From: Perkinsus chesapeaki
Lineage: Eukaryota; Perkinsozoa; Perkinsida; Perkinsidae
Reading direction: 5' to 3'
NCBI GenBank assembly: GCA_013115145.1
Contig: JAAPAO010000025.1
Span: forward strand, 1-64,000
Length of the DNA stretch: 64,000 nt
In this document: positions 1 through 64,000 of the stretch, piece after piece
How the letters are laid out: the number at the start of each line of letters is the position of its first letter
Position numbering within the stretch: position 1 is the stretch's first letter
The notes under the pieces: generated by a model
What the model was told of the DNA's origin: nothing
Database searches by the model: none
Seen by the model: only the letters and a program-made list of their open reading frames with translations
Made by a program: the position numbers and the translations under genes

Positions 1-559
1 GTAGTATTGGTATTCTGGCTCAAGCTCCTTTGTTGTGTTATTCTTCAGAGTTCATCAACTAATACCGCGACACGGGAGCGCATGCGGGCGCTTGAAGCGC
101 CGCGCTTCCACTGTCCCCTTCGCTTTCTCGCGCCGACTCTCTACCTAGTCAAGAGGCTCTGGCAAAGCAGGACTCTGGGCATCACGAGTTTTTGACGAGG
201 CAAAGAGTTGGGCATATGGAGGACCTCCAGCGGAGATTTTGGCAAAGCATCAAGCCTGCAGGTACACGCAAGCGCAAAGTAGACAGTTTGTGTTGTGGCG
301 TACAGTACATGACATGTACAACATTGTTGTGATGTTGGTTATCGGAAGTCCCAGCACATTTGACATGCCGCGTCCTCAGTTGGCCTCAGTTTAACTCAAC
401 AGCCTTTCGTAAACTAGCACTCACTGCAACAAATTTGTGACGGTATACAGTGTATACTATACACAGCCTCGTGTTCAAGGGCTAGATCAACTGTGGAACG
501 ACAGTAACTCAACAGACAACAATTCTATCTCTACCACAGTCTGTTAGGTGTTATTAATA
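1..559. other. gene-poor flank
   Basis: No convincing exon is seen. The only open frame (7-195, +) has no start ATG, no recognisable domain and ends in a compositionally ordinary stretch. The final 60 bases lead into the start of the secreted-protein gene and may hold its promoter and 5' leader, but no motif can be named. Confidence 0.4.
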
Positions 560-964
560 ATGCTATTGATCGTACTTCTCGTCCAACTAATCATTCTCAC
601 CCCTGCATGGCATATCCCTGATGGGGAGTTCGACGGTCAAGCTTCGAACCCTTACATCAATCTCAAGTGCCACTTCGACACCACAGGCCCAGAGCCTACT
701 GTCGTGATTGAAGCGAACTGTGATGGCAGAGAATGGCACAAGACAGGGTTGCCCCTCAAGTTGAAAACATCAAAAGATGGAATATTTGTTATCCCCAATA
801 TTGGAGCGAAACCCGTATATCGGGCGTTTATTGGCTGGCTCAGATTCAGATGCGCCGGAAGGTTTAAAGAAGGCGATTTCGCGACTTACAAAGTTACCTC
901 TGTTGGTAACCAGGTGAAGATATCTGAAGAAGGACGATGGGTTGATATTTTCAAGGCCCGTTAG
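560..964 (+). CDS. small secreted protein of unknown family
   Basis: A 134-residue intronless frame. The first ATG (560) is chosen because it directly begins a strong signal peptide: MLLIVLLVQLIILTPAW, a hydrophobic core followed by a small-residue region where cleavage could occur. A GTG at 548 is in frame but has no reason to be used. The mature part is basic and polar, with three Cys (motifs CHFD, ANCDG, FRCAG) and a Trp-rich C-terminus. No known domain is recognised. Perkinsozoan genomes carry many such lineage-specific secreted proteins, so export or contact with the environment is the natural guess, but this is inference. The reverse-strand frame over the same bases (770-994) looks like a shadow. 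Confidence 0.6.
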   Translation: MLLIVLLVQLIILTPAWHIPDGEFDGQASNPYINLKCHFDTTGPEPTVVIEANCDGREWHKTGLPLKLKTSKDGIFVIPNIGAKPVYRAFIGWLRFRCAGRFKEGDFATYKVTSVGNQVKISEEGRWVDIFKAR

Positions 965-3939
965 GTCAGCTACTGGTATGTGCCAAGCCTCCACATACCA
1001 GTATAGAGTACCAGCATATCATTAGACTTACCGTATGTCTACTTAATCACTCCTTTACGTAGTATCGACGGTATTCTTTCAAAGGCGCTCCCTGTGAGCT
1101 TAGGCCTATTTCCCTCTGAACACCATGGGCTGTGGAGTTGAATATAATGATGGTACATATTGTAGAGTACTATTGCTGCTCCATCAGCCAGGTACATAGA
1201 GACAGTCACCATAATGTACACGCGTGCAGCTTATTCCCTTGGGCCTGCGTGCCTCAGGGTTGTGATAGACGTTCTGGGAATTGCTGACTGTTGCCCTTGT
1301 TCCGTAGCCATCTTGGCTCAAGGTCTCAGTGTACTTTTGGTTGACCTGTATCCCTCTAGCGTATGGCGGGTCGCGTTCTCTCCAGTGACAGCCCGGGGGC
1401 TGGTACCAACAACAGTACCCTGGCTGCCAGGAGCTGCCATTGCCATTCATAATGCAATCGTGAGTTATCAATCTGTAGCCTTCGGTGTGCCTCGCCCTTC
1501 TCCAGCAACTTATTTAAGCGTACTCATTAAGCGTACTCCATACTTTTTACTTATTTCGGCCTGTGTTGCTATCGTGACTGAGTAATGTAATAGGGCAATG
1601 ATTTAACTGAGAGTAACTGTGTCGCTGTCAACAAGGCCTCGCCGTGGCTCCGTCTTTACGCAACTTCTCCACGGACGATCCTCGTTTTCCACCGAGTGGG
1701 CCACTCCGTGGTGACTCACCATTCACTTCATTCGATCCAGCACCCATTTTGGGGACGGGACGTTGATACTTTAGTAATTTGAACACCGCCTCCATAACAC
1801 TCGAATCAAATACCCCACCAGATTTCTCGGCGAGAACTTTCAGTCTGACATTCGTCAACTCAGAATGCCATCAAAAGTCATGGCATCGTCAAAAGTGAAT
1901 TACTCAGGTATGGTTCATGAATTGAGCTTCGTGAAGCACCTCATGGTATGAGGTGCTCTTCATAGGTATTCAAAAAATAAGCTGTTCAACTAACTCAATT
2001 CCGCAACAACAGGAATACTATAAATTGAATGTACCGATGAGAGACTGGCGAACATTAGAAGCCCGGACTCGAAATCGAAAATCCTAACGGCGAAAGTGAT
2101 TGTCCTACCCAATGTTCATTGAACCAATTCTGAGATTCAGAATCGATTCCAGCAACGCATTTTACGTGTAAAAAGCAGTTCTGGAATCGATTCTGAATTT
2201 CAAAATCGGTTTATTGAACGATCCCCTAATCGCGAAAAACTGATCGTAGATCTTCCCGTTTCAGATTCATACGCTCAAATACGCTCGTCGAGACACAATC
2301 CGAACCTGATGTTCAAAAGGTGTGGTGAGATCCAACTTTTTATTCACCTCATCTTTAATATTTCAATTCTGATCAAACTGTGGGCTGTCTTCAGCTTTAG
2401 TAACCCATTTATACATTTTTATCACTGCATTCGTTTACTACCCGGCTGGTAGTACCAGCCGCAACTCGGGAACCCGGATATAAGGTCACCTCTCAGTAAC
2501 TGGTATACTACATTTGTTCGACTAGACATAGTAGATGGGTCCAGAATCTGGACTTCAGATATATAGAATCGGTCACTCACGCCTTCCCTCCCTCGACGAC
2601 ATACCCGACAAGCAGCACGGCGTGGTCTGGGTTTCCCTTGCAATTTGAGACTAGCAATAGCCTAATCACGTAGTGTAGCAGACACGTCGGGAGCTACTTT
2701 CTACAATTCCGCTACGGTAGTAGATGAACTCGGGAGTATTGACGAATAATGTTAGAGGCTCTCACAGTGAGAGCGATGGGGTCAGACTGCAGCTCTTGGA
2801 TGAGCACATCCAGCCTCCGACTGGGGATAATCACACTTTCCTTTCTTGAGTAGGTCACTAGCCTGGACCATACACTATCTGACATACCATGCTCATCCGT
2901 ATCAGCTCCCGCTATTAGCGGGGTTCGTTGAGAGAGCTCACGTTAAACGTCAACGGAGGAGTAATAACTTAATATCGTACGTAGAGATCGAGGCATGTCT
3001 TATCGTAAATTACACTGCTGCAGGGATGTCTCTTGGTAGCATAGTGATAGTCCTTGTCCGGCATAATCTGTCATCCGTGCTACCAATTGAAACACGTACT
3101 TTGCATCTTCTCAAAACATTGACTCGTTCAGTGCTAACGATGAGTGAGTTAGCGAAAGTGAGTTCCGCTGAGCGGAATTGCTCTTTACGCTTCGCAGAGA
3201 GAATCCCTGTTATAGTAGTAAACAAATCATCATTAGCTTCGATTGCTGACCTCGGGAACTTCCTCAGGTAGCTTCGATGTGGGTCTGTACTACAGAACCC
3301 ATCGCGCCATTTTCCCTTCTCATCTTCAAGGAGTAGGCGCTTGAAGGGGAAATGAAACGGTGAAAACCGTGGCTAGCTAAGCCGTCTACGTCATGGGCAG
3401 CTTCGTACATGCTTTATAACGTGTCCTTGACGGACTCCTCAAACCACACTATTCTCGACAACAATGCTCATGAGCCATGCTGGAGGGTAGAGCCACCACT
3501 AGAGCGCTGTATGCATTATACAGTATAATAACTCAACGCTCAATCCATGACAACAAAGACTGATCACCAGTTACGACGTGATAGATATTCATCATCAGTC
3601 GACATGAACGATCTTGCCTGAGACGGGACCAAATGATGGAGTAATGGAAAGTATATAATAGGCTACTAGTGTATTATCATTATCAGGGAGTCATAGGAGA
3701 ACATTTGGTCTAGGAACTCATTTTCTACCAAAATTCCCTTACATCTCTTCCGCATCAGGAACGCGTTCCTGTGGGGCAAGATGACTCCCAGATCATTATT
3801 TTGGGCTCATTATATTCAATAGGTGTGCATCAATATATCAAACATGAACATATATCATATATGATATATGATATATCGGACAGATATAATAAATCTGGAT
3901 GCACAATTCAACTACCAAGTACGTGCTATATAACTAGTC
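965..3939. other. about 3 kb with no supported gene
   Basis: Open frames at 1214-1585 (+), 1184-1471 (-), 1628-1858 (-), 2846-3271 (+) and 3010-3225 (-) overlap each other on opposite strands, and none shows a domain or consistent splice signals. The + frame 1214-1585 is hydrophobic and could be a membrane exon, but nothing decides it. The stretch holds two inverted repeats (1935-1957 and 2135-2198) and an AT-rich palindromic patch near 3850-3880. Confidence 0.4.
2135..2198. repeat. perfect inverted repeat, 18-bp arms
   Basis: Arms 2135-2152 (ATTCAGAATCGATTCCAG) and 2181-2198 are exact reverse complements around a 28-nt loop. A smaller hairpin (10-bp arms 1935-1944 and 1948-1957) lies about 180 bases upstream. 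No gene boundary is seen beside it. Confidence 0.85.
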
Positions 3940-6900
3940 CTAGTTCAAAAGGAGCAATTCCAGTGCACCAGTATCCCATCCTTCACCTTCTTTCACAACG
4001 TAATGAACGTCATGCACGTCGTTGAGCTTCTCCGTATTATGACTAACCGACAACACCCCTGTCGTCGGCGGTAGGTTTTTCCTTAATGTCTTGTAAAGCT
4101 CAGCGTGCTGGTCAGCCGCGAGATTACTGGTGCCTATAGCACGGAATTATGCCACGCAAATTCATTGTGTAAGTCTTTACTTTCGTCAAGAAAGAGCCAT
4201 TCGGGCTTGCTGAGGAGCGCGTGCGCGATTTCCAGGCGTTGCGCTTCGCCAGCCGATAGGATCATGCTCCAGTGCTCTCGACGGTCCAACGGGTGTGGTG
4301 GCAATAGCGTGGCTTGCTGGAACTTCGGCGATTCTCCGAATAGTGGCAGTTCTAGCGGAGTAGGAGGGGCGAAACTCGTGGACAGGAGCTGCAAAGATTT
4401 GCGAATCGAATCAAGGACAGAGTGACATTTCAAAGAGGATCGAGGATTTCGCATTAAGCGTGTGAAAGAGCACTATTCTGTAGAACAGAAGATTGCAGAA
4501 TCTGTACTCGTTATAAACAACTCTACAAATGATAAGATCCTTATTATAATAACCATCACCTTCTCCCTGATAATCTTTTATTGAACGACATTGTGGAAGT
4601 CCTCGCAGTGAGGGTTCGACATTTCAACAGGAAGAGCCCAATAACATTTTCTCAGGTCCAGCAAGATACGGTAATGTCACCGTAACGCGCCACAACACGG
4701 TCAGCCATCGAGGGGAGGCAAGATGACTTACGTGCGTGAGACCAACAAGATGAAGTACACATTCAATTTGACGATCAGAATAAGCCTCGGGATCGTCGGG
4801 ATAGCAGACTGCTTCACGCAGCGAGCCTGGGCAAGAACACATTGCAAAGTAAGACTTCGGCAACAACTTACCATCTCTTAAAGGAGCTTTTCGCGAAGGC
4901 AGAAAAAGTGACTTGTCCTTCGGCGGCATGCTGAGCCGAGATCTTGGACCAACGAATCTGATATGGCATTGACAACGTACAGTGGGAATCTGAGCTTACG
5001 GCCAGACTCCAGCCAAAGCACGCAGGAGACTTGTCTTCCCACTGCCTTCTGGGCCGCTCAAGAGGGCCCATTGCCCTTTGCCGAGTTTGAAGTTGACTTT
5101 CGTTAAGAGAGCCAAATCATCTTCTTTCTTGCCCGGGAGGAAAAATAGACCTTTTGACTCAGTGGGAGTGTAGATGTCGCACGAGTCGAGTGTTAACGAA
5201 TCGTCATCGCCTGAAAATTGATCGTCAAAGTTTATAAGTCCATGCGAATAAGAAGCATGTCTGAGAAATTTATCGACACCAAAATGCTGCATTGTTCATG
5301 AGACACAGCATCGTATTTATACTAGTTAAGTACTCCACGTGGCAGTATATGATATCGAGTATCTATTGAAACCAAAAGCCGAAACACATAGTGGCCACTG
5401 GCGACTATGTCAGCATGTCCCGACTTTTGGCGACTCGCCACGGTGACACAGGGAAATGAAATTTACTTGGCGAAGTATTCATGAAATTTCTCGGAATTTT
5501 TCACGGCTCCCTCAGCTCGTCAGGATCGAGAGATTCAAAACTGATCGACACTCCTCCGAGATTGATCAACTATATCGATCTTTTTTCATTCTTCTTCTCA
5601 TCGTTATCAGATCACAAACCCTTACCAGCAACTGGCTTAAGACCGCTCCGAGTTTTAGACAGGAGATTGAGAGCAGATTCAAACTCAAATAGCCGATTTC
5701 CCGCAGCACGCCATTTGATGATGATACCTAAACAGAGCCATAAAACCCGCACAGATCATCAATCAAGGTGCGTATACGATATTCGCTCCGAACAACCAAA
5801 TTTGGATCACTTGGAATCACTCGACATGTTCGGCAATCTATAACATCGTTCAGTTCCAACATAGCGATCTCCTGCGAAATTATCCATACTTCTCGGCAAG
5901 AAATAACTATTTATAGTTTTTGCACAGCCAAGCTCGCCTACCGTAAGATTGAACGAACCATCTGAGGGCCTCTAGCACATAGCGTAGAGCATGCACTGTC
6001 TGATTAAGATGCCCTAGAGTGATCTGGCTCGAGAAGTAGGCGCCGGAAAGCACCTGGCGAGAAAAATACGACAACGGTTCGGATTGAGATGCAACTTACG
6101 AACAGGGGGAAGATATTGCCGGTGTACTCGAAGAAGGAGTCAAATAGCTTCAAGCGTTTGGTGACAAACATAGATTCATATCTGAGATGCGCTCACTGGG
6201 AATCGAACCCACGCCCTCAACAAGCCTCACGTTATCCGTTTTATATTCATAAAACTTCTCTCGAGTCTGGATAATTCTCGGCCTAAAAGTCGCTGGAGAT
6301 TCTCCAGGTAAAGGCGGTTACCTTGCGCGTGCAGCATCGCGACATTTTCTCCGTGATCTCGAATTCTAATAAGGTCCGATCGAAAATCGGCCTCAACTCG
6401 CTGCGCCGCGTAATCCAGAACCTACCAAGATCACTGTGTGATTTGACAAGGCGACAAAGGCGCTTACAATCAATTGCTGACCAACGAGATGGGTACCGAG
6501 GGATCCTAGTAGACAGTAGACGAGAGAAGTGTACCTGAAGCAGTACAATGTGATAACGACGTATAAAAGAATGTTACTAATGCGGAGATAGATTAATAAT
6601 ATTGATAGAAAATCAGTTACTAATGCGGAGATAGAATAATAATATTGATAGGAAATAAGTTACTAATGCGGAGATAGATTAATAATATTGATAGAGAATA
6701 AGTTACTAGTGCGGAGATAGATTAATAATATTGATAGAGAATAAGTTACTAGTGCGGAGATAGATTAATAATATTGATAGAGAATAAGTTACTAGTGCGG
6801 AGATAGATTAATAATATTGATAGAACATAATTTACTAGTGCGGAGATATATTAATAATATTGATAGAAAATAAGTTACTACTGTGGAGATATATTAATAA

Positions 6901-8387
6901 TATTGATAGAAAATAAGTTACTACTGCGGAGATAGATTAATAATATTGATAGATAATACTGATAAGTCCCTAAAGCACAGTGAAACACGAAATGCATTCC
7001 TTCTGGGCATGTTTAATAGCTGCTTACAAAAGCCAACCGGGCATTCTCAGTCCATGAACACCAAAGGCGTCTTGAGGGGACAGTCGGAATAGAAGAGGTA
7101 AGAAGACAACTGACACAATATGATGGAACATACTCAAGCAGGTTCACTTACGCAAAGTGCCTCCAGAAAGCATCATGCCCGATACCAGAGACCAGCTCGC
7201 ATCTGTAAATACGTTAACCTGAGGAAAATCTTTTCAATTGGAAGGTTTAGTGGTGCCCGACATCGTTAGCGATACGCTGGTCAGGGTTGTCCAGAGTTGT
7301 GGCCTTGGTCGTTGAGCCTTCCAAACCGACTAGCTGCATACGGTAGTGACTGAATGAAAATATACGTATGAAGGGTAGAGTACGAGAAGCCCTCTAATAT
7401 ATAAAATAAATAATAGCTTTACATATACAAAACATTATACAATACAAACATTACCTACAATACATTTTACAAATTTTGTATATAAAACAAAGTGCCAAGG
7501 GTATCCGATGCTCCACTAATCTGACTAATTACATTGCTTGGATGTTATCCTAGCAAATAGATAACAAAACATCAGCTGCAAGTTAAAATACGTTGTGTGC
7601 TATAATATAGCACACAGTGCTCACTTCATGATTCATATGAGTTATTCAGTAACTGAATATAAACTTAATAATATAACAGAGCTTCAGTTATATAACAATG
7701 TAGCAATGAATGTACCGCCGCACCTCACCACAGCATTTTACCCCACCATCAAATAGAGTCTATTTGATAGACCTTGCGACCATCGAATAGACGTATTCTA
7801 ATAATACTTCATCACCGGAAGTCATTGACATTCAAACCGCCAAGTATAAAATATGTCGTCTTACGCTGAGTCCTTCAACCACATCCTCTGCAACCTATCG
7901 GTATGATGAGCTCGCCATTCCAACAGGAACATTGATCGAAGATACATACCGTATGCAGTGAGGAGAATGTCACCGAGGACGCAGAAGATCTAGACTCAAA
8001 ATATCGAGGAGGAATCTCCGATTGTTTTACAAAGTTGAAAATGTTGAGGAGGAAGTTGTCGAAGTCCTTCGCTTGAATGCAGTTCCAGTAGCGCGCAGTG
8101 ATATCGTTGACGAGGTAGGACAGTCCCACATTACACAGTGATAGCAGGGTAAGGACCTGAGAGCGCCGAGGTTGTGAAGCGCTACACCATATCGGCTGTG
8201 TGGTCTAGTGGTATGATTCTCGCTTAGGGTGCGAGAGGTCCCGAGTTCAATTCTCGGCACAGCCCTTCATCCACCTTACAAATGCATATCTCCATGAGCT
8301 CTTCTTCCCTGTCCTTCCAGAAAAGTACGGTTTGATCAGAGCCAGCATCTTGCCCAACTCTAGCGGGCTCGTGCTCCCTGAAGACAT
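3940..8387 (-). CDS. ABC half transporter (ABC_membrane_2/ABCD-type)
   Basis: Membrane half transporter: a transmembrane domain followed by an ATP-binding domain, related to the ABCD (peroxisomal fatty-acyl) and SbmA/YddA families. Substrate and membrane are not shown by the sequence. Exons read here: 8280-8387, 8031-8156, 7950-7989, 7865-7887 (weak), 7262-7333, 7152-7218, 7028-7109, 6468-6505, 6231-6421, 6100-6181, 5942-6053, 5626-5727, 5000 to about 5286, 4872-4957, 4732-4826, 4181-4388, 3940-4133. Diagnostic motifs are LDNPDQRIAND and PGWLL in the membrane part, EADFRSDLIRIRDHGENVA before the last helices, Walker A GPEGSGKTSLL, a variant signature LSAGEAQRL, Walker B WLFLDE followed by STSNL, and a switch His in SVSHN. 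Phases match at nearly all joins. Start 8387 gives MSSGSTSPLELGK. Open points: the joins at 7028/6505 and 5626/5286, and the apparent lack of the usual WRxWLT helix. Confidence 0.85.
6182..6230 (-). other. 49-nt intron made of tRNA 3'-half-like sequence
   Basis: Intron of the ABC transporter between exons ending in ..NIKRIT and beginning YESMFV; the phase-2/phase-1 join is exact. It starts GTGAGGC, contains GGGCGTGGGTTCGATTCC (variable loop plus T arm with the pol III B box) and ends CATCTCAG. Almost nothing else is present. The tRNA-like strand is the sense strand of the gene. Confidence 0.8.
6573..6959. repeat. 43-bp minisatellite, 9 copies
   Basis: Nine head-to-tail units of 43 bp. Each begins GTTACTAATGCGGAGATAG or a close variant and continues with an AT-rich tail ending near ATTGATAGAAAATAA. 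Divergence is by point changes (AATGCGG, AGTGCGG, ACTGCGG), with the middle copies most alike. The array lies in the ABC transporter intron between the PGWLL exon and the GTHLVG exon. Confidence 0.9.
8157..8279 (-). other. ABC transporter intron 1, host of tRNA-Pro
   Basis: The donor is GTAAGGTGG just after the codons for SSWRYAF; the acceptor is CTCTCAG before VLTLLSL, phase 0 to phase 0. The tRNA-Pro gene (8194-8265) fills most of this 123-nt intron on the opposite strand. Confidence 0.85.
8194..8265 (+). tRNA. tRNA-Pro (AGG)
   Basis: Full cloverleaf by eye. Acceptor GGCTGTG pairs with CACAGCC; the D arm contains TCTAGTGGTATGA; anticodon stem CTCGC/GCGAG encloses loop TTAGGGT with anticodon AGG; T stem CCGAG/CTCGG encloses TTCAATT. 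The unpaired base after the acceptor is C. A and B boxes are intact. It is nested antisense in an intron of the ABC transporter. Confidence 0.95.
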
Positions 8388-8399
8388 CTTCCATTCATC

Positions 8400-10880
8400 A
8401 GCTAACTTCCACCATGCGAGACTCACCTCCTTGAGTGTTCTCCTGTGGCGTTGTTAGCTCCTCATCGAAGTTCGTTTCCGACCACCGCAGATGAAGATAT
8501 TCGAACGCGACCACCGCAGCCTAACAGATGGATTCCTCTCTACAGCCACTGCCGTCTCGAACAAATCCTTTTTAAAGTATTATAGATTAAACGGTTTGGC
8601 GAATGTGTTCGATTTATACACTATCTTATATCAGACACTGCGGAGAACATAATAATGAAACATCATGTCCAATCGTATAGCCAGGCAGTTAGACCGCAAT
8701 TCCTCCGGAATTTACTCATCAGTCTTGAGGAAGTGAACCCGGTTGACTTAACCAGACGTATATATCCCAACGATGTGTGACACTGCTTACCACCAAAACT
8801 GCGAGCATGGCCCCATAGATCGGCCAAGGTTGAGCAGTTCTTCGTCCTTCATCATCGCTATCGCTCGTCAAAGCAGGAATAACCTACCAAAAAGCTATCA
8901 GCTGCAGTAATACAAACCATCTATAGCGAACCATATGATTATCTGTAGACGCTCGACATTATATGGCAGTGATGGTAGATGCTCTAACAGTAGGCTCACA
9001 GCAACCCACTGTCAGTAGGCTATGCAGTGTTGTAGCGTAAGGGATATTTGAGCGCAGCATACCGATGCTCGTGCATTCGCTACAGTATAATACATTCCAA
9101 AAAATTTGAAGGAAAATGTAATTAATGAAAAACTATTTGCATTTCCAGTGCATTCCGATGTATACCAACTTTCCTTTCCAGCGATGTTCGTTATACAGAT
9201 TGGTTGCACAGGATGTGGTTCAAGCACTTGAGGAAGTAAGACCTATTTCATACTGGCTTCTATCTTGGGCGGCCAGAGCGACGGGATATAACAACCGTGA
9301 AGTACTTGGTTAGAAGCGGCGTTCAGCGGCACTGAGTCGGATTAAGGCAGGACACGGAGTTCATCACAAAAACGAAGGGATTAGCAAGCTCATTTCGGTG
9401 ACACTGATTCCACCTCAACAATACTTGAATTTGTGAACCACAGAAAATGCCTACCGGTTGAGTTCCGTTCGCGACGGGCTGCTCGCCGACCAGAGCGCTC
9501 ATCAAAAGACTGTCCGTGCTGATCAGAGAAGACTGCATTCCATGCTCCCACAGCCCGGCAGCTCCCACAGCCAAGTCTGTTCCCCGAAGGGCTCCAACCT
9601 ACAAGACCCAAGTTCGATCCTCGGATGCGTTATTTTTATTCTTACTGTAGATTGCCCTGCTTCATCCTCTATATGTATAGGTGCTTTGTAGGGCGGTAAG
9701 CCCCTTACTTGACTGCATGGACTGGTAGAGGTATCATCACAAGGTGGAGGGTCGACGAGCGGCTCACCACAGACAACCTAATAGAAGAATCACTACTGGA
9801 GTCATGTGACGACGAATGCTATATAAACGGTCACATAACGGCCGTCAAGCACGACGACCAAATGTCACCATAATGGCGATTATCTTGTTTTCGTCTTTGC
9901 TAGTGTTGATAAGATGGGATAAATAATATTATATTAGTATCATAATAATGAGTATATTATTCGATTTTTAAATGTGAGCAAACGGAGTGTCGCGTTAGTA
10001 AAACCCGTACGGACAGTGGGAGTGGCACGCCCGCGCGCCCGGGACACAATGGCGGTGCGCAATAGTTCTATCCACTAGTCGCATACAATATATATTTTAA
10101 TGTTGCTCGTAAAAATATATTATTCTATTCAAAAATGAAAAGATTCTTTTCTCGCCATTTTTTTATTTTTTTCTCGTGAAATGGGTGCTGCCCGAGAAAG
10201 AATATTTATGAGAACACGCTTCCTACAAAGCTCTATACAAATACAAGTACTATTATAAACTAGTTTATATAGTCTAATATAAGTTGTATTAAAGAACCAA
10301 TATACCATTTTACATAATTATAAAATATCCACAATTCAGACGAAACTAAAAATCCTCTTTTCCTCGACAACGTAGCAATTATATCCGCCCTACCTCCGCA
10401 AGCAGTACAAGTCCGCAGACCAGACCAGGGACAGTAATTATAAACACTTTGAGATGAATACAAAAGTGTATTGGCTGCAACAACAATACTCCACTACTCA
10501 TTAACCACGCAACTCAGTGCAATAATACGGAAATAATATCATCTCATTTATCATGCTCATCATCGGCATCCTCGGCTATATAAGGCAAGTTGCTGTCATT
10601 TAACGTACTGAAATAAAATGTAGCAGAAATACTAGCACTGTCATAAAGTGTCCCTGACGTATCCTAGGTCGATTCGTGCACTGGGAACCATAAAGGAGCA
10701 TAAAATGCAACTCTCCTGTTTAAAATACAAATAAATTTCCTGACAAAACTGCTACTATACTTTCGCATTACGAAGCTCGATGAACACATTTCCGGGACGC
10801 TAGACGATTCCTTCAATGCGAGGCAATCCTGTCCACATGTTTAAAAGGTCACCGATGGCTCGCCCACTCAGCTGTCAGCT
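8400..10880. other. 2.5 kb without a supported gene
   Basis: Short open frames on both strands between 9012 and 9691 and at 10260-10463 have no domain or paired splice sites that I can defend. Around 9605 there is an isolated tRNA T-arm-like stretch (AAGTTCGATCCTCGG, +). The bases 9900-10300 are AT-rich. Confidence 0.4.
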
Positions 10881-10885
10881 TTCTT

Positions 10886-13800
10886 CTAGGAACTTGCTCT
10901 GCCTTAATCTGCGTCGTACTGGAGCCAAATATCTTACCAGCTTCCGATACCTTTTCCACCTAAAATTCATTCCTCCCAGGAATCGAACCCACGCCCTTCA
11001 GCATGGTAAACAACGACCGTACCCGCTTGAACAACGAGCTCGACGCAAGCTTTTGGCCGACGAAGCCCGCGAAGGTTTCGATAACATCTTCATCATCATC
11101 GTCAAATATCCCAACCTCTCCATCAAGCTCACATTTATTAATCATTTGTATCACCCCGTAAACCTGTACAACTGGATGCGAGGAGGATACGTCACGCGCC
11201 AGGAAATTCGCTCGCACAATAGGTTCAAGTCTGAGCCATGATAGCTGGTCACCAAACCAAAAGCTTGGTCCCACAACAGCTTTGCGGTGAGCCACGGAAA
11301 ACGCTGACAAATGCCCAGCAGTGAACAAATAACGATTCAAAAAATTTCCAAGATCAAGCATTATCCACATCTTGTCATCGCGTCGCATCAGACATGAAGA
11401 TCATTAGTGTTATCGAAAACAAAAGTCTCGTCGTAGTGTTAAGCTCTGATCGAGAGGAAGCTGACCATACGGTCTCGATATAGCCCAGCTCATTCCCTCG
11501 AGCCTATATCAAGAGGATGACATGGATGCATTCCAACTGCCATTTTAATCTACAATTTCTCACCTGACCATCCTTCTGGATGGGACACACCAGCACGCTT
11601 CTGGTTCGATAACCAGTTTTCACGTCCATCTCAGAATTGAACCTATTACACAGCGGAATTTCCTGGCGCGTGACTTATTTACCTCTCATCTTCCCAGGCA
11701 TCGAGGATATTAATAGTCTTCCTCTCTCTAGCGCATTCTCCCGCGATCCCTTACATCATTACCAGTCCAACGAGTTAAGCATTCAAGCTCCCATCCCAAT
11801 GGTCGTGGGTTCTATCCCCCCACTTGCCTTTATTCCACGATATCCGTATCTCTTTCATACTATCCGTCGCTATGCTCCACAACTGCTCCTTATTATGATC
11901 AACTAGATACACTGTTGAGCGATCAGCCGACACCTACTCAGACCTCAATCGCCCTGCCACTCATCCAACCTTCGCACCACGATTACTCAGTCCGCTCTGC
12001 CTACACAGCTGGACGCGATAAAATAACTTAATCACTATTTTCGGTATTAAATCCCCAAGACCATTAGGTCTCAAACACCATTATAACTCTTCTCTAACAT
12101 CATTCTACTCCTGCTTATTTCTCGCCCGCAGCACGGCCTATAAGGCCCTACAGCCGCCTCTATCCCACATCGCATCATTAAAACAAACTCCGCGAACCCC
12201 CATATGCCCCCGCCGCATTACCAGTTCATTAGCGTGCATCGCTATCGTCAAAATTGTGCTCTGTGCCCCGAGGTCTTGACTCAGCCCCGAAAGTATCCTC
12301 ACCAAACCTTCAGACTTCTCCAAAGACTTAACTGCTAGTCCATACAGCTCAGCATTCCTATCGCAGCAATTTCATGGCGCGCGACATTCCACTACCGCAA
12401 GGCGATGCCGGCTTGTTGCGCTAGATGCTCTGCTACGAGCTGATCGGATGAAGTGAACGGCTCCAAGTCATCATCTGCAACAAACCGAACCGCGTTTCAA
12501 GAATCATGAGCAACGAAGTAAGAAGTTCATACTAAAACATAGTCATCAGTCTGCTAACAAGTATCATAGAAAAGCTACCATATCCTCAATTACGCGGTCA
12601 TACTCACCCATCATATACAACACAGGAACTCTCCAGTCCCTTACGAGATAACACCTTCTTCTATGATTCCAAGTAGTCTACTAGTAATTCTGAAAGTCTC
12701 TATGAAGTAAACCAACCATACTGACCAATTACATAAAGCCCTATCCATCATATGTTTATATAACTAGCGTAACACAGCGTGATGGCATCAAGCAATGAAT
12801 CCCTAGAGTTCCTCCATACCAACTTTCCCCCAGATTCCCTCTTGATAGTACCATTAGCCTTATTCATTATCTGCAGAACTCCAACTGCCTCTCCATTGAA
12901 GTCCACTACGGGAACAGCAAGCAACTGTCTCGTCCTATATCCTGAACCCAAATCGATCGCCCGATCGATAGCTAGATACGCAACTGCCACGGAGCAACCC
13001 TACCAGTCTTTTTATCAAAGTCGCTGTCAAATCTCGTGTCCTTGTAGCAGTCTGCTATATTAACCTTGAATTCAGGTTACAACCGCGGAAGAATCTTTAC
13101 ATTCCGCCACGATCACGCTTCAACCTAATCTTCAATTTTCCCTCCCCACCAACTTACCGTCTCTTTACTGGCAAACACATGACCAGCAATGCCCTGTTTA
13201 GGATGCACCTACAAACCTCTCCGACTGCCAATCCCGAGCGCCACAAGATTGTCCCACTCGTATAGGTTTGGCTAGATTGCTCGCTGTCAAGGTCAGCATT
13301 TTTGTGTGTGGATTGTAGATGAAAAGCGACGCTCGATCACTTCGCGTTAATCGTAGTGCTTCTCTAATAATCGCATTAATGGTCTCCTTGGGTACCTGTA
13401 GGAGGGCTCCATCCAACGAACCAGAAGCCTAGTGCGGAAAAGATATAATAAAAGGGCGAGATAGGTTCCTAACCACAGAATAGAGATGGAATACGTACCC
13501 CTACGTATAATGGAATACGATGCCCTTGGTCTATTAAATCACCTTTGCAACGACCCTAAATCCAGATACATTGACGAAAGTATCAATAGGTCAATAATGT
13601 GAAATTGAGCAAAGTATATAGTTAAGATTATTCAGCCCCATATTACAATTTCTTTGTTAATTCGTCTAGTCGCCTCCAACAGCCCCTTTAATACGTCCCC
13701 ATCCATCTCTACAGCCGCCCTCCCTTTGCCGTACTAACTTAACCTTCAACGAGCAGCACGAGCAGTCGGTATTATCACCTCGGTGGCAAACGTTTCATCG

Positions 13801-14218
13801 CTGTTCTCCAACATCTGTAACCAATACCTACCATAACAGTTCTAGCCTCGTGGGTGTTATTCGGCCATACTAGCACAGCACAAGATGCACCCACGCCATC
13901 TGTTTGACTATCTCGATTAATCTAGAATGTTTTCGTAGTAAAAACTTTGATAATGCAGACTTTTAAAGCGCTGATGTATTGACAATTACAAACCATAATT
14001 TACCATAGAACAGTCAGAAGTAAGAAAGAAAGGTTAAACTACACCACCATCATTGGGCTCTAACGAAAGGGTATGTCTAGCTCTATTCGATATTCAATTG
14101 TAGCTGATTACTTTTTTGGATTTGTCGGTTTTTCTATCAGAATGCCTTCTATCAGGTTGGACACCATATCCTGTATACGATGCTCCTTTATGTACTGTTG
14201 CAGGCTGAGTCCATCCAT
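10886..14218 (-). CDS. RIIa dimerisation domain plus tandem GAF protein
   Basis: Probable signalling or axonemal scaffold. The first exon (14112-14218) starts MDGLSLQQYIKEHRIQDMVS and continues to IEKPTNPK. That is the RIIa/DPY-30-like docking fold found at the N-terminus of PKA regulatory subunits. GAF 1 is seen in exons near 13416-13260 (RASLFIYNPHTKMLTLTAS) and 12990-12860 (QLLAVPVVDFNGEAVGVLQI). GAF 2 starts near 12323 (LSGLSQDLGAQSTILTIAMH) and ends in the exon 11023 to about 11180 (VYGVIQMINK, FDDDDEDVIETFAGFVG). The last exons read VEKVSEAG and then a short tail with a stop at about 10886; this end is tentative. GAF domains often bind cyclic nucleotides. No catalytic phosphodiesterase or cyclase domain is visible. 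Several middle exons were not resolved. Confidence 0.6.
10960..11022 (-). other. 63-nt intron made of tRNA 3'-half-like sequence
   Basis: Intron of the RIIa-GAF gene after codons for SSSLFKR. It starts GTACGGTCG, contains CTGAAGGGCGTGGGTTCGAT then TCCTGG, and ends AATTTTAG. It shares 18 identical bases (GGGCGTGGGTTCGATTCC) with the ABC-transporter intron at 6182-6230. Sense orientation. Confidence 0.75.
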
Positions 14219-14504
14219 CGAACAAGTGAATACACGCATGCGGTCGCCAGACCGCGCATTTTGCAAAGTTATCGATTGGAATGGCGAGCGCGTTATGAAT
14301 TCTGACGTGGTCGGATGAGTCGCACGGCTGAACCGTGACGGCCCGTCTTTGACGGGAAGTACTCGCCGTGGCAGCTCGACAGTCACACGTTGGACGGCTA
14401 TGTACTACATAGTCTTAGTGGAGGTCCAGGACCTCCTGCATGGCAGAGGCTTTGACTCAGAGTCGATGCAGGTTCGGTCACGTAACGTCATTGAGGTTTA
14501 GTAC

Positions 14505-14827
14505 TGTGACGGCTACGTGCAGAGGAGACATTACCCACACAATGCAAGACAGAAGATATGCATGAAGAATATTCAACTAGCGTCATTCATTATTCAAGCT
14601 AATTAGTATGATGATTATACCGTATATATTGTGATGAGATAACGCACTGAGTTTGGTATTTCTTTCATTTGTTTCGTGCAGGGTGTTTTCCATTCCCTTC
14701 TGAACCTGTGACGTAACCATCGTCCATTTTGTGAATGCTCCCAAGAATGTAACCAAACGTCTAAGACGCAACTCTGAGTGTAGATTATAGAGATGAGGTG
14801 ATGACAGTCAGAGGTACCGCGTGAGCA
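14505..14827 (+). repeat. 5' LTR with inverted 3' part
   Basis: Bases 14505-14704 match 18780-18979 of the 3' LTR in direct orientation, with very few differences. Bases 14706-14827 are the reverse complement of 18992-19113. A short stretch of about 12 bases at the 3' LTR junction (18980-18991) is missing here. Confidence 0.9.
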
Positions 14828-14829
14828 AG

Positions 14830-15389
14830 AAAACAGACATCGTCACAACATACAACGGGGAGGTCACCGAGATGCTCTTGAACCAGTTGCCGGTCACCAG
14901 CTACAAGTATCTGAGAAGGTTCGATTGGGTATATATATCGAAGATGAATTGGCACTCTCCATTGATGCCTATCCGACAGACATGAGTCACATGTGTGTCG
15001 ATGCCAATGTTATTCTTGGTAGCGACAGCATGAAGAGAATGGGGGCCATAGTCGACTTCGCCGAGGGTATCCTTGATACCACCGATTGTGACCTGAAGTT
15101 TCCCTTGATCGGTTTGACTCAGCGTCATGCATCTCCGGTTTACACCACATTGACCAGCGCCACTTCTGATGAGTTCTCTTGCCATCCATTAGATAGCCTT
15201 GAGGCTCGATTCGCCAATGCCGATGAAGCTGACATCACCGCTTTCTGCGAGTCGCGTCTAGAGGGAAAAGAGCTTCCCGAGTTGACGTTTTCTCTCAAGC
15301 CTGGCACACACTGTTACCAGACAGTGTCCAGTACTCCGTCCCGAGTGGGTTACGAGAGGCCACTGATCGTGCCATCGACGAAGAGATAG
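14830..15389 (+). pseudogene. protease C-terminal remnant of the LTR element
   Basis: The frame is open from the LTR edge and carries VDANVILGSDSMKRMG, the typical retropepsin C-terminal ILG-D motif, then a linker to reverse transcriptase. The catalytic D-S/T-G motif and everything upstream are absent. It stops at 15389, while the RT frame is already open about 60 bases earlier in the -1 frame (from about 15320). No obvious slippery heptamer is seen at the overlap, so a lesion is as likely as programmed shifting. Confidence 0.6.
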
Positions 15390-18300
15390 CAAAAGGCCAT
15401 TGGATTGAACTCCAAGAGTCTGATCTCGAAGTTGATGCTTGGGTATCTCCGGCCTTCAGTAAAGCCAAATGCCGTACTGAGGATGGTTTGCCGAGAGTGA
15501 GAATCTTGGTAGATTTGAGACTGCTCAATAATGCCATAAGCATTGACAGTCACTACCGAGAAGGCCAACTTCTTCCTTCCCAAGAGGCATTCATCAGAAA
15601 TATACCGTCTTGTACGGCATCGTACTCACTGGTGGATGTATCCTCGGCGTTCCATGGCTGCCGTGTCAACCCTCAAGTTCAACGACTTCTGACTTTTCGG
15701 CTGAATGCGCGTCTCCTGAGGGCTAAGACTCTACCGCAAGGCCTCGGTATAAGCGCCCTTTTCTGGGGGCGGCATCTACATACTGCGCTTTCTCTAATAT
15801 ATGGTTCACTTTGGACCAAATGGCTGTCACCGTACGTCGATGATCTATTAATATTTGCCGAGAGCCCCACGCGCTGTAAATGGCGGCGCTCCTTGATCAC
15901 CTGCGCTCTAAGGGCGATGGGCAAAGAGATAAGCCTCAAGGTCGGTTCTGAGGTGACACCTGCCATTGACGCCATTGGCCTACATTTTGATGGTCCTTAC
16001 TATCGGTTATCAGACGAGAACTTGGATAAGCTCAGAGCCCTGTTTGTGCATACCCCGCGTAACCAGCAGGAGGTTCGCCGCCTAATTGGTACGATATTAT
16101 GGAGCTCCCTCGCCTTCAGAGGCGACCGTCTGGTTGACTTTGGTGAATGCCTTCGGTCTCTGAATGACCTGTTAACTATCCCTTCATCGGATTTCGAATG
16201 GGCTAATTCAAATGGTCCTCCAACGGAAAAGAAGTTGATGACTATGCTCACCCGCGAGAATCTTGCCCTCCATAGTGATCTGGAGGAAGCTACTGGGGAA
16301 TCTGGTGGTTATGTGTGGTTGGTTCAGTCTGATGCGAGCGACGTTGCCGTCGCAGGAGCTCTTTACAGGGCAAGAGCTAATATCGTCTATGGTACATGCC
16401 GAGACCCCCAGGAGAGACTGCAGGATGCCTCACTCGTGGCCCTGTGGAGTAAGGCTTTATCCTCCGTCCAACAAAGGTGGCATACTATAGAAAAGGAGGC
16501 TTATGCTGTCTACTGCTGCATATCTAGATGGGGGCGGCTCTGGCTGTCAACCACTAGGAATGCTCATATGGTAAAACCCGATAGAAAGTGTGGTCCGGCG
16601 ATACTCTTCCAGTCGGACAGCCAAACGGCTATCCGGCACTGGGAAACCCTAAAGGTGCCTCATGATCCTGCCATTTCCCTCAAGGGGAAACGATTTCTAT
16701 CTTGGGTCGAGAACGTCTCCTTCATCTCCTTTATGGATCATGGTTTCGAGCACTTGCCTGGCTCTTATAATTCTGTGGCCGATATGCTCACTAGAGTCGG
16801 AGCATTCTTATCGACTCCAGGTCCAGAGTTATTGGGTCATGGGTCTGTATACTCTTTAACTCCAGCTACTATGAAGTCATCGTCGCTGAGACCAGCTCTA
16901 CCTTTGTCCGATACAACGATAAGAAACGTTGGGCTCGCTTACTACGACGATGAGACACAGTGGCAAGGAGTTATGCTACGAGAAATCTTCATAACCTTGC
17001 TGTCGAAAGTCAAGCCTACGGATTTGCCTTCCGGTGTGGTATTTCCTCATGGCCGTCACCTCACTCAAATTGAAGCATGGTTACAGGCTGGCCTTTTCGT
17101 TCTCTCGGACGACAACCTGATGTTCACCGCGGCGACTCTAACATCCTCTAAGGCGCTGTACGTTTTGGTTGTACCTGCTTCGTGTGAGGCCGATCTGGTA
17201 GATTCGTCTATCGTCGATGCGGCGACCGCATGTGACGACCCATTTGATCTTCGCCGACAGATTCTGTTTTGTACCCATGACCAGATCATGAGCGGTGCAA
17301 CCCATATGAGTCTGGGTGCCGCCCTTAAGGCTTTATCGGACTCAGTCTGGTGGCCGGCTATGGTTTCCGCTATGCGTGACCATGTTTGGTCTTGCCCGGT
17401 ATGTTGCACGACTTCACGACGACGAGGAAAACAAGTCCCTGCTCGACCTGTACTAGCTACGACTCGGTTCAAGGAGATCCAGATTGACCATAAGGAGATT
17501 CCTCTACGGCTAAAAGAACGAATTGAAGATCTTCCGGCAACTGCGGCCGTTTTAAGCATCGTTGATAGGTGCACTGGGGAACTCTGCATTGAATTGGTGC
17601 GGGATAAAACTGCGCTAACTACGGCCCAGACTCTGGTACGTCGGTGGATGAGCAAGCGTGGTGTACCGGCAATCGTATCATGTGATAATGCCTTTGCTAC
17701 AGATCTTGCGAAGATCGTGTCTTCTCTTCTTGGGTATAGAATGACCTTTGCATGTGCTCGCCACCCTCAAGGTTCTTCAATGGTCGAGAGAAGCCATGCA
17801 TCTATATCTACTGCCCTGACATATATTGAAGAATCCGGCGACTGCGACTCCGCCTATGATCTGGAGCTCCATCTTGCTTCGGCTGAGTTCTCCCATAACG
17901 CGAACTCTGGTGTCTTCCGCAGGTTATTGGGTGAAGATGTACCGAAACCTCTTTCTCTCTGTGGAGTTTCTTCTGATGGTGACGAGCTGGTAACCTTGAA
18001 TGGTGTTGATGAAACGAAGTTCGTTAGAAGGTTAACTGCTCTGGTGGAAGACGAAGTTCTCGAGCATATTGTCGGCTCGGCCATTAAGGGGCATTATAAC
18101 CTTTTTGACAGGGTTGCTAAGACGGCCCCTAAGAATGGGCGCCGGCTGATGTGTGACGTTGGTGACGTTGTCCTATACCAGGGTGCAGAAGATGTAGTCG
18201 TAAAGATCTCCTACGACGCGTACTCCGGCCTTCCCTTGGTGGTGAAATTGGCATCAGGCACGAAAGTTCACCCCACGGAGATATCACCTGCTGGTGATAG

Positions 18301-18754
18301 TCGCCCTGTAAGCCAGCCCACTATTACGGCCCGCCGTGCCGCTGTTATGAAATCCCCCGGCTCCCAACTGCGTTGGAACAGTGGTTACATCCTCTTCAAG
18401 GTTTCGAAGGCAGAGTTCGATAATCGCGATGACAATGTTGAGAGCCTGTTTATGATTGGCAAGGTTTTAGACTCGGAGCCCAATTTCCTCAAGGTCCATG
18501 TGTATGATGGCGGTAAAACATCCCGCTACTTCCTACCCTTGTGGACCTCTTCGATGAAACCCCATCCGGTTCGGTCTAAAGAGGCACCCCAAGATTATGA
18601 GCGCTTGATTCGGGACGTTCCTTACTGTGATGTCCTTTTCTCGGTTGACCTTACCGACAGCCTCCTATTGACGGCGACATCTCGTGCAAGGTTGAATGCC
18701 GCCTCTATTGGTAAGTGGATGTCACCCTCTGACACGGTCGCGTCTGATATGTAG
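15335..18754 (+). CDS. Ty3/gypsy-like pol: RT, RNase H, integrase
   Basis: One uninterrupted frame of about 1140 codons; an ATG first occurs at 15488, but homologous sequence (EEIAKGHWIE) begins before it. Domains in order: RT with the catalytic YVDD box (WLSPYVDDLLIFAES) and the template-binding LPQGLG; RNase H with QSDASD, EKEAYAVY, FQSDSQTA and a terminal N..AD motif; integrase zinc finger (TH-DQ..H..., CPVCC); integrase core with IQIDHKE, VSCDNAF and the catalytic Glu in SSMVERSH; and a variable C-terminus. The stop at 18754 is 25 bases before the 3' LTR. The intact frame suggests recent activity or trans-mobilisation, although gag is missing. Confidence 0.9.
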   Translation, partial: SVPSGLREATDRAIDEEIAKGHWIELQESDLEVDAWVSPAFSKAKCRTEDGLPRVRILVDLRLLNNAISIDSHYREGQLLPSQEAFIRNIPSCTASYSLVDVSSAFHGCRVNPQVQRLLTFRLNARLLRAKTLPQGLGISALFWGRHLHTALSLIYGSLWTKWLSPYVDDLLIFAESPTRCKWRRSLITCALRAMGKEISLKVGSEVTPAIDAIGLHFDGPYYRLSDENLDKLRALFVHTPRNQQEVRRLIGTILWSSLAFRGDRLVDFGECLRSLNDLLTIPSSDFEWANSNGPPTEKKLMTMLTRENLALHSDLEEATGESGGYVWLVQSDASDVAVAGALYRARANIVYGTCRDPQERLQDASLVALWSKALSSVQQRWHTIEKEAYAVYCCISRWGRLWLSTTRNAHMVKPDRKCGPAILFQSDSQTAIRHWETLKVPHDPAISLKGKRFLSWVENVSFISFMDHGFEHLPGSYNSVADMLTRVGAFLSTPGPELLGHGSVYSLTPATMKSSSLRPALPLSDTTIRNVGLAYYDDETQWQGVMLREIFITLLSKVKPTDLPSGVVFPHGRHLTQIEAWLQAGLFVLSDDNLMFTAATLTSSKALYVLVVPASCEADLVDSSIVDAATACDDPFDLRRQILFCTHDQIMSGATHMSLGAALKALSDSVWWPAMVSAMRDHVWSCPVCCTTSRRRGKQVPARPVLATTRFKEIQIDHKEIPLRLKERIEDLPATAAVLSIVDRCTGELCIELVRDKTALTTAQTLVRRWMSKRGVPAIVSCDNAFATDLAKIVSSLLGYRMTFACARHPQGSSMVERSHASISTALTYIEESGDCDSAYDLELHLASAEFSHNANSGVFRRLLGEDVPKPLSLCGVSSDGDELVTLNGVDETKFVRRLTALVEDEVLEHIVGSAIKGHYNLFDRVAKTAPKNGRRLMCDVGDVVLYQGAEDVVVKISYDAYSGLPLVVKLASGTKVHPTEISPAGDSRPVSQPTITARRAAVMKSPGSQLRWNSGYILFKVSKAEFDNRDDNVESLFMIGKVLDSEPNFLKVHVYDGGKTSRYFLPLWTSSMKPHPVRSKEAPQDYERLIRDVPYCDVLFSVDLTDSLLLTATSRARLNAASIGKWMSPSDTVASDM

Positions 18755-18779
18755 ACTGCTCCTCTAGTCTAGGGGGCAC

Positions 18780-19112
18780 TGTGACGGCTACGTGCAGAGG
18801 AGACATTACCCACACAATGCAAGACAGAAGATATGCATGAAGAATATTCAACTAGCGTCATTCATTATTCAAGCTAATTAGTATGATGATTATACCGTAT
18901 ATATTGTGATGAGATAACGCACTGAGTTTGGTATTTCATTCATTTGTTTCGTGCAGGGTGTTTTCCATTCCCTTCTGAAACGCCGAGTACCTGCTCACGC
19001 GGTACCTCTGACTGTCATCACCTCATCTCTATAATCTACACTCAGAGTTGCGTCTTAGACGTTTGGTTACATTCTTGGGAGCATTCACAAAATGGACGAT
19101 GGTTACGTCACA
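18780..19112 (+). repeat. 3' LTR, 333 bp
   Basis: Begins TGTGACGGCTACG and ends GTTACGTCACA, followed by the GTAC target duplication. Taken as the reference orientation because its two ends are the inverted TG..CA pair. Confidence 0.85.
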
Positions 19113-19116
19113 GTAC

Positions 19117-19966
19117 ACGCCTGCAATGAAGAGGAGTGCGATGCTCTCTGGAATTGGCTTTCACTGGAGTGAGGGTCGTATTGTGAAATGAAGCTATGCT
19201 AGCTCCGAGCTAGTAGCTCGTGAAATACTTATTCATGTAGCCTAGACGGTGTAGGCTGCGGTGTTGTCCTCATCTGTGGCACAGATTCTGTGCAATTGCA
19301 ACTCATACAGTTTTGAGCCGTACTGTACGGCTACGAATCGATTCTAGAACGATTCTTACAGCCAGCGCTAGGTTGATTACGCTCGATATCGAATAATTCT
19401 TCATAAGCTGTTTCTGCAAAACTGTTGGCAATGAGTGCCGTCACTCTGCAGAACTATATCCCATAGCCTACACGCACGAATCGAAGCGATCGGGAAGTTG
19501 TGCGGGTGGTCCTCATGAACGAAACAGGCAATGATGGGCCGACAGACACTGTCAGAGAATGCGGCTCCGAAAATGTCAACAAAAAGGGGGTCCCCCTTAG
19601 GGGTCATCCCGCGATATGCGCCAGCATGCGAAACCTTAGCAGCTAAAGCTTAGCTCCGACTCTAACACCGTGGCACCAACGACTCATGGGGATGCCTGAT
19701 CGAGTGAAGCTGTGTGGCAAGACTGAATACTTCGAGTCCTAGAGATGAAGCTTGTGGTCTCGCACCTTGGGAGCCATTGTGTTTTGGTAGTTGTACACTA
19801 GCCCTTGGTTGCGTAAATGAATTCTGCTAGGAGGAGTAGGATCTCTTGAGACTAGCTACATTCGTTTTTGGTAAACCCTACAGTGACAATAACAGTTTAG
19901 GTATTAAACTCTCGCTCGGAAGCTGCACATAGTCTATGTGACATAGAATGGATAGTCTAACTAAGA
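19117..19966. other. no gene seen
   Basis: Only short overlapping frames are present. A small palindromic patch around 19928-19955 (CTATGTGACATAGA) lies just before the inverted-repeat element. Confidence 0.4.
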
Positions 19967-20597
19967 CAATTTCGGCGTTGGACTATAAACCCTCACACAC
20001 ACACGCACCAACGACAGCGCTACAAGGTGGCCGTCCGTCCAGTAGCTGGACTCCAGTTCGACAGAGTTGTTCCACGCGCACTGTGTACACCCTTTCTCCG
20101 GTATATTCCTCCGCCGAAACCGTCGGACGACGCTCTGGCTTCAGAGGACTCTCTGCAGTGGGCCACTGCGAGCGCAGTGCTTACCGGGGCTCGCCATGCC
20201 GCTCCCACCACTGTTTTACGCATAACTAAACCTACGGATTCTACTCAGGATAGTCGGACCAACAGTCTTGAAGATTTAATCATCTGCGTGTAAATCCTAA
20301 AGGTGCCCCAGACAGCTTGTCTGTGTGTCTGCGTCGTGCCGACGACGATGTCATCGTCAGAGAGAATCTTATACCGCTTTTGAGCTGCGGAAATGATAGG
20401 ACTAACCCCTGTGTATTTGCTGGCGAATGAAGCGAAGCCGACATGTCATTAACAGTCACAGAGGGAGTCCATCTTAACGGCATAGAATGGGACAACCTGC
20501 ATGTCTTGCAAAGTGTCACGGATCCGTGACACCGTTAGTAGATCCACCGCGCCACGACACGTGGTGTGTGTGAGTTTATAGTCCAACGCCGAAATTG
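19967..20597. mobile_element. 631-bp element with 24-bp terminal inverted repeats
   Basis: The left end 19967-19990 (CAATTTCGGCGTTGGACTAT then AAAC) and right end 20574-20597 are perfect reverse complements. Similarity continues inward as TCACACACAC on both sides. No transposase frame fits inside, so a non-autonomous DNA element is the simplest reading. No clear target duplication is seen, so an inverted duplication is possible. Confidence 0.6.
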
Positions 20598-20818
20598 GCT
20601 TACGGACTCTTGAGTTTTGAGGCGACATGAAAGAAGTCCATGTCGTAATGTTTATGCGACTCGTGGGCTAGAATGCAGCTCCTGAATTCAATGACAGGAA
20701 ATTCCAATCTGGACTACAGACTATGGAGCAAGCTCGACTCGGAAAAGCCAAACGTTTTCACTGGAACCCTGAGAACTTTTCAGGGTGTTATCTTCGTTGA
20801 TCGTAAGCTCCACCTTGT

Positions 20819-22306
20819 ATGTCCAACCCACTCCGCCTTCCCAGACAGAGCGACGCGGTGGAAACTGTTTCCCATGCTTGGGATTCACTGAGAGGTTGCT
20901 CACTATCATCGCTACTTCTTAATCGGTCTCTCCTCCGGAGCTCTGAAGACCATAGCTCTGCCTCCACTATGTCAGTTCCAGTAGACAACCTCGATATCTT
21001 TTTAAGTCATGCATGGTGTGACAGTGGTTTGTGGAAGCAGCTCGCACTCGTATTATTGTACAGCCCGCCAATCGCCTACAAGGCTGCAGCTTTATCATCC
21101 ATCCTAGGAGCTTGGTTCCTGTTGGGGCGGTTTCCTTCGCACGTGTGGTGCAGAATTGGGGTTCTCATACTCAGTTCCGTAATATTCGTAATCTGCATCA
21201 TACTGTTTACATTATATAAGCATCGCAACACTATGGTATTTCTTGACAAGTGTTGTATAAATCAAACAGATCTTGTTGATAAGGCAAACGGTATTTCGAA
21301 ACTATCCGATTATCTCAAAAAGTCAGACAAGCTCGTCATCCTCTGGACCCCCAATTATCTCAATCGCCTATGGTGTGTCTATGAGTTAGCCGTCTTCATG
21401 CAAACGCATGAGACTAAAGATGTCATTGTAGTGAATCTTGGTCATGTCAGGCTATGTGTATCTTTACTGGCAGTTCAGCTACTTGGTACCATTGCACAAT
21501 GTCCTTCAATCCGGCTTGCTGGTGAATCGGTTCAATATATCATTATGTCCTGTACAATTTGCGGAGCATTCGTCTCTTGTATGCTGGGGGCCAGTCAGGC
21601 ACATCGCTGTCTCGAAGAGTGGACAACCTTTTTAATGAAATTGGAGTCATTTGATGTAAACGGAGCCGAGTGTACATTATATGAAGACCACAATAAACTG
21701 AAGCAACTTATCCGTAAGATGTATCGCTCAGAGGCTGATTTCTCTGCATTGGTGAAGCGTCTATTTTTGAGAGAAGAAGAGCACGAACGCTCACTGGCCT
21801 GGTTCTTATCCCAGAGCTCGAGAAGAATCATGTCTGCCCCGTTTGTGCCTGCTATAGCTGCAGGTGCCGCCTCCGCATTTTCACTTGTCTTCTTGGAGCA
21901 GTCGAGGCCATTGACGAGGATTGTTCCAGAAGGATCTGTTTGGGAAATGCCGAGTACTTTGGCGACTCTTGCATGGGCGATTCGCACACACCTACTACCT
22001 GAACTATTACTTCCTTTTCGGGTGCAGTTGACGCTGTCCTTAACACATAAACTCGCGGGACAGCGGCTAGGCCTACGCAGTCGTTCGCTATTTAGAATCC
22101 AATTTACAATTGCATTTGTTGCATTCTCATTGTTGAACAGAGCTTCCTGTGGACTCGGTGTTTTTCACATTCCTTTATCGGAAGCCACAGTGAAAGGATT
22201 ATCTGACGAGGTTCTATCGCTTTCAGCTGGACTTATCGCACTGTGGGTGGTTTGGTCGATATCTAAATGGATCAATTTGTTTAGGGTGCCTACTCACAGA
22301 TCTTAG
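20819..22306 (+). CDS. TIR-like domain multi-pass membrane protein
   Basis: Intronless 495-codon frame. The TIR-like core has DIFLSHAWCDSG (strand A), FLDKCCINQTD, KLVILWTPNYLNRLWCVYEL and a following helix. The Glu in WCxxEL corresponds to the position of the catalytic Glu in NAD-cleaving TIR domains; whether this protein cleaves NAD is inference. Unusually, the domain is split: two or three hydrophobic helices (about residues 70-135) sit between the SHAW strand and the LDKCCINQ strand, and more helices follow WCVYEL and fill the C-terminal third. Similar membrane-embedded TIR-like proteins are common in microbial eukaryotes. The ATG at 20819 gives a 50-residue polar leader; the ATG at 20969 (MSVPVDNLDIFLSHAW) is an equally good start. 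Confidence 0.7.
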   Translation: MSNPLRLPRQSDAVETVSHAWDSLRGCSLSSLLLNRSLLRSSEDHSSASTMSVPVDNLDIFLSHAWCDSGLWKQLALVLLYSPPIAYKAAALSSILGAWFLLGRFPSHVWCRIGVLILSSVIFVICIILFTLYKHRNTMVFLDKCCINQTDLVDKANGISKLSDYLKKSDKLVILWTPNYLNRLWCVYELAVFMQTHETKDVIVVNLGHVRLCVSLLAVQLLGTIAQCPSIRLAGESVQYIIMSCTICGAFVSCMLGASQAHRCLEEWTTFLMKLESFDVNGAECTLYEDHNKLKQLIRKMYRSEADFSALVKRLFLREEEHERSLAWFLSQSSRRIMSAPFVPAIAAGAASAFSLVFLEQSRPLTRIVPEGSVWEMPSTLATLAWAIRTHLLPELLLPFRVQLTLSLTHKLAGQRLGLRSRSLFRIQFTIAFVAFSLLNRASCGLGVFHIPLSEATVKGLSDEVLSLSAGLIALWVVWSISKWINLFRVPTHRS

Positions 22307-22420
22307 GCGAAGCAGCCTCTAAGCCGTTGCGGGGCTTTTAGCTTATCACTTGGCTTGCTAGTGTCGAGTTTCCGAGTATTGGTGGGGGTCGCATTTCATC
22401 AAGTGAAGTGGTTTACTTCT

Positions 22421-23799
22421 GGGCCGGTATGCGGATCCTGATCCATGGATCAAGCCGATGATCCAGATCACTGATCAAGATCTGGATGATAGATTGGATC
22501 ACTTGTCTAAGATAGATTGGATGATAGATCCAGATCAAGGGGCTGGGAAATTCTCAGAGACTTTGAGAAACTTCGTTGATCCGTGATCCATTTTGTCTTG
22601 GCAGATCATCCTCTGATCCAGATCAACCATTGGATCGAGCTCCTGATCCACCTCAAGGATCAGACATCGGATCAATGGCACTTTACGTGGTAATCCACGG
22701 TGATCCTGTAACGGGGCCCTTTGGCACCGTTACACTCTTCGCGCTCTGTGATCCTGATCCGAGTCGCGAGTTACCTGCGGCAGGTACCAACATCGAGATG
22801 GAGTTGGCGGGAATTGGGCTAGGGTTATACGAACCATGGACCAGAATACCATCCATTTGCCCTGTAGAATCAGATGAAGATTGCATTCCATGATGATGCT
22901 ATTTCAATGATTCGAGTAGACTGTACATCTGTTTATCTCTCACACAATTAATTACTCACTCGGATGAATTTGTAGGCGAAAACTGTCGCTGTTGAAACGG
23001 CCGGAAGATTCCCCGGCACCATCTCGCGCTGTGGGATTGCATAGCTTTTTCCTCTGCCCAACGGCGTGCTATTCCGTCACGTCACTCTGCTAGTGACACG
23101 TCTACATTTTGCAAGCCACTAAGGTTATCGTATATTTGATTATATACTAGTTTGGTGGTTATTGTGTTCTTTAGTCTATACTCATAAGAAGACTAAACAC
23201 CCATAAAGTCCGCTTAAAAAGCAACTCTCGATTCTTCTGGTGCAATACTTAGGGTCACCAGGCTAGTGATATGTGTCAAATTTGGTGGAAATTGTCCTAT
23301 ACTGAGGTTTCCATAGTCGTTCAACAATATCACGTTGTTGATCGGGAGTGTTGTGAGTCATCGGCGATGATTGGGGTGATAAGGAATTGAGAGTCTCAAT
23401 TTGAGAGACAAGTTGTGCCACAAAAGACACAATCAGTTTATAGTATATAGTACTAGTACTAGCATTGGCCGTACTACAGCTGCTGCAGCAGTAGGCTACC
23501 ATTAGGGACTACTAGGGAGCGATATAGCTTCGGCGGAGTGATTCATACAATTTGTGCGGAACAATGATCCATCAGTTATATGTCGTTGATCCGTGATTTA
23601 CGATCCTGATCCAAAACTGACAGGATCATAGGTGCTGTGATCCATAGATCATCCGAATGATCTCTGATCCTGCTACGTGATCCCGAATTTATTGATCTGA
23701 GCCAAAAAATCAGGTTCACGGCAGAAAATCAGTGCGTTGATATTTTTCCGTGATCTTTTTCTCGGGATCACGTGTGGATCAGGATTCGCATACCGGCCC
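22421..23799. mobile_element. 1.4-kb inverted-repeat element with GATCC subterminal repeats
   Basis: The 25-bp ends, 22421-22445 (GGGCCGGTATGCGGATCCTG then ATCCA) and 23775-23799, are reverse complements with one mismatch. Just inside both ends (22430-22720 and 23560-23790) the words GATCC, GATCA and TGATCC recur at very high density. This is the pattern of transposase-binding subterminal repeats. The GGGCCGG start after CAG on the right side recalls hAT ends. The interior has no intact transposase; the frame 22576-22893 (+) is made largely of the repeat words. Confidence 0.6.
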
Positions 23800-24437
23800 T
23801 GATCAAAGAGAGGTTCGGAGCTGAGCCAAATCGGATCACCGCCCGGACTACAAGCGGTGATCAGAGTCTTCGAGCCTTGGAGTAGAGACTCTCCACCGAA
23901 AAGGCATCGTGCAGCTTACTATTTGTATTAAAGTATCAACCTTGCCACGACACATAGTTTCTGTTGACGACTCATCATTGATGAGTCATCAACACATCAA
24001 TTGGAAGTGGCTCGGAGCCACTTCCAAGCTGACGAGCTTATAGCTAGTCATTGGCGATATAGTTGGTAACTATTGGGGCCCCCAATAGAAAAACCGCTTC
24101 ACTATCGGATCCATCGGAGCTCTATTTGATCCCGCATCAAAGTGATGTGATGTCTCCGTGATCAAGGATTTAGTGATGTACTTTTATTCGCACGAGTTTA
24201 GAAAAGTCCACATGAGGAATGGCGAACTTGACCGTATATTTTTACATTGTATCGTCTATTATATAGGACAGAATGGCCCCTATATACCACCGATTTTTCT
24301 CAGTGGTAGGAGCCTCCTCACCCTGCATTGCAGGGCCTGAAATGAATATTAAACGATAATATCATCGAATCCGCATTGGCTAGACTGAGGCCGATTTCGG
24401 GGCTACAGACTCTAGAAGATCTTACTGGGATGCTTAC
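23800..24437. repeat. gene-free stretch with hairpin 24001-24027
   Basis: A perfect palindrome with 13-bp arms (TTGGAAGTGGCTC / GAGCCACTTCCAA) around one base lies at 24001-24027. No gene is supported. A third NOP10 exon may lie in 24300-24430 but was not identified. Confidence 0.6.
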
Positions 24438-24863
24438 TTGTCGTCAGGACTGAATCTGGCAGGGTGAGCGCTGAAGGTGGGCTGCTCGGCATCGGAACCT
24501 ACAGCAGAAAGAGGCAATAGAGATTAGGAGTTAGAAACGACGAACGCTATATCACTTCCCGCACATGATGTTCATGCATGTAGATTGAGATGATAAACAT
24601 CCGGATATTTGTAAACAGTGACGATCCGAACAAAGCTATGCGAAACATAAGGGAAGTAAGATAGGAGCTTACGAAACAGTAATATACAAACAGAAATATA
24701 GGAGCACGAAAGTAGACCTTAGGGCTCTGGAAACAAGCGTAATGAGAACCAGCTCTAGTAAGGCCTTTCGCTGAAGGAGCCACTTACCGTCATTGGCAGG
24801 TACAGACTGCTTTAAGGTGTAAACGCGTTTACCTTCATTATCGAGATAGAAACGAAGCAGCAT
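24438..24863 (-). CDS. NOP10: NOP10, H/ACA snoRNP subunit (5' exons)
   Basis: NOP10 is the small core protein of H/ACA ribonucleoproteins (with dyskerin/Cbf5, NHP2 and GAR1) that guide pseudouridylation and rRNA processing in the nucleolus. Exon 1 (24788-24863) encodes MLLRFYLDNEGKRVYTLKQS, the hallmark N-terminus. Exon 2 (24438-24498) encodes EQPTFSAHPARFSPDDK, the second invariant block. The donor GTAAGTGG and acceptor GCTGTAG join in phase 1. The last part (normally about 20 residues, YSRxRVTLKKRF-like) must be in a further exon below 24430 after the donor GTAAGCATCC; I could not place it, so the 3' end is open. The start ATG at 24863 is unambiguous. Confidence 0.85.
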
Positions 24864-24894
24864 GGCGATGAGGGAGTAAACTAGGGTACCACTA

Positions 24895-24961
24895 CTGAAC
24901 AGAGTTACTCTGTTCAGAGTAATACAAGGGGAAGGAGAATCATTCTCCTTCCCCTTGTATT
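24895..24961. repeat. two adjacent perfect hairpins
   Basis: 24895-24917 (CTGAACAGAGT.. with its complement) is followed by 24921-24961, whose 20-bp arms AATACAAGGGGAAGGAGAAT and complement surround a single C. They sit in the short interval between NOP10 and the small frame starting at 24975, so they may fall in a bidirectional promoter. Confidence 0.9.
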
Positions 24962-24974
24962 CAAGCTGGCCGCC

Positions 24975-25172
24975 ATGAAATCCACCATAAAACTAACCAC
25001 TAAACTAATACTTCACGCCCGAGTCAGGGCTGAGCTTCGCCGGCCTCCTAGGTCGGAACAATGGGCCCTAGAGAAGTACAGACAGGTTGAGACGCTCAGG
25101 GCGGAGATTCTCGGGCGAGGGCTGATGGACCAGTCGAGGCGAGGCTGCTGGGGAAGACCGAGGTGCATCTAA
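24975..25172 (+). CDS. possible small protein or first exon
   Basis: A 65-codon frame starting 111 bases from the divergent NOP10 ATG. The first 50 residues are basic and helical (LILHARVRAELRRPPRSEQW, EKYRQVETLRAEILGRGL), resembling mitochondrial-type small proteins, but no family is recognised. The tail is low in information, and an intron near GRGLMDQ is possible. It could also be chance. Confidence 0.3.
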   Translation: MKSTIKLTTKLILHARVRAELRRPPRSEQWALEKYRQVETLRAEILGRGLMDQSRRGCWGRPRCI

Positions 25173-25787
25173 GGTCGAAGCTTGCATCTGGAAGGAAGAA
25201 GCTGAAGGTCGAAGCTCGCAACAAGTGTTCTCTCATCCCCTTTCTTCGACGTCACGGTGAAGTCTTCACCATGTCACAGCGGGACAGTCCCGCCTTTCTT
25301 AGAGGATAGTACACTTTGATGTACCCCACCAAACGGAATTGAATGACTGAGCTTCATGTTCGCAACTTTTCATGCCTTCGCTCATTTTAACGGTTCTTCG
25401 TTGCTGATGTATATAACAAGAACAATACCATATGCCGCGATCGGGAAAGCCCGCCATGGACCGTGTCATTCTGTCACTGCCGTGTCCCGCTGCACCGATG
25501 CTGTCTGGTAGACAAGCGTAAAGTTTGAATGGTTCCTAAGTAGTTGCCATCTTATCTCATTTTTCATTCAAATGAGTCTCATTTTCAAATTGTCTTCACA
25601 CATGTTGCGCGCGGGATGCAGGAGTGCAAGAACCGGCCATCTTCAGTCAAGGGAACGCTTACACAATATATTCCACAGATATATTGTCTAAGCTCCGGGA
25701 GCCGTAATTCCCAATAGGAATAGACCATTTAGGCAAAATGTGGGTAAACGGAAATCACTCAGACAGTTGGCCCTCTTATTATAATCG

Positions 25788-26528
25788 ATGATGTTCTCAT
25801 CTATTTGGTTCGCAGTATTCGCTCAAGCAGTTCTCACTACTGTCGCCCAGCCCTCAGGCAGATATCGCTACCGCGATGGTGAAACCTACTTCGAGTTTCT
25901 TATCACGAATAATCTGTTGGAGAGGTTTGAGTACTTCACCCCAACCTCTTATTTCAGCGCCAGCGATTACCCACTGCGCGAGGTATCCCTTGATAGATAT
26001 GTCATTGATTTCACTCGCTCTACTGTGGGGATCAATGACTGGTATACGGGAATAATGCCCGAACTCACTAATGTAGCAATTCAGGATGGTGACCTTACAA
26101 CTATAACTTTCACAAGTGATGATTCTTGCTATGTTATGTTGGGTGGGAGAAGAAGGCACTTGACCAGGCTAACATTCCCCGCAACACAGGGAACGTTTTT
26201 GTACACTTCGACCCACTTTCCTGTTGTTATGAACTTCACCGTTGATACTGATAACAGTCTTATTAATATGCAATTCTCGTGCAGCGGCACACTGGTGGGT
26301 CCTGAAACGTTTGAACTCGTCGAGAACAGCGACGCTCGTGAACTCGAGCCGTATGGTTTATCTCCTGTCTCCGCTGTCAATGCGTTCGAGGACCTCGTCA
26401 GGGATGCCTGTCCGATGCTATGCATTCAACAAAGTGACCTCGCTCAAGTTGTCTTCTCGTATCCCACAGAGCTTTTCATTGTCCTCGGAGGGTGGCGATT
26501 CACCTTTGTCAAAGACGAGGTTCTGTAA
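25788..26528 (+). CDS. secreted protein of unknown lineage-specific family
   Basis: Intronless 246-codon frame beginning MMFSSIWFAVFAQAVLTTVA, a clean signal peptide with likely cleavage after TVA-Q. The mature protein is beta-rich, with motifs SGRYRYRDGETYFEFLI and CYVMLGGRRRHLTRLTFP, four or five Cys toward the C-terminus, and a repeated theme of a short strand followed by VMLGGRR / FIVLGGWR. The repetition hints at two similar lobes, as in lipocalin-like or repeat secreted proteins, but I do not recognise the family. The second Met may be the start. No membrane anchor follows. It stands alone between gene-poor stretches and probably has its own promoter in 25680-25780. Confidence 0.75.
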   Translation: MMFSSIWFAVFAQAVLTTVAQPSGRYRYRDGETYFEFLITNNLLERFEYFTPTSYFSASDYPLREVSLDRYVIDFTRSTVGINDWYTGIMPELTNVAIQDGDLTTITFTSDDSCYVMLGGRRRHLTRLTFPATQGTFLYTSTHFPVVMNFTVDTDNSLINMQFSCSGTLVGPETFELVENSDARELEPYGLSPVSAVNAFEDLVRDACPMLCIQQSDLAQVVFSYPTELFIVLGGWRFTFVKDEVL

Positions 26529-29380
26529 TCCATGCGTAGGCCCCCTATTCTGTACCGCTCCACTAGCTGTTACCTCAACATCTCGTCTCCTATAATGGCA
26601 CTCTTGCATGGAAGTGTCTAATGGTGAGTTTTTGAAAAATTTTTTTCTCTGGCATTCGCTGTCAGTGACTGATTTCACCAAATTACACGAGATGATCTAT
26701 CGTTAGACAAGCATTCAACCTGATTAGCAAACATGCTTCAGTATTAAAATAAAGTAGTGTTGTTTTCAGTTTCACATACTGTGTTCTATCCAGTGTAGTG
26801 AAGTAGGAAGGAACTTGACGCGCTACCGCATCAGTTGACATTGAAATTTTCAATTTGAAAACCTCACCTTTCCGGTTCATGCACTTACTGTGGTTTTCTA
26901 TTAGCATTTCTATACTCTTCTCCACGTGGCATCATTACTTGCTACACTATCAATCGTACTCTACATATAGTGACACTTAAGATGTTAAGGACGGAGAACC
27001 CCAGGTCAGTCTGCTCGGCGGAAAGAGAGAGGATACATCTCACCTAAACGCCTTTACCCAGGAAACCGCTTCACAAATTTCTAACAATACTTTAGTCTCT
27101 ATGCTCTGTATGATCCGATAACATTGACGAACTGGGCAAACGTGCAATGCAGGACCTGCATCGAGGTCAGGATATACTAGCAGCAGGCCCTACTGTCTCG
27201 TGTCATCGCTGGACAATCTGGCATACCAAAAGTGTCCTTGATGGGATCATGTGTCTAAGGCGTACGTGCTATAGTGATCAGTAGTTTTTAGCACCTTCAA
27301 ACGAGACGATGAGGGAGGTAAATTTCTTGTCCTACAATCCCGCAAGCGTCGTGTTGCTTTTTACGAGTATGGGTACCGAACTGGCATAAATGCCACGGCT
27401 CGTGTTATCAAGTGTAACCACTGTGGAGTGAAGGATGATAGCTCGCATCCACTGCTCGATTCAATCGGTCGCTTTTTTGGCCTTTCTTTGTGGACTAGAA
27501 CTCACGGCAAATAACACTCAATATTTCACGCAGTATCCGTGAATTTCAGGGCGTAGAATAATGAGCGGTTAGCGATAACCATAGTCGATAGCGCGAGTCC
27601 CGCAGCAGGACCATATCGCTCGTGAATCTCAAACGGATCCTTATCCGATCCAGAGATGCAATCGTCGGTGAGCTGTGACAGTTCTTCGCGCGTCAGGCAT
27701 ACTTTATTATAACAAGCTCAACCCGAAAAGGTTCACGAGACTGAACTCTTGGGCGAAGCGGTAGGTTGCACGCTGGTTGCCGAGGCAAAAGGAGGAGGGC
27801 GGTATCTTCGCTGAGCTACAGCCTCGAGATCGGCCCAATCTAGACAGTGCGAGGCCACTGCAGTGGCCAGAATCTCTTCTAGTTTACCTGATAAAGCAAA
27901 ATAATCACAAGTCTAGTACAACAGCGTTCCTGGACGGTTGCTCAACACTCCTAAAAGCGATCGGATCGCTGCGATCCCCCCACCTCGTATGGAGTTATCG
28001 TCTTCAATGTTTAGGATTGCCCGCCTTCGATGAGGATTATAACGTAGCGAATTCTGCTCCAAGCACCGAAGGAACTCATGCGTATAATAACGACTCTGAA
28101 ACTCCTCCACACATCCTCCATAATGTTCTAGGATCAACAGCCTACCGGTCTGCCGTGTGCCCCTACTGGTGGAGCTCGGGGGCACAGTTGTGGAATCTTA
28201 TCCGCGGCTTTGGACAAGTAGTACATTGTCCTCTTTATTTCCTGAGATCAGATACATCAAAACCGTTTGCATTTAATCCACCGTAAAGTTTCAAAGTGCT
28301 CTCAAGAAGTATCGGCTCCATAGCGCAATAACGTGACTCCGCACCAACTGCTCCAATATGGACACTCACCTTCCTAGCAATGTGCTTGCATGTCTGACTT
28401 CGCAGCGACCCACTCAGCATTGTCTTGCATCCTAGCAGATTCTTATACCTACATTACAGCCCAGGGAGGGATGAACTACCCAACGCAGTCATCAACGCGG
28501 ACTCACCGGAAGTAAATCTCTATCATCTGCCCCGTAGTAAGACGATCACTGCCAGCTGCCATCCGACGAAAATCTTTCGGGAAAGAAACGAGCCTTTCCA
28601 AAAACTTCTTAATATCAGCATCAGTCGGTTGCGTGAGTTGCAGAAAATATCTGACAACATACTTAAATTGGCCGAATGAATATTTGCCCGCTCAGAGCTA
28701 CTCTCGGTTAGCTGCAGCAAGATCGGGGACTTCTCGGTTGGTATCCAAAAAGGCGACGCTCGATCCGACCGTAGAATAATCGAATATCTCCAGATCTGGT
28801 ATCACGGCACGTTTCTCGGCTTCATCATCATCGACGTCGTCTTTCTGCTGCTGCTGGTCGTCCGAAGCGGCAGCCTGTGTAGGAGTGTCCTTCCCTGCCG
28901 ACCCCTGAATAGTGAAGAAACAACTATTCCAACTGCTGTCCATTCACATCACGCGGTCCATACATCTACTGACCAAGTGGTATCTATCCTATTGGTGCCT
29001 GGAAGAGCAACCCACCTACCCACAATGTTAAAATATCTATCAGACTTCTTAATCAACTGAGTTATAAAACTTCCTAATCCGAGTGTCGAAGAGAAAAACC
29101 TCTTCGTTGACCAACGGTGCAGTGAATTCGACACCACTCTGTGAAATTCCTCCAGGCATATAGGCCAATGCTGCTTAATGCCCTCTATTTACAACGCAGT
29201 GAGTGATTACAATTCTAACACCTCCTCATACCTGACCAGTTCGTCTTCGGTTCCGCCCGGACTGGTTGCGCGGGGTGTCCCTATCCGACGATACTTCTGA
29301 GAGAGAGCAACGGTTCCACTATTTCAACCACTGCAAGCGCAGTAGCCGTTGTAGCTAAATGATCGAGGAAATGCCCTTAC
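26529..29380 (-). other. mostly unresolved; some exon-like pieces near 28.2-28.9 kb
   Basis: 26529-27776 holds nothing supportable. On the minus strand, 28530-28670 reads well as coding (FKYVVRYFLQLTQPTDADIK, then FPKDFRRMAAGSDRLTTGQM) with a donor GTGAGTCC. An acidic stretch at 28700-28900 (QQQQKDDVDDDEAEKRAVIP) also looks like exon. These may be the 3' part of the gene whose better exons lie at 29381-30425. The longer plus frame 27777-28286 overlaps them and is thought a shadow. Confidence 0.4.
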
Positions 29381-30425
29381 CAGTTTTGCCACTCGAACTC
29401 GTCCCCTTGAGCGCCTCTGGCATTCTGGGGTGTTGCCGTCCACGAGCTCTCGCGTTCATTATAGAGCATCCGCCACCAAACCCTTCACTGCTGCCCAATA
29501 GCAAATAATGTTGGGACCTAAACCCGATACCAGCAATCCCGCACAGGTTCGATCCTGGCAAGGTCGACTTGCCTTATTCGGTGCTCAAAAGTCTTTTTGT
29601 CATCTCGGTCATATGGAGTAGTGTCCAGCGCTCGAATTAAGTCGGTCTGCTTGTGACCAAAAACCCCGGAGAGCTCCAGGAGCTCCCTCTGCCGTGCCTC
29701 CGCTGCCTTCGACCACGATCCGTATGCCCGGACATATCTTAAAGTCGAGTCGTGAAGATACGAATTGGGTCAGGTTGTCCTCACTCTCTGGCGGCCGGTT
29801 CCAAAAGCTCCTTGCGTACATCTACGCTTCGCCGTGAGAATTCTTCCGCCACTTCAGGCAAGCCGGGAACAGCCGACATCTTCGAAAATGGCATATCGCT
29901 CGGGATCGTGATAGTCTCGGTGAAATCATCAAAAAACCTGAAGATGTGGGAATTAAGTCAATTCAATTGATTCAAGTGGCAACTTCAAGTACGAAGATTT
30001 GTCATCGAGGTGTTACTTGGCAGGCATTACAATGGCTCCAAGGGATTTCCTTCGTTCAGGAGAACAATGCAGTAAGAGCGGGGGTTCGCTCCCAGTCGGT
30101 GATTTAAGAAAGGAAGCTTGAACATTGACAAATATTGGGAATAAATAAAACAAATTAAGTTGAGAAAAAATGGAAAACGCTCCACGATGGGTTCGAACCA
30201 CCGACCTTGTGGTTAACAGCCACACGCTCTGCCTACTGAGCTAGCGGAGCCACATCAACATACTATGCTTCCACAATACGACCGAGCATTGGTATAGACA
30301 GCTTATCTTACGGTTCAGCACGAATTCTGATTCCGCCATTCTTCACTAACTCCTCATTCTGTAGCTCCAACGTTCCATTGATTGGACTCCAATCAGTCTC
30401 TTCGAACCCACCTGACATCAACCCA
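29381..30425 (-). CDS. unrecognised multi-exon gene, four joined exons
   Basis: Four exons join in exact phase: 30312-30425 (ETDWSPINGTLELQNEELVK), 29785-29937 (FFDDFTETITIPSDMPFSKM), 29531-29737 (YVRAYGSWSKAAEARQRELL) and 29381-29487 (GFGGGCSIMNARARGRQHPR). The product is soluble, charged and partly helical; no domain is recognised. Further exons exist on both sides (for example near 30450-30560) but are not fixed. The 374-nt intron between the first two exons listed contains the tRNA-Asn gene in the same orientation. Confidence 0.55.
30178..30250 (-). tRNA. tRNA-Asn (GTT)
   Basis: Acceptor GCTCCGC pairs with GTGGAGC (one G-T). The D arm is GCTCAGTAGGCAGAGC; anticodon stem TGTGG/CCACA encloses CTGTTAA with anticodon GTT; T stem GGTGG/CCATC encloses TTCGAAC. 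The unpaired base is G, followed closely by TTTT for pol III termination. It lies sense in an intron of the unrecognised gene. Confidence 0.96.
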
Positions 30426-30989
30426 CTGCAAAACTAATGCACGCAATCGAACAGTACCTAAACGCAGCGGCACTGAGACCGGTTGCCCAGTGTCGGCAGT
30501 GTGGCCTCGCACTGTCATCGAGTGACTTGGTAGCTCACTCGACATCTTATTACCGAGGACAATACTCATACCTGAATAAACTACATGAACCACCTTCAAA
30601 GAAAACATGAACCGACAGCGATATTTTCACTAACGGAAATCTGCTGCTTGATGATAGTTATGGAGGCTGCCAGAAAACCAACCCGACGTGAAGCAGCTTG
30701 AACCTCCACAAGCTACCTGCATCCTCGTGCTGGATCACCGAGCTTCCAACAAAGATGAACAGCACGAATAGCAGGAATGCATTTGATGTCATTTCCAACT
30801 TTCTAACGCATCTTTGCACTACAAAACGCACTCCGACCTCTGAAGATCATCTTGTTCACGACACGTGAATTACGACCCTGGATGACTCCTTGATTCGTGC
30901 AAAGCTTTGAAACATCGACAGCCTCGAGGTAGCGGAAACCCAGTTGAATGTAATGACTGACCTACCCCTTTCGAGACGTCTTTCCACAT

Positions 30990-32520
30990 CGGTCATCGAG
31001 CTCTCTGAGTCGCTCCGACAACTGGAAGCCGATGACTCAACCGCCGATGCCAGAACTGCAACATCAAAAAGCGAACGGGCAACCCGGTAAGCATGAATCG
31101 CTTCGCTCCGCCTTCCTCACCTCCCCCAGCTTTCACTGGTTCCGCGGATATCGGGCAAATTCGGAACATGTCCGACACAAGCTGGAGTTGATTAGCCTAA
31201 AGGAAGAGACTGGTAGAAATTCAATCCAGGCGACCTCGAGAGAAATGCTTCTATCAGCCGTTCATCAGGAACCTGCATACCGTTCACTTGCCCGTAATAA
31301 ACAAAATGAAAACGATATACAACTACCAAAAACCGACTGGATCAATAAAGATAATCTCGATCAAGCAAGCAATAATATATAACGCCGGACGACACGGCGG
31401 AAGCCCGCAAACGATTCTTCCTCCCAAATTCCACAGTCAAAGAAAAAAGACTGAAACTGAAAATGCGATAACTAACGTAATCGATCACGCGATCGATTCC
31501 AAAGCTAACCTGTGCAATGAGTCTACAGTCCTGTAATATACTTCGAGTCAGCTCGTTATCGCAGTCGTCAAACGCGGTATCCAGCACGGTTTCTGAAAAG
31601 TAAAGATTAGTTTTCAGTGGAAGTGGCGGTGAGAAGTAAGTGAATTTTCACAGAAGGCCACAGCGAACATCCAACATGGGGAATAATTGGCACGCAATCG
31701 GGTTCGAATCCCAGGGCCGTCACTTACCGGCAGGACTGTCAACCATTTCTTCATCCTCGCCATCGTTTCTGAAAATGGACTTCTGATAAGTGCAAATTTT
31801 TGAATCATTATTTCAGACATTTCAAAGTCAAAAGTTGCTCATGACCTGGAATGCCGAGTGAAGTTATGTTATTTTCCGCTCAACGATGATCAACTTGCGT
31901 GCACGAAATCTCCCCCAGTCGGAGCCTGTAATTATTTTTCAGTTTTTTCTGCGTTTATTCGTCATTCACAAAGCGGATGCTTGGCGGAAACACCATTCAC
32001 AGCGAATGACCTCAGTTCACCTTATCGACGATAATTGCTATTTATCCACCACAAAGAATTACTCCCATGAATCTTCCCAATTATAAGTGATTATAAACTA
32101 ACAAAAATTATCGATTGAAGAATGAAGATTATCGGATAACCTTCGTAGACACTGTACATAATAATAGTACTCATGTTGGCTGCATGAACCCAAACGAAGT
32201 GTAAAATAGCATGCCGTATCTAATAATCGATTATTCCTAATATGTGAAGGCTCTAATGATTATTCTTTACCAGTCAGGGGTTTTTATAATGATATTATTC
32301 AACATAGTTCGGCTCACCTGTTGGCAGTCCGCGAAAGATACTCCTTATACGCTTCTGTCGAGGGGAAGTCAGACTCGGGACGGAGACATTGGGAAGACAT
32401 AAAAACAACTTGAATTGTCATACCAACTTTTCCACAAATCGTGTCTATCGACAGGGGAGCTGCACGACCAATTTTGCAGATCTCTAGTGTCACTAGAATG
32501 CCGTAAATAACGATCGACAT
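30990..32520 (-). CDS. unrecognised multi-exon gene, partial
   Basis: Exons that join in phase are 31728-31768 (NDGEDEEMVDSPA) and 31510-31592 (TAFDDCDNELTRSILQDCRL). Other likely exons are 32318 to about 32390 (SDFPSTEAYKEYLSRTANR), 31120-31200 (LQLVSDMFRICPISAEPVK) and about 30975-31075 (ASAVESSASSCRSDSESSMT). The DFPS..EY segment weakly recalls MAT1 of the CDK-activating kinase, but no RING finger was found, so no function is given. The ends are undefined, and it may be continuous with the gene below 30425. The intron 31593-31727 contains a T-arm-like stretch in the antisense direction. Confidence 0.4.
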
Positions 32521-32575
32521 GCGTGTTCAAATTTTGCGTCGAGCGCCAATATTATCATCTCCCTTATACTGAATC

Positions 32576-32613
32576 GTAGTTCACGAATTTAAGAGAGTCG
32601 ATTCGTGAACTAC
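32576..32613. repeat. hairpin, 13-bp arms
   Basis: GTAGTTCACGAAT (32576-32588) and its exact complement (32601-32613) around a 12-nt loop. AT-rich, apparently gene-free surroundings (32520-33360). Confidence 0.85.
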
Positions 32614-33364
32614 AATACAACTATAATCGCTAAAAGATAATAAAATTCAATCAAGTCATAAAATACGCAGCCCGACGCAATGAAGTAGAATATTTCGTAT
32701 CCTTCCGAATTCTCCCTCAATAGCAAGCGTTGTGATGTGAATCCTCAAATACGAATATTATCATAAAAACACGACTCGGAATCGATCAACCGTTTCATGA
32801 CTAACTATTGATATCTTGGTTCGCGAAGTTTTCTAGGCGTATTATAAATTATAATAATCATAACTATAAAAGCCACTGCACAGATTATTGCTGTACAATA
32901 TTCTATATTCCTTAGTTTCATCATACCTTCCAATCCTCAAATAATCCCACTGTATGGCAAGCAGCCATACAGCGACAGTCACATCAGGGAGGGAGTCGTA
33001 CAAATTCATCCCTCACGGATGGGAAAGTGTCCCTAATACGAAGATACGCTGTTAGTTTTGGTAGAAAACATGTTCCTAGGAAGCATAAAATGCATGCTTT
33101 TCGGAGCATCCGATGTTCCCCTATGGCTCCCTGAGTCACAGTATAGGTACTAAACCCCATCAGGTGCTATTGGACGTAGAATGGAACAGTCTAAGCCCTA
33201 TCCGATAGCGTTGGGCTATAGAAAACACACATTGAATTTCGGATAGTTTTCAACAACATTCGCCAGATTGTACCGCACACTGAAAAAGCCTGAGAGGCAT
33301 CACTAAAAACACCTTCAAATAAACGGGGAAACGTTTTTTCTCTCAAGAACATGCATTAATAGAA

Positions 33365-36300
33365 TCACAGCTTTCGCAGTCTAGCTCTCCTCTGCCTCTC
33401 AAGCTCGAGGAGCTCGTTCCAGATTTTCTCGTCGAACTCGGTTCGCCCCCGGCTGAGCAGCATCGGACGTAGAAGAGTTATCCAAATGAAGAGGTCTGTC
33501 TGGGAGATGCTGGGATCATCCGTTCGAGCTGAAAAAGTTAAAACCACGTATCCTAGGTCGATGCGTGCACTGGACGCCATCAAAGAACCTAAAATATTTT
33601 TCCTCTGATGTTAGCTCTAGGAATACATTCTCCAGCCGAGCTTCTATTATATCATCATAAAACTGTTTTGCTAAGCCACGCCTACCATTATTTACTCAGT
33701 ATTATTGTAACACCAGTTATCGGACTATTAATTTTTACTCATACCAACTTACGCACACTTTTTGAACACATTTCTGTGACATAGTTTCCATCAAAGACAA
33801 AAAGAAAGCATAGGCTTTCACGGTAAATGAAGCACCAACGCGAATACGATCAAGCGAGATGGGAAAGAAAAGAACCAACCTCTGTGCCATGCATCAGGAA
33901 TGACATCATCTCCAAGTTGACCAGATAAGTCAACCTGTTCCCTCAAAGAGGACACAATCGCAAGATACGCTCTTAACGCTCCCAGAGGATCTGAACCAGA
34001 AATCTTCACTGTGCGCGAAGAAATGCGATCCTTACATGAGCTCTTCTGTGCACATTCGTCAACATCGTCGATAGAAGGTACGAGAGGAAGATGCACAGAG
34101 CAAGGCCCGGATGCGCCGCCTTTAGAGAGAATCTACAAACAAGGAGACTCTTCCGGGTTTTCGGGTTTTGCAGAGTATTCGGGAAAATACAATTGTAAAG
34201 TCGATAAAAGATGCTCCATTAAGCCTCACCGATTCCGAAGTTGATAGTGTAAGACAGTTAACTTCGGTTGGAAACTCAATCCTGGTCGGTCCGAAATCGA
34301 CGCATATCTTTTGGTCGCGAACCTGACCAAGAAAGAATCTTTGCAAGATACTCCATGATTCTACAATAAACAATGTATTATTCAGGATGCGGAATATGGG
34401 CTTACCAAAAGTTGAATCGCCCGTAGGTTATCCACGTTGAAGCGTCCGGGGTTTAATCGGGTTTCATCGAACACGAGATAGGTGCGAGGGGCAATCTGGA
34501 GATCACCGGCGACTGAAAAAGTACAACCGATGCAGAAATACCAAGTACACGTTTGGAGAGGAATTTATTATTAATAATAATAAGTTATTATAAACGTATA
34601 CACTATTCTAATACCGAAACGAATCTCTAAATGAAGCAATATTTTGCGGAAAAATGCAAGTCCCGGGGATCGAACCTCCGACCTCTTCAACCACAGTGTC
34701 GCTCACCCTGTTAAAGCTTCGGCAGAAGGAAAGAGATGAAGAAAAGATGTCGAAGCCTGGTTTTAACTTCTATACCATAACAGCAGAGCCGCTACGGGCC
34801 CTGAAACTAATGCGCGCTTTGGCCGCCCAGTTCAGCGAACATTGCACCACAGATCCCACTGCATCTTTGAGTCCAGCAGTGCTCAAAGTGAGTTTCAAAT
34901 GTTGCAGCCAGGCGTAATAAGTATATATATCGCCGTATACCGGTACAATGTGATAGCTACCATTATATAACAGAATAACCTGGTAAATTGACTAGAACCT
35001 TCACATATGAAAAAGGACTCCTATAGGGACATCAGATTTTCCTACGAGGAACACATTAAAGTTTTTCAACTTATTTTTCACCAAACTTTTTATCATATTT
35101 CTGTATCGGGAATATTTTCTCATCTTCTCAAGGGTAGATGGGCCCCTTCATGCGAACTCACCAAGTTCGTCGGTCTCATAATTTTTCCTCGGGACTAATT
35201 TATCAGAGTTCAGCGCCTCCACGTTAACATCCATTTCTTTCACTCTCGGAAGCAGATCTCCGATGCATCCTAACAATGGACCGCTGCAACCTCGCCTTCC
35301 AATGTGACTCTCACCTGCCAACCCCCTAATGGAACCACCATCGTTGCCTGACAATATGAAACGCCATAATCGATTAAGCGATCGATTATTCCAGCTGACA
35401 TTCACCTTGGGGAAATCCAGATATATTAAGCGGCCAATGTCCAATAACAACGCCGCTGTCGCGGATCGAACCCGGGTCGATTCCTGTCACGTGACGCGAT
35501 ACCATATGTAGCAGGAGATACTCGGCAGCGAGACGGTCACCTTGGAGGGACCTGGAGATTCTATTCCTTTCAGCGGCGCTGCTCGCTCTACCTGCTCAGG
35601 AATCTTATGAGCTCCCCGCGCACTCTTTCAGTGACAAGTTCTTTTTTCATAGATTCGTTTAGAGGCATCTGTAGCATAACATTTGACAGTATAAAGTTTG
35701 TCGTATAATAACACAGATATCATTGATACGGTATCAACTTACCGCTGGGCTCCACTCATTCAATCGTTGGAATGTCAAGACTTGAATGCGACAAGTCGAT
35801 TTCGACGCCGAGGCGCTTGAGAGCTCTGAAGGTTAAAAGCAAACTGTATCGACTGTGTAAATTGACGATATGATATACATTACGTAACACGTGACAAGCC
35901 CAGACCAGGGCTCTATGTGAGGTCATGTCAATCTGACAATGTAGCCTTGGTGTGTCATTACGATGCTGATATGTAATTGTGCGCGCCCCTGGGGCGCCGG
36001 CGGCGCCGCGCCGCCCCATCGGCGTCGTGGCCTGATCTAGGCTGGATTACGTTATTATTATTATTCGACGTATAAGCGAGATTCCAGATTCTGCAGTGCG
36101 CCGCATCCCTCGCTAGTAACGCGTGTACAATACACGGTGTACTGGGCCTTTGATGGAACGCCCTTCCCTGGGGCCTTATTTACCCTTTTGCCGTTGCGCG
36201 GGTGCCGTAAGTAAAGCTTAGCTTCACTCGCCATGTGTTCGCGCACCCCCCAGGAAGTTGCGGAGGAACTCTCGAACGGCCCATTGTATTTTGACCTCTC

Positions 36301-38932
36301 TAATGGTCTTAGTCATTGTTATCGCTAATTATTATCATCCTCATTTCCTAATGAATGACTCCAATCCTCATGATGTTGCCGAGTTATCAGTATGACAGTT
36401 TCATCCGATCTATAGGGGGCAGGCGCAGATGGCTGAGCTGGTAATTGACAGCTACAAACCGAGCATATTCAGGATGATGATTCACCATTGGGGAAGTTCG
36501 AATAACTAACTAGAGTGTGCCATCCATCGGTGGTCACGCGTGACTTGTGATAGCTCCCGCCCTCGAGAAAGTCCTGCTGCGACATTCGTGCGAAACTTGA
36601 AATCTCGCAATATGAAGTTCACAAGAATCAATTGTTTGCTAAGAATCGTTTCACCGTCAACGCTAAATCATCGTAGCTGTGGAGTTCTCCATAAGTAATC
36701 ATGCAATGCGAAGTGGGGGTGGCGGGTAGTGCAATGCTCCTCTGGATTAGCCCCATTTGAGAGTGACCCGACACCCGCCGTCTGGGACGGACAGGGGTAC
36801 TGCAGAGCTGCCATGTCGGTACAACTTGTAGTATCTTCTCGACGCGTCGCGCGCCGCGCGTGCAAAAAGCGTACGGGAAGGTATCAGAATATCTCCTGAA
36901 TCTTATTGAAGCAATGCAAAAGACTATCTGGAATATCTGGTGTATTTTCGTCCTCAGAGACTCTATCGCTCTAAGGAACACCGGCTATGATGACAAGGGA
37001 TCAGTGTAATAATTCCAACGTATGTGGTATTGGAATTGCTCTGGTCTACTCAGATTACAAGAACCAGCCGCTATACGGCCTACTGGAGAACCATGTAGCT
37101 ACCAACAATAACACTTCAGTGATTCGACTTCGCCACAGATATGTACACCAAACCAGACGGAGACTGTCGGATACTTGAAGACGGAGAGACTGTTGGTTGC
37201 AACTGCCACGGTTGCATTGCGTTTTGCACGGTATGCAAGCCTCCCTGACTTCTAGCTCCCGAGCACATCGAATTCCTTCAGCCGAATATTTGGGGCAATC
37301 ACATGTATTGCTTTTGCACCGACCGTTGTGATCATTTCGCTAACTAAAAGTGCCCGAAAGCTTCGTCAGGAAAAGCTAAACCCTACTGCAACCGTGGAGA
37401 CTGTGTCCTCGGTTGTTTTGTAAGTTTCGAATGTTCAGACTTTCTGTCTTTCATTCCCTCAGGGGTTAAAAAATGCCCTGATGACATGCACTGCACCGAT
37501 GATGGTTTCCACGGCTCGACTATGGACTGCTTTTACCATTAACACATCACAGTGGGGGTGGGGCTCATCATTGCTCGTCATTCATCCTTAATGTGAATGG
37601 CGATCCTTTGTTTTGCGTAAGCTGAAGCTTGTAGGTGTGTGTGAGTGATTTGTAATGCAGGTACTTAACATGTCCACTGCTGCTCCGACGTCGCCGTTCG
37701 CTGAATCTAACTTGCTCTCCCCAGCACGCAAGCTCATTTATTGGTTGGCCAAATAGAGCAACTCCCCATTTCTTTTCGAAACAACTCTGGCTGTCTTGGG
37801 TTACCATGAGATCAACGAATGCGGAGTAGCCGCTGCACGTTTGGTAGCATGTTCAATACCGTTAGTGCTCCTGGAACATGTTATTTTACACTGGACTAAA
37901 ATGGACTAAATAGAAGGCTCCTCTATCTATACTTCTTAACCGCCGCTTTATATCCGTCAAACACAGCACTTGTGTGCTGCTTAGTTTTTTATGATGCTTG
38001 GTTCAGTTCCAACAAGGGGGTCATAGAGGAACACCAGATGCAAGGCCGGCGGGAGGAATGCACTTGAGGTTTCCTCACGGAACATTTTGTAGCAAAAATT
38101 TCATTGTATCTCATTGTATCAAAATGTGCTCCTACTTTAGGAGCACATTTTGGTCTCCAAGAAACATAAATAGAAATTAAATCGAATAAAGAATAGGAAT
38201 GATAATAATAAATTGTCAATAATAGCCTGAGCCGTAGCAGCTCGAGCCGCTATATATACCTCAGAGGGATAAAGCGGTTACATTGGTTACATTGAAGGGA
38301 TACTGGAACAACCTTATTTATTCACCAATTTACACGACGCTGTACATCGAGCCGCAACCTATTTTAAGCTTCAAGTTGAATTGAGGCGTTCAATTAAATC
38401 GGCAACTTATCCGATAATCGGTATGTGATTATCGCGGACTTCGCGATATACCACTTCTGGAATAGCACAAATCAATACAACCCAGATCGCATTTCGATAA
38501 TAATCGAAGTGCGCACCATAAAGAATCTTTATCATTCCAATCATTGTTGCATATCTCGACTCACCCTCACTTTCCTCAGCAATCGGCGGCAAACACCCAT
38601 TGGACACTAAATCGTTCACCCCAACGCAATCAAGAATTCCAGTAACTTCAACAACCTGAATGAGCAACCAGAATTAGGGACAACCGAGCGACCGACTTTA
38701 CCTCATGCAATTTTAGGACATCCTTTTCCATCTCCTCCACATCATATACCTTCACAATAGCTTCAATGCTGCTGCACTGGGACCTGTCATGACGTTTAAT
38801 ACGTAGGAGAACCGTCGAGTACGTAGCGCGGTCACATTTGTTGGGCGGCAAGTCGTTAAAAATGCAACGTCTGACTCGTGAATCATAACGATTTGGGTCG
38901 ACTGCGGAGACAGAAAAATCTCGCTCGCCCAA
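33365..38932 (-). CDS. MCMBP: MCM-binding protein (MCMBP/ETG1-like)
   Basis: MCMBP associates with MCM helicase subunits and helps assemble and unload the complex in the nucleus. C-terminal exons that join in phase: 35162-35283 (LVPRKNYETDEL), 34406-34512 (APRTYLVFDETRLNPGRF), 34230-34322 (CVDFGPTRIEFPTEVNCLTL), about 34030-34140 (VHLPLVPSIDDVDECAQKSS), about 33889-34005 (PLGALRAYLAIVSSLREQ), a short EMCSKSV exon and 33365 to about 33530 (DPSISQTDLFIWITLL ... RQRRARLRKL, stop). The N-terminal part is 38702 to about 38932 (EAIVKVYDVEEMEKDVLKL) and 38565-38655 (VVEVTGILDCVGVNDLV), matching the family's KVY..VNDxxExxGIL block. The start codon was not fixed. About 3 kb (35.4-38.4 kb) separates the halves and the exons expected there were not found, so the gene may hold a long intron with insertions or be interrupted. 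One intron is only 27 nt. Confidence 0.75.
34640..34725 (-). other. tRNA 3'-half-like segment in MCMBP intron
   Basis: Inside the intron 34513-35161. Sense orientation: GTGAGCGACACTGTGGTTGA, then GAGGTCGGAGGTTCGATCCC and CGGGACTTGC. B box intact; no paired acceptor stem. Confidence 0.55.
36420..36515 (+). other. tRNA-like segment, degenerate
   Basis: GGCGCAGATGGCTGAGCTGG resembles the 5' part of a Ser/Leu-type tRNA with its A box. About 60 bases later GGGAAGTTCGAATAAC resembles a T arm. The stems do not close, so this is a relic rather than a gene. It lies in the gap between the two MCMBP halves. Confidence 0.4.
37123..37542 (+). pseudogene. cysteine-rich small protein relic
   Basis: Runs of Cys-rich coding sense appear in successive frames: KPDGDCRILEDGETVGCNCH, then MYCFCTDRCDHFAN, then YCNRGDCVLGCF, and after a typical intron (donor GTAAGTTTCG, acceptor CCCTCAG) VKKCPDDMHCTDDGFHGSTM to a stop at 37542. 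The pieces are separated by stops or phase conflicts, so either some introns are misread or the gene is decayed. The spacing of Cys suggests a secreted disulfide-rich protein; no known family is named. It sits inside the MCMBP gap on the opposite strand. Confidence 0.4.
38120..38152. repeat. perfect hairpin, 15-bp arms
   Basis: CAAAATGTGCTCCTA (38120-38134) and its exact complement (38138-38152) around CTT. Followed by AT-rich DNA. Confidence 0.9.
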
Positions 38933-38999
38933 ATAATCGAATTGAGTGACAAAACGGTCATGATATTATAAAGTTTACTTCTAACTGTTACCATCGTAC

Positions 39000-41900
39000 T
39001 TCCAAGTTTTATGTTCTAAGCCCTAAAACTAAAAAAGTTATACCAAAAAAACGAATTTGCATAACGGTTTGGTTCGCACTGTACATTCTATCATATACTA
39101 TCATATACCATTACAGTATATCCTATTATACACTATTATTATAAGTTAAATATCCGATATACCTCAATATAAGTCCATTCACTATTAGTATACTTCTTCA
39201 ACTCCCAGCTTCCCCATCTCACCTGCCTCCATCACATGCACCAACCCAGTCGCTCTCCCCCGGAACACTCACACAACGAAATACTTGTCGCTGGAACAGC
39301 AACCTCGACGACGACGACATCAGGTCGACAAAGTTTACCATATCGAAGCCACCTCGCGATGCACATGTATCATGTATCTCATCATCAACCGCTTCGACTT
39401 CCCGGAATCTACCAAAACCACGACGACGTCCAGCAGAAAGAAATTACAGTGAAATGGAGGCCAATAATAAGTATAAAAACAATGGCAGTGAAAACTTCCG
39501 GTCAACCTTCAGACGCAAACTTATAAAATCAGAGCACCGAGGTAACGATATTGACATCTAAAATTCAATATAATATTTATTACACATTATAAATGCCAAA
39601 TGGGGGACTCAGTCGCGATGCATGTATAGATGATTATTTTATACCACAGCAACATGCGCCGAATGGAGAGCACCACTGCATAATGGAGATGATGCTGAGG
39701 AGGAGGAGGAGCCCAAACCATCCGGGGAAGCTTCTCCGAAAATTTGTCAAAGAATCTGTAATCGAATTGAAATTCTGGAATTTCACTGAACCGTGTGATT
39801 TTCATAAATAGTTTTCCCTTCAACGAGTACATTCCAGTTGGCAAAATATTGGGGCGTGTATATAACATACTAATACGATCAAGTTTGCAGCTATTAAGTC
39901 TGCCAAATAATTGAAATGATTCCTCCATTCTTGCCAGTGCGATCAAAAAGTGTCCAGAGCTGTAATGGAGTTAACTAGATTTAGAGCCCAAATTACATTT
40001 ACTATAATCCTCTACTACTGTCGGGTTACTTTACCCCTGCAAATGAGCATACTAGATTCAACCCTAAAGATAAGCGAACGAGTCCCCCTGTTCCCCATCT
40101 CACTTCCCACAGTGCAGCGCTCCATCACTCCCGCTCATCACCGTTTGATATACTTCCGGATTTCGAACCTTGAATGGCGACTTCTATCAATGCTTGAAAG
40201 GATAGGAATGCAGTTCGGCAAGATCCCGGTTAAAGTAGGCTTTACTGTAAAGCGTTTAATAGTGAAAAGCTTTACCATGTGATTCCTCATTATTACTCCA
40301 GCAACATGAGCTCATCTCCGCTTTATATTTCCACTACTGAATGTGGTTTTATATTCGGGTGTCGCGGTGTAACCGCCGCGAGTACTGCACAATATGCACA
40401 CACATATCTTCCTCTTCATCTTGTCATCTCATTACATTTCCAACGACAGACAGAAATGTGTTATTGTGAAGAAAATATCATTTCATTTCTGACACTAGAA
40501 TTAAGACTAGTACGCCCGAATAAGTTGTATTCGCTGATCTCGGCGGAGGCCTCAGAAAACGACTCGCATCATTTCATATTCAACCCACTCCTCCCCATTT
40601 ACTACATCTTGAACCATGCATCTGAATCTCACAACCTTCCCTAGATCTCCGGACGTCTCATCCCTGGTCATATTATTAATCAATGGCACTTCCCCAGTGG
40701 CGGCTAGGAAAGAATCCACCAACGCTAAGGACCTGTGTAAGCATTAATTCAAATTACGATTCAAGGTCTAATAATAATATTTGATCCGAAAAAGCCAAGT
40801 TAAGGTAGCTCTGGCATTCGGAAGGTCCATGGGACGAATCTCAGACGGAATAAGCAACATTAAAAAATTTATGAAACATCAAAATTATCGATGCTGGTAG
40901 CACGTCCAGTCCAACTTAGTTCCAGGCAACCAGATAATACTATTTATCCTTGTCACAATCATACTACGGTATAGCGGTCCTCTTTTAGACAACTGGAAGG
41001 CTGCTTACCTCTCAACTGTGATGGAGGAGCCGTCACGCAAAGCTTCGTCAAGGGAGGCGAATAGAGTTGATGCCATGAATAATAACAACAACACGCTGTG
41101 AACAAGATATTAATAGTGTATTCAACAGAGGGAGCCAGCATCGAATTATCACACTCCTAGCACTGACTAGGTATATAAACTCAGCCTCAACTTAGCTACT
41201 TACTACTCCTAAATGGCAGTAGTTTAACCTTCATCTTTATCATACTCTTCGCTTACCGAACCGCGCGGCTTTTGAAGGCTAGACACTCTCGACAGCTTCC
41301 GAACGACGTATCTGTCGCCAAAGTATCATGCCTCCTGAAAAGTTGTCCAAGATTTGGGACACCCTGCAGATTCAATGATTACATTCCTCAAACGCTTCAT
41401 TTAGCATATCGATACGAACGCATCAACTTCTTACTCTACAAACCAATCGATAGTAGTTCAGATCCATTTTTCATCATTTTTCCCTGCATTACCCTTACAA
41501 ATGACCTCAGACCACAATTCCCGCGTTCTCTTCTTCGGGCATCAGCCCACAGCTCTCCCACAAGACTCGTATAGTTCACCTCCCGCTCTCTCAACACCCC
41601 CAAGCATGCTCAGTGTCCAGCGCGTTTATAATAGCTTTTCAGCAAGTCTATAATTTCCTACGAAAGCTTTAAAGTGTGGCTCAGTATGAGTAATGCTAAG
41701 CATCATATAAAAGCATTATCACTTCACCAACGACTGCAGTAAAACAGTACCTTATGTCCGTGGCCGTTCTTGAGGGATTGCCACATCAAACGATTTATTA
41801 AATGATAAGTATGTCCTTCTTCATTCACTTTCGATGTTAACAATTTCTCTCATCGCCTTCTCCGCCTTGGACCCTAATCGGCAGCATTAATTGATCAGCA

Positions 41901-42131
41901 CTTCATCTTTATCGCATATTCGATTTTATGCGAATAATGCCGATCGGCCATCAACATACATTTCCCCTCCCGTGACGTACAATTCTAACGCTCCCTTGAT
42001 CATCGCCTATCGCGTCTATTCGCTCAACAACAGCAACAACTCAACATCACCTTCCAATACGCGAGAAGCGCAATATTTCCTAAATGGCAACATCGCCCCC
42101 CGTGACCGTCGTGAAGCTTATAGAAAAATGA
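39000..42131. other. 3 kb without a supported gene
   Basis: Many short frames on both strands, none with a domain. A minus-strand piece near 39690-39760 (WAPPPPQ) and a plus frame at 39236-39526 rich in Ser/Thr/His are both low-complexity. Some 5' exons of MCMBP may lie in 39.0-39.9 kb. A sequence near 40815-40850 (AAGGTCCATGGGACGAATC) is weakly T-arm-like. Confidence 0.35.
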
Positions 42132-44725
42132 TCAGCCATTCGATGATGATAAACGAGGATGCTCCTGTGCAGAGAGATCTTGTCGTCGTCGTCGTCGTCG
42201 TTGTTGTTGTTGTTGTTGACGGTGATATCCTTCAACTGGCCTCCTATCAGCATCTTTCATATCGAGTGAAGAGCCCCCACGGGCAGCAGCAGCAGCAGTC
42301 GCAACAGGGGATTTGTTGTTGTAATAGTACTTCTGAATGGAGCCATCGGGAGCGATTGAGACATCCATAAAGGGTCATGACAATAATAATAATGATGATG
42401 GAATTTATAACCTCATATATGCACACCAGAAGCTAAGCTAGGTCGCATTTGCAGCAATATAAATATCAAGCCGACCGGGAGGAGGAGGGATTAGTCGGCA
42501 AAAATAATTTGTCGGCAGCAATAACTGATAACACCATCTCGAGGGCACTATTACCATAGGAGAAAGACGACGATGATGATGATGATGATGATGATGATGA
42601 CGAAGACTAGACCATCAAACAAGTAGGGGCAGCAGGGGACTGCTACTACTACTACGTCGTCATCATCATCATGATCGAACAAGTATCAAACCGAGAATCG
42701 TGAGAGCAAGGGCAAGTGTACAGCAATAACAGCAACCATCCCTGAAGGCATTAATAGATCCAAAACATTAATCATTCTTACCGAGTACGAAGCAGCTCGG
42801 GAATGGTGGGTGGTGATAAAGATAATCAGCCGATATCGATTAATACAGCCCATGCGCTGTATCCGACCGTAATGGAGCAGCAGAGTTGATAACATCTAAA
42901 ATGATAGACGACTAAGCAATAAGAGAACAAGTTGTATTACCGCCAGCTCCGGCGGCGGCGGCGAGCAAGCTCAAATCTTGCACGCCCCAGACTTCTAAGG
43001 GGTCCATAGTTCTGAGAGGATTAAACGTCCCAGCCGAGAATCGAACCTGCGCTCCACCAAACTTACAGATACTGTGTCGTTATTGGCAACGCGGTGGTGC
43101 CTCGGCGGCGTCTTTGCAACATATAAAGTGGATGTCCTGAAAATCGATATGAAGAAGACACAAGAAGACATTGTCCTCTTTACGATCTGTTATCTCACAG
43201 CATTCAGTCATCTTAACAACTGTATTATCACGAAATGGTTAAGTTGGTCAATGATTCAGTTTGAACCAAAGAGTCGATTAGTAGACTACAGCCGCAGCAG
43301 CAGCAGCAGTAGGGGGTAGCTTACTTTCCTGATTCAAGTGCTTAATAGTATCCTCTCGACCCTGGATGTGCGCAAAGAATAATTGGCAACTTCTCCGTGC
43401 GGTGTTATAATGCAGCCATTCATGGTTCTGAAACAACCGCCACAATTTGTCTAAAACACCCCGAGTTCGAAAGAAAAGCGCCGAAAACATTATGATATCG
43501 TCGTACTTGAAATAGCCTGGCGAAGATGTAGAGATACTCCGCCGATTTGAGGTTGATGAATGCGTAACCTCTGTTGGCATCTTTGGTGGCATCGGCGGGC
43601 AGATACCTGTTCGGGGAGGAAAGAGTGATGTTTATTAATTATTATCATTACAATAAGTCATAACTGTCGGCCAGTCCGGGAAGCATTGCTATCTCTTGAC
43701 GAAGAAGTTGGAGGGAATACCTTTCAAAAATGAGAGACCTCAGAATCGAACCAACGACCTTCAGCATTGAAGTGCGACAGGATAACCACTACGCTGATAT
43801 GGCGGTGAGGGATTGAAAGGAAATGAGAAGCTCCTATTTCGCTGCTTACTTCCGAGGCACACTTTTTATCATCAACGTCGTCCGATCATCCCCTTGACTA
43901 GCCAACTCATCGAGGTCGATGAGCTGAGGCTTCATGCCGATTGTTAGCGTACGATGGCACCCCGGTGGCGCCACTTTAGCAACCTAAAAAGGAAATAACC
44001 CCCCCCCCCGACAATCAGAAATGAACCCACGCTTTTTTCAACGTGCCGACTGGATCGGGACTCCCCATTAAAGGGTGGCTGCAGCCGCGGAGGCACATGC
44101 GATGATGATGCCGCATAGGCCTCTGAAAGGGTTGGATTAGCCTCAGCGTTGGTTGATTGGCTAGTCCCACCTAAACTGGGTACATGGCCGGCTTGTCTTG
44201 GACCCTCAGCCCGATGATCAGCTACGACGCCCTGATGCAACGGTGATGGACTCCTTAAGACATGCTACAACGTACCCTAGTTCGAATGCTGTCGATTGTT
44301 GCTGTTGTTGCAGACCCTCGTCCAGTAGCTGAGACCAGATGAAGTTATTAATGTATTCATTAGTACGATGATGATTCCTTACCCAGGGAAACCAGCTTAA
44401 GGAAGTTATCAGCAACGTCCTGTGGGCGAATGTCCGACCAGTCCAAGCTGCTACCATCACCATCGCTGAGCGCCTAGCACCATAATTCAGTGAAATCAAT
44501 GTGGCGCCGCCCTACCGTCTCCTCACACTCTCCTCCTTCTTGATGCCCCCCGGGGGGCCCCTCCGTCGGCTCTGATTGCCTTAGAGGGCACAACACGCCG
44601 CTCTCCATGGCATGGTCCGATAATACCAAAGGCGTTGAACGACCTAGTGTATCTCCTGCATTGTAGCCAATGTACTGAGGATTACTGGAAACAGAATATC
44701 TGAGGTTCAAGCGCGCATGATACAT
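42132..44725 (-). CDS. MEI2-like RNA-binding protein (C-terminal RRM)
   Basis: MEI2-type proteins bind RNA through a special C-terminal RRM and act in meiosis or differentiation in fungi, plants and protists. The RRM is read across exons 43850-43983 (QGDDRTTLMIKSVPRK), 43652-43720 (YSLQLLRQEIAMLPGLADSY), 43507-43606 (YLPADATKDANRGYAFINLK) and 43325-43427 (LFAHIQ-like LFFAHIQGREDTIKHLNQE), all in phase. Downstream exons are 43067-43136, 42941-43011 (MDPLEVWGVQDLSLLAAAAG) and a last low-complexity exon to the TGA at 42132 (QQQQQQRRRRRRQDLSAQEH). Upstream exons near 44218-44720 (SLDWSDIRPQDVADNFLKLV, LLDEGLQQQQQSTAFELG) extend the N-terminus; the start is not fixed. Two introns here are tRNA-like. 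Trinucleotide runs (GTC/GTT near 42180, GAT near 42570) lie in exon and intron. Confidence 0.75.
43012..43066 (-). other. 55-nt intron made of tRNA 3'-half-like sequence
   Basis: Between MEI2-like exons 43067-43136 and 42941-43011, joining phase 2 to phase 1. It starts GTAAGTTTGG, contains GGAGCGCAGGTTCGATTCTC and ends AATCCTCTCAG. B box intact, sense orientation. Confidence 0.8.
43721..43849 (-). other. 129-nt intron containing a full-length tRNA-like segment
   Basis: Splits the MEI2-like RRM at codon K (phase 2). It contains CAGCGTAGTGGTTATCCTG (D arm with A box), an anticodon-arm-like stretch around CACTTCAATG, then AAGGTCGTTGGTTCGATTC (T arm with B box). Stems are degenerate. Sense orientation. 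Acceptor TTTTTGAAAG. Confidence 0.75.
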
Positions 44726-45149
44726 AACAGGTGGCTTTGTATGCTACCCTCCATTGTAATGTCTGTCAGAAGTCCCCCTTCCTCGCTGGGAATAAGTCGG
44801 GAAGGAAGCCATAATACAATATTTCAATACCTACGATCTTCTAAAATCTCAGACTCCGCGAACGCCACTCAACTGGCTAAATTCAGCGTGCGCACGCGTG
44901 CAGATTTCTTCGCCCGCGTCATGTCACCGATAACGCCGGTAGGTTGTATGGAAAACCCCAGCAGATGGCAATCATCCGACCGAAGGCTTCGGTCAGTCAC
45001 TGATGCTCGAGACCGACTCGACCACCTTCCGTCAAGTACTTCAAACACAAGTCCGAAAAGAGTTCAGAAAACTTCTGTTGGGATAAAGTTTTACCGCCTC
45101 ACATGGCGACCGCAACAACCCTAGCATTGAAACTAATGTTGAGCACCAC

Positions 45150-45228
45150 CTTACGCCGAATCGAACCCACGACCTAAGGAGAAGAGACAGTGATGCACCT
45201 TATTGCCTTAGACTGCTCAACCCTTACT
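45150..45228 (-). other. tRNA-Leu-like segment after the vigilin-like stop codon
   Basis: Directly downstream of the vigilin-like TAG: GGTTGAGCAGTCTAAGGC (A-box-like, as in Leu tRNAs), then after about 30 bases TTAGGTCGTGGGTTCGATTC. Acceptor ends do not pair. It may belong to the 3' UTR or intergenic space. Confidence 0.5.
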
Positions 45229-48200
45229 CTAGTGTTTCTTGCTCGGGCGGAACTTGGCCTTCTTCGGCTTTCCAGCTGGGTGGGCGCCAAGCGGCGGGAA
45301 CTGCTCCGTCGAGGCGAGATCTACCGGCTCCTCCTTAGAACTCTCCGAGGCCTGCTCACACAATCTACAAAAGCTTTCTAATCCCATCGCCTACCTTCTC
45401 TGAGTGACCAGCATCTCGTCTGGCAAACAGGAACGACTTGGTCTCTGGAAAACCAAAGCCATGCGGATGAACCTCGGCTACTCCTCCCTTACCAGCATGC
45501 GCGGGCTCGTTCTCCTTTTCGGCATCAGGAGACTGTACAGTTATAACATCCTTACGAGCATCTGCAACAATAAAAACATTATCCAAGGCCCGAACGAAAA
45601 TGGTGACCGAACAGAGAGACAACTCCGAACCACGTAACCGCGATGATGATGAAGCCCGCAAGATATTTGCACGAAAAGTGCATGAAAACCCTCCTGATTT
45701 GAGAAAACAGATGTTGAACTCGGCGAGTGAAATTACACAGTGAATGCCAATAATTGAAAGAACTTTTGTAACGAGTATAAAACACAGTTCATCACACCGA
45801 GGAGGTAGCACAAAGACTTCAATCGCAGCTAATAAAATACAACGTTAGCTGCGCTCAAACGCATTCTACACAAGTATCTAAGCTTGAAGCGTGCACGCGA
45901 GTTCCCTGCTCCTCACTCAATTCTTCCTCAATCATAGTGACTGCCTTATCGACAGCCGCCGGTAAGCCAGTAATGGTGACCTGAGCAAATGATGACGATC
46001 CTGGAGCGCAAGGAGAAGGGCGGAGACGAACTTACTATCTGATCTTCACCAACACGAATATCATGACAAACAGATTCTTCAGTGATTCGCCTGAAATGCA
46101 GCAACCGGGGATCGAACCGGGGACCTTTCGGTTGTTGCTGCTTACCTGATAGTGCGACCCTTTGGACCGATCAAAATACCCATCTCATCAGATCGCAGCT
46201 CAATCTGTTTGATCGTGTACTTGGACAACTGCTTCTGTAAACCATCCAAAAACCTGATCAAAATGAACAACCATCACAACTGCGGCGGCGGCCATTTAGG
46301 ATGTGAATCATGCAGGGTGTATATGAATATAACGCACAATCGCAATCGTTAACCCTCTATTGGAGAGAGAGCTCGAATCAAGGAACCAAACAAACAGCTT
46401 ATCTCGGTGGACGATGAAACTGGTGAGACTCTTCTCCCAATTCTCGATCCCCGTCATGTCCTTAGTTATAGCATAAATCATATAAAGTATGTCATAATAA
46501 AACATAAGTTGCCCTCTTACTTATTAAAGTCGGCAACAGCCTTATCCTTGTTCGGTTTCAAGCCATAAACGAAGACGGCTCCATCCGGCTTAGAGTAGTA
46601 CAGAGAAACCGCAGCATCTCTCTGAAACAAAAATACCCTAACCCGGGATAGATCACACGACCCCTCCAAAGAAAGGCAGCCCCCTTAACCGGTAGACCAC
46701 AATAGAACGCAAAATCTCACCTGAATGTCCTGCAAAACCTTGCACCTATCTTGCAGCATCGGCTGGACTGCTTCTTCGGGCACCGCGACACTCACCGGCG
46801 CATAGAACTGCTTTAACTGAAAATGACAAGATAAGCCTCATCGATACCCAGCAAGCGAGAACCTGCTGCTCCGCTACACATCAGCTTCCACTGAGAAAAT
46901 ACTTCCTATCGAAATCTTTATTATTGCATTGACTCCTAGTTCATGCAACGGAAATGAATTATGAAAATATAAGACAACGAGTTGGAATAAACTTACAATT
47001 TTATAAAATTCGGTCTTGTGATTTATTACATCGCATTTGCTCCCCGAGGTAGAAAGTAATCGTTAAAAATATTCCGCACAACGTTCAGGATCCGTGGAGT
47101 ATCGAAACCCGCACGCGCTAGATTATCGTTACCAATTCCTTAGCACGCTCGCGTCCCTCTTGAGTGCCCCAGATATCCATGTAGCTCTCCTCATCCTTAT
47201 TCTGCGCCCTGAAAGAATAAAAAACATCATAGCTGAGAGACGAACCCAGGACCTGCGGATTACTAGCAGCTTATTATACCGCTAGGCCAAACAATCCGAT
47301 GCTTACCGACGGAAGAATATCATAGCCTCTCCATTCAAGGCATTATTGACGCTCGTAGTAGTGGTTTCGCCCCACGTCTTAGTGTGAGCCCTACAAGCAA
47401 ATCTCGTCGGTAGCAAGCCTCACCAACTTACCTCGGCACTTTAACGGTCTCGGTCGTGAAGGAGCACTTCCTGATGAGATCCAACACATCATCTCGAATG
47501 CGAGGGAACTCCTTTCTGGCCGAGTCATCAACAATTATGCCAATCTAACAGCACCAATTTACAAGGTTCTATTTACAATGAGACCTACTTGAGATGCTTC
47601 TAAGTTTTCTGGGTTGGATCTAGCAATCGTTACACCAGGCTCCTTGTTTTTAAGATGGGATACGCGACCAAGCATGTATATCTGAAAACACTCGAAACAC
47701 TCAAACTGGGTAGGATACAAATTATAGAGATACCACTAAACTGCAGCATAGTAGGATTTGATCTACGAGATAGCTTATCATCCCACAAGTGTGATGCTGT
47801 GGGTTTCTGATACGTGGAGATACAACGAATTTTTCAAGAGAAATTCTTTCGTTCCAGAAGGCATCTCTTCCGGACCCAACATCCAATATATGTACTCATG
47901 CTTCTCAGCGATGATGATAGGGCATACAGCAAGCAAACGCACAAGCTCCTTTAATGTAGACCCACCTCTTCGATGGTCTTGTCAGGGTTCATAGTGGTAT
48001 CGAACAGCTTGTCCAAAACCTCATCAGTCGTGTCGATCAGTTCGACATGAAAGCCGGCAAGTATCTGCAATAATAATAATTCCTAAGAAACTATTCACAG
48101 TAGGCTTCATTACCTTAGCGATGACCTTCGATGCGGCCAAAGCTTGGTCTCGTGATGGAGCTCGGCAGTTCACCACAGCACCGTTGCCGCTGAGGGGCGC

Positions 48201-48606
48201 AACAGACACACTGACACCGTACTTCGTTTTCATCTGATAATAAACTATAACGATAAGGATAACGTTGCGTCGGTAGGATAGACTTCAACAACTAGGTCGC
48301 CAAGAAAGTGGATCCGTCGTGCTCACCATTTTAGCGTAGTTATTGCCCATAGAGTCACTCTGGAAGGCTCGGCCTCGGAAACAATCGGTCTGAACAGGCT
48401 CATTGACCATCGGTGGGCCCTCAAACTTGGTCTGTCCTGCTGAATCACCATTACCTGAACACCAAATGTCGCACATGTTTGTATCTTGCACGGATCAACC
48501 TAAGATTCTCACGTGAATTCCTCAATCCAGGAGTGAGTTTCTCACCTTGAGCGGCTGCTTGAGGATTCAGTAGATTTGGCTTGATAAGCAAATTTTGCCC
48601 CTTCAT
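45229..48606 (-). CDS. vigilin-like multi-KH RNA-binding protein
   Basis: Cytoplasmic RNA-binding proteins of this type carry strings of KH domains and associate with translating mRNAs. Start 48606 (MKGQNLLIKPNLLNPQAAAQ). Exons in exact phase: 48546-48606, 48327-48454, 48114-48233 (KTKYGVSVSVAPLSGNGAVV), 47966-48064 (ILAGFHVELIDTTDEVLDKL), 47814-47948 (IAEKHEYIYWMLGPEEMPSG), 47589-47681, 47432-47544 (IGIIVDDSARKEFPRIRDDV), 47307-47390, 47133-47208, 46721-46816, 46521-46621, about 46385-46440, 46146-46253 (RSDEMGILIGPKGRTI, a KH GxxG loop), then about 46036-46090 and VTITGLPAAVDKAVTMIEEE, then a Pro/Lys-rich tail ending KPKKAKFRPSKKH at 45229-45354. One exon between 47133 and 46816 is unresolved. 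Three introns are tRNA-like and one is only 17 nt. Confidence 0.8.
46091..46145 (-). other. 55-nt intron formed by a tRNA-like hairpin
   Basis: Vigilin-like gene, splitting the codon after GPKGRTI (phase 2). It starts GTAAGCAGCAAC and ends GTTGCTGCATTTCAG; GCAGCAAC and GTTGCTGC pair perfectly as an acceptor-like stem. Between them lies AAGGTCCCCGGTTCGATCCC, a T arm with the B box. D and anticodon arms are absent. Confidence 0.85.
46622..46720 (-). other. 99-nt intron containing a degenerate full tRNA-like segment
   Basis: Vigilin-like gene. Contains TTGTGGTCTACCGGTTAAGG (A-box-like D arm) and, 35 bases on, GGGTCGTGTGATCTATCCCG in the place of a T arm, though the TTCGA core is changed. Ends TTTTTGTTTCAG. 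Sense orientation. Confidence 0.6.
47209..47306 (-). other. 98-nt intron that is almost entirely a tRNA-like cloverleaf
   Basis: Vigilin-like gene, phase 2. After GTAAG comes CATCGGA, which pairs with TATGATG (6 of 7 positions, one G-T) as an acceptor stem. The D region is TTTGGCCTAGCGGTATAA; an anticodon-arm stretch CTGC..GCAG follows; T stem CTGGG/CTCAG encloses TTCGTCT. Then a short T-rich tract ends in TTCTTTCAG. Sense orientation. Confidence 0.8.
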
Positions 48607-49248
48607 ATTTTAAAAGTATGTAAGTTAGCGTCATCCTCGGCCCAGCCTCCATCTTCAGTATCGATTAGACTGGCGCGCGCTTTCTGCACTGCGCATGATT
48701 GCTTGTCACACAGGAGCTGTTGAGCTGGAGCATCTTCCAGCTGATTCTCGTTCTAATTGGGGGCTGATGCACGCTGATAGGCTGTATCTCGCAGAAGCCG
48801 ACTAGTATGGGTTGAGTTCCTACTATACTTTCAGAACTAAACTCAAACCCACATGCGTAAAACCTTCATCTAGCAACGCAACGTGGACCTGTATTATCTA
48901 ATGACAAGTTCCGTCAGTATCTTGTTTGGGTATTCTTATGGTCTAAACTTCTACCATGTATCTACGCACGTTGAACCACTAGCCATCTGTTACATCTGAG
49001 GGTTTCCCTTATACAAGCATGAACCTCTGTAACGACGCCCTATAATCAGCTTTGTAATAACAATCCTCACCGAACACGGTGTGCGCAATGTTTGCACAAA
49101 TCACACAACGAAGTGCTTTTGCATGATGAAAACACCACCAACGTGGTAAGCGTGTACTGCACTTTAAGAGTGGTGCCATAGGTTTATATTGCTAAAGGCG
49201 GGACTTTTATTCCATTTTTCGACTTAGCTAATATTCGTTTGTTAGTAG
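48607..49248. other. no gene seen; likely vigilin-like promoter side
   Basis: No exon or domain is recognisable. The 300 bases next to 48606 should contain the vigilin-like promoter and 5' UTR. Confidence 0.35.
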
Positions 49249-49545
49249 CTAAGCAGCGTAGCCTAGGCTAGCAAACAGCACGCGCATAAATGGCTGGAAT
49301 CCCGGGCGGCGGCCGACCCTTTGAGGCAAATACGGCATAACCTCACTGAGTACTTGTACACAAGCATCTTTAGTAAAGCGAAAAGCCTCGAAGATACGCG
49401 CATCCGACAAAGCTTCGAAAGGGTTATAGTGATCACTGATCAGCCAGGGGATACCCGTGAAGGACACCAAGAACTGCTATGTCTTCCGCCTGCTCCACGT
49501 CTTCTTCGTCTAAACGGTTGGGAAAGGGCTGCATATGTGCCTATT
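49249..49545 (-). pseudogene. PIF/Harbinger-type transposase N-terminal relic
   Basis: Two frames: FPNRLDEEDVEQAEDIAVLG up to a stop near 49435, then YNPFEALSDARIFEAFRFTK and VMPYLPQRVGRRPGFQPFMR to a stop at 49249. The second part matches the N-terminal helical region that precedes the DDE domain of HARBI1-like nucleases (F-R-F-x-K, then PYL..R). The frame change and early stop show decay. No DDE core and no terminal repeats were seen. Confidence 0.55.
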
Positions 49546-49659
49546 GATGTGTGTTGAGCTTTCGATTGGGTTTGTGTGTTGAACTACTTAGTTTTTGAGA
49601 TTAAGCCCCACCCAGCCGACTCGGACCCGCACAAGACTTCGCGACATGAACTATTTGTG

Positions 49660-49740
49660 TAGGTGGCTAGCGTAGTTGGTTAGGATACTTGGCCGCTGAG
49701 CCAGAGACGTAGGTTCGATCCATAGATAAATCTTTTTAAC
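49660..49740 (+). other. tRNA-like segment, degenerate
   Basis: GGTGGCTAGCGTAGTTGGTT has a good A box; TTGGC..GCCAG forms an anticodon-like stem around a 6-nt loop; GACGTAGGTTCGATCC carries the B box. The T and acceptor stems do not pair well, so a tRNA pseudogene or tRNA-derived SINE head is likely. Confidence 0.55.
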
Positions 49741-49784
49741 TAGCCTCCACGACGGAAATCGCGCGTAAGGCGTTAGGTGAGGTG

Positions 49785-49899
49785 CACCTCACCTTGCTCC
49801 TTATGATTAGGTGCATAAGGTGTAAGGTGTGAAATAGGTCGCCTCACACCTTAAGGCACCTTGCGCCTCGCACCTATTTATAAGGAGCAAGGTGAGGTG
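49785..49899. repeat. nested inverted repeats built on GGTG/CACC words
   Basis: Outer arms 49785-49804 (CACCTCACCTTGCTCCTTAT) and 49880-49899 are perfect complements. Inside, 49823-49832 (TAAGGTGTGA) and 49844-49853 form a second hairpin, and GGTGAGGTGCACCTCACC (about 49777-49794) is itself a palindrome. No gene is associated. Confidence 0.85.
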
Positions 49900-50482
49900 G
49901 CAGCGTTGTGAAATAGGCCCAAGATTGCTCGAGTTTTAACATGTCGCTCGCCAAATTACTATTTTTCTGCAAGATGCGTAACAGCGCATTCTCCAATCGA
50001 ACTACCGCCCCCTTCATATAGCCATCACTCGATCAAACGGCGGTACTGTAAGCCCCTTAATGCCCCTCGACTTTCACCCACTGTAGAACTAACAGCTTTA
50101 ACCGCTGACTACTGAGCCAACGTTTATTTTCGCATTTTCTCCGGCAGGTCTTCGCATCGCCAGAGCGTGTTAATTAGCTAAGTGCACTTCCAATCACCAC
50201 ATCTTCATAATGGAGGTTGTTATGTGTGAATGCCCTGCACTCACTTTTGGTTACACCTTGTCATCATTCTCGACCAAATCTATTATCCTTAACATCTTCG
50301 TCTATGTGCCGCTGCTCGTACTGATACATGAAGACCCTTTGATCTTTTTTCGCCGCGCTCTACTCATTAGAGTCTTCTGAATGCTCAGTCACAAGTTGTG
50401 ATTACGGAACCCCTAATACGGCGGCCACTAGTCTTTAGTGCCGGTTATTCATTCTGCTCAGTTAAGTTGATTTTCTTCCGCG

Positions 50483-51977
50483 ATGTTCCACCGTCTGATC
50501 TGCTCGTTCATCCTCTTGGCTGTCACCGCTCATGCTCTCTCCGCTCCCTCCAAAAACGTAAAATATGCTTTGATCGCTCAGTTAGAGATCAGCGGCTCCT
50601 TTTAAGCATCCAGCTTTGCGCACTCATCAGAACGAAAAGATTCTTTAAACTTGATTTGGATTGAAATATTAACCAGCTTACCTATTGCTATTGTCTGACG
50701 ATGTTTTTCAGGAAAAGAAGGGTCCTTTTACTGATGATGATTGGGTTGCCGGGGTAAGTCTGCATCCACTCACTTCGGAAGTAATCCTTCATTTTGTCAG
50801 ATAAAGAAATCGGTAAATTCGTCCCAACACTGAAGTGATATTTGTTCCATCAGAACGCAGCTATGTCAGAAGACGAAGCTCAGGCCTATCTGGAGAAAAA
50901 CAAGGCTAAGATGACCGAGGTGAGGTTGCTTTCGAGTTGACAAATAGCTGAGTGTCTCTCTTTATTTCAGATTGAGGAGCAAGTAGGACCCCTCTATCCT
51001 GTGCGCCTGGGAACCTTTCCTTTTAGTTCCCTGCTTACACTGTGGAGAAGATCATTAATCAAGTGGATGCTGAAGAAAGGGTGGGCCCTAAGCTCCGATA
51101 TGCACACGATTTTACCTCCTTTTTAGAATGAGAAAATGAGGAAGGAACTCAGGAAAGACGACCCGTCGGTTGAATTGCCGGAATCACTTGAAGAGCTTGT
51201 GAGCTAATTCTGTCCACTCGAAGTACTCGGTATGATTTCATTCTCTTCAGAGGCACAGACTAGTTGCAGAAAGAAGAAAATTTGTAAGCGTCACAATGTC
51301 GATTGTGAGCATCGCGATGCTTTTTGGTTCAGAATGATCATCTGGCCGACAAGAACCGCAAGAAGGTCTGGGCTGAGGACGTCGAGCTATCTCCTCGGTG
51401 GCAGGAGCACCGTGAGGCCTCGCAGAAACGGTGAGTATTTCAGCGGCGGCGTGCTGAGTTTGCCACTGTTATGGCAGTCTGGACAACTTGATGAAGAGGC
51501 GAGCTGAGCCGCTACATGTAAAGCAACAGAAATTGGAACAGAGAGATCAGAATATGCAAAATGCTGCTAAAATGGCAAAAGTGAGAGCTGCGCGTGGGTC
51601 GATAATATATTTATTAATTACTGTAGATGAAGAGTGAGGCTGAGGAGAGAGTTAAAAGCTATATTACTGGACTCGTGAGAATGATGCATTAAGTGTATAA
51701 GATACGTATGTTACATCAGGATAAAGGCAAGCGTAGTGAAGCAGTAATGCAGTCCAAGGGAATGAATGCTGAGAGATTGGCAAAAGTAACAATCGGTGAA
51801 GTTCAGCCTGGTCAACGTGGCTGCTGATTTAGATCAAAAAAGACGCTGAAGAAAGGGTTAAGAAAACATTGGAAAATAGCGTAAGTATCGATAATGGGAG
51901 TTCGGCTTGCAATGTAAATGTTGGGCAAATAGAGATGCACATGGAAAGAAGATGACGGATTATCTTTCAACAATTGA
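50483..51977 (+). CDS. 13-exon secreted charged helical protein
   Basis: Thirteen small exons give 253 residues with every phase matching: 50483-50557, 50712-50753, 50854-50919, 50971-50982, 51027-51080, 51127-51198, 51251-51283, 51333-51430, 51478-51580, 51627-51674, 51720-51785, 51833-51880, 51933-51977. Exon 1 is a signal peptide (MFHRLICSFILLAVTAHALS). The rest is Lys/Glu-rich and helical: EKKGPFTDDDWVAG, AQAYLEKNKAKMTE, NEKMRKELRKDDPSVELPES, WAEDVELSPRWQEHREASQK, QKLEQRDQNMQNAAKMAK. All introns but one are phase 0, and exon 4 is a 12-nt microexon (IEEQ). The pattern suggests growth by duplication of short helical exons. It could be a secreted or ER-lumen coiled-coil protein; no family is recognised. 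The last exon is the least certain. Confidence 0.75.
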
Positions 51978-52585
51978 TGTTACAAAGGAAGTGATCAGAA
52001 CTTATGCCGCATAAGTTGAAAAGAACTATTTTCAGGGTTCGACCGCTGCGGCTTACTAATGGATGATTTATCTTAAAAGACTGTTTATCGTAATGTGTGA
52101 TGTTATCGTGTGATGATGGTGTTGAAAGAAACGGTGTTGAGATAAGTGTAGTCATACACATTCTGTGACAAACATGATAATTTATCACATACTGGGTCTC
52201 ATATGGCGTTCGGATATACCAACAGTACAGAATATGGTATCGAAAAGACAAATAGACAAACCTACGGCTTGAAGTGTACATCCAAGCACAAGTGTTTTCG
52301 GAGACATTAACGCCGCCCTCCGATCAACCACATAATAAAATTGACAAGCTACCTTCTTTAAAAGCCAACTGTTCCTTTAAATGTACCAACACCAGTCTTT
52401 GCGTCGACACAATGTCGTAATTATAAGACCCACATTGCTATAGGATAATTTGCCTGCCCTTCAACGTCGGATCACTCCTGTCCAGAAATTATCCGATACT
52501 TCCGAGAAATCCCGAGTGTTTTTCCGGCACTGTAAAATAACACTTGACAGAAAGAGACGTTTGATTATGGTAAATGATTGATACG
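51978..52585. other. no gene seen
   Basis: Between the convergent ends of the secreted-protein gene (+) and the acidic-protein gene (-). Presumably holds both 3' UTRs. A reverse frame at 51967-52281 has no features. Confidence 0.4.
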
Positions 52586-53050
52586 TTAATGATTCGAAAC
52601 CTCTTGAATGAGTTCTTCTTCATCCTTCCCAGCAGCCACAACGGGGACATTCTTTTTCCTCATCTGCTCTTCAACAGCACTGGAATCGCCTTGGACATCA
52701 AACACTCCGGCGGTGACGTCAATCTCGACGGCTTGTTCCTCGGGAGAGGCGCTTCCTCGGACCAGGACTTGAGCGGAATCACGGACGACTTCGGGATCAC
52801 AGTTAACTTGAACGCCTGCAGCAGTTGCTGGGGTGGCGAGAAAGTTCTTTACACGCGATAGGAGATCATCGACTTTCGGAACAGGACCGAAGTTTGGGCG
52901 TCCTGAGCCTTGGGCACGGGGCGTCGAGACGGAAGAATCAGAGTCCGAGGAGCTAGAGGTGTCAGAATTATTTACAAGTAGACTCAGAGGAACCGAAGCT
53001 TCGCCGAAGTTCTTGAGTGACTCGTCGGTAGTGTTGTTGTCGACAGTCAT
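52586..53050 (-). CDS. small acidic protein, possibly NOPCHAP1-like
   Basis: Intronless 154 codons from ATG 53050. The N-terminus is Ser/Asp-rich (NNSDTSSSSDSDSSVSTPRA), followed by a helical block PKVDDLLSRVKNFLATPATA, then VEIDVTAGVFDVQG and an acidic C-terminus ending EEELIQEVSNH. The order (LLxRVxxFLP-like helix, then an IxMDVxxGV-like strand and acidic tail) recalls NOP protein chaperone 1 (C12orf45 family), which helps box C/D snoRNP assembly. The similarity is weak and judged by eye. No signal peptide or membrane segment. Confidence 0.55.
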   Translation of the reverse strand: MTVDNNTTDESLKNFGEASVPLSLLVNNSDTSSSSDSDSSVSTPRAQGSGRPNFGPVPKVDDLLSRVKNFLATPATAAGVQVNCDPEVVRDSAQVLVRGSASPEEQAVEIDVTAGVFDVQGDSSAVEEQMRKKNVPVVAAGKDEEELIQEVSNH

Positions 53051-53655
53051 AGTAAATTGGAACTTGCACAGCGTCGGATTATGAGTGAACCAACAGAGCC
53101 CCTTGGTTTATACCAGCATCAAGTTGAGAAGGGAGATCGAAGAAGTGATAGTTGGTGAATATTGATTCACTCTCTCCTAGAAAAGTAATAGATTCCGTCA
53201 TCTCGATATCCTTTATCTTGGTCTCTCTGATAAAGGGCTAGAGATTTCTAGAGCGGAGCCGCGGGATTGATTTCTGCGAGCTTCATGGATGCCCCGACGC
53301 AAGCAGCGTTTTGCCAAGTCGAGACTGCAGCGGTTTTTCGTGCACTTTGCAAGAAAAGATTGTTTGCACCGCGGCGAGACGTCCATGCAGCAAGGAGCTG
53401 TTTGGTCCTTTGATAAGGAAAGTTCCAAGCTGACGTGTGTGATAGATAAATCTTAGTGGGTACCACACATGGTATCTGAGGTCTTACTTCTGTTTAATAC
53501 CGTGCATCTGCTGTACATGATTTTGCTGTATAATCCTTCAAGAGCTTCGGCTATTCAATCGCCGTGGGAATTCCCTCATTTCTAGGATTTCTCTTCAAGT
53601 TTTATTCTCCACGCCCAATTCGAGTACCCTCTTCTCGCGGAGTCGATCAGTTTCC

Positions 53656-54609
53656 ATGATCCGAACTTTTAATGCAGGTAAGTTCCACCGTAATGGTGGA
53701 AACGATTTCCACCCAATTCGACTACCTCTCCCTTTTAGGAACTTGTTTCTGTGCCAGCCTCCGTACCGGTATGTTCATCTGCATATTAGTAATCCTCATT
53801 ACCGGCTTAATCGACTTAATGTGGCGATGCAGAATCTACTTCCACGAGAACGCGATACTCGTAGGTGCTCTCTCACCGCCCACATTTTTGCGAGAACCCG
53901 GAGAGTCGGCCCTTGTCAATTGCTAGTGTGTTCCTTTTTCAGTACCCGATCGTCAAAGTGATAATGTTTGACTTCGCTCCTATAGTACTTTACATTCTCA
54001 TTGGGCTTAACTTCCTCATTGGCTGTGCAACTATAGTAACGGACTCGGGGAATGCCAAATATCAATTGAGCAAGGTAAAACACAAAAAGTTGCTATAGAT
54101 ATCCGGCATCAATTCAAGGCGTCATACGGGCACTAAGTGAGTCCTACTTCGTTGCTCTTCAGGTATGGTTGATATGCCTGGTTCTTACCTGTATATGGTG
54201 GATGGTGGTCGGAGCTGACCTACCAACGAAGCTTAGGCAACTTCGACAACAGTTCGGTTTGTCTGGTGCACTCGGCAAAGCACAAGAACATCCATCGAGA
54301 GTTGGAAAGCTGCTTCGAGGGAAGAGGAGGAGCACCGTTCTTCAAAGCGCTGCTTTCGTGGCTGATCACACGGTTGTGTCTGTTATGTCCGAAACATTAC
54401 CGGAGCCTCTTGGTGAGCTGCTCTGGCTTAGCATGCATTCCCCTATTGTCTTGCTTATATTTGGCATTTTACCTTCATTGATAGTTTCTAGTACTATAGT
54501 GTATGTGGGCAGCTATGCTCATGTGGTATCGCGAGGTGGAGACGGTACGGAATGCGTGAGTGGCGAACGAATTGACCGTTTTTACGAAGTGTTGGCTGAG
54601 GACGAGTAG
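53656..54609 (+). CDS. four-exon multi-pass membrane protein
   Basis: Exons 53656-53677, 53739-53860, 53943-54074 and 54163-54609 join in phase to 240 residues. Hydrophobic segments: MFICILVILITGLIDLMW; FAPIVLYILIGLNFLIGC; VWLICLVLTCIWWMVVG; and a last one around PIVLLIFGILPSLIVSSTIV. A polar, basic loop of about 75 residues (RQLRQQFGLSGALGKAQEHP, KLLRGKRRSTVLQ) lies between the third and fourth. No family is recognised. The TAG at 54607-54609 ends the frame. A further exon-like stretch at 54649-54732 (ESQLPVDSPDEYPTSEDYPE) follows a good acceptor, so an alternative acidic C-terminus is conceivable, but the TAG stands in the way. Confidence 0.65.
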
Positions 54610-54732
54610 GCTACAACTACGTACGTGTCGTGCTCACTGTTCTTCAGAATTCTCGATGCTAGCGAGTCGCAACTGCCGGTTGATTCGCCCGATGAGTATC
54701 CGACCTCCGAGGACTACCCCGAAGAAATATGA

Positions 54733-55660
54733 GGGTTGACGGGACAAACTACAAATTGTATGAACTAAGGAAGCTGCATGATGTTACAGGAATCGTATGT
54801 TGTTCACTTTGTTGCACTCCGGGTTGTGTTAAGTTCAAAACGTGGCTAAGAAGGGTGCGCCCAACTGTGCGCTGAAACAATAAACGGGACTGACATTTGC
54901 AGCAGCACTGCAGCTTGATGCAGTATGGTAAAATGAGACGAGGCTCAATTGCGAGTAGTACTCAGCGTACTACACTTAGTACTCTGCGCGATGAGTCGAT
55001 CACCCAATCGATAGCTGATTGTCGATAGTTCATGTGTGCGTAAGCGCATTAATGAAACACAGCAGCACACGAAGGACATGCGAGCCGCTCCTCGACATGT
55101 TCCCAGATTTCTTCTGTCAGCTTAGCCGGCCATTACTAGTCTGATAATACTAGGTACCTCCGAGTCGTCGGCTTTTAAAAAGCCGCTTTTTCTTCCTACT
55201 CAACCCTCTTGCAAGAAGTAGCCGATTAAAGAATTGGCTCAAGGACCTCCCTGAGCAACTTCAGTACTACTTCAGTATGTTAGCCAGCACCACTCTTGCC
55301 GCTCCTTTTTCTAGTCCCTTCCAAATGAATTGTCAACACAATTCTTCCTTCCCTGACGATCAAATCCGATCTAAGATCGGTGGGAGCAAGACTTGCTCCC
55401 ACCGAGTGCTAGTCTGTATAAACTGACAGTTTGTGAGAGCTAACCATGCCCCAAGGCGAACTTGGACTGTCACGATCATCTAAAACTCGGTGGGACCTCT
55501 TCCGGGTTGTTGTGGGTTGGGTAACCCAACTTGGGTTAAAATCTTCTGCTTAAACGGCAATGCAGCCGGATTGACCATCAGGTCGTACAAAGTATGCCGC
55601 GAACCTGAAGACTTCAGGTACCCGACATTTCCTCAAGGAGTTCCGATCATAACACAAACT
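54733..55660. repeat. gene-free stretch with a perfect hairpin
   Basis: No gene is supported. 55377-55405 is a perfect hairpin with 14-bp arms (TCGGTGGGAGCAAG and complement) around one A. Confidence 0.6.
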
Positions 55661-57570
55661 GTCGGGCACGGGGGTGTTCACGTCTCGTACACTGAAAACT
55701 CGTACATCTTCGACTCTGAGTCGACGACTCATGTCTCCAATACTCGTACACTTACAGCCCGTACACCGAAAAGCCGTACACTTTCAACTCGTGCACTAAA
55801 TACTCATATAGCGAACACTCATACACATAATACTCATGCATCGAATACTCGTACACATAATAACAGTATACTTTAAACTCGCTTACAAAATAATCGTACA
55901 CCTTTAAGTGGTACACCGAAAACCCGTACACTTTCACTTCGTTCACACTCCCACTGATCTGGCAGATCGGATCTGCCGACTTTGCCAGCATTCAACAATC
56001 GAACGCGGCATATAAAATAGTATTCGAGGTATGCCACTCCGGAATAGAAATTAGACATCGGGGCGATGTCGAATCATCCATCGATGTCTCTGCCGATATC
56101 ATCACAATGCCGATCCGGCATACCGGGCGCAAAAGAGTGGCACAGCCCAAACCACGTAACGTGTTGAACCTGAAATCGATGTTGGAATGAATGATTTAGT
56201 TTATTTTCCCTGAGGTTTGAACTCACGGCCATTCGTGAAGTAGCAGTGCTACTGTAGCACCACATTCTCACACCGCCACCATGACAGCCATAAAACTTCA
56301 CTGCTAGGAAACCTAAGATGGGGGTTGCATGGCTGCGGAGTATACGAGTTCTCGTTGTGCCCGAATTGACGGTGTACGGGTTCTCGGTATTCGGATTTTT
56401 GGTGTACGAATTTTATGTGTCCGATTGTTATGTGTACGGGTTTTGTGTGTACGGGTTTTATGTGTATGAGTTTGGGGTGTACGAATTGACGATGTACGGA
56501 TCCGAGGGGTGTACGGATATTCAGTGTACGAATGGTGAACGAAGTGAAATTGTACGAGTTCTCGCAACGTATGTCGTTTCGTAAGCTGTACGATTCTTAG
56601 CCGAGTTTTATCTGACCGGTGACGGGTCTGCTAAAGGTGACAGGTCTGCCGTCACCTTAGCTCCTTGGCGTGACCCGTCAGGGGGCAAGTCGCTTCACCC
56701 CACCCACCCCCAACTTGGACTGCGGGAGAGCTTCTCGCTAGCAAGAAAGGACCCCTTGCTGAAGGCCAGAAGCTACACGCTCCGGATCGCTGCGCGCCAT
56801 CACGGTGATGGCATCGCCTGCGAGGTACACTCAGTGTACTACACTGCCGGCGCGTCTCTACCTCCCATTTCCCGCAGTCGAAGGTTTCATTCTAACCGCT
56901 CATGAACATGGGGGTGTATAACGATTGGTGCACTGTGAAGTATCGGGGGTAGCCAGAATAGAACTGTAAAAGGGCTAGGTTGTCAAAGGGGTGGTTCTCG
57001 ATGTTCAAGAGTCCTAGTCGGCGTCTGATCCCAATACTTGGGGAGCTCAAAGTCTGCTGGTGTAGAAAAGTCGATCGAATGGGCAATATAACCAACGAAG
57101 GAGGGAATCCCACGATGGTAATCGAATCAAAGAAATAACCTTGAGCCAAGATGGCTACGGTATCACAATCTCAATGACTCACAATCACAGATCAATCGTT
57201 CAATTAGTAATACTAAGCTTCAACCCCCCAAAAAAATGAAACGGCTGGCACGCATACACATCACTGCGCGCGCGTCTCTCATCAACAAGCTAATACAGAT
57301 AAGCCTCTCCAAACGGCGGTTCTTCACAGCACATAAATTACGTACACATGAAACTCGTACACGGAATTCTTGGCCTTCAACTATTGTAGTACACCAAATT
57401 CCCGTACACTCAAATCTCTGTCGACGAAATGTGATACACCAAAAATAGGTCCAGGGCCAAGTAGTACACAAAAATCTCGTTCATGAGTGTCGTACACGAA
57501 GATTTGGTTCAGTTTGATTTCGTACTCCTCGAACTCGTACACCCGATGGCTCGTACACTCATGTGAAGTT
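55660..57570. repeat. three clusters of GTACAC-based short repeats, middle one inverted
   Basis: 55660-55945 has about 15-16-nt units of the form ACTCGTACACTTTCA. 56335-56565 carries the reverse complement (GTGTACGGGTTTT, GTGTACGAATT). 57335-57565 is again in the first orientation (ACTCGTACACGG, CGTACACTCA). Units vary strongly except for the CGTACAC core. The frames reading Thr/Arg/Ser-rich peptides or YGFxVYEF peptides through the clusters are simply the repeat and are not proposed as genes. A tRNA-like antisense segment lies near 56205-56275 (GGCCGTGAGTTCAAACCTCA). Confidence 0.75.
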
Positions 57571-59768
57571 ATTTCAGTTCAGTAGGGACTCCCTACTAGG
57601 GAGATCACTACAGTAGTTTGTTAATCCAGAGGTTTAGCGTTCAATTCCCAGAGGCGGCATAACCGGCAATCTTTGTCTAATAGACAATGTCTATCCGGCG
57701 GAGGGATTTGCAATTTTCGGGGGATCAATATTGAGTCAATGCGACATTGAATTGCGTAACAGCTCTACTAGAAGTTCTACTCGAGAACTGCATGCGTGCA
57801 CTGAGTGCACTGCACTCTCCTCCCCGTAGGTTTCAACTATCGCTACGTTGCACTGCGCTTACAAAAAATTCGCAGTGTGGTAATGCATGAACTATTAATG
57901 AAGAGCATGCGAAGATGTGCGCTCTACTGATGATTGCTTGCTTGATTTGAAAAGCACGTGTGCTGAGAGGTACTACGTGGACGTAAAGACGTGTTCGAGC
58001 CGGAGTCAGTTCCTTGTCCTGTCCCATTGTGTTATAGTCACGCAATGCTAGTGCAAGTCAGTCTAGCAAGTCACGGGGTAATTACGTTCAGTGGCTAGCT
58101 GGTCCATTGTTATTTCACCCATTCCCTAACTGCTACGCTAATGCGACTCTTAAGAGTACTGACGTGGCTCTAACGGTTAGAGTCTAACCTGCCTCTGAAA
58201 CTGCAGCCACGCGTCAAAGTTATGATTCCCCCGGGGAATCCATATGCTTATCAGTCATTAGTAATCACTTCTCTCATAGTTGTTTTTATTTCCCTTGCCC
58301 TACATGTGTTGGGAGCCGTTAGTGACTTCTTGCTCAATGTCGTCGATGCTTCTTATTAAGAAGTTCTTAAGGAATTGCTCATAACACTTTATAGAATAAC
58401 GCAACCAAGGATAATAGTGATTAATACCAATAAATAATAATACCCACCTAGCCTTCGGTATTGTAATAGAGGGGGTGCTACTAACTTATAGTTGGATATA
58501 CGTAACGTATAATACGTGAAACACGTAAAATACTCATATATTAACTTTATTATAGAGTTCACTTATGATATGTGACTTATCTCAGATCAATGCTAGAGCT
58601 AGCTTGCACAGCTTTATCAAAAGCGCACGCCCAAAAATACATTTGTGCGCTCGCAACACATGTTCGATCCAGCTCATATCTTGTTGGAATTGAGTCAATT
58701 CAATTGACCCAAGAGCCTCAAGTCATCGGCATCCTTGAAGGATGATCCTTCCCACGTTCGTCAAAAACACTCAGTGAAAGAAGATCGAACTTGGTCGAAG
58801 CGTATTATCACACGCTTAACGATTTGGGTTAGTATACGTCTTCCCGGGTTCTACCAACTCGCTTTAGTTATCTCTGACCAATATGATGAATATGACCGAT
58901 TATTTCACGGACTGGGATGTGGGGACAATCATCGAAAACCCACTACCAACCGTAAAGAGTGTGAACTAACACTTCAGCGAACCTGTACGGCTAATTACCC
59001 ACAATATTGTGGAACTGCTTGACACCCCTCCCCCAACTCTCTACCTGATTATCAATACACGTATCACTTATCTTAGAACCTGCAGCTCTGTCCTAACCAG
59101 AGCTGAGAACGTCCCGCGTCAGCAAGGGACGCCTACGATGAGGTTCACCCTGCAACAGCCTGTTGCCAACAGGCTCCAACAGCTCTTCTGCAGCCGCATC
59201 TTTCTGATGTTTTAACATGTGTGAGCTTTGTTAAGTTACGTGTACTGCGGTATCGTCATGGTTGCTAAAGTTGTATCATACTATGAACTATGCTTTGCTA
59301 TGAACTGTTCAATGAACAGTGTTCATACTGTGCTCTACCATAGTTGAGTTGAAGCGGGACTTATACGGTGGATGAAATGGTACCATTTCATCCAACGTAT
59401 AAGTAACTAGACGAGCACCTATGAAACGCTTTTCTCTTCTAAAACGACAGCAAAACTGCCAAGCTGGGCGAATTAACGATGGATGAAACAATGATGGATC
59501 AACAGAGAAGAGAAAGTGATACCACTGGACCAGCTGGCCACTGGACGTAATTATACTAGATCAGATGAGATACACCCAGCAAGTCAGACTAGCTAGTGAG
59601 TGTGTGCTTCAACTGTAAGTTGAATGCAGGTCAACTAGCTGTATTTGCTCCTTATACATCGTGTAATCTTGGCTCAAGTCGAGGCATCGTAACTGTTTTT
59701 TTCTACTTCTGGTTTCTTCTGGCACATTTTCTGCGGTCGAATATTGACTAGATATCTATATTTATACT
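57571..59768. repeat. 2.2 kb gene-free, palindrome at 59359-59404
   Basis: No gene is supported. 59359-59381 and 59382-59404 form a 23-bp inverted repeat with one mismatch and no loop (centre GGTACC). A 17-bp palindrome GATTCCCCCGGGGAATC lies near 58225-58241. A degenerate tRNA-like stretch with an A box (GTGGCTCTAACGGTTAGAG) lies near 58162. Confidence 0.6.
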
Positions 59769-59769
59769 C

Positions 59770-60705
59770 ATGATACTACTGTTGTATGTATATATATACA
59801 TTCCAGGAGACCCACCATTGGATATAGTCGGTCCTGGATCAGTTGCAAGCTCATTTATGGCTCCCGGTATTTCAGCTCTCGACTTGGAGAGAATTCGTGA
59901 TGCGTCTTTCAAGCGTGCCAAAGATATTCAGTTACCTGTTGGTGGTGCTTTCAAAGGTCATTCTGATAGCAGGTCAGTTGATATGTTTCTGCAAGAAGTG
60001 AGGCGTACTCCTGGTTGGCCAGTTAGTGTCATGCCCGAGTTGTTTCAGCCGTATTATTTGGAACTCCCGCTTGATACTTCAGTACGAGGTGTTATTATGG
60101 GTATGGTTGAGACTAACCTTAAGGACTGTGGTCTTGATGGTTATGAGGCTCTCCGAGCCAGAGTGAAGGCTATTGAGGTTGCACTACGTACCCGATTTGA
60201 CTCTATTAACTCCCATCGCATCTTGGCTGATAAGTGGGAGAGTATGAAATGGGATACTACTAGTATCCCATTTCATACTCTCCCACTAGTATCATACTAG
60301 TGAAGACTTTGCTGAGTTTTATCTACGGTTTCAACAAGTCCGTGACTCTTATTCACGGCAGCGTGGTCAGGAGCTCCAAAATGCTGATGTGGTTGAGAGA
60401 CTCTTTGGAGCGTTACCTAAGGACTATGGTGATCGCCTTATTAGACAACATGGTGTTAATCCCGATGAAAACAAAATATTAGAGTTTTGTCGCCGTGAAA
60501 ATATGGTACTTGTACGCAATCGCATTTCTAAAGGTGGTTCGTCTCACAGCAATTTGCGGTCAAATGTCCACTCCGTTACCGAAGAAGATGGCCTAGTAGA
60601 GCGCACTGATGGTTTCTTTGTTATGCCTGTTGAACAAGCCACATCTCCTACCCAAACTAATAATCGTTTATTTGTATCTAATTTGGCCTGCCTAATTTGT
60701 ATCTA
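59770..60705 (+). pseudogene. retroelement gag broken by a palindromic insertion
   Basis: A gag/capsid-like frame: GISALDLERIRDASFKRAKD, VDMFLQEVRRTPGWPVSVM, KAIEVALRTRFDSINSHRIL, then WESMKWDTTS. It is interrupted at 60262-60298 and continues in another frame as EDFAEFYLRFQQVRDSYSRQ, VVERLFGALPKDYGDRLIRQ, ILEFCRRENMVLVRNRISKG. The two halves form one retrotransposon gag-type core (the FxxRF...LPxDY region) once the insertion is recognised. The 5' end may start before 59770 (the frame is open through GDPPLDIVGPGSVASS). No zinc knuckle was found before the frame ends at 60705. Confidence 0.65.
60233..60287. repeat. perfect palindrome, 26-bp arms, inside gag
   Basis: Left arm 60233-60258 begins AGTGGGAGAGTATGAAATGG. 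The right arm 60262-60287 is its exact reverse complement, with ACT between. A further ATCATACTAG follows before coding resumes at GAAGAC. Confidence 0.95.
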
Positions 60706-60781
60706 ATACATACCGTATGTCGGTGACATGATGTCGCTCCTTCAATAATAAGTGTAATGATGAGCTCCCATATTACTGTAA

Positions 60782-61276
60782 GTGTTGAGTAACCCGACGA
60801 CGCCGGCTTATTTAACACCTTCGAGCCGACGCTCACTATATCGGCGACTCGCCGATGAGTGGAACGCCATTGTGGTAGCTGCTCCTCCAAGAGGAGAAGA
60901 ACTCCGTGGATGGGGAGAACGTGCTCACCGAGATGTCCATGCTGTCTTACGAGGTTGCCTTTGGGATCTATCGGCAGAGCGAAGATTACCTAATGAAGAT
61001 GAGTTCCTTCGACTGGTCAGTAGAGCTGTGACTATTGTCAATATGCCGCCTTATATTAATGGCTCTCCACGTGGTCCTCTCTTAGTATGTAGAGGACACA
61101 ATCGTATGATTGGTGACCTGAATGCTAGGGCGGAGGTCGAAGATATTAGAAAGGCTATATTGGATGGCCTGGAACCTTGGTGGACTGAAGAGTTGGCCAA
61201 ACATTATCGAGGACAAACTGATGAAGGACATATGGATGCTTTGAAGGAGCTTGCTCTGCCGTTCCTTTGGTCATAG
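60782..61276 (+). pseudogene. retroelement pol fragment
   Basis: Open frame of 164 codons with RRLADEWNAIVVAAPPRGEE and FLRLVSRAVTIVNMPPYING then SPRGPLLVCRGH. The second part resembles the end of a retroviral-type integrase core (A..N..P...G.SP..L..G). The start is truncated and no catalytic triad is seen. It follows the gag remnant on the same strand and may belong to the same element with the middle deleted, or to another copy. Confidence 0.45.
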
Positions 61277-61502
61277 CGCAACCAAGGATAGGTAAACCAA
61301 AAAGTTATATATAGTTTCTAAATGACTCTGTTACGATCATGAGTATCCGAAACGGTTGCAGTTTCATACACTGTTTCAGATGAGGGCGATCGCTGAATGC
61401 ACTTCGCTTCGGTCATGTGAATGACACACTCCCGGGGACAGAAATCTTATGAATTAATAATAAAAAAATATACGTGAAATTGCACACACAAAAAACACGC
61501 TC

Positions 61503-62720
61503 TCAGTCATCACAATCATATAGGTCAGGGTTGTCTCCTACAAAGTTGATGATGAAGTTCTTAATGGATCTGGTCATCCGCAAAGGGGCCTCGTAGTGGG
61601 CGTCGACGTCACACATATACTGGGAATCGACGTGGTCATTTAGGATTTCAGTAGATCCATCGAAGTGAACTCTCCTCAGACTCATCCTTCTCAACTCGGC
61701 GTCGTAGTGGCCAAAGGCACGATGTTCATGTCCTTGACTGTCAATCCATCGGAAACAATAGAAGTCACCGTCTTTCAAATCTAATGTCGTGCCATCTTCG
61801 GAGGTAGTCGATTTAGAGGTTGATGACTCGACAGTCACCATGTCGCTGGCATGATACTGCTTAAGATTGAAATAGCACTCCTGGAACTTGAGCTCAGTGC
61901 CGGTCTCGATCTCTTGTAAGCGGTATAGCATTTTGTCCTTGGTAACGGCGACGACTCTGTAAGGGCCCTTCCATGACACATCTTGCTTGAGGGGAGGAGG
62001 TACAAGACGAAGGACGAGTGATCCGACATCAAAGGTCTTGAAACCGGGTTGATGAGGAAGCTTGGAAGCTCTAGCTCGGATTCTATCCTTCGCTTCTTCC
62101 AATAGTGTGAAGAAGTCGAGTAAGCTTCGAGTACGGCGTTCTCGTAACTCATCATAGATGTTCTTCAAGGTAGTGGGCATTGGCGGTGGCTGACCTTCCA
62201 TGATACTCGGAATCCATACCTCAAGCTTAGATCGAGACCAATCTTCTAGGTCCTCCGCAGGGGCGAGTAGTCGGGGTCGACAACAGTAAAAGAGTTGAAA
62301 GGCTGACAAAGTGCCCAGGTCATGACGAGGTGAGCAGTTTATAGCATACACAGCTTCCGCGATTATGTCTACTAGGAGACGTGGTTGGCCTTGTTCTTGT
62401 AGTAAACGATGACGTAGTTGGCTCAGTAGAACTCCATGCCCTCTTTCGTAGACCGCGGCGATGAACTTGGACTGCCGGGGAAAGACCGTAAATGCGATTG
62501 ATCTCGTCACTCAAAAACCTTCGACAGCGCGACTGGTCATGGCTGATCCAGCATCAACAGTGATGCACGCCGGGTCGCCTACGATGGAGAATAACTGGGC
62601 CAGAGAATAGCTTATAGAGGTGGCTGTAGGGGACGTCGTGGTGTGACACCACTGGTGTCGTACAGTAAGAAGCCGGATACAGGATGTTTGGTGGATGAGA
62701 AGACGTGATGTTAGAAGCAA
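61503..62720 (-). pseudogene. retroelement integrase and C-terminal domain, frameshifted
   Basis: The upstream frame (to 62511) reads YSLAQLFSIVGDPACITVDA, where VDAGSA fits the second catalytic Asp region of an integrase core. The main frame, 62510 down to 61503, continues RGHGVLLSQLRHRLLQEQGQ, IIAEAVYAINCSPRHDLGTL (helix after the core) and GSLVLRLVPPPLKQDVSWKG then PYRVVAVTKDKMLYRLQ (the SH3-like integrase C-terminal domain), and a long acidic tail to a stop at 61503. The shift between the two frames falls near 62500. The orientation is opposite to the gag remnant next door. Confidence 0.65.
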
Positions 62721-62946
62721 ACTTCTGAGCCGTGTTCAGCGACATGCGAATAGAGATTTGAAGGAAGGATCGAAAGTTTACCGTTGGCGACCTACACTTG
62801 GCAAGTTTGGAAAGCTGAATAGTGGCTGGTATCCTGCTATCTTGGTGAAACGGCTAAGTGATAGTGTCTGTAAGATCCGCCTACCTGATGGAAAAGAGGC
62901 GACTGAGAGCGTGTTGAACATTAGGCCGGCGGGAATGTGCCGGTAA
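62695..62946 (+). pseudogene. retroelement pol C-terminal fragment
   Basis: 83 codons: EGSKVYRWRPTLGKFGKLNS, then GWYPAILVKRLSDSVCKIRL and NIRPAGMCR with a stop. This is the SH3-like C-terminal tail of a Ty3-type polyprotein of a different subfamily from the one on the minus strand that abuts it. No LTR was recognised. Confidence 0.5.
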
Positions 62947-63486
62947 CGGCATTCATGTTATTATCGTGCACCACAATTTCTCTCTGTGCTGACGTTATTT
63001 CTGTCCCCAATTTTGTGCTGTTTTTCCGCGCCATTTGTTTCCCACAATTATGTGCTAGATTCCTAGCGTCCAGCTAGTGGACTCGGTCCATAACTCATAA
63101 ACAACGTATAAGTCTTCTAAGCTTTCTACGGTATCGACCTCATCACCTACGAACCATTTGTATCCTCAGACGGAACAAGTTTTTGAGTTATTATTGCAAT
63201 AATCCGTCATATGTACTATAATGTGCAGCACACTGTGTGGCGGTGCTCCGCTATCGGCACCAACTGCAGAAAAGCCAGATGATTAACCCATGAATGTATT
63301 AAATGTTGTGTTACAAGGATCGGCTCGCGGATGCGATGATACTGTAATGTAATGCAAACTGATATTTACCACCCAACAAATGGTTGTGTCAAACCGTAAA
63401 AGTGGCAAGTGTCAAAGCCACCCTAAGGAACCGCAGGTTGATAAAGCGACCTTACTGGCTCGGGGCCAGTGGCTGAGTTATTGACC
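62947..63486. other. no gene seen
   Basis: No coding or structured signal is recognisable. Possible LTR remains of the preceding fragment could not be confirmed. Confidence 0.35.
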
Positions 63487-64000
63487 TTAAGTTCCATACG
63501 AGTATGCTTGGCGAAGGACTATTATAAGAGCTATGACATAAATCATACCGAAGTAGAATATGGTAGGGGAGTCCCAAAGTAACCTAGCTTCAACGGTGAG
63601 CTCAAACAGATACCTACCACATACGACTTGCTTCATCCATATATACATGAAACTGAAACTAATAATAGACACCTTTATGAGGGCTTGCGATACATTCTTA
63701 TAATGTCCCAAGACAGTCAATTTGTGAGCCACGAGTAAGAGAACAGGCGTCTGGCAACATAGTAAGATTCGGGAGACAATCGACGCCTGCGATGAGTATA
63801 GAGCAAAGAAGGGTTTGCTCATTACCGGTGCCGGCGAGCCTATGACGCACATGGGCATCGATGTCCCGTCAAGACCATAAAAGGCTGATAATAGTGCACC
63901 TTCAATAATATAAGGAATAAATGGTACGGAAAGCATGCGGAGGGTCGCCTTGGAGAAAAGCCAAGTTGGGTTATGGCCTAATTCATCATCACCGAGGCAT
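63487..64000 (-). CDS. multi-pass membrane protein, C-terminal part
   Basis: A frame open to the window edge. Upstream of the ATG at 63936 it continues DDELGHNPTWLFSKATLRML, so the true start lies beyond the window. Hydrophobic segments: FIPYIIEGALLSAFYGL; ASIVSRILLCCQTPVLLLVA; ALIKVSIISFSFMYIW; and IFYFGMIYVIALIIVLRQAY. The C-terminus is short (SYGT, stop at 63487). No family is recognised. An intron inside the frame cannot be excluded. Confidence 0.5.
   Translation of the reverse strand, partial: CLGDDELGHNPTWLFSKATLRMLSVPFIPYIIEGALLSAFYGLDGTSMPMCVIGSPAPVMSKPFFALYSSQASIVSRILLCCQTPVLLLVAHKLTVLGHYKNVSQALIKVSIISFSFMYIWMKQVVCGRYLFELTVEARLLWDSPTIFYFGMIYVIALIIVLRQAYSYGT

Follow-up and report, generated by a model that had tools for sequence, protein, structure and literature searches.

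Can a sequence derived from a tRNA become a spliceosomal intron? The question is raised by a 55-nt intron in the first 64,000 nucleotides of contig JAAPAO010000025.1 of Perkinsus chesapeaki, a unicellular perkinsid parasite of clams (assembly GCA_013115145.1), the stretch of DNA that was analysed and that we call the window. The original prediction, made from the letters of the sequence, held that this intron is a tRNA-like hairpin in a vigilin-like KH gene. It lies in the KH-domain gene FOL47_004387 (45232..48606, minus strand), for which protein alignment gives 15 introns, three of them tRNA-like and all three in the sense orientation, and it runs on the minus strand from 46145 to 46091, beginning with GTAAGCAGCAAC and ending with GTTGCTGCATTTCAG, exactly as predicted. 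The flanking exons do join in phase at the KH GxxG loop, in phase 2 directly past GPKG, and the peptide joined over the intron matches Pfam KH_1 with an E value of 1.8e-12 (1.7e-13 for a longer joined piece). The junction is uninterrupted both in the annotated P. chesapeaki protein, whose spliced alignment to the window recovers the identical intron, and in the orthologue from P. olseni (75% identical to the submitted query), which is also contiguous over the junctions of two full-length tRNA-like introns of the same gene. Judged by its ends, its in-frame exons and the conserved protein over the junction, this is a spliceosomal GT-AG intron. As for the gene, its KH_1 domain stands, and the vigilin part of the name does not: the protein is annotated as hypothetical, with one KH_1 domain seen.

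The likeness of the intron to a tRNA lies in its 3′ half and in its ends. Eight bases near the 5′ splice site, GCAGCAAC (46134..46141, minus strand; tRNA positions 1-7 plus one), pair 8/8 with GTTGCTGC near the 3′ splice site (46098..46105, minus strand; tRNA positions 65-72), the register being that of the logo of 64 sites described below. The acceptor-stem character claimed for this pairing holds up in the tRNA register: GCAGCAA by the 5′ splice site is exactly complementary, in acceptor-stem fashion, to TTGCTGC at positions 66-72, and A73 follows. The T arm (46105..46121, minus strand, tRNA numbering again from the logo) with its B box GGTTCGATCCC (46108..46118, minus strand) is present too, but its T stem contains a C51.C63 mismatch. 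Past the B box, the sequence continues with C63, which belongs to the box too, G64, G65, the seven bases 66-72, and then A73 and TTTCAG (46091..46097, minus strand), that is, a discriminator base, a short T run and the 3′ splice site. The predicted fold contains the 8-bp stem and has an energy of -17.6 kcal/mol (z -2.76; 2 of 200 shuffles are equally good). The intron lacks the D arm and most of its anticodon arm but retains the acceptor stem and T arm, and it is for this reason that neither ARAGORN nor Rfam RF00005, up to E 10, calls the intron as a tRNA. A true tRNA gene inside the intron is ruled out by the same absence of calls and of the two arms. Of the 16 tRNA types compared, which represent 12 isotypes, Val is the closest. 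The best reading is that the focal intron is an internally deleted copy of a tRNA-derived sequence, and its stem is better read as the surviving acceptor stem, a relic rather than a family feature.

Similar introns in other genes had also been mentioned, and the frequency of T-arm motifs relative to controls had been suggested as the test. Such introns were found, and the motifs exceed reversed controls throughout the genome. For the strict B box GGTTCGANYCC, 1735 sites were counted, against 148 for the reversed pattern, the former count including true tRNA genes and palindromic sites being counted on both strands. A B box followed by TTTCAG within 5-25 bases is found 74 times (reversed control, 1), a B box with GTAAG 10-40 bases upstream 18 times (control, 1), and a B box with GGYATTTT at tRNA spacing 166 times (control, 0), at least 4 of the 100 listed sites of this last kind being ends of tRNA-Arg or tRNA-Val genes. 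The motif GTAAGCGAAAGGTC, with at most one mismatch, is present 48 times (control, 9). The dispersed high copy number that is typical of SINE-like sequences is thus seen in the counts for the B box and the longer 3′-end pattern. In full-length units an A box and a B box are spaced as in a tRNA; the focal intron retains the B box only, and units in which both boxes are exact are few beside the true tRNA genes. AGYGGTTA with a B box occurs 75 times (control, 0), mostly in what look to us like true tRNA genes, and GTAGCGGTTA with a B box 4 times (control, 1), one of the four being tRNA-Gln. Two matches to GGTTCGACCC, in the Sec24 copies of locus L012, are coding sequence.

The 74 sites with a B box and TTTCAG comprise 69 separate loci, four sites in other loci (one a true tRNA-Thr) and the focal intron. 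Five loci were dropped as tRNA genes, four on ARAGORN calls and one by eye; the latter, L059, is tRNA-Asp-like without an ARAGORN call and may be a further diverged unit. This left 64 sites. Five of the 74 are ARAGORN-called tRNA genes (L023, L051, L060, L073, and L019 at 2071, minus strand), and a tRNA-gene terminator alone can therefore resemble a 3′ splice site.

A logo of the 64 sites, which were chosen by the B box and TTTCAG only, has in tRNA numbering G45 in 64%, G46 in 72%, C48 in 95% and G65 in 77% of them, and, at the tRNA distance, G70 in 67%, G71 in 66% and A73 in 83%, followed by T. The order of columns in the set is AGGTC48, the T arm, seven bases, A73, TTTT and the 3′ splice site. 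At 18 sites chosen by their 5′ side only, G70 is found in 12, G71 in 11, C72 in 14, A73 in 11, and T75 and T76 in 13 each. Positions 70-73 are conserved, but at 66-69 the bases are distributed almost at random.

How many introns carry such a sequence, and are they genuine? The introns of three protein-aligned genes, KH (with the annotated P. chesapeaki protein), NAA15 and Sec24 (both with P. olseni proteins), were scored with a matrix made from the 64 sites. At a score of at least 9.5, the motif is present in 3 of 15 KH introns, 5 of 19 NAA15 introns and 3 of 22 Sec24 introns; at 10 or above, the numbers are 3, 4 and 2. Pooled, this gives 11 of 56 introns (10 sense, 1 antisense) at the lower threshold, which was chosen after two introns had been seen at 9.8 and 9.9, and 9 of 56 (8 sense, 1 antisense) at the higher one, the Sec24 alignment being doubtful at its ends (its first intron has 35 nt). 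Once the three sites used to choose the genes are subtracted, 8 of 53 and 6 of 53 introns remain, respectively. The exons of at least 33 nt in the three genes yielded no hit in 6367 bases on both strands. A gene finder, used for context only, recovers 13 of 15 KH and 19 of 19 NAA15 introns, both genes being in its training. Among its predicted introns, hits of at least 10 number 8 sense and 1 antisense of 68 in unselected sequence, and 20 sense and 7 antisense of 287 in selected loci, counts that still include true tRNA genes. These antisense hits indicate that antisense copies are a real minority.

Between the NAA15 protein and its homologue in P. olseni, which is uninterrupted at the motif-bearing junctions, identity is 84%. 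When 10 of the 64 reconstructed peptides, picked by eye, were scanned, six had a Pfam domain over the junction (Helicase_C in L083, EF-hand in L062, ABC_tran in L074, Response_reg in L034, zinc_ribbon_6 in L061 and Cyclin in L076) and four did not. A domain spans the junction as well in a response regulator (L013) and in a histidine phosphatase (L016), where the tRNA-like intron has 86 nt and is not the site by which the locus was selected. In the reconstruction, 40 of the 64 introns passed simple filters, and several were given impossible lengths (29-38 nt) when a GT within or beside the B box was taken as the donor; the introns examined are GT-AG, the only type that the method looked for. 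Similar introns accordingly occupy non-homologous positions in many genes, as introners do. Locus L012 contains tandem Sec24 copies. At residue 443, both copies have an intron, which is tRNA-like in one of them; at residue 298, one copy has an antisense tRNA-like intron and the other has none, though 7 codons on the latter contains an intron unrelated in sequence. Two introns of the Sec24 copies (L012, 2312-2363 and 6844-6896) contain an antisense tRNA 3′ half, and their donors, GTAAT and GTAAG, sit where the end of an antisense T run would be.

Within the window, the KH gene itself contains two full-length tRNA-like units, an intron of 98 nt (47209..47306, minus strand), in which a T stem is also recognisable, and one of 99 nt (46622..46720, minus strand). 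Each contains an A box, a complete or remnant B box and a T run, then AG, and neither receives an Rfam tRNA call even at E 10. The 99-nt intron is best matched by tRNA-Val (42, against 24 for the next). For the 98-nt intron, the one full-length intron that was searched, no related DNA turned up in the genome, which suggests that the tRNA-like copies are old. A recent burst of copies is unsupported, as judged by this single intron without a near-identical genomic copy.

Ten full-length units picked by eye align almost gap-free, and from them a model, R1, was built; four of the ten are from the window (47306-47209, 46720-46622, 43726-43801 and 49656-49738). R1 gives 14 matches in the window at E 1 or better, two of which are true tRNA genes. 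A matrix of the tRNA 3′ half, which was not trained on the window, finds 13 sites at 14 or above, one of them tRNA-Asn, with none in 20 shuffles and none in the reversed sequence; the other 12 extrapolate to some 6,600 in 35.4 Mb, a rough estimate from a single window. For the motif GGTTCGANNCC, with at most one mismatch, the window has 32 sites where 10 would be expected. Both R1 and the matrix recognise full-length elements at 43726..43801 (minus strand, with A and B boxes) and 49656..49738 (plus strand), and 3′-half elements at 34650..34699 (minus strand), 9597..9637 (plus strand), 6187..6223 (minus strand, with a possible 3′ splice site at its end, by eye) and 43022..43052 (minus strand), the last in a candidate intron delimited by eye (GTAAGTTTGG...CTCTCAG). 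R1 further finds a full-length element within a predicted intron at 10968..11038 (minus strand, E 5e-10, outside the training set) and a 3′-half element immediately downstream of the KH gene at 45149..45187 (minus strand). This last element is flanked by an 8-bp inverted repeat (GTTGAGCA ... TGCTCAAC) that resembles the focal stem, yet lies outside the coding region.

From which tRNA might these sequences have come? The comparison covered 16 tRNA types of 12 of the 20 isotypes, taken from 20 of 62 over-threshold matches and from tRNA genes of other loci, the complete tRNA-Val gene being added last. On average, 17 full-length units match tRNA-Val best (mean 30.2, next 27.9), and it is the top match for 6 of them; the 64 short introns also match it best on average (9.75 matching columns of 19, next 9.05). 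The 3′ part of its gene, AGGTCGCGGGTTCGATCCC...GGTA-TTTT, fits the intron consensus, and when the intron matrix is run on the tRNA genes compared, tRNA-Val comes out top at 25.9, equal to the focal intron. Single units, however, are far closer to other tRNAs: one NAA15 intron is best matched by tRNA-Pro (38, against 25 for the next and less than 24 for Val), and the unit L085 by tRNA-Gln (44, against 22 for the next and for Val). A single source tRNA was rejected on these grounds. Since Pro and Gln are clearly best for some units, it is probable that several tRNA genes contributed, tRNA-Val most often among the tRNAs compared.

We propose that old, diverged tRNA-derived sequences, probably from several tRNA genes, became spliceosomal introns in P. 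chesapeaki. This we consider likely, and the corresponding part of the original prediction is supported in many genes of the genome. A full-length unit comprises A and B boxes, the seven bases of the acceptor, A73 and, resembling a Pol III terminator, a T run. In a sense unit, the A73-TTTT end passes directly into the 3′ splice site (TTTTCAG), and a GTAAG-type donor sits at or close to the 5′ side of the tRNA remnant. On the simplest reading, the tRNA-type 3′ A and the T run could serve as an intron end once an AG follows, the T run being co-opted as a polypyrimidine tract, and the donor would arise at or before the 5′ side of the tRNA-type sequence. Copies inserted in the sense orientation would thereby be spliceable, and ordinary GT-AG splicing would remove the focal intron. 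Many copies no longer have the D and anticodon arms and measure 42-55 nt, near the usual local intron size, to which deletions would have brought them. A search for target-site duplications gave matches at the AG/GT consensus only, and in copies this old duplications may have decayed. Since neither a target-site duplication nor a recent copy was found, we infer, rather than observe, the mobility of the sequences, for example by retroposition of Pol III transcripts, and the creation of introns by their insertion.

It is tempting to go further and to propose that tRNA-type Pol III sequences from several tRNA genes were self-intronising insertions in Perkinsus which, with their deletion derivatives, account for about 1/7 to 1/9 of introns (8 or 6 of the 53 unselected introns, by threshold). 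The discriminator A and the terminator T run would then provide the branch region, the polypyrimidine tract and the 3′ splice site, and sense insertions into exons would be removed at once. This extension we hold tentatively, as somewhat short of an even bet; if true, it would make tRNA genes a direct, genome-scale source of spliceosomal introns.

The introns might, on the other hand, be older than their tRNA-like content, with tRNA-derived sequences or pseudogenes entering pre-existing introns that later shrank. The residue-443 intron common to both Sec24 copies, only one of which is tRNA-like there, is in line with this order of events, as are the lack of target-site duplications and the age of the copies. 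Against it, the element is the whole 42-55 nt intron in the shortest cases, leaving little remainder, and the residue-298 antisense intron is absent from the other Sec24 copy, although the unrelated intron 7 codons away makes this a weak argument. We regard so late an arrival of the tRNA-like sequences as unlikely. An origin of the whole set from a single SINE-like family with one tRNA ancestor, tRNA-Val being the best fit, also seems improbable to us. It would agree with the greater average nearness of the full-length units to each other than to tRNAs (mean local scores of 26.3 and 23.6, with 16.3 to shuffles), and with the top mean match of tRNA-Val and the fit of its GGTA-TTTT end; in fact, it ranked above an origin from several tRNAs until the comparison with the complete tRNA-Val gene reversed the order. 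Some units are far closer to Pro or Gln than to Val, which speaks against it, as does position 59, which is split between T and A (60 to 38 among 100 listed).

The original prediction suggested, in addition, that the stem holds the splice sites together, and one may ask whether stem and T arm are under selection for bringing these sites into proximity. The focal intron folds well, as described above, and when positions 66-72 are compared with the 60 bases upstream, the best pairing averages 5.72 against 5.55, a value that 4 of 200 shuffles reach; inverted repeats near the ends are also reported for Amoebophrya introners (PMC7789003). No excess of pairing of 66-72 is seen within 40 bases, however, and among 46 reconstructed tRNA-like introns a stem of at least 7 bp occurs in just one, the focal intron itself (shuffle mean 0.04), while stems of at least 5 bp occur in four (shuffle mean 1.6), a slight excess. 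A splice-bridging stem as a family feature was rejected on these 46 introns, and this part of the prediction finds no support. The T-stem pairs 51-63, 50-64 and 49-65 number 98 over the 64 introns, against 96.7 in shuffles, and hence the T stem is not maintained. In five longer introns that are tRNA-like, and in two further units, the fold is not clearly better than in shuffles of the same sequence. With neither covariation nor a clear fold advantage, selection on the T-arm structure was rejected, and a selected stem and T arm together are, in our opinion, very improbable. We give as little credence to a mere chance resemblance to tRNA, in which the B-box-like motif would be a splicing signal that this lineage has in its introns. 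The motif does lie close to the 3′ splice site in many introns, and GGYA-TTTT is well conserved, as a branch-site motif might be. Nevertheless, 45 of the 56 protein-aligned introns do without the motif, and it occurs in antisense too; moreover, C48, the B box, A73 and their spacing jointly obey tRNA numbering, and there are complete units, with A boxes, as well as matches to particular tRNAs.

The origin of spliceosomal introns is an old open question, and a sizeable share of introns with tRNA numbering would add a second route to it, by tRNA-type Pol III sequences beside DNA transposons. A tRNA route would also explain how a new insertion brings a ready-made 3′ splice site. The rice catalase gene is reportedly a SINE case of intron gain by transposon insertion; in introns of that type, as proposed here, a mobile element became an intron. 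A review of such gains counts 35 events in a few genera (PMC3443670), whereas here a sizeable share of the sampled introns of one genome is concerned. Introners, known from fungi, Micromonas, Aureococcus, Amoebophrya and others, are likewise related sequences that form introns of many unrelated genes with apparently precise splicing, and Amoebophrya is, like Perkinsus, an alveolate. The Perkinsus set differs in that it looks tRNA-derived and old, is without target-site duplications and does not have inverted repeats as a class feature.

For the most part, the introners known so far fit an origin by DNA transposition (PMC9860276), and a term search of the main text of that paper found no tRNA, SINE or Perkinsus. 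In Amoebophrya, more than 60% of introns are non-canonical at their splice sites, and the introners have inverted repeats of 8-20 nt and direct repeats of 3-5 nt (PMC7789003). Amoebophrya and Perkinsus are both alveolates with repeated introns, and the focal intron shares with the introners an inverted repeat near both splice sites; by contrast, the Perkinsus introns examined are GT-AG, the only type sought, and inverted repeats are exceptional among them. In P. marinus, genes are intron-rich, and most introns are shorter than 100 bp with GT/AG borders (PMC3101222). With tRNA-derived SINEs, the units have in common the A and B boxes at tRNA spacing and many dispersed, diverged copies. They differ from SINEs in that no body or tail was noticed, the end being A73-TTTT and then the splice site, in the lack of flanking duplications, in that many copies consist of the 3′ half only, and in that more than one tRNA is seemingly involved. 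A literature search, beyond whose reach most subscription papers lay, returned no report of tRNA-derived or Perkinsus introners. A practical consequence is that B-box searches in such genomes will pick up introns.

Some other repeats and reading frames came to light. A second motif, GGCGGAGCGAAGCGA, has 99 sites in the genome (control, 0), and it or a close variant is present in two NAA15 introns (L005, 2517 and 3445); it may represent another intron-borne repeat family. A third, TGAATTTCGTGGCGC, has 36 sites (control, 0), including L005 2981 and L003 3771; its variants stand in some cases behind a GTAAT-like start (GGTAATTTCGTGGCGC), and it may mark another intron family. On the plus strand of the window, an open frame at 20810-22303 encodes 498 amino acids and matches a TIR domain weakly (E 8e-06), and one at 15236-18751, with reverse transcriptase, RNase H and integrase zinc-binding domains, belongs to an LTR-type retroelement.
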